A DNA stretch of 32,179 nt from Gemmatimonadota bacterium (GTDB lineage Bacteria; Gemmatimonadota; Gemmatimonadetes; Longimicrobiales; Gaopeijiaceae): contig JAPPGM010000097.1 of the NCBI GenBank assembly GCA_028874995.1, forward strand, positions 1 through 32,179, read 5' to 3'. The position numbers and the translations under genes are program-made. Every line of letters starts with the position of its first letter. The first letter of the stretch is position 1. This document shows, in pieces, positions 1 through 32,179 of the stretch. A model generated the notes under the pieces. It worked only from the letters and a program-made list of their open reading frames with translations, searched no databases and had not been told where the DNA came from.

Positions 1-95
1 GCAACAGGGTTCGCGGCTGAAATCCCGACCGGCGGGAATCATTCGGCGGGAATCCAGCTCACGGCATTCCTAAGTGCATCGGCTGCAAGGTAGTT

Positions 96-126
96 GCAAG
101 ATCCATGCATCTTGCCGCCGCGGCAA
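96..126. other. Overlapping inverted repeats in the left-edge gap
   Basis: Bases 1-195 hold no convincing gene. They contain GCAAGAT (96-102) pairing with ATCTTGC (109-115), and TTGCCG (112-117) pairing with CGGCAA (121-126). The two hairpins share bases 112-115, so they exclude each other. They lie about 70 bp beyond the stop of the minus-strand gene at 196-1365 and could help end its transcript. Read on the minus strand there is no T-run after either stem, so a standard intrinsic terminator is not shown. Confidence 0.25.
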
Positions 127-195
127 AACCCGGGACACGGGCATGTGAGAATGGGACGGGTTGCTGGCGGGCTCGGACGGCCTCACCAAAGACTG

Positions 196-1365
196 CTAGA
201 ACCGCACCTTCAGAAGCGGAACCCTCCAGACGAGGCCTTCACGGCCGTCGTTTCGTGGGGTGGGCTCCAGCACCGGTGTAGGGAGCGGTGTGGACAGCGC
301 CCACTTTCCCTCCGACCAGTTGAGGAGCGAGCCGGGCGCCGGGAGGGGGGCCGCGGCTTCCGCATCTTCGCTCGTGTCCGGCCAGTCCCGGTCGCGTGTG
401 GCCGCCGCCCCGAGCGCGAGTCCGGCGATGCCGGTCACCAGCGGAATGCCGACCATTACCTTCTCGCTGTCGGCCTGACCGATCAGCACGCCCCCCACTC
501 CGGCAAAAGTGCCGATGAGGCCCCCAACGCTGATCAGGCGGGTGCGGCCGCGGCTGAGCGGCACACGGCTTCCCGCGAGCGCGCCCCCGATCAGACCCGC
601 GTTTCCGGCAAGCATCATCGCCGCCACCGCTCTGTCGCCATCGAGGTCCATGATGATCGACGAAGCGACACCGAACCACGTGCCCCACAGGCTGCCCATC
701 ATGGCAGAAGTGGCGGTGCCGGGCGTGATGTCACGGCGGGCCGCGATCGCGCCTCCGGCGAGACCCACGGCCCCGCCGATGATCATTGACGTGGCGATGG
801 CTTCGTCGCTGGGACTCCCGTACCGGTCCTCGCCAACGTCCAGCAGATCCGCCCATTGGAATCCCTGAAACGTACCCCAGGTCGCGCCCCAGGTGATCGC
901 CCGTGCCTGGCCCGCCGAATAGGGACGCGATTGGGTCAGCTTGAGGCCGGCCAGAAACCCGGCCGGGCCACCCAGCAATAGCCCGACTCCTACCGCCTCG
1001 GACCGGGTCGAGCCCAGCGCGGTCGGTATCAGGGCGCCACCGTTGTAGAGGCCGTAGATGGTCGACCACATCTTGAGCTCGACCTCGCCGCCCGCAGGGG
1101 ATTCCCGGCTGGAGACATCCTCGAGACGGGTACGCGCCGATTCGGCGGCGGCCGTCCCCGGGAAGCGTTCCAGGATGTGCCTGTAAAGCGCCTCGGCCAT
1201 ATCGTCCGCGCCTCGGTTCGCGAAGTCTTCCGCGGCGGCGAGGAGGACGGCGGCCGAGTCGGGGCGCGTGGGTTGGGCGGTGGCGGAGCGGGCGGCGGAC
1301 AGTGTGGCCGCGCCGACCAGGGCCGGGAGGAGCAGCAGGCTTCGGAGCAGGGTTGATGCGGTCAC
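196..1365 (-). CDS. Secreted glycine-rich hydrophobic protein of unknown function
   Basis: A 389-residue protein not recognised as a named family. Residues 1-30 form a signal peptide with a likely SPase I site after SATA. Residues about 38-84 look like one or two TPR-type helical hairpins (AEDFANRG, AEALYRHILERFPG), similar to the short TPR stretch at the start of YbgF/Tol-Pal-like proteins. The rest, to about residue 335, is a series of Gly/Ala-rich hydrophobic segments (GGPAGFLAGL, GGAVGLAGGAIAA, GLIGTFAGVGGVLIG) separated by short polar loops. These could be membrane segments or a glycine-zipper-like region. A Pro-rich linker and the tail WRVPLLKVRF follow, and the C-terminal Phe is typical of outer-membrane proteins. 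It appears to be monocistronic, and its upstream gap carries strong dyads (1411-1453). Function unknown. Confidence 0.85.
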   Translation of the reverse strand: MTASTLLRSLLLLPALVGAATLSAARSATAQPTRPDSAAVLLAAAEDFANRGADDMAEALYRHILERFPGTAAAESARTRLEDVSSRESPAGGEVELKMWSTIYGLYNGGALIPTALGSTRSEAVGVGLLLGGPAGFLAGLKLTQSRPYSAGQARAITWGATWGTFQGFQWADLLDVGEDRYGSPSDEAIATSMIIGGAVGLAGGAIAARRDITPGTATSAMMGSLWGTWFGVASSIIMDLDGDRAVAAMMLAGNAGLIGGALAGSRVPLSRGRTRLISVGGLIGTFAGVGGVLIGQADSEKVMVGIPLVTGIAGLALGAAATRDRDWPDTSEDAEAAAPLPAPGSLLNWSEGKWALSTPLPTPVLEPTPRNDGREGLVWRVPLLKVRF

Positions 1366-1410
1366 GCAGTATCATACTCCGGGCGTGGTCCGAGAGTTCC
1401 GACGGGAAAA

Positions 1411-1453
1411 CATGTAAACTTTACATGACAGAATGTAACGTTAAAATTACATT
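1411..1453. promoter_or_regulatory. AT-rich double dyad upstream of the 196-1365 gene
   Basis: This is an AT-rich island in GC-rich DNA. Bases 1411-1427 are a 17-bp palindrome, CATGTAAA-C-TTTACATG. Immediately after it, AATGTAA (1432-1438) faces TTACATT (1447-1453) across 8 bp. Both dyads use the half-site TGTAA/TTACA. The site lies 46 bp upstream of the minus-strand start at 1365 and just beyond the stop of the moeB operon, so it is best read as promoter plus operator for the 196-1365 gene. The regulator is unknown. A related arrangement occurs at 26777-26827. Confidence 0.6.
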
Positions 1454-2364
1454 CATCGTTGTTGCAACACCCGGTCCAGGTCCTCCACCGCTCTGCGCTC
1501 GGCGTCCGAACTCTCGATGATCCGGTCGGCCAGGTACTCGATGTTGTCGAGCGGTGCGTCGCCGGCCAGCGATTTGATCTGGACGCGCGCCAGCCCGCCC
1601 AGCGCCCGGCCCACCGCCTCGGCCTCGCGGACGAACTGCTCTCCGATGGCCAGCAGGGTGTTTTCGGCGCCCACTATTGCGACATCGGTTCTTCCGGACA
1701 GTTCCTCCAGACGGCGGGTCTCGTCCATGTCCTGGTTGTAGCGGTCCATGAGCGACAGCCTTGCGTCGCAGTCGTTGTAGAACCTCAAGAGCGTCTCGGC
1801 GCGCGCGTCCAGCTTGGCCAGTGCGGAGCGGAGTTTTTCGTCCAGCCCCGTGGCGGTCTTCGATTGACCGGCCGCCAGCTGGTTGTCCGGCTCCTGCCGT
1901 ACGCGGGCCTTCCAGTAGGCGACGGATCGCTGGGCCTCATCGGCGGCCTCGGCGAGCGCAGCGCGGGCCATCCCCCATTCCGAGTCCGCGCCGAGCGTGC
2001 GCGCGCGGTGCCTTCCGATCTGCAGACGGAATTCGCGGGCGGCGAACCGGTGCACCTTTGCAACGGCAGTCGCATCGCCCGCGCGAAAGGCGGCGAGAGC
2101 GCGGCGGACACGCATGCGCAGGAACAGTCGGCTGCCAGCAAGGATCGCGACACCGACCGCCACAAGCCCGGCCAACAGGCCGGCCGACGCGGTCCGCAGA
2201 TTAAGCAGGAAGGCAACGACAATCGCCAGGACCATGACCTGGACGAAGACACCAACCCGTCGGGCTTCCGCAAATCGACTCTGTTCAAACTCGAAGCAAC
2301 GCCGCGCGATGTCGTCCAGGGATTCGGTCAAGTGCAGCCCCTCCCCACCCCTCTTCCCCTTCAT
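1453..2364 (-). CDS. Two-TM membrane protein with long helical C-terminal region, unknown function
   Basis: A 303-residue protein starting at the ATG at 2364, which overlaps the moeB stop by 4 nt (ATGA) and so is probably translationally coupled. The open frame continues upstream, but that part lies inside moeB and is Gly/Arg-rich, so it is rejected. A short amphipathic N-terminus is followed by two adjacent membrane segments at about residues 38-58 and 61-80. After an Arg-rich loop comes a predominantly alpha-helical, charged region of over 200 residues (EAADEAQRSVAYWKARVRQE, LDEKLRSALAKLDARAETLL) that probably forms coiled coils in the cytoplasm or periplasm. No catalytic motif is visible and no family is recognised. 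It is the last gene of a three-gene operon with moeB, but a link to sulfur transfer is not evident from its sequence. Confidence 0.88.
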   Translation of the reverse strand: MKGKRGGEGLHLTESLDDIARRCFEFEQSRFAEARRVGVFVQVMVLAIVVAFLLNLRTASAGLLAGLVAVGVAILAGSRLFLRMRVRRALAAFRAGDATAVAKVHRFAAREFRLQIGRHRARTLGADSEWGMARAALAEAADEAQRSVAYWKARVRQEPDNQLAAGQSKTATGLDEKLRSALAKLDARAETLLRFYNDCDARLSLMDRYNQDMDETRRLEELSGRTDVAIVGAENTLLAIGEQFVREAEAVGRALGGLARVQIKSLAGDAPLDNIEYLADRIIESSDAERRAVEDLDRVLQQR

Positions 2365-3503
2365 CCCACCACCCCCGCGATCCCGCCTTCCAGGTTGCGC
2401 ACATCCCCGTACCCCTCGGCCGCCAGCAGCTTCGCCACCTCCAGACTCCTCACACCGGTGTGACAGTACACCACCACCGGACGGTCGCGCGGGATCTCGT
2501 CCATACGGCCGGGGACCTCTCGCATCGGCACCAGCACGGCCCCCAGATGGGCCAGGTTCACGTTCTGCCACTCCATGACCTCGCGCACGTCCAGCAGGAA
2601 GGGGCGCGGATCGCCTTCCAGCACGGCGTCCAGCTCATCCGCCTCCACCCTGCCGACCGTCATCCCCTCCCCCTCCGCTTCGGCCTCCACCCCGCAGAAC
2701 ACCTCGTAGTCGATCAGCTCCGTCTGGGTGGGCTCGTCCCCGCAGACCGCGCAGCCGGGATCGCGGCGAATCTCCAGTTCCCTCCACCGGTAGGAGAGCG
2801 CGTCGAAGATCTGCAGCCGGCCCACCAGTGTCTCGCCCACGCCCAGGAGCAGCTTGATCGTCTCCATCGCCTGGGCCGCGCCGATCACCCCGGGCAGCGC
2901 GCCGAAGACCCCGGCTTCCGCACAGTTGGGGATCAGCCCAGGCGGCGGAGGTTCGCGGAAGAGGCAGCGGTAGCACGGTCCCCCCCTTGTCGCGAACACC
3001 GAGAGCTGGCCCTCCCAGCGGTACACCGACCCGTAGACGTTCGGCCGACCCGTGAGCACGCACGCGTCGTTGACCAGGTAGCGGGTGGGGAAGTTGTCGC
3101 TTCCGTCCACGACCAGGTCGTAGGCGGCCAGGATCTCCAGCGCGTTGGACGAGGTGAGCCGCACCGCGCCGGTCTCGACGGTGACGTGCGGATTGACGTC
3201 GTGAAGGCGGGCCCGCGCGGAGTCGACCTTGGGCGCACCCAGGCCTGCGGTGCCGTGCAGGATCTGGCGCTGCAGGTTGGTGACGTCGACCGAGTCCGGG
3301 TCCACGATGCCCAACGTGCCGACCCCTGCCGCGGCGAGGTAGAGCGCTGCCGGGGAACCGAGTCCGCCCGCGCCCACCAGGAGGACGCGTGCGGCCTTGA
3401 GTCGCTCCTGCCCCGCCCTGCCGACCTCTGGCAGGACCAGGTGCCGGGCATAGCGCGCCGCCTCGCGCGGGGTGAGATCCGAGCCGGAGCCGTCCCGCGT
3501 CAC
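2361..3503 (-). CDS. moeB: MoeB/ThiF-type adenylyltransferase fused to a rhodanese domain
   Basis: A 380-residue E1-like enzyme that adenylates the C-terminal Gly of a small sulfur-carrier protein (MoaD/ThiS type) and, through the rhodanese domain, can pass on sulfur for molybdopterin, thiamine or cysteine synthesis. Visible motifs are the nucleotide loop GAGGLG (44-49), the Arg region DGSDNFPTRY (133-142), two zinc CxxC pairs (Cys177/180 and Cys251/254), the conserved Cys194 in NCAEAGVFG, and the rhodanese loop YCHTGVRS with Cys347 as the predicted persulfide-carrying residue. The start is GTG at 3503, overlapping the upstream stop as GTGA. The rhodanese domain stops at EGGIAGVVG, roughly ten residues earlier than usual for MoeB-R/MoeZ proteins, but the active-site loop is complete. 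No moaD or thiS gene is in the window. Confidence 0.95.
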   Translation of the reverse strand: MTRDGSGSDLTPREAARYARHLVLPEVGRAGQERLKAARVLLVGAGGLGSPAALYLAAAGVGTLGIVDPDSVDVTNLQRQILHGTAGLGAPKVDSARARLHDVNPHVTVETGAVRLTSSNALEILAAYDLVVDGSDNFPTRYLVNDACVLTGRPNVYGSVYRWEGQLSVFATRGGPCYRCLFREPPPPGLIPNCAEAGVFGALPGVIGAAQAMETIKLLLGVGETLVGRLQIFDALSYRWRELEIRRDPGCAVCGDEPTQTELIDYEVFCGVEAEAEGEGMTVGRVEADELDAVLEGDPRPFLLDVREVMEWQNVNLAHLGAVLVPMREVPGRMDEIPRDRPVVVYCHTGVRSLEVAKLLAAEGYGDVRNLEGGIAGVVG

Positions 3504-4204
3504 CGGCTTCCCGCGCCTCCCGAAAGCCCGTAGCGCACGCTGACGCTGATGATGGGCCAGTAGTTCACGAAGTTGCCGAAGTCATCGCGGGTCTCTTCTT
3601 CCTCCAGTAGCAGGTTGAGGCGGAATTCGGGCGACTTGAGGAGCTCCTCGTCGCCGGTGGCGGCCATGGTGAGCTCGGCACTCCTCAGCCGCACCACGCC
3701 GATGTCCGCCGTGATGGAAAGTCCGGATGTGGACGAGGATCCGAATCCCAGGAGAAGATACGGCGCCTGGTCTCCCGAGGAGAGGGTCGTGGTCAGGGTC
3801 CTGACCTCGGGCTCGGTGTACTTGCCCTCGCCGATATCGATGGACGCGCCCTTGTCCAGGGTGACCCGGTACGTGGGATCCTTCGACTTGAAGAGGATGC
3901 CCGCGCCGACGCGCAGGCTGGTCAGCTGGAAGTCGGCGCCAAGTGTGTAGAACGCCTTCGGGAAGGTCAGCTTGGCGGTGCGTTCGTCCTCCAGACCGAA
4001 CCGGCCGGTCAGGTTCATGTCGAAGCCGAGGAGACCCGCTCCGCCGCGCAGCGTGACCTGGTCGTTCAGCGCGATCGCGGCCTCGGGGCCGATCCCCAGC
4101 GTTCCCGCGCGGGCGCCCACCATCATGCTCTGCATGGCCAGGGCGGGGGGGGGCGCGGCGGTGAGGACCAGCGCGATGGCCACGGGCGGCAGGACATGTC
4201 TCAT
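3500..4204 (-). CDS. Exported outer-membrane-like protein of unknown function
   Basis: A 234-residue protein. The ATG at 4204 has a good ribosome site (GGAG, 7 nt upstream). The open frame extends upstream without a start region of this quality. A signal peptide of about 23 residues ends ALA before MQSMM. The mature part alternates polar and hydrophobic residues with many Gly and aromatic positions (LRGGAGLLGFDMNLTGRFGL, PYLLLGFGSSSTSGLSITAD) and ends in a strand-like segment, IISVSVRYGL. This pattern resembles small beta-barrel outer-membrane proteins, although the last residues GGAGSR do not make a classical Phe-terminated end. It is the first gene of an overlapping operon with moeB. No named family is recognised. 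Confidence 0.85.
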   Translation of the reverse strand: MRHVLPPVAIALVLTAAPPPALAMQSMMVGARAGTLGIGPEAAIALNDQVTLRGGAGLLGFDMNLTGRFGLEDERTAKLTFPKAFYTLGADFQLTSLRVGAGILFKSKDPTYRVTLDKGASIDIGEGKYTEPEVRTLTTTLSSGDQAPYLLLGFGSSSTSGLSITADIGVVRLRSAELTMAATGDEELLKSPEFRLNLLLEEEETRDDFGNFVNYWPIISVSVRYGLSGGAGSR

Positions 4205-4406
4205 GGTGAGCTCCTTTGGCGGGAAACAGTGTTCGGCGACTGGTGTGGAACCGTCGGCCTGCCCGGATTGTAAACGGGCGTTCCGTTCGTCTCGTCCAAT
4301 TACTGTAACGCCGCTCGGTCGGGGGTGCCGGGGGGTGGGTGGGGGACGAGGGTGCGAAGCTCCTTTGCCGCGCGTGGTGCAGACATGTCGGAGAGTCCAC
4401 CTGAAC

Positions 4407-4423
4407 GGAGGCTGAAACAAATG
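4407..4423 (+). promoter_or_regulatory. Ribosome binding site that sets the start at 4421
   Basis: GGAGG (4407-4411) lies 9 nt before ATG 4421. The surrounding CTGAACGGAGGCTG is the same sequence that encodes the L-E-R-R-L junction inside the four M56 genes, where GGAGG also precedes an in-frame start. Here there is no M56 protease domain upstream, so the sequence appears to serve directly as a ribosome site. In-frame ATGs at 4325 and 4385 are possible alternatives but have weaker context. Confidence 0.6.
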
Positions 4424-5422
4424 TTGTTAGCAGGTAACGGTAGTAAACAGATGATGAAATGCGGACTGGTGTGTCTTGCGGGTGTGGTCGTGGCGGTGGT
4501 CGCGGGTGCTTGCGAGGTGCCTCCTCCGACAGCGATCGCGCCAGCCGCAGGCAAGGAGGTCGCGGCGGCAGCGCGTACGGATGAAAAAGCACGGGAGCCG
4601 GGATTCCAGATGCCCGGGGTCGACGGGGATCGCCTCCTGATCCGCGGTGTCAACAGGCTACCCTCGCTGTCGCTGTCCGCGGAGGACGTGGCCGCGAATC
4701 CGCTGGTCCTTGTCGACGGCGTGCTCGTCGAGGGTGGCCTGAATGAGTTGCTGGCGGGCGAACCGCTGGACATCCGGGGAATCGGGTATTCGAGCGCTCC
4801 CGGCAGTTTCGGGGACTTCGGCGACGAAAGCGGCAGAGGAATCGTGCTCATCAGCACAGTAGGGGAAACGGCGGGTTCCGGGGTTGAGTGGATGCTGTCC
4901 GGCCAGGAGGTCCGGGAGCGCGTGAGAGCGGCGCTGGAGCGCGGGAGAGAGGCCGCGGAGCGCGGAAGAGAAGCCGCGGAGCGCGGAAGAGAAGCCGCGC
5001 AGCGCGGAAGAGAGGCCGCGGAGCGCGGAAGAGAGGCCGCGGAGCGCGGGATGAAGGCTGCGGAGCGCGGGAGAGAGGCTGCGGAGCGCGGGATGAAGGC
5101 TGCGGAGCGCGGAAGAGAGGCCGCGGAGCGCGGGAGAGAGGCGCTGGAGCGTTCCAAAGACAGCTGGGACCACCAACGAGATGCTTGGCAGCACGATCCG
5201 GCCACCGCAGAAGCGGCTGGGTGGGTGATCATCCGGAATGTCCAGGGAAGACCGGTACTGTGGTTGAGCCCCGGCAGCGCGGCGACGAATCCCCCCGTCG
5301 TGATCGACGGTGTGGTCCTTGAGGGAGGATTGGATGCTCTGTCGAGTCTCGAACCGCTGGACATTGTCAGGTTGGGATACCTGGGGTCGAAGCGAGGCGT
5401 CTTCATCACCACCCGGCGCTGA
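4421..5422 (+). CDS. Lipoprotein with two plug-like segments and eleven helical heptads, paralogue of the M56 C-terminal part
   Basis: A 333-residue protein. Residues 12-31 form a hydrophobic stretch ending VAGAC, a lipobox-like signal with Cys31. The next residues, EVPPPTAIAPA, match the same position in the neighbouring M56 protein at 5637 (DVPPPTAIAPA). Residues about 93-147 (NPLVLVDGVLVEGG to GRGIVLISTV) resemble a TonB-plug-like fold. Residues 171-247 are eleven heptads of the type A-A-E-R-G-R-E, probably one long charged helix. A second plug-like copy (NPPVVIDGVVLEGG to RGVFITTRR) closes the protein. It could be a surviving 3' part of a duplicated M56 gene or the ancestral stand-alone form of that domain. 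Its good ribosome site and intact frame favour a working gene. Function unknown; an envelope anchoring or spacer role is inferred. Confidence 0.82.
   Translation: MLLAGNGSKQMMKCGLVCLAGVVVAVVAGACEVPPPTAIAPAAGKEVAAAARTDEKAREPGFQMPGVDGDRLLIRGVNRLPSLSLSAEDVAANPLVLVDGVLVEGGLNELLAGEPLDIRGIGYSSAPGSFGDFGDESGRGIVLISTVGETAGSGVEWMLSGQEVRERVRAALERGREAAERGREAAERGREAAQRGREAAERGREAAERGMKAAERGREAAERGMKAAERGREAAERGREALERSKDSWDHQRDAWQHDPATAEAAGWVIIRNVQGRPVLWLSPGSAATNPPVVIDGVVLEGGLDALSSLEPLDIVRLGYLGSKRGVFITTRR
4931..5161 (+). repeat. 21-bp tandem repeat, 11 units
   Basis: Eleven units of 21 bp, each coding a 7-residue unit (A-A-E-R-G-R-E; variants ALERGRE, AAQRGRE, AAERGMK, ALERSKD). The DNA units are nearly identical (GCGGAGCGCGGAAGAGAGGC type) with only scattered changes, so copy number may vary by slippage. 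The frame is kept because the unit length is a multiple of three. Long antisense open frames over this stretch are by-products of the repeat. Confidence 0.95.
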
Positions 5423-5537
5423 CCGAGGTCATCGAGGTTGCGACCCCGATCGCGCAATTGACGGCGCGTACCGCTCGGGCCAAAGTTGCGAATACCGAAT
5501 GACGCCGACACTTCCTGGCGAGCGTCTTTTTCGGTCT
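5423..5537. other. Gap between 4421-5422 gene and the M56 promoter
   Basis: There is no gene here, and no clear terminator for the upstream gene. The promoter with operator-like dyads begins at 5538. Confidence 0.4.
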
Positions 5538-5600
5538 TACGAAGCTTGTCGTTGACATTCGCCGAGTCGGATTGTACATTCAATACGAAAAGCTTCGTGA
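5538..5600 (+). promoter_or_regulatory. Promoter with two ACGA-N6-TCGT operators ahead of M56 gene 5637
   Basis: The -35 box TTGACA (5552-5557) and -10 box TACATT (5575-5580) are 17 bp apart. A 14-bp dyad ACGA-N6-TCGT occupies 5539-5552 and overlaps the first base of the -35. A second copy occupies 5585-5598, at the expected transcription start. The outer arms also pair over 9 bp (ACGAAGCTT with AAGCTTCGT). Bases 5538-5559 match 26908-26929 at 21 of 22 positions, and the second dyad recurs at 26967-26980. Such placement would block RNA polymerase. The likely repressor is the BlaI-family protein at 28560, although known BlaI/MecI sites have a TACA/TGTA core, so this assignment is inference. 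Confidence 0.75.
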
Positions 5601-5636
5601 ATCATCGATTCGGACACGGCGTAGAGGGAAGGTGTC

Positions 5637-6953
5637 ATGTTGTTGTGGATGGCCTACGCGGCGGTTGTGGCGGGGCTGCTCGGCGCGGGCGGACTCGCCC
5701 TGGAGCGCATCTGCGAAACCCTTGGATGGCCGCGTCGCCTCCCTTGGCTGATGGCGCTCACGCTGGCGCTGGTGGTCCCATTGACGGCGACGCCGGGGCC
5801 GCCTGGTGGCGCCGCCGGGAATAGGGACGGGACGTCGCCGACGGGCGCTACCCAGGTCGTGCGTCCGGCAGCCGGACCGGTCGCGGAGGAGGAGCGGGCG
5901 ACTCCGTTCGCTGTGCCCCTACCCACCCGCACCGATCGCATCGCGCTGCTCCTCTGGGGCGTTGCCTCGCTGGCGATTGCCGGGGCACTGGGTGCGGTCC
6001 TTCTCGCCTCGGCGGTGGCCCGCCGTCGCTGGCGCAGACGGCGGATCGACGGTGAGGAGGTGTACGTCTCCCGCGATGTCGGGCCGGGGCTGGTCGGTGT
6101 GGTGCGGCCCGTGATCGTCATTCCCCGGTGGGTAATCGCCCTCGGGGCGGCGGCGCGTGCCACCGCCGTGAAGCACGAGCGTGAGCATGCTCGCGGCGGG
6201 GATCACCTGACGCTTCTGTACTCGGGCCTGGCCGTCGCGGCATTCCCCTGGAGCCCCGCCGTCTGGTGGATGTGTCGCCGGTTGCGCGCCGCCGTCGAGA
6301 TCGACTGCGACCGACGGGTGATCGGGTCCGGGATTCCCGCCGCCGAGTACGGCAGCCTGCTCCTCGGGATCGGGGCGATGCGGCCGCGGCGGCAGGTGTT
6401 CGCGCTCACGCTGGCCGGACGGGGCACGCTGCTGGAACGGAGGCTGCGAACGGTGATGGCAAACGACAACGGAAGGAAACAAATGAACAGGACTGGCTTG
6501 GCGCTCCTTGCGGGCGTGGTGGCAACCGCTGTGGTGGTAGCGTGCGACGTGCCGCCACCGACGGCGATCGCACCGGCGGTGGCCGAGACGTTGGTGGGTG
6601 GCGGGGCGACTCGTCAGGAGCGGGTGTCAGGGGCGGAGGTGGCGGAGCAGGTTCGCGATATGCTCCGCAGCGGCGGCGTGATTTCGTCGCCGTCCCTGTC
6701 TCCGCAGGAGGTGGCGTCCGCGGACGCGCTCGTGCTGCTGGACGGAGCGGTTCTCGTGGGCGGCCTGGCCGCACTGCCGGAGCGAGACTTCCCCGCAATC
6801 ATGGGAGTCTCGCACTATACGTACGATCCGGATCGTTTCGGGCATTTCGCCGGCCACGAGTTGTGGGGGGTCGTGCTCATCAATACCGTGGAGGCGCACG
6901 AGCGCGGGGAGGCACGGTGGTGGCCGCCGGTGCAGCAGGAACCGCTTCCATGA
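5637..6953 (+). CDS. M56 (BlaR1-type) membrane metallopeptidase with lipoprotein/plug-like C-terminus
   Basis: A 438-residue protein. Membrane segments lie at about residues 1-22, 37-52 and 102-127. The zinc motif is HEREH (180-184), followed by the family block FPWSPAVWWMCRRLRAAVE and D223. In BlaR1 relatives this cytoplasmic protease domain is activated by an external signal and inactivates a BlaI-type repressor. LLERRL (265-270) leads into a fourth hydrophobic segment (about 284-302) ending VVVAC with Cys303, then DVPPPTAIAPA and a plug-like domain (DALVLLDGAVLVGG to WGVVLINTVE). No penicillin-binding domain is present, so a beta-lactam signal should not be assumed. ATG 5637 has an AGGGAAGG ribosome site. 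No blaI gene is adjacent; the shared promoter suggests control in trans from 28560. Confidence 0.93.
   Translation: MLLWMAYAAVVAGLLGAGGLALERICETLGWPRRLPWLMALTLALVVPLTATPGPPGGAAGNRDGTSPTGATQVVRPAAGPVAEEERATPFAVPLPTRTDRIALLLWGVASLAIAGALGAVLLASAVARRRWRRRRIDGEEVYVSRDVGPGLVGVVRPVIVIPRWVIALGAAARATAVKHEREHARGGDHLTLLYSGLAVAAFPWSPAVWWMCRRLRAAVEIDCDRRVIGSGIPAAEYGSLLLGIGAMRPRRQVFALTLAGRGTLLERRLRTVMANDNGRKQMNRTGLALLAGVVATAVVVACDVPPPTAIAPAVAETLVGGGATRQERVSGAEVAEQVRDMLRSGGVISSPSLSPQEVASADALVLLDGAVLVGGLAALPERDFPAIMGVSHYTYDPDRFGHFAGHELWGVVLINTVEAHERGEARWWPPVQQEPLP
6439..6485 (+). promoter_or_regulatory. Possible internal translation starts in M56 gene 5637
   Basis: GGAGG (6439-6443) precedes in-frame GTG 6453 and ATG 6456. 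A second site, GGAAGGA (6471-6477), is 5 nt before in-frame ATG 6483. Starting at 6483 gives MNRTGLALLAGV and a short hydrophobic core up to AC, a well-proportioned lipoprotein signal peptide. Comparable sites occur at the same place in the three M56 genes of the downstream operon. Confidence 0.4.
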
Positions 6954-7024
6954 CCGCGTCCCCTTCAGCCGCTCCGTCACTTGCTGCTTCCACTCGTGCT
7001 ACCGTCTGAAACGGAGGTCTCCGA

Positions 7025-8323
7025 ATGATGGGATGTTCAGCCACCTGGAAGGGTGGCCGTCCAACTCTCCTGACAGGTGTCGTGGCGATCGCCCTCACCG
7101 CCGCGGCCTGCGGCACCGACGCGGGCACCCCGGACGGGGGACCGAACGTAGTAACGGAAAAGATCGGCGATACAACCGTCGTCCGCACCCTTTCGGGGAG
7201 CGTCTGGCACGCCGGGGCAGCCCTGGTTCGGGAGGTCTCGATCGGTGAGCTCGAAGGCCCGGAAGAGTATCTCTTCGGTTCGATCTGGTCGATCGCGGTG
7301 GACGACGACCGGAACGTGTACGTCTTCGACGAACAGGCCCAGCACGTCCGAGTCTTCGACTCCGAGGGTGTCTACATGGAGACGCTGGGCGGACGAGGTG
7401 AGGGACCCGGCGAGTTCAGCCGCGCCGAGGCCATCGCGCTTCTGCCGGACGGACGGCTGGTGGTGCGCGATCCCGGCAACATGCGGATCGAGGTCTTCGG
7501 TCCCGGCACGGGACGGACGGAGCAGTGGAGGTACAACTCCGGCTACGCCTATTCGATGTCTCCTCTGCACACCGACGCCCTGGGCCGAACGTTCCTGGTC
7601 ACCCGGGACGTTTCCCGGGACGGCTTCGTCATGCACATCATCGTCATCGGGCCGGACGGGACGCACGTCGACACCCTTCCGGAACCGTCAAGCCCCCTCG
7701 AGCCTCCCATATTGACGGCCGAGTTCAGCGGCGAAGGGGAAAGCGGGTCCACGAGTGCGCCCGTACCCTTCAGCCCCCGGTTTCAGTGGACGGTGCACCC
7801 CAGCGGCCATTTCCTCACGGGTCTGCCCTCCGAGTATCGCATCGACCTCGCCCGGGACGACGGCGTGCTCAGAATCGAGCGCGCCACCGATCCGCCCCCC
7901 ATCCACGACGACGAGCGCTCCGTCCAGCGTGAGCGGGTCGTCCGGAGCATGCGCAACACGGATCCGAACTGGAGCTGGACCGGGCCGCCGATCCCGGAGC
8001 ACAAGCCGTTCTACCAGGGACTGGTGGCCGGCCGGAAGGGGCGCATCTGGGTGCGCCTGGTCACCGAGTCCCACCCCGTAGAGAACGAGAACCACGACCC
8101 GGAGAATCCGTTTTCGACCCCGGTGATCTGGAGAGAGCCCCTGCGCTACGATGTCTTCGAGTCCGACGGGACGTATCTGGGGGTCGTGGTGCCACCGGAC
8201 GGGTTCTCGCCCTACCCGAACCCGGTCTTCGACGGTGATCACGTGTGGGCGGTGACCCGGGACGACCTGGGCGTGCAGCGCGTGGTGCGATATCGCATCG
8301 CGGTGGGGGACGAAGCGCCATGA
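7025..8323 (+). CDS. 6-bladed beta-propeller lipoprotein (copy 1)
   Basis: A 432-residue protein with a GGAGG ribosome site at 7013-7017. The signal ends LTAAAC with lipobox Cys29, so it is probably anchored in the envelope. The mature part has propeller-blade repeats of NHL/6-bladed type (SIWSIAVDDDRNVYVFDEQA, HVRVFDSEGVYMETLGGRGE, EGPGEFSRAEAIALLPDGRL, IRIEVF-like strand ends). Proteins of this class are generally binding scaffolds; no catalytic residues are evident. It is about half identical by eye to the next gene over its whole length (shared IGDTT, RTLSGSVW, EGPEEYLFGS, DDGVLRIERA, WSW-GPP), so the pair arose by tandem duplication. Its stop overlaps the next start by 4 nt. The ligand is unknown. 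Confidence 0.92.
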   Translation: MMGCSATWKGGRPTLLTGVVAIALTAAACGTDAGTPDGGPNVVTEKIGDTTVVRTLSGSVWHAGAALVREVSIGELEGPEEYLFGSIWSIAVDDDRNVYVFDEQAQHVRVFDSEGVYMETLGGRGEGPGEFSRAEAIALLPDGRLVVRDPGNMRIEVFGPGTGRTEQWRYNSGYAYSMSPLHTDALGRTFLVTRDVSRDGFVMHIIVIGPDGTHVDTLPEPSSPLEPPILTAEFSGEGESGSTSAPVPFSPRFQWTVHPSGHFLTGLPSEYRIDLARDDGVLRIERATDPPPIHDDERSVQRERVVRSMRNTDPNWSWTGPPIPEHKPFYQGLVAGRKGRIWVRLVTESHPVENENHDPENPFSTPVIWREPLRYDVFESDGTYLGVVVPPDGFSPYPNPVFDGDHVWAVTRDDLGVQRVVRYRIAVGDEAP

Positions 8324-9594
8324 CGTGCAGGGGGCTGTTCACCAGGGTCCTCGCGGCCTGCGTTGCCGCGGCCACCACCGCCTGCGGGACCGATACGGGC
8401 TCCACCGGCACCGGTCCCGAGGTGGTGGTCGAAACCATTGGCGACACCACCATCGTCCGTACCCTCTCCGGCAGCGTCTGGGCCACCGACGCCACCCTCG
8501 TCCCCGAAGTCACAATCGGCGAGTTGGAGGGCCCGGAGGAGTACCTCTTCGGCAGCATCTCCTCGATCACGGTGGACGGCAGCGGGCGGGTGTTCGTTCT
8601 GGACGGACAGGCCGGGGACATTCGCATCTTCGACTCCGAGGGGACCTACGTCGAGACGGTGGCACGGCGCGGCGAAGGGCCGGGCGAGCTGAGCAACGCC
8701 ACGTCGGTCGCCGTGCTGCCCGACGGTCGCGTCCTCGCGCACGAGGCAGGGGACATGCGCGTCAAGGTCGTCGGGCCCGGGCCGACGGATCACGAACAAT
8801 GGACGTACCCCCCGGGTGCCATCATCGTCCCCGTGAGGCCCCTCCGGATCGATCAGGCCGGCCGCATCCTGGTGCCGGCCGCGAACTACACCGGCGGCGA
8901 CTTCTTCCCCTACGCCATCGTCATGGGCGCGAACGGCGAACTCCTGGACTCGCTCACCCCTCCCGGAACCGATTTCGAGCGCCCCTCCCTGGAGGTCCGG
9001 CTTGCCTTCCCCATGCGCGGCCGGTCCACCGCGTCCTCCCCTGTCCCCCTCACGGCCCGCCACTACTGGAGCCCACATCCGAACGGCCACTTCGTGACCG
9101 GCGTCTCCAGCGACTACCGCATCGAACTGGGACGCGACGACGGCGTGCTGAGAATCGAGCGGGCCTACGAACCGGTTGCCATATCCGAAGCCGAACGCGA
9201 GTACCATCGCGAACGCACCACACGGAGCATGCGCCGCACGCAGGCCGACTGGAGCTGGAACGGGCCCCCCGTCCCGGAAACGAAACGCCCCTTCCGCGGG
9301 ATTGTAGCCGACCGGGACGGGCGCATATGGGTGCAGCTCTGGACCGAAGCCCACCCGGTCGACAACGAGAATCACAACCCTGACAACCCGTTTTCGGACC
9401 CGGTGATCTGGGAGTCGCCGGTGCGCTACGACGCGTTCGAGCCCGACGGCACCTATCTGGGGACGCTGGCGGCCCCGGACGGATTCCTCGTCCGGCCGGA
9501 GCCGATCTTCGACGGCGACCAAGTCTGGGCGGTGACCCGGGACGAGCTGGGGGTCGAACGCGTGGTGCGGTACAGGCTGGTGGCGGGTGGCTGA
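8320..9594 (+). CDS. 6-bladed beta-propeller lipoprotein (copy 2)
   Basis: A 424-residue paralogue of the preceding protein. The start is ATG 8320, overlapping the upstream TGA as ATGA. A longer reading from 8245 lies within the previous gene and is rejected. The signal ends ATTAC with Cys22 as the likely lipidated residue; Thr at -3 makes the lipobox weaker than in copy 1. Blade-like segments follow the same order as in copy 1 (EEYLFGSISSITVDGSGRVF, IRIFDSEGTYVETVARRGEG, GRILVPAANY, DGVLRIERAY). The protein ends only 12 bp from the stop of the convergent gene at 9607, with no room for a conventional terminator between them. Co-expression with copy 1 is expected from the overlap. Confidence 0.92.
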   Translation: MTCRGLFTRVLAACVAAATTACGTDTGSTGTGPEVVVETIGDTTIVRTLSGSVWATDATLVPEVTIGELEGPEEYLFGSISSITVDGSGRVFVLDGQAGDIRIFDSEGTYVETVARRGEGPGELSNATSVAVLPDGRVLAHEAGDMRVKVVGPGPTDHEQWTYPPGAIIVPVRPLRIDQAGRILVPAANYTGGDFFPYAIVMGANGELLDSLTPPGTDFERPSLEVRLAFPMRGRSTASSPVPLTARHYWSPHPNGHFVTGVSSDYRIELGRDDGVLRIERAYEPVAISEAEREYHRERTTRSMRRTQADWSWNGPPVPETKRPFRGIVADRDGRIWVQLWTEAHPVDNENHNPDNPFSDPVIWESPVRYDAFEPDGTYLGTLAAPDGFLVRPEPIFDGDQVWAVTRDELGVERVVRYRLVAGG

Positions 9595-9606
9595 GGGGGA
9601 CCGGAG

Positions 9607-11010
9607 CTAAAACCCGCCCCCGGTGGTGAATCCACCACCACCACCACCACCAAACCCGCCACCCGTACTGAAGCCGCCGCCGCTGAATCCACCGCCGAAT
9701 CCGCTGCCGCCGACCCCGCTGCCCCCGACCGGCAGGAAGTTCTGATTGCGGCTCAGCACCCGGTGGACATGCCCCGACGAGTGTCTCCCCGCCAGGAACC
9801 CGAGGAGCAGCGAGTTCATGTCGAGCCCGTCGTCGAAGCGTGACCGTCCTCCGTTCCAATCGTCTTCCTCGAAGCGGTCCCGGAGGTCTTCCAGACCCGC
9901 GAGGCGCGACGAGAGTTCGGACCGCTCCTCTCGCCGCTCGGCAAGCCGGGCGCGGAGGTCCGACAGCTGCGCGTCCAAGTCGCCCAGTCCGGCCACCAGG
10001 ACGTCGTCGCGCGGGTCCTCGGTGCCCTGCGCCATCGCAACGAGTTCGTGCAGCGAATGTCCTTCCAGATACCCCTCGATGCCGTCGATCGCCCTTTCGT
10101 AGTAGGACCCGCGCTCGTCGTGCAGCGCGGCCAGCTCATCGGTGAGCGCCCTCAGCCCGGTCTCGGCTTCGCGCAACGCCTTCCGGCCCGCCTCGCGCTC
10201 CGCGTACAGGCGCTCGCCCCTTTCGAGCACCGGCGTCATGCCGTTGCGCGCGATCACCTGGTCTTCCAGGGCAGCCAACGGCGGGGCCGCCGCCGCCAGT
10301 GCCTTCCTGTCCTCGTCGAGGACCGAGGCCGCGTGGCCGGGCAGTGCCTTCAGCAGGTCGTACCTCTGCCGCGCGGCCTCGTAGTCCGTTACCCCGGCCA
10401 CCCACCGGTCGAGGCGGCGGGTGAGCGGGTTGCCCGCGGCGGCCGCGGTCCCGAAGCGGCGACGTGACAGGTACGCGAAGAAGGGGTCGCCTTCATAGGC
10501 GGACGTCTTGTCCTCCTGCTCGCGCAGAGCCGCCTGGTGCCGCTTCTCCGACGCCGCGACCCGCGCCTCCAGCCTGCTCACCTGCTCGAAGAGACTTGTC
10601 CACGCCGGCATTTCCTGCAGCTCCTCGTACACGACCCGCGCCAGCCGCGCGCGCTCCTCACCGGTCTCGTTCAGCGCGGCAGTCACCGCCGCCAGGGCCT
10701 CTTCCGCCGTTTTCACCACTTCACGCTGCCCCGGAATCCGCCGTTCGACCTCCCCGAAGCGCTCCTTCTTCTCCTCGTGGATCGCACGGATCTCCGCCTC
10801 CATCCCGGCGAGCGCCCCCGCCACCGACTCCTCGTTCATCCCCGGCAGGTGGAACTCGGCGAGCTCCCGGACCGTTGTGGCCCGGCGTTGGCCGACCTCG
10901 GCCACCCGGCGCTGCAGTTCATCGATTTCCCGTTCCAGCCTGTCCACGCCTCGCCTCACCTTCCGGATGCGCCTGACAAGGTCGCGGTGGATATCTCTTC
11001 CCGTATGCAT
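9607..11010 (-). CDS. Coiled-coil protein with glycine-rich tail, unknown function
   Basis: A 467-residue protein. ATG 11010 lies 2 nt after the stop of the gene at 11013-12260, so the two are probably coupled. Nearly the whole protein to about residue 400 is charged, Ala/Leu/Glu/Arg-rich helix typical of long coiled coils (RRIRKVRRGVDRLEREIDEL, LERGERLYAEREAGRKALRE, LSDLRARLAERREERSELSS). No signal peptide or membrane segment is seen, which suggests a cytoplasmic or membrane-associated filamentous scaffold. The last ~40 residues are low-complexity Gly/Ser/Phe (GGGFSGGGFSTGGGFGGG and GGGFTTGGGF), a tail type often flexible or self-associating. No enzyme motif and no named family is recognised. 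The tight spacing with 11013-12260 suggests the two products act together. Confidence 0.88.
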   Translation of the reverse strand: MHTGRDIHRDLVRRIRKVRRGVDRLEREIDELQRRVAEVGQRRATTVRELAEFHLPGMNEESVAGALAGMEAEIRAIHEEKKERFGEVERRIPGQREVVKTAEEALAAVTAALNETGEERARLARVVYEELQEMPAWTSLFEQVSRLEARVAASEKRHQAALREQEDKTSAYEGDPFFAYLSRRRFGTAAAAGNPLTRRLDRWVAGVTDYEAARQRYDLLKALPGHAASVLDEDRKALAAAAPPLAALEDQVIARNGMTPVLERGERLYAEREAGRKALREAETGLRALTDELAALHDERGSYYERAIDGIEGYLEGHSLHELVAMAQGTEDPRDDVLVAGLGDLDAQLSDLRARLAERREERSELSSRLAGLEDLRDRFEEDDWNGGRSRFDDGLDMNSLLLGFLAGRHSSGHVHRVLSRNQNFLPVGGSGVGGSGFGGGFSGGGFSTGGGFGGGGGGGFTTGGGF

Positions 11011-11012
11011 GG

Positions 11013-12260
11013 CTACCAATCCGTGATCTGGCCGAGGTCCTCGTAGTGCCGCTCGGCGGTCACGAATCCCCTGCGCTTGAAGCCGAAGTCGTCGTCGTCG
11101 ATGATGCCGTTGTCCTGCTTGTCGGCGCGGACGCGGTCGTACACCTCCCGCGGCACCCGTTCCGCCCATTCGGTAACCTCGGACGTAATACCATATTCCT
11201 CATTTCGTATTACCATCGGCACACGGTTGCCGTCCGGGGCGTGAGCCTGGACCCTCACGTAGTAGTTGCGGACATTCGGCAACTCGGTGTGATCGCGCCA
11301 AAAGCCCCCGACGATCACGATCTCGTACTCCGCGCCGACTTGCCGCTGGAGTTGGCGGTAGCTTCGCGCGGTCTCCTCCAGTCCGTCCGCGTCGCGGGCC
11401 GCCAGCTGGGCATCGGTGCTCCTGCGCAGGGTGGCGGCCCGTTCCAGCGCCAGGTCCTCCACCGCCTCCGCCAGGACGGCCGCGTGCAAGCCGGCGATCT
11501 CGGGTTCGAGGGCCAGCAGGCGCGCATGGCGTTCGACCAGGGCCCCGGCTTCGGAGACTTCGCTACGAGCCGCGCCCAGATCGCTCTCCACGAACGTCGT
11601 CCTTCGCCGGAGTTCGTCGATGGCGTCGCGCGTGAGACCGTCGCGGGATGCTTCGTCGGCGAGCGGGGCGAGCGTGGCGGCGATCTCTTCGAGCCGCCGT
11701 TCGGCGGAGGCGAGGCCGCTGGTGAATGCATCGACATCGGCCGGCGGCAGGTCCGGAGGGGTGCCGCTGGACAGAAGAGCCTCGATCTCGTTCAGCCCGG
11801 ACTCTCGGGTTGCCTCGAGGCCCGCGACCTCGACCCGAAGGCGATCGGCGTCGGCCTCGAGCGCCCGCTGCTGGATCATGCCGACGCCGGCCAAACCGCC
11901 CCAGACCAACGCGGCCGCGCCCGCAGCGGGGAGCAGAACCCTTTTCGCCACCCAGCCGCGGCGAATGTAGAGAAGCGCCAGGCCCTTGCCGAAGCCCGGC
12001 GGAGGAGGGACAAAGGCGTACCGCTGTGCAAGGTATTCGTCCAGGGCCTCCTCGATGACCCGGGTGTCGACGAGGTCGCCGAGTTCCTCGTACATGATCT
12101 GGATTTCGCGGATCGTGCCCTCGCGGTCGAGTTCCTCGTGCTCGCTGAGCGCGGCCTGCCGCTCCTGGATGACCTGGGCCGCGTCCATGACACGCAGGAG
12201 CTCCTTCGGTTCCAAAAGTCTTCCGGGTTTGTTCATTTCGTTGTGGAGTATCGGGATCAC
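11013..12260 (-). CDS. Single-TM protein with coiled coil, possibly DUF6384-like
   Basis: A 415-residue protein. The frame opens with GTG at 12260, 7 nt after the upstream stop. ATG 12236 (MNKPGRLLEP) is an alternative and neither has a strong ribosome site. The N-terminal ~90 residues are helical and soluble (LLRVMDAAQVIQERQAALSE), followed by VPPPPGFGKGLALLYIRRGW. One membrane segment lies at about residues 107-128 (VLLPAAGAAALVWGGLAGVG). A long coiled-coil region runs to about 310. A compact beta-rich C-terminal domain (YEIVIVGGFWRDHTELPNVR, NYYVRVQAHAPDGNRVPMVI) ends with an acidic stretch, IIDDDDFGFKRRGF. The layout recalls proteins labelled DUF6384, but that is from memory and unchecked. 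It is probably a membrane-anchored partner of the coiled-coil protein at 9607-11010. Confidence 0.88.
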   Translation of the reverse strand: MIPILHNEMNKPGRLLEPKELLRVMDAAQVIQERQAALSEHEELDREGTIREIQIMYEELGDLVDTRVIEEALDEYLAQRYAFVPPPPGFGKGLALLYIRRGWVAKRVLLPAAGAAALVWGGLAGVGMIQQRALEADADRLRVEVAGLEATRESGLNEIEALLSSGTPPDLPPADVDAFTSGLASAERRLEEIAATLAPLADEASRDGLTRDAIDELRRRTTFVESDLGAARSEVSEAGALVERHARLLALEPEIAGLHAAVLAEAVEDLALERAATLRRSTDAQLAARDADGLEETARSYRQLQRQVGAEYEIVIVGGFWRDHTELPNVRNYYVRVQAHAPDGNRVPMVIRNEEYGITSEVTEWAERVPREVYDRVRADKQDNGIIDDDDFGFKRRGFVTAERHYEDLGQITDW

Positions 12261-12267
12261 CGTCGGC

Positions 12268-13632
12268 TCACACCCGCATGGGCTGCCGTTTCATGTACGT
12301 GAGCGACCGCCACACCCATTCAAGGGGTCCGAACCGGTAGCGCGCCAGCCACCAGGGGGACCAGGCCAGCTGCAGCGCCCAGATCGCGGCCACGATCGCC
12401 ACCTGTGCCGGTCCGCCGACCCGCTCGAAGAGGCCCAGCCCGTGTCCGTAGAAGACGAGCGAACAGATCAGGCTCTGCGTGATGTAGTTGGTCAGCGCCA
12501 TGCGCCCGGCCGCGGTCAGGCGCCGCTGCAGCCGGGGGAGCCGGCCGCCCTTCACGACGAGCATGACCAGGCCAAGGTATCCCAGGAAGACGCCGATCGA
12601 GCCGACGTAGTTGAAGAGGCCACCCTGAAACATGGCACGGTCCCACGCGAAGTCCACGTGGATCTTGTAGGCGGTTCCGGCGGCGGCGAGGGGCAGTCCG
12701 GCCACCAGTCCCGCGACTGCCAGTCGCCGGTAGAAGGCCGCGGATCGCTCCGCCGACAGCACCCCCAGCTTGTAGAGCGCCATTCCCACCAGCATCATCC
12801 CGCCGGCGCGCCACAGCAGCATGCCGAGGAGGGCGGTGGTCTGGAGGGCAAGAGCGATGGGGGCGCGGGCCCGCACCTGCTCGGTCCAGCCGCCGCGGAA
12901 GGCTGCGATTTCGGCGTCGAGGGCATCCGGGGGTGGCGCCCATTCCGCAATCGCGGCCGCTTGATCCGCCTCCGGCCAGTAGGGAATCGAGAATCCGGCC
13001 ACGGACCACAGGGGGACGACGAGCGCGACCGCGCATCCCCCGATCCAGAGCAGCTTGCGCGGCTCCAGGTGGCGTAACGGATAGAGGAGGAAGCCGCACA
13101 GCGCGTAGGTGACCAGGATGTCGCCGTGCCAGATCAGGTAGGCGTGCACCAGTCCGAGGGCGAGGAGCCAGGCATTGCGCCGGTAGTGGAGGGACGCGCC
13201 GGAGACCCCACGCCGCTCCATGCGTTCGCTCATCATCGCGATCCCCGCGCCGAAGAGCAGCGAGAAGATCGAGATGAACTTGGTATCGGCGAAGAGATAG
13301 ACCGCGGCCCAGGTCCAAAGGTCCGCGCCATCCAGCACCCGTCCCGAGGTGGGGTTCATGTAGGCGGAGGCCACCCGCGCGAAACCCTGGATGTTGACGA
13401 TCAGGATGCCGAGCACGGCAAAGCCGCGCAGCACGTCGATTGCGATGATGCGTTCGGATTGGGGGGCGGGCGCGGTGATCGGAGTCTCCAGGCCGGGGCG
13501 AGGGGTGCGGGCGGCATGAAGAGTACCCCGGGGGCGGCCCTGCCGCGAGACCGCCGATGCCGTATGATGAGTGGCATGACCGGGGCCGCCACCCCGCCTC
13601 CGTACGCATCCACCAGCACGGACGAAAACCAT
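12268..13632 (-). CDS. DUF418-family polytopic membrane protein, start unresolved
   Basis: The core begins ERIIAIDVLRGFAVLGILIV, the hallmark N-terminus of DUF418/YeiB-type proteins. About ten membrane segments follow, including FADTKFISIFSLLFGAGIAM, the His motif GLVHAYLIWHGDILVTYALC, and the C-terminal MALTNYITQSLICSLVFYGH with WSPWWLARYRFGPLEWVWRS. Function is not established for the family; a role in envelope or transport has been suggested. The first in-frame ATG is at 13632, which adds an Arg/Pro/Gly-rich leader not typical of the family and overlaps the divergent start at 13631. No ATG, GTG or TTG lies between it and the conserved core. A frame change at six G (13461-13466) would instead join ATG 13517 to the core. 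It heads a three-gene leftward operon. Confidence 0.85.
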   Translation of the reverse strand: MVFVRAGGCVRRRGGGPGHATHHTASAVSRQGRPRGTLHAARTPRPGLETPITAPAPQSERIIAIDVLRGFAVLGILIVNIQGFARVASAYMNPTSGRVLDGADLWTWAAVYLFADTKFISIFSLLFGAGIAMMSERMERRGVSGASLHYRRNAWLLALGLVHAYLIWHGDILVTYALCGFLLYPLRHLEPRKLLWIGGCAVALVVPLWSVAGFSIPYWPEADQAAAIAEWAPPPDALDAEIAAFRGGWTEQVRARAPIALALQTTALLGMLLWRAGGMMLVGMALYKLGVLSAERSAAFYRRLAVAGLVAGLPLAAAGTAYKIHVDFAWDRAMFQGGLFNYVGSIGVFLGYLGLVMLVVKGGRLPRLQRRLTAAGRMALTNYITQSLICSLVFYGHGLGLFERVGGPAQVAIVAAIWALQLAWSPWWLARYRFGPLEWVWRSLTYMKRQPMRV

Positions 13633-15001
13633 GAAGACCTTGCGACTTGCGGCGCTGGCAACCATCGCCATCGCCACCCTCGCCTCGTGCGAGGCACAGA
13701 CCGTCCCCGGCCTGTTTGCGTTCACCGACGTGACCGTCCTGCCCATGAGCTCGGACGCGGCCCTGCCCGGCCAGACCGTCGTGGTGCGGGACGGCGTGAT
13801 CGCGGCGGCCGGACCGGCGGGCGACGTCGACGTGCCCCGAGGGGCAACCGTCATCGACGGCGACGGCCGGTTTCTCATGCCCGGTCTGGCCGAGATGCAC
13901 GCGCATGTGCCTCCGGGCGAAAACCCTCCCCGGGAAGAGGTGGAGGACATCCTCTTCCTCTACGTCGCCAACGGGATCACCACGATCCGGGGCATGCTCG
14001 GATCGGCCTACCAGATCCCGCTCGCGGCCGAGATCGAACGCGGAGAGGTGCTCGGCCCGCACTTCTACGTCGGCGCGCCCTCGCTCAACGGCGGAACCGC
14101 GCGCACGCCCGAGGCGGCGGAGACCCTGATTCGCAATCATGCCGAAGCCGGGTACCACCTGCAGAAGATTCACCCGGGGGTGCCGCTGGCGGCGTGGGAC
14201 CGGATGGTGGAGGTCGCCCGGGAGGTGGGCATCACCTGGTCCGGACACGTCCCCGCCGACGTCGGACTCGTGCACGCGATCGAGACGGGCATGTCGACGG
14301 TGGACCATCTGGACGGGTACGTTCAGGCGATCGCGTCCGACGACGTGCAGGCACAGGTGAACGCCGGCACGATCAGCCTCGGAGGACTCGCGCGCGGGGT
14401 GGACGACGCGAGGCTGGCGGAGGTCATCCAGCTCACGATCGATCACGACGCCTACGTGGTGCCGACGATGTACCTGTGGGAGAACCTGTACGCCGCGCCG
14501 GACGCGGACCGCATCCTCCAGCAGCCCGAGATGAAATACGTGTCGCCCCGGACCCGCGAGGGCTGGCGGCTGCGCGCCGGCTCCGGCCGGGAGGGCGCCG
14601 ATGTGTACCTGGCGCTGCGCAAGCGCGTCCTGAAGGAACTCTCCGACGCGGGGGCCGGGATCCTCATGGGGACGGACTCGCCCCAGCTCTTCAACGTGCC
14701 CGGGTTCGCACTGCACCGGGAGCTGCAGGTGATGTCGGACGCGGGGATGTCCAACTACGAGATCCTGAAGAGCGGGACCGCTACCGTGGGCGAATACGTG
14801 GCCTCGCACCTGGGTCTCGACGGCAACTTCGGGACGATCGCGGAGGGGCAGCGAGCGGACCTGGTGCTGCTGGGGTCAAGCCCCCTCGACGACCTGGCCA
14901 ACCTCTTCGACCGCGTGGGGGTGATGGTGGGGGGGCGGTGGGTGAGCCGCGAGGAGATCGACGCGGGGCTAGAGGCGCTTGCGGCGAAGCACGCGGGGTA
15001 G
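13631..15001 (+). CDS. Amidohydrolase-family lipoprotein
   Basis: A 456-residue metal-dependent hydrolase of the imidazolonepropionase/prolidase-like amidohydrolase group. The signal ends TLASC, a strong lipobox with Cys20, so the enzyme is probably anchored on the outer side of the membrane. Motifs in order are a beta-sandwich N-terminus (FTDVTVLPM, VVVRDGVIAAAG), metal-binding MPGLAEMHAHV with His90 and His92, a candidate bridging Lys in LQKIHPG, metal His in SGHVP and DHLDGY, and the Asp motif MGTDSPQLFN near the C-terminal end. The tail IAEGQRADLVLLGSSPLDDL is typical of the family. Substrates in this group include cyclic amides and dipeptides; the actual one cannot be read from the sequence. 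The ATG has no clear ribosome site and its start abuts the divergent DUF418 frame. Confidence 0.93.
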   Translation: MKTLRLAALATIAIATLASCEAQTVPGLFAFTDVTVLPMSSDAALPGQTVVVRDGVIAAAGPAGDVDVPRGATVIDGDGRFLMPGLAEMHAHVPPGENPPREEVEDILFLYVANGITTIRGMLGSAYQIPLAAEIERGEVLGPHFYVGAPSLNGGTARTPEAAETLIRNHAEAGYHLQKIHPGVPLAAWDRMVEVAREVGITWSGHVPADVGLVHAIETGMSTVDHLDGYVQAIASDDVQAQVNAGTISLGGLARGVDDARLAEVIQLTIDHDAYVVPTMYLWENLYAAPDADRILQQPEMKYVSPRTREGWRLRAGSGREGADVYLALRKRVLKELSDAGAGILMGTDSPQLFNVPGFALHRELQVMSDAGMSNYEILKSGTATVGEYVASHLGLDGNFGTIAEGQRADLVLLGSSPLDDLANLFDRVGVMVGGRWVSREEIDAGLEALAAKHAG

Positions 15002-15051
15002 GACGGGCGACCGCCGAGCGCGGCCTGCGGGGGACCGCTGCCCCGCCACAA

Positions 15052-17853
15052 TCAGCGCTGCCAGGCCGCAGGGTCCGGGATTCCACGGGTAAAGAGGACC
15101 TCGAACCCCGGCTCGGCGGGGACCAGGCCGCCACGCACCTGCGCCGCCGTCGCGCCCGGCGGCAGACCGGTGAAGAAGCCCCGCACCCGCCCTGTCCGGG
15201 GATCACGCACGATCGCGGCCGGGCGATCGGTGTCGCCGTCCATTGTGACGGACCCGTCCGGTCCCGAGAGCGTGATCCGGGCGAGTTCGTTCGCCCGGGC
15301 AACCCGCGCCGGCACCGCAAACGCGAATGAACCGCGGTCCTCCGCATCCGCGATGACGGGCATCTCGAATTGAAGACTGAAGAGTTCGGCGCCGCCGGTC
15401 GTGGCCCCCCTCAAGCGATATGCGCCGCTTGAGCGAGGCAGGGACGGCGGAGCGTCGATCACGAACGCCGGCCCCAGGTAGGGCCTGCCGTCCTCGCCGA
15501 CCCCACCGGAAACCAGGAGCGACAGTGTAGGTGCGGCCGGGCGCACCGAACGCTCTACTGCCTCCCACACCAGCCGGTGACGCAGCGAATTGGTGAAGAA
15601 GAACTCGCTGATCCAGGTCGGATCGCAGTAGGACATGAGGTCGCTGATCGAGGGATCCACCAGCATACCCGTCAGGAAGTCGTATCCCCACGCTCCGATG
15701 GTCCCGTCGGACTGCGGAAACGATATGTCCGGGCGGCCCGCACCGCAGCCGGGCGCGTGATAGAGGCTCAGATTGTGCCCGAGTTCATGGGCCATGATGG
15801 AGGAGTCGGGGATCGAGAAGCTGGTCCAGCCGGGCACGTATGCGACGCCACGGGCACCGGTGACCGACCCCGACATCGTACTCATGAAGTACCCCGTTCC
15901 ACCTTCGGCTGCACGAATGGCCACGGTCTGCGCCAGCACCGAGAACGCGTTGTTCGAGTTCGTCACCACGGGCTCGTGGATGTTCAGGTCGATCTCCGCC
16001 ACCGGGAGCAGATCCCGGATTTCGCGGAGCAGCGGATCACCGGGAGACAGGTCTCCGGTGATGTGGAGGATCGCGGAGTCCGGGCTCGCGCTCCACAGGA
16101 AAGGGATCAGCGTGAGTTCCAGGTCCGGCATCGCACGCACGTCCACCGCCATTCTTCCCGTCTCGGGGATGCGCTGCGCCACGCCCAGCTCCGGGGCCAC
16201 CGTCCCGTCCGGATCGATCTCCACTACCATCTCCAAACCCGGCTGAATCACCGACGCTGGAACCAGGACGTTGGCGGAAGCATTCAACGATCCTTCGTTC
16301 ACCTGCTCGCCAATGATCGGCGACCCGCGCTCGATCTCCACCACTTCCGCCCCCTTCCCGTTCACGAAGAAGGTGGCACGGACCATCGGGATCGTGTCGC
16401 CCGCAGCCGCCGGTGCCACCACGAACACGCGCAGAAGCGCATCCTCACCCGCGACGAGCGGCACCGGGTACTCCATGGACTGTACCGCCTGGGTCAGATA
16501 GGCGACCGACCCCTCCTCCGGTTCCTTGCACGACGGAATCCGCCTCTTCGGCACGCCCATCAGCCACGCCTGAAACTCGTGGTCGACCGGCGCACAAAGG
16601 CCCGTCCCGGCCAGCATCAGCTCGGAAAGCCCGCCGAGGCGGATGATGCCCATCGGAAGCAGCCCGGAAAGGCCCGAGTCGGTCAGAATCAGGCGCTTGA
16701 GGCCCGTCATCTCACCGATTTCGTCGGGCAGCGTCCCGGTGTGCGGGTTGCCCGCCAGCATCAGTATGTCGAGGCCCTCCAGGCGCGTCAGCACGACGGG
16801 AAAGGGGCCGCCGAAGTCGTTGCCGCCGATCCAGAGCTCGGTCAGGCGGGTGAGGTTGCTCAAGTCGCCGGGGATCTCGCCCGAGAGCCGGTTGTTGTGC
16901 AGGTACAACCACTCAAGCCTCTTCAAACCGCCAAGTTCACCCGGAATGGGCCCGCTGAGCTGGTTGTTGTGCAGCTCAAGCCCATAGAGTTTCGTGAGGT
17001 TCCCCAGCTGTGGGGGGATGGACCCGGTGAACTGGTTGTTGTGCAGCCACAGCAATAGCAATTCCGGCATTTTCCCGATCTCGGGCGGGATGTTCCCGGA
17101 GAGTTCGTTGTCCGAGAGGACCAGGTGGTTCAGGAGCGCGAGGTTCCCGATCTCGGGGGGAACGCTGCCGGAGAGGTCGTTAAAGAGCAGAACCAGGTCG
17201 GTCAGCTGAGTGAGGTTTCCGATCTCGGGGGGGATGCCGCCGGAGAGGTCATTGGCGTAGAGGTGCAGTTCACGCAGCTGCGTGAGGTCTCCGATCTCGG
17301 GCGGGATGGTCCCGGAGAGGCGGTTGAAACTGAGATCCAATCCCACCACCCGCCCGTCGGGACCGGTCTCCACCCCGTGCCAGTCCCTGAGAGGAGCATC
17401 TGACAGCCATCGACTGTTTTCCCTCCATCGTCCCCCGTCCGTGGCTTCGTAGAAGGCGATCAGCGCCTCGCGCTCCACGTCGAACACCACGGTGACCGAG
17501 GCGGAGGCGGATGCCGACCCCGCCGTCGCGCTCACACTCGCCCTTCCGGTGCCCCGCGGGCGAAGAAGCCCGGTGTGATCGACCGAGACTACCGCGTTGT
17601 CGCTGCTCGACCACGAGACGACGTGGCCGGCCATCAACCCACCGTTCTGGTCGTACACCCTGGCGGTGAGCCGCGCGGTCTCGCGCGAGGAGATGAACTG
17701 TAACGCCGCGCGGTTCAGCGTAACCGACGTGGGCTCCGGCAACGGCTCCTCGCACGTCACGGCGGCCACCACCAGCACGACCGGCGCAAGTCGGCACCAC
17801 CTGCGGGTCCGGAGGCTTGAACGGCGACGTGCGACGTGAATCCGGGTCGGCAC
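15052..17853 (-). CDS. Surface LRR / zinc metalloprotease-like protein (copy 1)
   Basis: A 933-residue protein from GTG 17853. It has GGAG 7 nt upstream in the same AAGGAGCA context as copy 3, which is why the upstream ATG at 17904 is rejected. The signal ends VVAAVTC, lipobox-like. Next come an Ig-like/BIG2-type domain (PTSVTLN to ASVTVVF) and about 10.5 plant-type LRRs of 24 residues (L-SG-IPPEIGNL). A C-terminal region follows with HELGHNLSLYH (HELGH coded at 15775-15789), a metzincin-like HExxHxxxxxH, and a downstream DLMSYC Met-turn candidate. Ser replaces the usual Gly in the zinc motif. It probably degrades or binds an extracellular protein or glycoprotein; the LRRs would supply target binding. 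It has its own candidate promoter (17891-17918). Bases 15359-16218 are identical to part of copy 3. Confidence 0.92.
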   Translation of the reverse strand: MPTRIHVARRRSSLRTRRWCRLAPVVLVVAAVTCEEPLPEPTSVTLNRAALQFISSRETARLTARVYDQNGGLMAGHVVSWSSSDNAVVSVDHTGLLRPRGTGRASVSATAGSASASASVTVVFDVEREALIAFYEATDGGRWRENSRWLSDAPLRDWHGVETGPDGRVVGLDLSFNRLSGTIPPEIGDLTQLRELHLYANDLSGGIPPEIGNLTQLTDLVLLFNDLSGSVPPEIGNLALLNHLVLSDNELSGNIPPEIGKMPELLLLWLHNNQFTGSIPPQLGNLTKLYGLELHNNQLSGPIPGELGGLKRLEWLYLHNNRLSGEIPGDLSNLTRLTELWIGGNDFGGPFPVVLTRLEGLDILMLAGNPHTGTLPDEIGEMTGLKRLILTDSGLSGLLPMGIIRLGGLSELMLAGTGLCAPVDHEFQAWLMGVPKRRIPSCKEPEEGSVAYLTQAVQSMEYPVPLVAGEDALLRVFVVAPAAAGDTIPMVRATFFVNGKGAEVVEIERGSPIIGEQVNEGSLNASANVLVPASVIQPGLEMVVEIDPDGTVAPELGVAQRIPETGRMAVDVRAMPDLELTLIPFLWSASPDSAILHITGDLSPGDPLLREIRDLLPVAEIDLNIHEPVVTNSNNAFSVLAQTVAIRAAEGGTGYFMSTMSGSVTGARGVAYVPGWTSFSIPDSSIMAHELGHNLSLYHAPGCGAGRPDISFPQSDGTIGAWGYDFLTGMLVDPSISDLMSYCDPTWISEFFFTNSLRHRLVWEAVERSVRPAAPTLSLLVSGGVGEDGRPYLGPAFVIDAPPSLPRSSGAYRLRGATTGGAELFSLQFEMPVIADAEDRGSFAFAVPARVARANELARITLSGPDGSVTMDGDTDRPAAIVRDPRTGRVRGFFTGLPPGATAAQVRGGLVPAEPGFEVLFTRGIPDPAAWQR
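15359..16218 (-). repeat. 860-bp tract identical to 21348-22207
   Basis: Compared line by line, these bases match 21348-22207 with no difference seen and a constant offset of 5989. The tract begins after a mismatch at 15358/21347 and ends at a mismatch at 16219/22208. Beyond both ends differences appear every few to few tens of bases. It covers the metalloprotease-like domain. The corresponding part of the middle paralogue (about 18300-19160) is clearly diverged. Confidence 0.93.
16588..17349 (-). repeat. Leucine-rich repeats of copy 1 (10 full plus 1 partial)
   Basis: Ten 72-bp units and one partial unit coding 24-residue LRRs of the plant-receptor type (x-L-x-L-x-x-N-x-L-S-G-x-I-P-P-E-I-G-N-L). 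The last units (FPVVLTRLEG, TLPDEIGEMT) diverge from the consensus and are conserved among the three paralogues as a C-terminal cap. Confidence 0.9.
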
Positions 17854-17890
17854 TGCGTGCTCCTTGATTGGGTAGCGTCCCGTGACCCTT

Positions 17891-17918
17891 AGTATAGTCC
17901 ACATCGGTTGCGGGTCCA
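17891..17918 (-). promoter_or_regulatory. Candidate promoter for LRR protease copy 1
   Basis: Read on the minus strand, TGGACC (17918-17913) and TATACT (17896-17891) are separated by 16 bp, and the -10 box lies 37 bp before GTG 17853. The rest of the 137-bp gap between copies 2 and 1 shows no gene and no clear terminator. Confidence 0.45.
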
Positions 17919-17990
17919 GAAAGTTCGCGCCGGACGATCCGGCGGAGGCCGCTTCCAGCGAGTCAGCGGGCCGGCCTGTCCCTCACGGAA

Positions 17991-20900
17991 TCAACGCCTC
18001 CACATCACCGCGTCGGGGATGCCCCGGCTGAACAACAGTTCCAGCCCGCGCGCGATGGGGACGAGGCCCTCTCGCACGTCCTTGGCGGTCACTCCCGCGG
18101 GGAGATCGGTGAAGAAGCCACGCACCCGCCCGGTCCGCGGATCCCGCAGGATCGCGGTGGGACGATCTGTGTCGGCGTCCAGGGCGAAGGATCCGTTCGG
18201 TCCCGAGAGGGTGATGCGGGCAAGGTCACTCGCCCACGCTTCCCGTGCGGGCACCGCGAACGCGAACGAACCGCGATCCTCCACGTCGGCGATGACGGGC
18301 ATCTCGAATGCGAGGCTGAAGAGTTCGGCACCATTGGCCGTGGTCCCCCTCAGGCGATAGGCGCCGCTCGAGCGAGGCAGGGATGGCGGGGCGTCGATCA
18401 CGAACGCGGGCCCCAGGTAGGGCCTGCCATCCTCGCCGATCCCGCCGGAAATCAGAAGCGACAGGGTCGGTGCGGCAGGGGACACCGAGCGCTCCGCCGT
18501 CTCCCACACCAGCCGGTACCGCAACGAGTGGGTAAAGTAGAGGTCGCTGATCCATGCCGGCTCACAGTAGGACATGAGGTCGGGTACGGAAGGCCGTACC
18601 AGCGTGCCCGTGGGAAAGTCATATCCCCACGCGCCGATGCTCCCGTCCGGTTGTGGAAACGACACGTCCGGATTGCCCGCACCACCACACGGCGCGTGAT
18701 AGAGGCTCAGGTTGTGTCCGAGTTCGTGGGCCATGACCCACGGGTCCGGAATCGCGAAGCTGACCCAGCCTGGGACGGTGGCGACGCCGCGGGCGCCCGA
18801 CACCTGCCCCGACATCGTACCCATGAAGTACCCTGTTCCTCCCTCGGCGGTGCGAATCGTCCACGTCTGCTCGAGCATCGAATGGGCCCGATTCGAGGTC
18901 GTCACGACGGGCTCGTGGACATTCAGGTCCATTTCCGCCACCGGGAGCAGGTCGCCGATGTCGCGGAGCAGTTCGTCTTCCGGAGAGAGATCTTCGGTGA
19001 TGTCCAGGATCGCGGAATCGGGGTTCTCACTCCAAAGGAACGGGACAAGCGTGAATTCGAGTTCCGGCAATGCCCTGACGTTGACCGCCATCCGCCCCAC
19101 CGCGGGGATGCGCTTCGCCACGCCCAGACCCGGATCCAGCGTCCTGTCCGGGTCGATCTCGATCACCATTTCCAGACCCGGCTGAATCACCGGCCCCGGA
19201 ACCAATCCGTTGGCGGACGCTTGCAACGAACCCTCGTTCACCTCCTCGCCGATGATGGACGACCCGCGCCCGATCTCCACGACCTCCACCTCTTCCCCAT
19301 CCAGGTAGAAGGTGGCGCGGACCGACGGGATCGTATCGCCGGCAGCCGAGGGTGCCACCACGAAGACCCGCAGGAGCGCTTCCTCGCCGGCGACCAACGG
19401 CACCTTGTAGGTCATGGACTGCACCGCCTGAGTGAGATAGGCGACCGATCCCTCCTCGGGTTCCTCACACGAGGGGATCCGCCTCTTGGGCACCCGCTCG
19501 AGCCACATTTGAAACGTTGCGTCTTCGGGAGCACACAACCCGGTTCCCGCCGCCATGAGTTCCAGGAGCCCATCGAGGCGGGTCATGCCCGGCGGGAGCA
19601 GGCCGGAAAGTCCCGTGTCGGTCAGAAGGAGGATCGCGAGGTTCCCCATGTCACCGATCTCATCTGGCAGAGTGCCCGAATACGGATTGCCCGCCAGCAT
19701 CAGCCGGTAGAGCCTCGGGAGGCGGGTCAGCACCACCGGGAACTCTCCAACAAAATCGTTGCCACCTATCCACAGGTCGATCAAGGCCGGCAGGTAGCCA
19801 AACTCCTCCTGGATCTCTCCCGAGAGTTTGTTGTTGTGCAGGTACAGCCGACTGAGGCTCCTCAATCCGCCCAGCTCTCCGGAAATGCCCCCGGTTAGCT
19901 CGTTGTCGGAGAGGTTTGCTCGGTAAAGACGCGAGAGGTTGCCCAGTTCCGGCGGGATGGGTCCGCTGAGCTCGTTGCGTTGCAGCCACAACGCGCGCAA
20001 ACGAGTCAAATCTCCGATTTCGGGCGGGATGGTCCCGGCAAGGCTGTTGTCCTGGAGCAACAGCTCGGCAAGTTGCGCCAGGTTTCCGATCTCGCGGGGA
20101 AGGGCACCTGAGAGATCGTTCTGCGAGATGTCCAGGTATCGCAGCTGCCCGAGGCCCCCGATCTCGGAAGGAATGGAGCCGGAAAGTTCGTTTCGGAAGA
20201 GTACCAGTTCCTGCAGTTCCCTCAGGTTCCCGATCTCGGGAGGGATCGGGCCTGAGAGCAGGTTGTAGCTGAGATACAGCACTTCCAGTTGCGTCAGGAA
20301 CCCGATCTCGGGAGGGATCGGACCCGAGAGGCCGTTCAAACGGAGATCCAACTCGCGCAACTCCGAGAGGTGCCCGATCTGGGGAGGAATGGGACCCAGG
20401 AGTATGTTGGCATAGAGACGCAACTCACGCAGCTCCGCGAGGTGCCCGATCTCTGGAGGGAGGGAGCCTCTGAGGCCGTTGACACTGAGGTCCAACCCCA
20501 CCACCCGGCCATCGGAGTCGGTTTGCACCCCATACCAGTCCGAGAGTGGAGCATCGGACAACCACCCATCGCGCCTGATCCATTGTTCCCCACCGGTGGC
20601 GTTGTAGATGCCCGCAAGTGCTTCGTTGTCGGTCAGGAGGACCACGGTGACCGTGGCATGCGCCGACGCCGAGCCCGCTGCCGCGGTGATTCGCGCCATC
20701 CCGGCCCCCTCTGCTCGGACAAGCCCCATCTGGTCGACCGACGCGACCGTCCCATCGCTGGTCGACCACGAGACGGCGTGACCCGCCAGCACCTCCCCGT
20801 TCTGGTCATACACCTCGGCCCTGAGCTGAGAGACGTCCTGCAGGGAAACGAATTCCAGCGTGGTGAGGTTGAGCTTGATCGACGTGGGCTCGGGCGCCGA

Positions 20901-21041
20901 CCCCGGCCAATCGCAAGCGGGGCCGGCCGCCAGTACGACAATGGCCATCGTGATCAGTTGGTGGACGTACCGGCGATCAGCTGAGTTCGGTCGGTGTCCG
21001 AAGGAGTTGGTCGGCGCCGGCATCGGGCGCGTTCGGCGCAT
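17991..21041 (-). CDS. Surface LRR / zinc metalloprotease-like protein (copy 2)
   Basis: A 1016-residue paralogue and the longest of the three. ATG 21041 is 2 nt beyond the stop of copy 3, so the two are probably translated from one message. The signal-like N-terminus ends AAGPAC (Cys43). The Ig-like domain PTSIKLN to ATVTVVL follows, then about 13.5 LRR units. The C-terminal domain has HELGHNLSLYH with HELGH at residues 772-776, a Cys-containing APCGGAG, GAWGYDF and DLMSYC. The latter region is roughly three-quarters identical by eye to copies 1 and 3 and lacks the recently homogenised tract they share. Difference in LRR number among the copies implies change of the binding surface. Extracellular, membrane-anchored proteolysis or adhesion is inferred. 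Confidence 0.92.
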   Translation of the reverse strand: MRRTRPMPAPTNSFGHRPNSADRRYVHQLITMAIVVLAAGPACDWPGSAPEPTSIKLNLTTLEFVSLQDVSQLRAEVYDQNGEVLAGHAVSWSTSDGTVASVDQMGLVRAEGAGMARITAAAGSASAHATVTVVLLTDNEALAGIYNATGGEQWIRRDGWLSDAPLSDWYGVQTDSDGRVVGLDLSVNGLRGSLPPEIGHLAELRELRLYANILLGPIPPQIGHLSELRELDLRLNGLSGPIPPEIGFLTQLEVLYLSYNLLSGPIPPEIGNLRELQELVLFRNELSGSIPSEIGGLGQLRYLDISQNDLSGALPREIGNLAQLAELLLQDNSLAGTIPPEIGDLTRLRALWLQRNELSGPIPPELGNLSRLYRANLSDNELTGGISGELGGLRSLSRLYLHNNKLSGEIQEEFGYLPALIDLWIGGNDFVGEFPVVLTRLPRLYRLMLAGNPYSGTLPDEIGDMGNLAILLLTDTGLSGLLPPGMTRLDGLLELMAAGTGLCAPEDATFQMWLERVPKRRIPSCEEPEEGSVAYLTQAVQSMTYKVPLVAGEEALLRVFVVAPSAAGDTIPSVRATFYLDGEEVEVVEIGRGSSIIGEEVNEGSLQASANGLVPGPVIQPGLEMVIEIDPDRTLDPGLGVAKRIPAVGRMAVNVRALPELEFTLVPFLWSENPDSAILDITEDLSPEDELLRDIGDLLPVAEMDLNVHEPVVTTSNRAHSMLEQTWTIRTAEGGTGYFMGTMSGQVSGARGVATVPGWVSFAIPDPWVMAHELGHNLSLYHAPCGGAGNPDVSFPQPDGSIGAWGYDFPTGTLVRPSVPDLMSYCEPAWISDLYFTHSLRYRLVWETAERSVSPAAPTLSLLISGGIGEDGRPYLGPAFVIDAPPSLPRSSGAYRLRGTTANGAELFSLAFEMPVIADVEDRGSFAFAVPAREAWASDLARITLSGPNGSFALDADTDRPTAILRDPRTGRVRGFFTDLPAGVTAKDVREGLVPIARGLELLFSRGIPDAVMWRR
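19527..20504 (-). repeat. Leucine-rich repeats of copy 2 (13 full plus 1 partial)
   Basis: Thirteen 72-bp units and one partial unit coding 24-residue plant-type LRRs (consensus L-SG-IPPEIGNL). This is three units more than copy 1, and the extra units lie in the central part of the array. Confidence 0.9.
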
Positions 21042-21043
21042 GG

Positions 21044-24001
21044 TCAGCGCCTCCAGGCCCTGGGATCCGGAATACCACGGCTGAACAACAACTCCATTCC
21101 TCGTTCGAAGTCATGTGCCGCGAGCACCTCCGCCGCCGTGGTGCCCGGCGGCAGATCGGTGAAGAAGCCCCGCACCTGTTCCGTGCGCGGGTCTCGCACG
21201 ATCGCTCCCGGGCGGGCGGTTTCGGTGTCCAGCGTGACGGATCCGGCCGGTCCCGAGAGGGTGATCCGGGCGAGTTCGTTCGCCCAGGCAACCTGCGCCG
21301 GCACCGCAAACGCGAATGAACCGCGGTCCTCCGCATCCGCGATGACCGGCATCTCGAATTGAAGACTGAAGAGTTCGGCGCCGCCGGTCGTGGCCCCCCT
21401 CAAGCGATATGCGCCGCTTGAGCGAGGCAGGGACGGCGGAGCGTCGATCACGAACGCCGGCCCCAGGTAGGGCCTGCCGTCCTCGCCGACCCCACCGGAA
21501 ACCAGGAGCGACAGTGTAGGTGCGGCCGGGCGCACCGAACGCTCTACTGCCTCCCACACCAGCCGGTGACGCAGCGAATTGGTGAAGAAGAACTCGCTGA
21601 TCCAGGTCGGATCGCAGTAGGACATGAGGTCGCTGATCGAGGGATCCACCAGCATACCCGTCAGGAAGTCGTATCCCCACGCTCCGATGGTCCCGTCGGA
21701 CTGCGGAAACGATATGTCCGGGCGGCCCGCACCGCAGCCGGGCGCGTGATAGAGGCTCAGATTGTGCCCGAGTTCATGGGCCATGATGGAGGAGTCGGGG
21801 ATCGAGAAGCTGGTCCAGCCGGGCACGTATGCGACGCCACGGGCACCGGTGACCGACCCCGACATCGTACTCATGAAGTACCCCGTTCCACCTTCGGCTG
21901 CACGAATGGCCACGGTCTGCGCCAGCACCGAGAACGCGTTGTTCGAGTTCGTCACCACGGGCTCGTGGATGTTCAGGTCGATCTCCGCCACCGGGAGCAG
22001 ATCCCGGATTTCGCGGAGCAGCGGATCACCGGGAGACAGGTCTCCGGTGATGTGGAGGATCGCGGAGTCCGGGCTCGCGCTCCACAGGAAAGGGATCAGC
22101 GTGAGTTCCAGGTCCGGCATCGCACGCACGTCCACCGCCATTCTTCCCGTCTCGGGGATGCGCTGCGCCACGCCCAGCTCCGGGGCCACCGTCCCGTCCG
22201 GATCGATTTCCACCACCATCTCCAGTCCCGGCTGAATCACGGACGCAGGTATCCGCGCGTTGACCGATGCATTCAGCGATCCTTCGTTCATCTGGTCACC
22301 GATGATCGACGTCCCGCGCGGGATCTCCACCACCCCCGCCTCCTCTCCATCAACGAAGAACGTGGCGCGGACCTTCGGCACCGTGTCACCGGCTGCCGCC
22401 GGAGCCACCACGAACACCCGCAGCAGCACCTCCTCCCCGGCAACCAGCGGCACCGGGTATTCGATGGACTGCACCGCCTGCGTGAGATAGGCCACCGACC
22501 CCTCGACGGGATTCTCACATGAAGGGATCCGCCTCTTAATCACACCCTCCAGCCACGCCTGGAACTCATCGTCTTTCGGTGCACACAGGCCTGTCCCGTG
22601 GAGTATGAGTTCGGAGAGTTCCTGGAGCCGGGTCATGCCTTGCGGGAGCAGGCCGGACAGATCGGAGTCGGTCAGAAGGAGGCGGGTAAGGCTCGCCATG
22701 TCGCCGATCTCGTCAGGCAGCGTGCCGGTGTACCCGCTGCCCACGAGCACGAGTGTGTCGATACTCGGCAGGCGCGTCAGCACCACCGGAAACGGACCGC
22801 TGAAGTCGTTGCCACCCATCCGGAGTTCGCTCAGGTTCACAAGGTTGCCGAACTCATCGGGAAGATCGCCCGAGAGCTTGTTGTTGTGTATGTACATCTG
22901 GGCAAGGTTCGTCAAGCCACCTATTTCACCGGGGATGGAACCGGTCAAGTCGTTGTTGTAGAGCGCCAATCTTGCAAGACTTGCCAGGTTCCCCAGCTCC
23001 GGGGGGATGGACCCGCTCAATCCGTTGCTGTGCAGCCACAACAGGCTCAATCCCGTCAGGTTGCCGATCTCGGGCGGAATGGCCCCGAAGAGATTGTTGC
23101 TTTCGAGGTACAGGGTACGCAGCTGCACCAGCTCCCCGATCTCGGGTGGAACGGTGCCAGCAAGTTCGTTGTAGGAGAGATCCAGGTCCGTCAACTCCGT
23201 GAGGTCACCGAGCGCGGCCGGGATAATGCCGGAAAGGTTGTTCCGGTAGAGTTGCAGATCGCGCAACCGGGTGAGGTTCCCGATCTCGGGCGGGATCGTG
23301 CCGGAAAAGCGGTTGTAGTGGAGGTGCAACTCCCGCAACTCCGTCAGGGCTCCGATCTCGGGAGGAAGGGTGCCGAAAAGGCGGTTGTGGCGGAGGTGCA
23401 GCACTCGCAACTCCGTAAGGTCGCGGATCTCGGGTGGCAGGGTGCCGTAAAGGCGGTTGAAGCTCAGGTCCAGCTCCGTGACACGCCCGTCCGCGTCGGT
23501 TTCGACCCCGAACCAGTTCTCGAGTGGAGCATCCGACAGCCATTGATCGTCGTTAACCCAGTCTTCCCCGTCCGTGGCGTTGTAGAACGCGATCAGCGGC
23601 AGCCTGTCCGCGTCGAGGATCACCGTAACCACCGCAGAGGCCGATGCCGTCCCTGCCGTTGCGGTGATTCTCGCCATCCCCGCCCCCTCGGCGCGTACCA
23701 GCCCGGTCTGGCTGACCGACGCGACCGTGTTGGCGCTGGTCGACCACGAAACGGGCTGGCCGTCCATCAGTTGCCCGTTCTGGTCGTACACCCGAGCCGT
23801 CAGCTGGGTCGTTTCTCCCGCCGACGTAAATGTCACTTCCGTCTGGCTGAGGGTGATCGACGTGGCCTCGGGAGGCGGGACCGGGTCCGCGCAGGCGGAG
23901 TTGGCGGCGACAACGGTGGCGGCCAACGCGATCACTCTGCGGAGACTGCCGCGCGTCGTTGAGGTGGCGCGGTCGGCGGAGTAGGAGATTGACGTCGGCA
24001 T
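21044..24001 (-). CDS. Surface LRR / zinc metalloprotease-like protein (copy 3)
   Basis: A 985-residue paralogue and the promoter-proximal gene of the leftward LRR cluster. ATG 24001 has GGAG 6 nt upstream (AAAGGAGCATGCA). The signal-like segment ends AANSAC (Cys37). An Ig-like/BIG2-type domain (ATSITLSQTEVTF to ASAVVTVIL) is followed by a short linker (FYNATDGEDW) that precedes the LRRs in all three copies, and then 12.5 LRR units. The protease-like domain has HELGHNLSLYH with HELGH at residues 742-746 and DLMSYC. A C-terminal beta-rich domain (GAYRLRGATTGGAELFSLQF) ends the protein, as in copies 1 and 2. Bases 21348-22207 are identical to copy 1. The LRR class is far more common in plants than in bacteria, but the scaffold here is thoroughly bacterial. 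Confidence 0.92.
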   Translation of the reverse strand: MPTSISYSADRATSTTRGSLRRVIALAATVVAANSACADPVPPPEATSITLSQTEVTFTSAGETTQLTARVYDQNGQLMDGQPVSWSTSANTVASVSQTGLVRAEGAGMARITATAGTASASAVVTVILDADRLPLIAFYNATDGEDWVNDDQWLSDAPLENWFGVETDADGRVTELDLSFNRLYGTLPPEIRDLTELRVLHLRHNRLFGTLPPEIGALTELRELHLHYNRFSGTIPPEIGNLTRLRDLQLYRNNLSGIIPAALGDLTELTDLDLSYNELAGTVPPEIGELVQLRTLYLESNNLFGAIPPEIGNLTGLSLLWLHSNGLSGSIPPELGNLASLARLALYNNDLTGSIPGEIGGLTNLAQMYIHNNKLSGDLPDEFGNLVNLSELRMGGNDFSGPFPVVLTRLPSIDTLVLVGSGYTGTLPDEIGDMASLTRLLLTDSDLSGLLPQGMTRLQELSELILHGTGLCAPKDDEFQAWLEGVIKRRIPSCENPVEGSVAYLTQAVQSIEYPVPLVAGEEVLLRVFVVAPAAAGDTVPKVRATFFVDGEEAGVVEIPRGTSIIGDQMNEGSLNASVNARIPASVIQPGLEMVVEIDPDGTVAPELGVAQRIPETGRMAVDVRAMPDLELTLIPFLWSASPDSAILHITGDLSPGDPLLREIRDLLPVAEIDLNIHEPVVTNSNNAFSVLAQTVAIRAAEGGTGYFMSTMSGSVTGARGVAYVPGWTSFSIPDSSIMAHELGHNLSLYHAPGCGAGRPDISFPQSDGTIGAWGYDFLTGMLVDPSISDLMSYCDPTWISEFFFTNSLRHRLVWEAVERSVRPAAPTLSLLVSGGVGEDGRPYLGPAFVIDAPPSLPRSSGAYRLRGATTGGAELFSLQFEMPVIADAEDRGSFAFAVPAQVAWANELARITLSGPAGSVTLDTETARPGAIVRDPRTEQVRGFFTDLPPGTTAAEVLAAHDFERGMELLFSRGIPDPRAWRR
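21348..22207 (-). repeat. 860-bp tract identical to 15359-16218
   Basis: This is the second member of the identical pair inside copy 3. The borders fall within coding sequence and no insertion sequence or terminal repeat flanks it, which favours gene conversion or homologous exchange over transposition. Confidence 0.93.
22577..23482 (-). repeat. Leucine-rich repeats of copy 3 (12 full plus 1 partial)
   Basis: Twelve 72-bp units and one partial unit coding 24-residue plant-type LRRs. Conserved C-terminal cap units (FPVVLTRLPS, TLPDEIGDMA) match copies 1 and 2. Confidence 0.9.
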
Positions 24002-24330
24002 TGCATGCTCCTTTGCGGGTCGTAGTTCTCAAAGTCGCTTTCAACCACGAGAGCCCCGGACCGGCCCCACACGACCACTCAAAGCGCCCTCGGATGTCTA
24101 GGGGCGACCGGATGACCGAAACACCCCGGCAATCAGATAGTAACCCGCCACGGCCGCATTGGTCCATTCGGTATTGAGTGTGGGTATCTTGTTCCGGCTA
24201 GGGCAGGTCAAGGGAATTGATCCGCAAGTCTTGTACCGGCAATGGGATACCTGTCCTCCGCCAGGAATCCGCCATCTAATGTGCATGAAATCGGAACGCC
24301 TCCAATCGGCTCCAGAACCCCTGTCGGGCT
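24002..24330 (-). promoter_or_regulatory. Upstream region of the LRR cluster
   Basis: No gene is seen in this 329-bp gap, which is less GC-rich than its surroundings. On the minus strand there are two candidate promoters: TGGACC (24166-24161) with TACTAT (24142-24137), spacer 18, and TTGACC (24211-24206) with GATACC (24188-24183), spacer 17. The first resembles the TGGACC/TATACT pair ahead of copy 1. The resulting 5' leader would be about 130-175 nt. Neither box pair is close to perfect. Confidence 0.35.
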
Positions 24331-24960
24331 TCAGAGTGACCCCGTGGCACGCTCCGGAAATGGCACCGGCGGGACCTCGATGCCGAACGCACCCGGAAAG
24401 TCCTCCGCGACCTCCTTCTGCTTCCCGCTCCAGGCGTCGATGTCGATTCGGTAAACCGCGGTCCGCCGCAGCTCGTCGTTGGTAGTGGGCCGGTAGTCGA
24501 CGCCCGGCCTCAGGTGCGGCGCGTACTTGTCCAGGAGCATCTGGAGAGCGGTCCGCGCTTCCTCGCGATCCTCGACCACGCGTCCCCTGCCGAAGGCCAC
24601 CACACCGGCGTACTCGACGGAGAACTCCAGCGCTTCGGGAGCGGGAAGGAGTCGGCCCATCGCCACGGCGCTGAACGCGACCTTTTCGCCGGCCTCCAGG
24701 TTATCGCGTGTGCGTCCGGTGCGGTGCGTGTGGAGGTAGATGCGTCGCCCGCCGCCCGTGTCGTCGAAAACAAATAGATTCGAATTCAGGAACGGCTGCC
24801 CCCCCTCCCCCACGGTCGCCAGGAATCCGTAGGCCGCCTCCCTCAGGAAGGCCGCCACCCAGGCGTCGTCCTTGCCGCGGTCGCGGCGGCGGAGGGAGGT
24901 GCGGGGGTCGCTACGCCCGGCGTTTGTCGCGCCGACCCCCGTTCGATGTGCTGGCGTCAT
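24331..24960 (-). CDS. NimA-like pyridoxamine 5'-phosphate oxidase-family flavin-binding protein
   Basis: A 209-residue protein starting at ATG 24960 with GGAG 4 nt upstream. The open frame extends further upstream but without family similarity. The split-barrel flavin-binding fold is indicated by AYGFLATVGEGGQPFLNSNL, IYLHTHRTGRTRDNLEAGEK, GRLLPAPEALEFSVEYAGVV and KYAPHLRPGVDYRPTTNDEL, ending VYRIDIDAWSGKQKEVAEDF. This series is characteristic of the Pyridox_ox_2/NimA-like group, which binds FMN and in some members reduces nitroimidazoles; most members have no proven substrate. It is cytoplasmic, with no signal peptide. The N-terminal ~30 residues are Arg-rich. It stands alone, divergent from the deaminase gene at 25218, and shares only strand with the LRR genes. 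Confidence 0.93.
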   Translation of the reverse strand: MTPAHRTGVGATNAGRSDPRTSLRRRDRGKDDAWVAAFLREAAYGFLATVGEGGQPFLNSNLFVFDDTGGGRRIYLHTHRTGRTRDNLEAGEKVAFSAVAMGRLLPAPEALEFSVEYAGVVAFGRGRVVEDREEARTALQMLLDKYAPHLRPGVDYRPTTNDELRRTAVYRIDIDAWSGKQKEVAEDFPGAFGIEVPPVPFPERATGSL

Positions 24961-25143
24961 GGCTCTCCACGCTTGTCTCGGCGTCAGTTGGTGTTCCCCT
25001 TCGTGATTTCCGGTGACCTGCCTCCGTCGGCGGGACCGGGCCGAGTCCACATTGAACCCAAATGTCCGGCTTTTTCCGCCTCCCGTCCACACGGCCGGAA
25101 CCTCCGTCCCTGCCGACCCGGCAATGGTCCCGGAGCAATCGAT

Positions 25144-25173
25144 GTTGAAAACGACGCAAGCGACCCAATACCA
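25144..25173 (+). promoter_or_regulatory. Weak candidate promoter for the 25218 gene
   Basis: TTGAAA (25144-25149) and TACCAT (25168-25173) are 18 bp apart and lie 45 bp before ATG 25218. The rest of the 257-bp divergent gap (24961-25217) shows no gene. Confidence 0.3.
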
Positions 25174-25217
25174 TTGAGTGGTCGCCAACACGCTACCCCT
25201 GCCCCTCAAGGCATCCC

Positions 25218-26708
25218 ATGGCTCTTCAGGCTCTTCGCGACCGTCCCCGGTCCCACGCCACGCTGCCCCGCGCGCGGCTCGCGGTTTTCCCCCTGTTGCT
25301 TCTCATGGGATGCGGCGACAACCGCACTCCCTCGACCGGCGACCACGACACCCCCGGTCCACAGGAAGGCGGCCCCCTCCTCATCGATGGCGGCACCGTG
25401 GTGGTCATGGACGAGTCCGGCCTGATCCTCGAAGGCGCGGCGGTGGTCGTCGAGGGCGACCGCATCTCCGCGATCATCGCCGCGGGCGGCCCACGCCCGG
25501 AAGGCGCCCACCTCATCGACGCCACCGGCCACCTCGTCATCCCCGGCCTGGTCAACACGCACGGCCACGCCGCCATGTCGCTGCTCCGCGGCCTCGCGGA
25601 CGACCTCCCGCTCATGACGTGGCTGAACGACTACATCTTCCCGGCCGAGGCCGCGCTCGTCGCCCCCGATTTCGTCTACTGGGGCACCCTGCTCTCGTCG
25701 GTCGAGATGCTGAAGAGCGGAACGACCACCTTCGCCGACATGTACTACTTCCGTGACGACATGGCCCAGGCCACGATCGACGCCGGGATCCGTGCGGTGA
25801 CCGGGCCGCATGTCATCGGCTTCCCCGCCCCCGACTTCGCCACTCCCACGGCCTCTCTCGCCGACGCGGCCGAATTCATGGAGCGCTACCGGGACCACCC
25901 CACCGTCGTCCCCGCGGTAGCCGCCCACGCGCTGTACACCACGCCCCTCGAATCGGTCGAGGCCGCCTTCCGCCTGGCCGAAGAGTACGACGCCCCCTTC
26001 CAGATCCACGCCGTCGAGGACCCCTCCGAGGACGTCACCGCGCGTGAACAGACCGGCATGGGGGTGGTCGAGGCGCTCGGTTCGATCGGCGCGCTCCGGC
26101 CCGGGACGGTGCTCGCCCACTCCATCTACCTGTCGGACGCGGACATCGAGCGCATCGCGGCGAGCGGAGCCGGGATCGCGCACAACCCGCAGAGCAACAT
26201 GAAGTTGGGAGTCGCACGGGCGGCCCCGGTGGCGAAGGCGCTGGCGGCGGGGATTCCGGTGGGGATCGGGACGGACGGGCCCGCCAGCAACAACGACCTC
26301 GACATGTTCGACGAGATGGACGCCGCGGCGAAGGTGCAGAAGTTCATGCTGGGCGACCCGGCTGCGCTACCGGCGGAGACGGTGTTCCGAATGGCCACAA
26401 TGGGCGGGGCCCGTGTGCTGAACCTCCAGGAAGAGATCGGGTCGCTGGAGCCGGGCAAGCGGGCGGACATCGTGCTGGTGGATGTGCGGCGTCCGGGGCT
26501 CACGCCGCTGTACAGCGTCTATTCGCACCTGGTGTACGCGGCGCGCGGCAGCGACGTGACCACCGTGATCGTGAACGGGCGGGTGGTGGTCCGCGACCGC
26601 GAGATCCTCACGGTGGACGAGAATGAGGTCATGGAGCGGGCACGGGGGTTCGGGGACCGGGTGCGGGAGGTGATGGAGGAGGTGGCGGGGGGGAGGGGGG
26701 GCGGTTGA
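25218..26708 (+). CDS. MtaD/ATZ-TRZ-type amidohydrolase (deaminase) with lipoprotein signal
   Basis: A 496-residue protein. The catalytic part closely follows the 5-methylthioadenosine/S-adenosylhomocysteine deaminase group: GLVNTHGHAAMSLLRGLADD (metal His115 and His117), MLKSGTTTFADMY, the H-x-x-E motif in IHAVED, AHSIYLSDADIERIA, GIAHNPQSNMKLGVA, and metal Asp in GTDGPASNNDLDMFDEM. Enzymes of this group deaminate adenosine derivatives, guanine or triazines; the exact substrate is not readable. Unusually, it has an N-terminal extension with hydrophobic LAVFPLLLLMGC and lipobox Cys32, which places it outside the cytoplasm, whereas most known MtaD enzymes are cytosolic. ATG 25218 lacks a clear ribosome site, and the C-terminal Gly-rich tail (VAGGRGGG) is low complexity. 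Confidence 0.92.
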   Translation: MALQALRDRPRSHATLPRARLAVFPLLLLMGCGDNRTPSTGDHDTPGPQEGGPLLIDGGTVVVMDESGLILEGAAVVVEGDRISAIIAAGGPRPEGAHLIDATGHLVIPGLVNTHGHAAMSLLRGLADDLPLMTWLNDYIFPAEAALVAPDFVYWGTLLSSVEMLKSGTTTFADMYYFRDDMAQATIDAGIRAVTGPHVIGFPAPDFATPTASLADAAEFMERYRDHPTVVPAVAAHALYTTPLESVEAAFRLAEEYDAPFQIHAVEDPSEDVTAREQTGMGVVEALGSIGALRPGTVLAHSIYLSDADIERIAASGAGIAHNPQSNMKLGVARAAPVAKALAAGIPVGIGTDGPASNNDLDMFDEMDAAAKVQKFMLGDPAALPAETVFRMATMGGARVLNLQEEIGSLEPGKRADIVLVDVRRPGLTPLYSVYSHLVYAARGSDVTTVIVNGRVVVRDREILTVDENEVMERARGFGDRVREVMEEVAGGRGGG

Positions 26709-26776
26709 GGGGGGAGTTTCATTCCCGGTTCTCCGCGACCAGAGGATCCGGTGCTCACGCTGACGCCGGGCCGATT

Positions 26777-26827
26777 ATGTAAACTATGATTGACAAATTG
26801 TAAATCACAGTTGTCATTTCTTACATT
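26777..26827. promoter_or_regulatory. AT-rich TGTAA/TTACA element upstream of the M56 operon
   Basis: This is an AT-rich island in the gap between 26708 and the operon promoter. ATGTAAACT (26777-26785), TGACA (26791-26795) and TGTAA (26799-26803) occur with exactly the same spacing as at 1412-1438, and 21 of 27 positions match. TTACATT (26821-26827) follows, as at 1447-1453. An inner dyad TGACAA/TTGTCA spans 26791-26816. It lies about 80 bp upstream of the M56 operon -35 box, so it may bind an activator or second regulator. Its orientation relative to the nearest gene differs from the first copy. Confidence 0.5.
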
Positions 26828-26907
26828 TCACCCGAAGGACACGGGGGTCGGACGACGCTCTGCCACCACAGGTCCGAGTCGTTGGCGGGCCAGGGTTCCA
26901 GACTCAG

Positions 26908-26981
26908 TACGAAGATTGTCGTTGACATTGCCGCTCCCGCCCCCCTATCGTATGTCATGATCATTTACGAGAATTTTCGTG
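26908..26981 (+). promoter_or_regulatory. Promoter with two ACGA-N6-TCGT operators ahead of the M56/blaI operon
   Basis: The -35 box TTGACA (26922-26927) and -10 box TATCGT (26946-26951) are 18 bp apart. Dyads ACGA-N6-TCGT lie at 26909-26922, overlapping the -35 start, and at 26967-26980, just after the expected start of transcription. Compared with the promoter at 5538, the first dyad plus -35 box is conserved at 21 of 22 bases and the second at 13 of 16 (extended by GA). The distance between dyads is 12 bp longer here. Because blaI lies in the controlled operon, this would be an autoregulated promoter. Confidence 0.75.
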
Positions 26982-27111
26982 ATTCGGTTCCGGGGAACGC
27001 GCTCATTGCCGCACCGGGTGGGCAGACGGCGGAGGGAAGACTGATCGTGCGTGTTTGGAAGCATGAGGGCTGCACGAGAATCGCCCCGATGCAACGTGTG
27101 AGGGATCGTCG

Positions 27112-28500
27112 ATGATCAACTGGATGGTGTACGCGGTGCTGGTCGGAGTACTGATCGCGGCCGGTGCACTCGCTCTCGATCGGCTCATGTCGTCGACCGG
27201 TCGCCCGCGCAGGTTCGTGTGGCTGGTGGCGCTGGCGCTCGCGGTTGCGGTGCCGGTTGCGGGTGGCCTGAGAGAGTCGCCGGAGCTTCCGGTGGACTCC
27301 GAGGTCGTGGCCACGGAGTCAATCTCACGATCGACCATCGTGACCAAGAGGGAACAGGGCCTCATCCCGCCGCTGTCCCAGTCGGCCAGCCAGACGGCGG
27401 CGCGTACCGCGACCCTTGCCTGGGCCGCGGGATCCGTAGCGGCATTGGCTGCGGTCTTTGCTGTTCTCTGTTTCGTCACGCGGGCGCGCCGCCGCTGGAA
27501 ACGCAACCGGATCGACGGCACGGAAGTCTATGTGTCCGACCGGTTCGGACCCGCGCTGGTCGGCATCCTGACGCCGAAGGTCGTAGTTCCCGCGTGGGTC
27601 CTGGAACTGGACCCGGCCGCCAGGGCGACCATCCTGCGCCACGAGCAGGAGCATGCCCGGGCATACGACCACCTCGCCCTTCTCTCCGCCGGCCTCGTGG
27701 CAGCCCTGTTCCCCTGGAGCCCGGCGATCTGGTGGATGTGCCGGCGGCTGCGCGCCGCCGTTGAAATGGACTGTGACCAGCGGGTCATCGCTGGCGGGAT
27801 CGGTGCCGCCGACTACGGCGCCGTGCTCCTGCAGGCGGGGTCCCGCCCGCAAGGCCGCTGGGGACTCGCCCCGGCAATGGGCCGACCTAGGAGTTTGCTG
27901 GAACGGAGGTTGAGAACCATGAGCGAGAAGAGAAGAAAACTGTACGCGCCACATGGCGGTCTGCTGGCAGCCGCGGCACTGGTCGCCCTTGGCGTCGCCT
28001 GTGACGTCACCTCCCCGACAAACCTGGAGGAAGCGATCAGGGAGGTGGTGACCGACGGTCAGGCGAACGGGGACATCCAGGACGACGCTCGTCTCGCCGA
28101 GCAGTGGTACGATCGCATCTCCCGTGCCTTCCGGAGCAAGGCGCCAACGGGGACTCCAGCCCCGATCGTGTTCGTGGACGGGTGGCGCGTATCGAGTTCC
28201 GGGGAAGCGCCGGACCGGACCGACTTCGGGCGCGGCGGCCCATCGGTGTCGCCCGTCCCCATGGACTTCAAGCGTGTCCAGGTCCTCATGGACTCGGCGG
28301 CACGAGAGGCCATCGGCGAAGAGGCACCGGGCGGCGTACTCCGGATCTTCACTTCCGAGGACGGTGGCCTGACGCTCGAGGAAGTGGTGGCCGCTGTCGA
28401 ATCCGTAAGCGGGATGCCGGGGATCCTGAAGTGGTCCTACGCCGCGGGACCGGCAAGGGCCAGGACCATTCATGCCACCGGGCGCCCCGTCAGGGAATAG
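27112..28500 (+). CDS. M56-A: BlaR1-type membrane metallopeptidase with plug-like C-terminus
   Basis: A 462-residue protein and the first gene of the operon. ATG 27112 has AGGGA just upstream. Membrane segments lie at about residues 1-22, 34-52 and 100-122. The zinc motif is HEQEH (177-181), followed by FPWSPAIWWMCRRLRAAVE and D220. LLERRL leads to M270 and a fourth hydrophobic segment ending GVAC (Cys297), then DVTSPTN. The external part carries one TonB-plug-like unit at about residues 350-415 (APIVFVDGWRV to APGGVLRIFTSEDG), comparable with the VEVLKG-AANGVILITT pattern of plug domains but without any beta-barrel. By analogy with BlaR1 it should sense an external cue and inactivate the BlaI repressor. 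There is no penicillin-binding domain, so the cue is unknown. Confidence 0.93.
   Translation: MINWMVYAVLVGVLIAAGALALDRLMSSTGRPRRFVWLVALALAVAVPVAGGLRESPELPVDSEVVATESISRSTIVTKREQGLIPPLSQSASQTAARTATLAWAAGSVAALAAVFAVLCFVTRARRRWKRNRIDGTEVYVSDRFGPALVGILTPKVVVPAWVLELDPAARATILRHEQEHARAYDHLALLSAGLVAALFPWSPAIWWMCRRLRAAVEMDCDQRVIAGGIGAADYGAVLLQAGSRPQGRWGLAPAMGRPRSLLERRLRTMSEKRRKLYAPHGGLLAAAALVALGVACDVTSPTNLEEAIREVVTDGQANGDIQDDARLAEQWYDRISRAFRSKAPTGTPAPIVFVDGWRVSSSGEAPDRTDFGRGGPSVSPVPMDFKRVQVLMDSAAREAIGEEAPGGVLRIFTSEDGGLTLEEVVAAVESVSGMPGILKWSYAAGPARARTIHATGRPVRE
27905..27921 (+). promoter_or_regulatory. Possible internal translation start in M56-A
   Basis: GGAGG (27905-27909) is 9 nt before in-frame ATG 27919. 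A product from here begins MSEKRRKL, continues with a hydrophobic core and reaches GVAC, which has the form of a lipoprotein signal peptide. Confidence 0.4.
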
Positions 28501-28559
28501 GACTTGGGTGTGGGAACGACCGAATGCGCGGAGATCATCAGGAAAGGAAGAGAAAGCGG

Positions 28560-28961
28560 ATGACCGGCAAGCGAGAGAAGCGTGAACCGAAGGGCTTCAC
28601 CGACCGGGAGCTCGACATCATGAGCGTGCTGTGGCGCGAGGGGTCGGGCACCGTGACCGAGGTCCGCGAGGCGCTCGGCGAGGAGGTCGGCTACACCACA
28701 GTCCTCAAGATGCTGCAGATCCTCGAGGAGAAGGGCGCGGTGAGCCATGAACAGGAGGGACGCGCCTACCGCTATTTCCCGCTGGTGGAGTCGGTGCGGG
28801 CGGGCGGACGCGCTCTCTCGCGGATCGTCAACAAGATCTTTCACGGCTCGGCCGAGCGCCTGCTGGCCACCCTGGTGGAGGACCGGGAGTTCACCGCGGA
28901 AGAGATCGAGCGGATGCGATCGATTCTCGACCGTGCAGAGCGCAGGAGGGATGAAGGATGA
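28560..28961 (+). CDS. blaI: BlaI/MecI-family transcriptional repressor
   Basis: A 133-residue winged-helix repressor. ATG 28560 follows a purine-rich ribosome site (GGAAAGGAAGAG). The open frame extends far upstream into the previous gene but has no family similarity there. DNA-binding part: FTDRELDIMSVLWREGSGTV, VREALGEEVGYTTVLKMLQI, LEEKGAVSHEQEGRAYRYFP. The dimerisation part is SAERLLATLVEDREFTAEEI. It probably binds the ACGA-N6-TCGT dyads at both M56 promoters as a dimer. In staphylococcal BlaI/MecI the sensor pathway cuts an Asn-Phe bond; the aligned residues here are Thr104-Leu105, so cleavage, if any, must differ. The stop overlaps the M56-B start (ATGA), a common blaI-blaR1 arrangement. 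Confidence 0.95.
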   Translation: MTGKREKREPKGFTDRELDIMSVLWREGSGTVTEVREALGEEVGYTTVLKMLQILEEKGAVSHEQEGRAYRYFPLVESVRAGGRALSRIVNKIFHGSAERLLATLVEDREFTAEEIERMRSILDRAERRRDEG

Positions 28962-30676
28962 TCGCGTGGATGGTGTACGCCGCCCTGGTCGGAGGGATCA
29001 TCGCGGTGGGCGGCCTGGCGATGGAAAAGCTGGCGGCAGCGTTGGGCCGGCCCCGCCGGATCGCGTGGCTGGCGGCGTTGACGCTGGCGGTCGCAGTCCC
29101 GCTGGCGGGGGGATGGGGAAGCCCGGCGGCGACGCCCGTCGTTGAGACCGTTGCCCCCGAACCGGCGCCGATCAGCGGAGCGGTCGTCGGAGACATCTGG
29201 AGTGCGATCCCCACCCTGCCGGTTCCGCAGGGCGTGGCAAACGGCAGGATCGCCTTGCTGGCGTGGGGAGCCGGCTCCCTGGCGTCCCTGGCCGTTCTGG
29301 CCGGCGTGCTGGTGCTCGTCGCGCGGGGGCGGCGGCGTTGGGAGCAAAGGTGGGTGCACGGAACCGATGTCTACGTTTCGCGCCGCTTCGGCCCAGCCCT
29401 GGTCGGCGTCGCCCGACCCGAGGTGGTGATCCCGGCGTGGGTGCTGGAGCTGGAGCCGGGCGCCCGGGACGCGATCATCCGGCATGAGACCGAGCATGCA
29501 CGCGCTCGTGACCACCTCGTCCTGCTCTACGGAGGCCTTGTAGCGGCTGCCTTCCCGTGGAGCCCGGGGATCTGGTGGATGTACCGGCGGCTCCGCGCCG
29601 CAGTGGAACTGGACTGTGATCAGCGGGTCCTGGCGTCCGGGATAGGCGTTGCCGACTACGGCGATGTCCTCCTGCGCGCGGGGTCCCGTTCCCGTGGCCG
29701 CTGGGGATTCGCCCCGGCCATGGGTCGACCCGAAAGTCTACTTGAACGGAGGTTGAAGACGATGAGTAAGAAGCGAAAGAAACTGAGTGGGGGCTACGGG
29801 GCGCTGCTCGTGGCGGTGGCGGTGGGGGCGGTGGTGGCCGCGTGCGATACCCCGGTGCCGACGGAGGTCAGGGAGGCGTTCGAGGAGGTGATGGCGGAAG
29901 AGGTCGAACGGGGTGCCGATGCGCAGCAGGAGGACTGGGTCGTGAGGTTCCTGCAGGCCGAGGCGTTCGGCTCGCAACCGCCGCTCCTGTACGTGGATGG
30001 AGTCAGGATCCGGAAGACGGAAGACCTGCCCGAGTCGGCGCGGGGGTGGTTCGAGAACCCGGACGTGGACGCCGGAGTCGGCGGGAGTTGTTGCTACTTC
30101 GGCGGGGCTACAAATATTTCGCGCATCGAGATCCTGAAGGGACCGGCGGCCAGGCTGCACTACGGCGAAGTGGCGGCTCGCGGGGTGATCCAGGTCTTCA
30201 CGGAGGATGGGGAGCCCGTGCCCGAGATGATCGTGGTGCCGCCCGGGCCCGACGTGATCCTCGGCCCCGTCGAGGCGAGTGTCTCACCCGAAGGGGACTT
30301 CGTGGTAACGGGACAGGCGATCATGGTGGAACCCGAAGCCGAGCTCATCGATGTGGAAACCGTCATGGGTATCGTCGTGACGGGAGCGGCGAACTCGACG
30401 AACCGGTTTAGGGAACTGGTTATCCGAAAACGTCGGGATGGGACCACCGGGGCGGAACCGGTCATCTATGTCGACGGCATCCGCCTGGATGGGGGTTTTT
30501 CGAGCCTGAATGAGCTGCTCCCCACGCTGAGCCCCGAGCACATCGACCGCGTAGAGGTGATCAAGGGCGAGGCCGCGCGGGAAGAATACGGTGAAGAGGG
30601 AGTCGACGGGGTCATCCTGGTCTTCACGAAGAAGAAGGAGTCTTCGGACAAGCCATCGACCGGCCGCTCCAGGTAG
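28958..30676 (+). CDS. M56-B: BlaR1-type membrane metallopeptidase with two plug-like units
   Basis: A 572-residue protein whose start overlaps the blaI stop by 4 nt, the position expected of the cognate sensor/protease. Membrane segments lie at about residues 1-22, 34-52 and 98-122. The zinc motif is HETEH (176-180), followed by FPWSPGIWWMYRRLRAAVE; Tyr replaces the Cys found in the other three M56 proteins. LLERRL is followed by M269 and a hydrophobic segment ending VVAAC (Cys296), then DTPVPTE. The C-terminal half holds two plug-like units, at about 345-415 (PLLYVDGVRIRK, ISRIEILKGPAARLHYGEVA, ARGVIQVFT) and about 500-567 (PVIYVDGIRLDG, IDRVEVIKGEAAREEYGEEG, VDGVILVFTKKK). These closely resemble the end of a TonB-dependent receptor plug but no barrel follows. 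Signal and partner are unknown. Confidence 0.94.
   Translation: MIAWMVYAALVGGIIAVGGLAMEKLAAALGRPRRIAWLAALTLAVAVPLAGGWGSPAATPVVETVAPEPAPISGAVVGDIWSAIPTLPVPQGVANGRIALLAWGAGSLASLAVLAGVLVLVARGRRRWEQRWVHGTDVYVSRRFGPALVGVARPEVVIPAWVLELEPGARDAIIRHETEHARARDHLVLLYGGLVAAAFPWSPGIWWMYRRLRAAVELDCDQRVLASGIGVADYGDVLLRAGSRSRGRWGFAPAMGRPESLLERRLKTMSKKRKKLSGGYGALLVAVAVGAVVAACDTPVPTEVREAFEEVMAEEVERGADAQQEDWVVRFLQAEAFGSQPPLLYVDGVRIRKTEDLPESARGWFENPDVDAGVGGSCCYFGGATNISRIEILKGPAARLHYGEVAARGVIQVFTEDGEPVPEMIVVPPGPDVILGPVEASVSPEGDFVVTGQAIMVEPEAELIDVETVMGIVVTGAANSTNRFRELVIRKRRDGTTGAEPVIYVDGIRLDGGFSSLNELLPTLSPEHIDRVEVIKGEAAREEYGEEGVDGVILVFTKKKESSDKPSTGRSR
29748..29764 (+). promoter_or_regulatory. Possible internal translation start in M56-B
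   Basis: GGAGG (29748-29752) is 9 nt before in-frame ATG 29762. The product would begin MSKKRKKLSGGYG, then a hydrophobic core and VAAC, an almost textbook lipoprotein signal with a strongly basic n-region. Confidence 0.45.
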
Positions 30677-30695
30677 CAACGAAGAGGACGGACCC

Positions 30696-32102
30696 ATGCT
30701 CGCCTGGATGTCCTACGCGGCCCTTACCGGAGGCATCGTCGCGGCCGCCGCACTGGCCCTCGAACGGCTGGCAGCGGCTGCGGGACGACCCCGCCGCACC
30801 GCCTGGCTGGCAGCGCTGACCCTCACGGTCCTGATTCCGCTTACGGGCGGCATCCGCAGGCCGAAGGCACCCGAGGTGGTGACCGCCGGCGAGGTGCCCG
30901 AGATCACCGTACCCGTGCCGAAACCAGGCTGGGCCATCGTCCCGCAACTGCCCCTCCCCGCCAGCCGCGATACGACCAGGACCGCCAACGTTGCGTGGGC
31001 GGCCGGATCCGCGGCCACCCTGACCGCGCTGGCGGCCCTGCTGATGGTGGTGGCCCGCGCGCGGCGCCGCTGGCCCCGCCAGCGGGTCGACGGCACCGAG
31101 GTCCACGTCTCGCGCCGCTTCGGCCCCGCTCTGGTCGGCGTCACCAAGCCCGACATCGTGCTCCCCAGGTGGGTGCTCGGACTCGACCCGGCCGCCCGGT
31201 CCGCGATCGTTCGCCACGAGGCCGAACACGCCCGCGCCCGCGACCACCTCGCCCTGCTGTATGCCGGGCTCGTGTTGGCGGCATTCCCCTGGAGCCCGGC
31301 GATCTGGTGGATGTGCAGGCGGTTGCGCGCCGCCGTGGAAATCGACTGCGATCAGCGGGTCATCGCGTCGGGGATTGGCGTAACCGACTACGGCGCCGTC
31401 CTTCTGGAGGCGGGATCGCGGTCTCATGCCCGCTGGGGACTCGCCCTGGCAATGGGTCAACCCAAAAGTCTGCTTGAACGGAGGTTGAAGACGATGAGCG
31501 AGGGACAGGTGAAGTTGAGGAGGAGCCAGACCGCGCTGTTGGCGGGCGTGGTACTCGTCGCGCTGGCGGTCGCGTGCGACGCGCCCGCACCCACGCAGGT
31601 CGAGGAGGCCTTGAATGGAGCGGCGGCGGAGGCGCAATCAGTCGAGGACGCCGACAACGGCAGCGGGGACCCCGGCATCGCCGGAATCTTCTGGGAGGAG
31701 CCTCCCGTCGTGGAGTGGGATCGCCTGCGGTTGTACCCGTGGGCCACCGTCACCTACCAGAACGAGACACCCGTGGTATTCGCGAACAAGCTGATGGCGC
31801 TGGACCTCCCTCCCGGGGTACGCGAATACGATCCCGAACTCCGGGCCGAGACCATCGAAGTCAGAGCCGACCGGATACGGGTAGAAGGGAATCGGCTGAT
31901 CGCGAGGGGCGGCCGTGTCAAGATCGCCAGTGCGGAGCAGGACGACGAACCGAGGGATCTGGTGTTGCTGAGGGTCACCGGGGGGAGTCAACAGGACGGC
32001 ATTTGGTCCGGTAGGCTTTACCTGTTCAACCGGCTCGGGATCACGGTCCCAAGCTCGGAGCCCGGGCTGATCGAGGACCTGCAGGCTCGCTGGGAGTCCT
32101 AA
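30696..32102 (+). CDS. M56-C: BlaR1-type membrane metallopeptidase with a different C-terminal domain
   Basis: A 468-residue protein. ATG 30696 has GAGGA upstream and lies 19 nt after M56-B; an earlier in-frame ATG at 30591 lies within M56-B and is rejected. Membrane segments lie at about residues 1-22, 34-52 and 98-120. The zinc motif is HEAEH (174-178), followed by FPWSPAIWWMCRRLRAAVE and D217. LLERRL leads to M267 and a hydrophobic segment ending AVAC (Cys294), then DAPAPTQ. The C-terminal ~150 residues are not plug-like. They have a beta-rich look (WATVTYQNETPVVFANKLMA, AETIEVRADRIRVEGNRLIA) faintly reminiscent of OstA/LptA-type repeats, which is a weak impression only. It is the last gene seen in the operon; the 77 bases after it show no gene and no convincing terminator. 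Confidence 0.93.
   Translation: MLAWMSYAALTGGIVAAAALALERLAAAAGRPRRTAWLAALTLTVLIPLTGGIRRPKAPEVVTAGEVPEITVPVPKPGWAIVPQLPLPASRDTTRTANVAWAAGSAATLTALAALLMVVARARRRWPRQRVDGTEVHVSRRFGPALVGVTKPDIVLPRWVLGLDPAARSAIVRHEAEHARARDHLALLYAGLVLAAFPWSPAIWWMCRRLRAAVEIDCDQRVIASGIGVTDYGAVLLEAGSRSHARWGLALAMGQPKSLLERRLKTMSEGQVKLRRSQTALLAGVVLVALAVACDAPAPTQVEEALNGAAAEAQSVEDADNGSGDPGIAGIFWEEPPVVEWDRLRLYPWATVTYQNETPVVFANKLMALDLPPGVREYDPELRAETIEVRADRIRVEGNRLIARGGRVKIASAEQDDEPRDLVLLRVTGGSQQDGIWSGRLYLFNRLGITVPSSEPGLIEDLQARWES
31480..31496 (+). promoter_or_regulatory. Possible internal translation start in M56-C
   Basis: GGAGG (31480-31484) is 9 nt before in-frame ATG 31494. The product would begin MSEGQVKLRRSQ, followed by a hydrophobic core ending AVAC, again a lipoprotein-like signal. 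Confidence 0.4.
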
Positions 32103-32179
32103 CAGGTCGCGCCTTGCCGGCCCGGCAGTCGGTCGTGGATTCGCATCTGCTCATGAACATTGAACTTACGGGATTGGCC

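Follow-up and report, generated by a model that had tools for sequence, protein, structure and literature searches.

A paired ACGA-N6-TCGT dyad as a candidate BlaI operator shared by a blaI-M56 operon and a distant M56 gene in Gemmatimonadota

In the Gemmatimonadota genome considered here, a single autoregulated BlaI-family repressor very probably co-represses, as far as sequence comparison can tell, both its own operon and a dispersed gene for an M56 sensor-protease. The window, which is the whole stretch of 32,179 nucleotides that was analysed (contig C83 of a genome of 4.52 Mb in 191 contigs), contains two promoters that carry paired ACGA-N6-TCGT dyads, and we regard these dyads as the probable operators through which the BlaI encoded at 28560 would jointly repress its own blaI-M56 operon and an M56 gene 21 kb away, at 5637 (probability about 0.86). 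The gene at 5637 shares with the blaI operon a specific operator pair that is conserved in relatives. In the sections below, we describe the genes and promoters concerned, the specificity and conservation of the dyads, their relation to the BlaI recognition helix and to known systems, and the regulation that they may provide.

Genes of the window

The features of the window are collected in Table 1, in which the two dyads of each promoter are labelled O1 and O2 and the four M56 proteins A to D. The BlaI gene is flanked on both sides by M56 genes and is the only BlaI gene of the contig, so the original prediction was right to call the M56 gene at 5637 solitary. The HExxH motif is kept in all four M56 proteins, Pfam detects in them only the M56 domain, or M56 and a TonB plug, with no penicillin-binding sensor domain, and the score of 25 bits against the blaR1_generic model is below the threshold of 400. 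Against the CopY model TIGR02698 the BlaI protein scores 60, below the cut-off of 122; its recognition helix reads GYTTVLK(50)MLQ(53)IL.

Table 1. Coordinates of the genes, promoters and candidate operators of the window
Feature	Position	Strand	Remarks
O1 of the solitary M56 promoter (T+ACGA-N6-TCGT)	5538..5552	+	exact dyad; kept in syntenic orthologue promoters
Sigma-70-like promoter, solitary M56	5552..5580	+	TTGACA 5552-5557, 17-nt spacer, TACATT 5575-5580
O2 of the solitary M56 promoter (TACGAAAAGCTTCGTGA)	5584..5600	+	exact dyad; past the -10 box, over the predicted +1
M56 A, solitary M56 (BlaR1-type) metalloprotease, HEREH	5637..6953	+	PF05569, E 3e-14; BlaI not adjacent
Amidohydrolase	25218..26708	+	PF01979; here upstream of the blaI operon operator pair
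O1 of the blaI operon promoter	26908..26922	+	exact dyad; kept at blaI orthologues
Sigma-70-like promoter, blaI operon	26922..26951	+	TTGACA 26922-26927, 18-nt spacer, TATCGT 26946-26951
O2 of the blaI operon (TACGAGAATTTTCGTGA)	26966..26982	+	exact dyad
M56 B, first gene of the blaI operon, HEQEH	27112..28500	+	PF05569, E 1e-18
BlaI-family repressor	28560..28961	+	PF03965, E 8.5e-30; 103.9 bits against a gathering cut-off of 22.6
M56 C with C-terminal TonB plug domain, HETEH	28958..30676	+	PF05569 and PF07715
M56 D, HEAEH; stops near the contig end	30696..32102	+	PF05569, E 5e-15

Two further groups of genes were noted. A lipoprotein-like open reading frame without a protease domain (4325-5422, + strand) lies just 5' of the 5538 promoter; it contains an (EAAERGR)n repeat tract and a segment, 4397-4891, that is 40% identical to the C-terminal region of M56 A. 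A tandem trio of large proteins is encoded on the minus strand (15052-17904, 17991-21041 and 21044-24001); a Pfam scan of the protein at 21044-24001 gives Big_2, leucine-rich repeats and a weak M66-like metalloprotease match, and its C-terminal region is nearly identical to that of the protein at 15052-17904, which suggests recent duplication or gene conversion.

Operator dyads and promoters

Direct comparison of TACGAAGCTTGTCGTTGACATT (5538-5559) with TACGAAGATTGTCGTTGACATT (26908-26929) gives the agreement at 21 of 22 positions that had been reported for them, base 8 being the sole difference, and the next best 22-base match in the window, on both strands, reaches 15 of 22. The four dyads that the original prediction had placed at two M56 promoters are all exact (5539-5552, 5585-5598, 26909-26922 and 26967-26980), and there is a fifth, missing from that account, which is stray and unpaired within coding sequence (6823-6836). 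Five occurrences of ACGA-N6-TCGT in 32 kb compare with an average of 0.63 over 100 dinucleotide-shuffled versions, none of which reaches five. At both promoters TTGACA starts with the final T of the first dyad, so that O1 at 5538-5552 and the -35 box have one base in common, and a consensus promoter scan independently selects exactly these two dyad promoters in their regions, with 10 of 12 matches each. O2 of the solitary M56 promoter begins about 4 nt past the -10 box and should therefore cover the start point, the corresponding distance at the blaI operon promoter being about 15 nt; the spacing between O1 and O2 is unequal at the two promoters. An AT-rich imperfect palindrome, GTAAACTATGATTGACAAATTGTAAATCACAGTTGTCATTTCTTAC, unusual in this GC-rich DNA, lies 5' of the blaI operon promoter at 26783-26836.

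Specificity within the genome

The genome has 12 BlaI genes and 17 M56 genes. A whole-genome scan for the motif, which had been proposed together with the prediction, finds the paired form in the 4.5 Mb only at the two window promoters, ahead of their M56 genes, and the reversed-pattern control gave 0 matches in every genome scanned with the paired patterns. Genome-wide, TACGAAGNTTGTCGTTGACA matches only the two window loci even when three mismatches are allowed, with no third O1 fused to TTGACA, whereas a relaxed scan for O2 (two mismatches) hardly discriminates, with 116 matches against 66 in the control, the exact ones being the two window sites only. None of the other 11 BlaI genes has ACGA-N6-TCGT within 1,500 bases upstream, and among the 12 BlaI proteins the K50/Q53 helix is found once.

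A BlaI subgroup with the helix QHGTVQRLLQRL (L023 and L024, on G000:C90 and G000:C36) has ACGAC-N5-GTCGT dyads just 5' of its own genes, and cross-binding between these paralogues and the N6 dyads is possible, given the similar half-sites. That the 5538 site is bound instead, or in competition, by another BlaI paralogue, such as C90:16423 or C36:8698, as the number of BlaI genes and the presence of ACGA/TCGT within the ACGAC-N5-GTCGT half-sites would allow, is unlikely in our view, since the C90 and C36 dyads span 15 bases and not 14, the helix is a different one, and, from one genome to another, the N6 pair goes with the K/Q BlaI in both occurrence and position.

Conservation at the blaI operons of relatives

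The named relatives in the comparison are metagenome-assembled genomes of Longimicrobiales and other Gemmatimonadota. A close BlaI orthologue is found in 20 of 22 same-genus genomes, and exact dyads mark the operon start in all 19 orthologues with an assessable (on-contig) promoter, 15 having the full operator pair and the remaining four a single exact dyad; no operator pair was found in the two same-genus genomes that have no close orthologue, G005 and G008. Across the order (154 genomes), the pair fused to TTGACA occurs at 38 sites, representing 36 distinct sequences, one of them cut by a contig end, and every assessable distinct site (35/35) precedes a blaI-M56 operon or a solitary M56 gene, some reaching blaI only after an intervening amidohydrolase gene. 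Many unrelated promoters carrying the motif, the outcome that the prediction had named as telling against it, were thus looked for in these 154 genomes, and essentially all of the sites stand at blaI-M56 or M56 genes. The pair tracks the start of the transcription unit: it lies about 125 bases 5' of blaI in the nearest relatives of the window and about 1.5 kb 5' of it in more than 10 other relatives, where the amidohydrolase gene stands between the two, inside the blaI operon.

A few further matches were set aside as chance, namely paired ones in G001 (a second site), G025 and G052, which are without TTGACA and near which neither M56 nor BlaI genes were found, and single TTGACA-fused ones in G043, near which M56 and BlaI genes were not found.

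The solitary M56 locus and its relatives

G021 has a locus syntenic with the one at 5538 (72% DNA identity across 5538-6934, with the same flanking genes), and G009 and G006 share neighbour genes with the window locus. M56 A and the solitary M56 genes of G021, G006, G009, G007 and G011 form one clade (SH-aLRT 98), and the promoters of these orthologues have alignable sequence only in the dyads, TTGACA and GTAC. The paralogy of M56 A with the operon's M56 proteins might be taken to mean that promoter and M56 gene were recently duplicated together and that the dyads were kept by descent only, without shared control. This is extremely unlikely, and a recent duplication was rejected on the synteny with G021, G009 and G006; the flanking promoter DNA has diverged there, yet the dyads, TTGACA and GTAC are kept, and the unequal O1-O2 spacing also speaks against it. 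Judged from these comparisons, the locus at 5538 is old, being syntenic in relatives, and no recent copy. The description of the promoter/operator as duplicated therefore holds for the motif and fails for the rest, the promoters being otherwise different.

Because the loci of this clade were originally found by the motif, the M56 test was repeated with loci picked by protein similarity (same genus, at least 46% identity, no BlaI nearby, assessable promoter). The operator pair is present in 5/5 such homologues of M56 A (L313-L316 and L341, the last with one mismatch), a count outside which G005:C321 stands, a further homologue whose promoter is cut off by the contig end; the five include G007:C105, which had been missed by the earlier motif search owing to one mismatch. 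Among the similarity-picked homologues, M56 genes beside BlaI have no operator pair directly upstream. The pair is also present at dispersed M56 genes of another family (G003, G012, G018).

Two beta-propeller genes were noted in these surveys. In G018 (L180, G018:C130, 4431) the orthologous promoter keeps O1, M56 A and the next gene are deleted, and the deletion joins the promoter to a gene for a 6-bladed beta-propeller and destroys half of O2, a fusion that is possibly a promoter capture. The perfect palindrome TACGAATAGCTTCGTA lies 3' of TTGACA and ahead of a beta-propeller-like gene at G000:C90:12045-12060 (L186, about 4046), and may be the site of a single-operator member of the regulon.

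Dyad sequence and the BlaI recognition helix

In related families, this BlaI lineage retains the promoter arrangement but with other bases, ACGGG-N4-CCCGT, and the bases of the dyad go with residues 50 and 53 of the helix: K50/Q53 (GYTTVLKMLQIL) with ACGA, W or S50/Q53 (AYTTVLWVLQTL, AYTSVLSVLQTL) with ACGG, and T50/R53 (AYTTVLTVLRTL) with ACTA. Among similarity-picked loci that have any of the three dyads, these combinations number 24, 9 and 19, respectively, with 0 crossovers; ACGG and ACGA loci found by pattern were left out of the counts, since they had been selected by motif. The association is seen within a single genome, G038, where one paralogue is K/Q and has an ACGA dyad and another is S/Q and has ACGG, and loci examined later fit it too (L275, K with an ACGA pair; L278, S with ACGG; L280 and L281 of Flavobacteria, T/R helix with ACTA), the exception being L225, a T/R locus with a lone ACGA dyad. 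A K/Q protein with Ala for Gly44 (L216, found by motif) retains the ACGA dyad, which means that the determinant is not Gly44. In MecI, the residues aligned with K50 and Q53 are T47 and T50, inside recognition helix 3, which comprises residues 41-56 of MecI (PMC5341023).

On the BlaI tree, residue and operator each change only twice, giving one independent pair, and phylogeny alone could therefore explain the covariation, which is consistent with a code and is not statistically independent proof of one. The covariation points to BlaI as the candidate binder of the dyads. A non-BlaI factor that binds them and controls the M56 and BlaI genes incidentally is very unlikely, as the dyad sequence shifts with helix residues 50 and 53 across lineages and the paired promoter sites match the published BlaI layout. 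The shared operator inferred in the original prediction is thus strongly supported by comparison (genome-wide specificity, conservation in relatives), and so is putative control of both loci by the BlaI at 28560, for which the helix covariation also counts.

Relation to known systems

The closest parallel is BlaI_0696 of Clostridium thermocellum, which binds paired inverted repeats of the GACTAT/ATAGTC type at three promoters (PMC8457756). Both systems have two inverted-repeat sites per promoter, autoregulation, a small regulon that includes promoters far from blaI, and an operon with more than one BlaR1-type gene; the half-sites are GTCTAT/GACTAT in C. thermocellum and ACGA/TCGT here, and binding was determined there by DAP-seq and gel shift, whereas here it is deduced from sequence. 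The likeness to staphylococcal BlaI/MecI lies in a PF03965 repressor with a MecI-related winged helix and in an HExxH M56 protease encoded alongside, whereas the operator core is TACA/TGTA in MecI/BlaI and also in CopY (PMC7253601) and ACGA/TCGT here. Unlike in staphylococcal BlaR1/MecR1, the M56 proteins scanned here are without a penicillin-binding sensor domain, and there are several M56 genes per repressor. The CopY/CopR copper repressors belong to the same superfamily, and paired operators occur among them, but their operator is the 16-base RNYKACANNYGTMRNY (PMC7253601), unlike ACGA-N6-TCGT.

With PF03965, an M56 neighbour and paired dyads at its own promoter, the BlaI at 28560 has the marks of the BlaI/MecI (Penicillinase_R) family, apart from the TACA/TGTA core, which is not required family-wide, as the GACTAT-type sites of C. 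thermocellum illustrate; of the marks of a BlaR1/MecR1 sensor, the window M56 proteins have the HExxH zinc protease domain and not the C-terminal penicillin-binding domain. The suggestion of a new operator class stands insofar as the motif differs from TACA/TGTA and falls insofar as the motif reads as a lineage variant of the ACTA-N6-TAGT form, GACTAT-type sites having been published (PMC8457756): being one base-step per half-site from ACTA-N6-TAGT, ACGA-N6-TCGT is on sequence grounds a variant of the known ACTA/TAGT type and no new category. Our search of the open-access literature found no paper describing an ACGA-N6-TCGT operator, and nothing relevant on M56-plug proteins or Gemmatimonadota BlaI regulons.

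Proposed regulation and significance

We infer binding and repression by BlaI at the dyads. One BlaI dimer would sit on O1 over the -35 box and a second on O2, at the transcription start or immediately beyond it, and occupancy of both would block the blaI-M56 operon and the M56 gene at 5637, so that BlaI would repress itself, the M56 sensor-proteases of its operon and at least one dispersed M56 gene. An M56 protease that senses its signal would then cleave BlaI, and all promoters would open together; one repressor would therefore serve several sensors. The layout and the cleavage steps are drawn from work on BlaI/BlaR1 (PMC9834060, PMC8457756), and cleavage of the BlaI at 28560 by M56 A is assumed by analogy with it. 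A beta-lactam signal sensed in the known way is not expected, because the penicillin-binding domain was not found.

For the Longimicrobiales as a whole, we think it reasonably probable that an undescribed ACGA-N6-TCGT BlaI operator, with an ACGG sister and readable from helix residues 50 and 53, wires dispersed M56 genes onto one repressor, the M56 proteins concerned having no beta-lactam sensor domains and some of them having TonB-plug tails. BlaI and M56 genes are abundant in these genomes (12 and 17 in the present one), far from the pathogens in which the system was studied, and an operator that is specific and conserved makes it possible to list the targets of one repressor from the sequence itself. 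The association that helix residues 50/53 appear to have with the operator bases offers a simple hypothesis for predicting the operators of uncharacterised BlaI paralogues, and the regulon as a whole suggests a many-sensors-to-one-repressor design.
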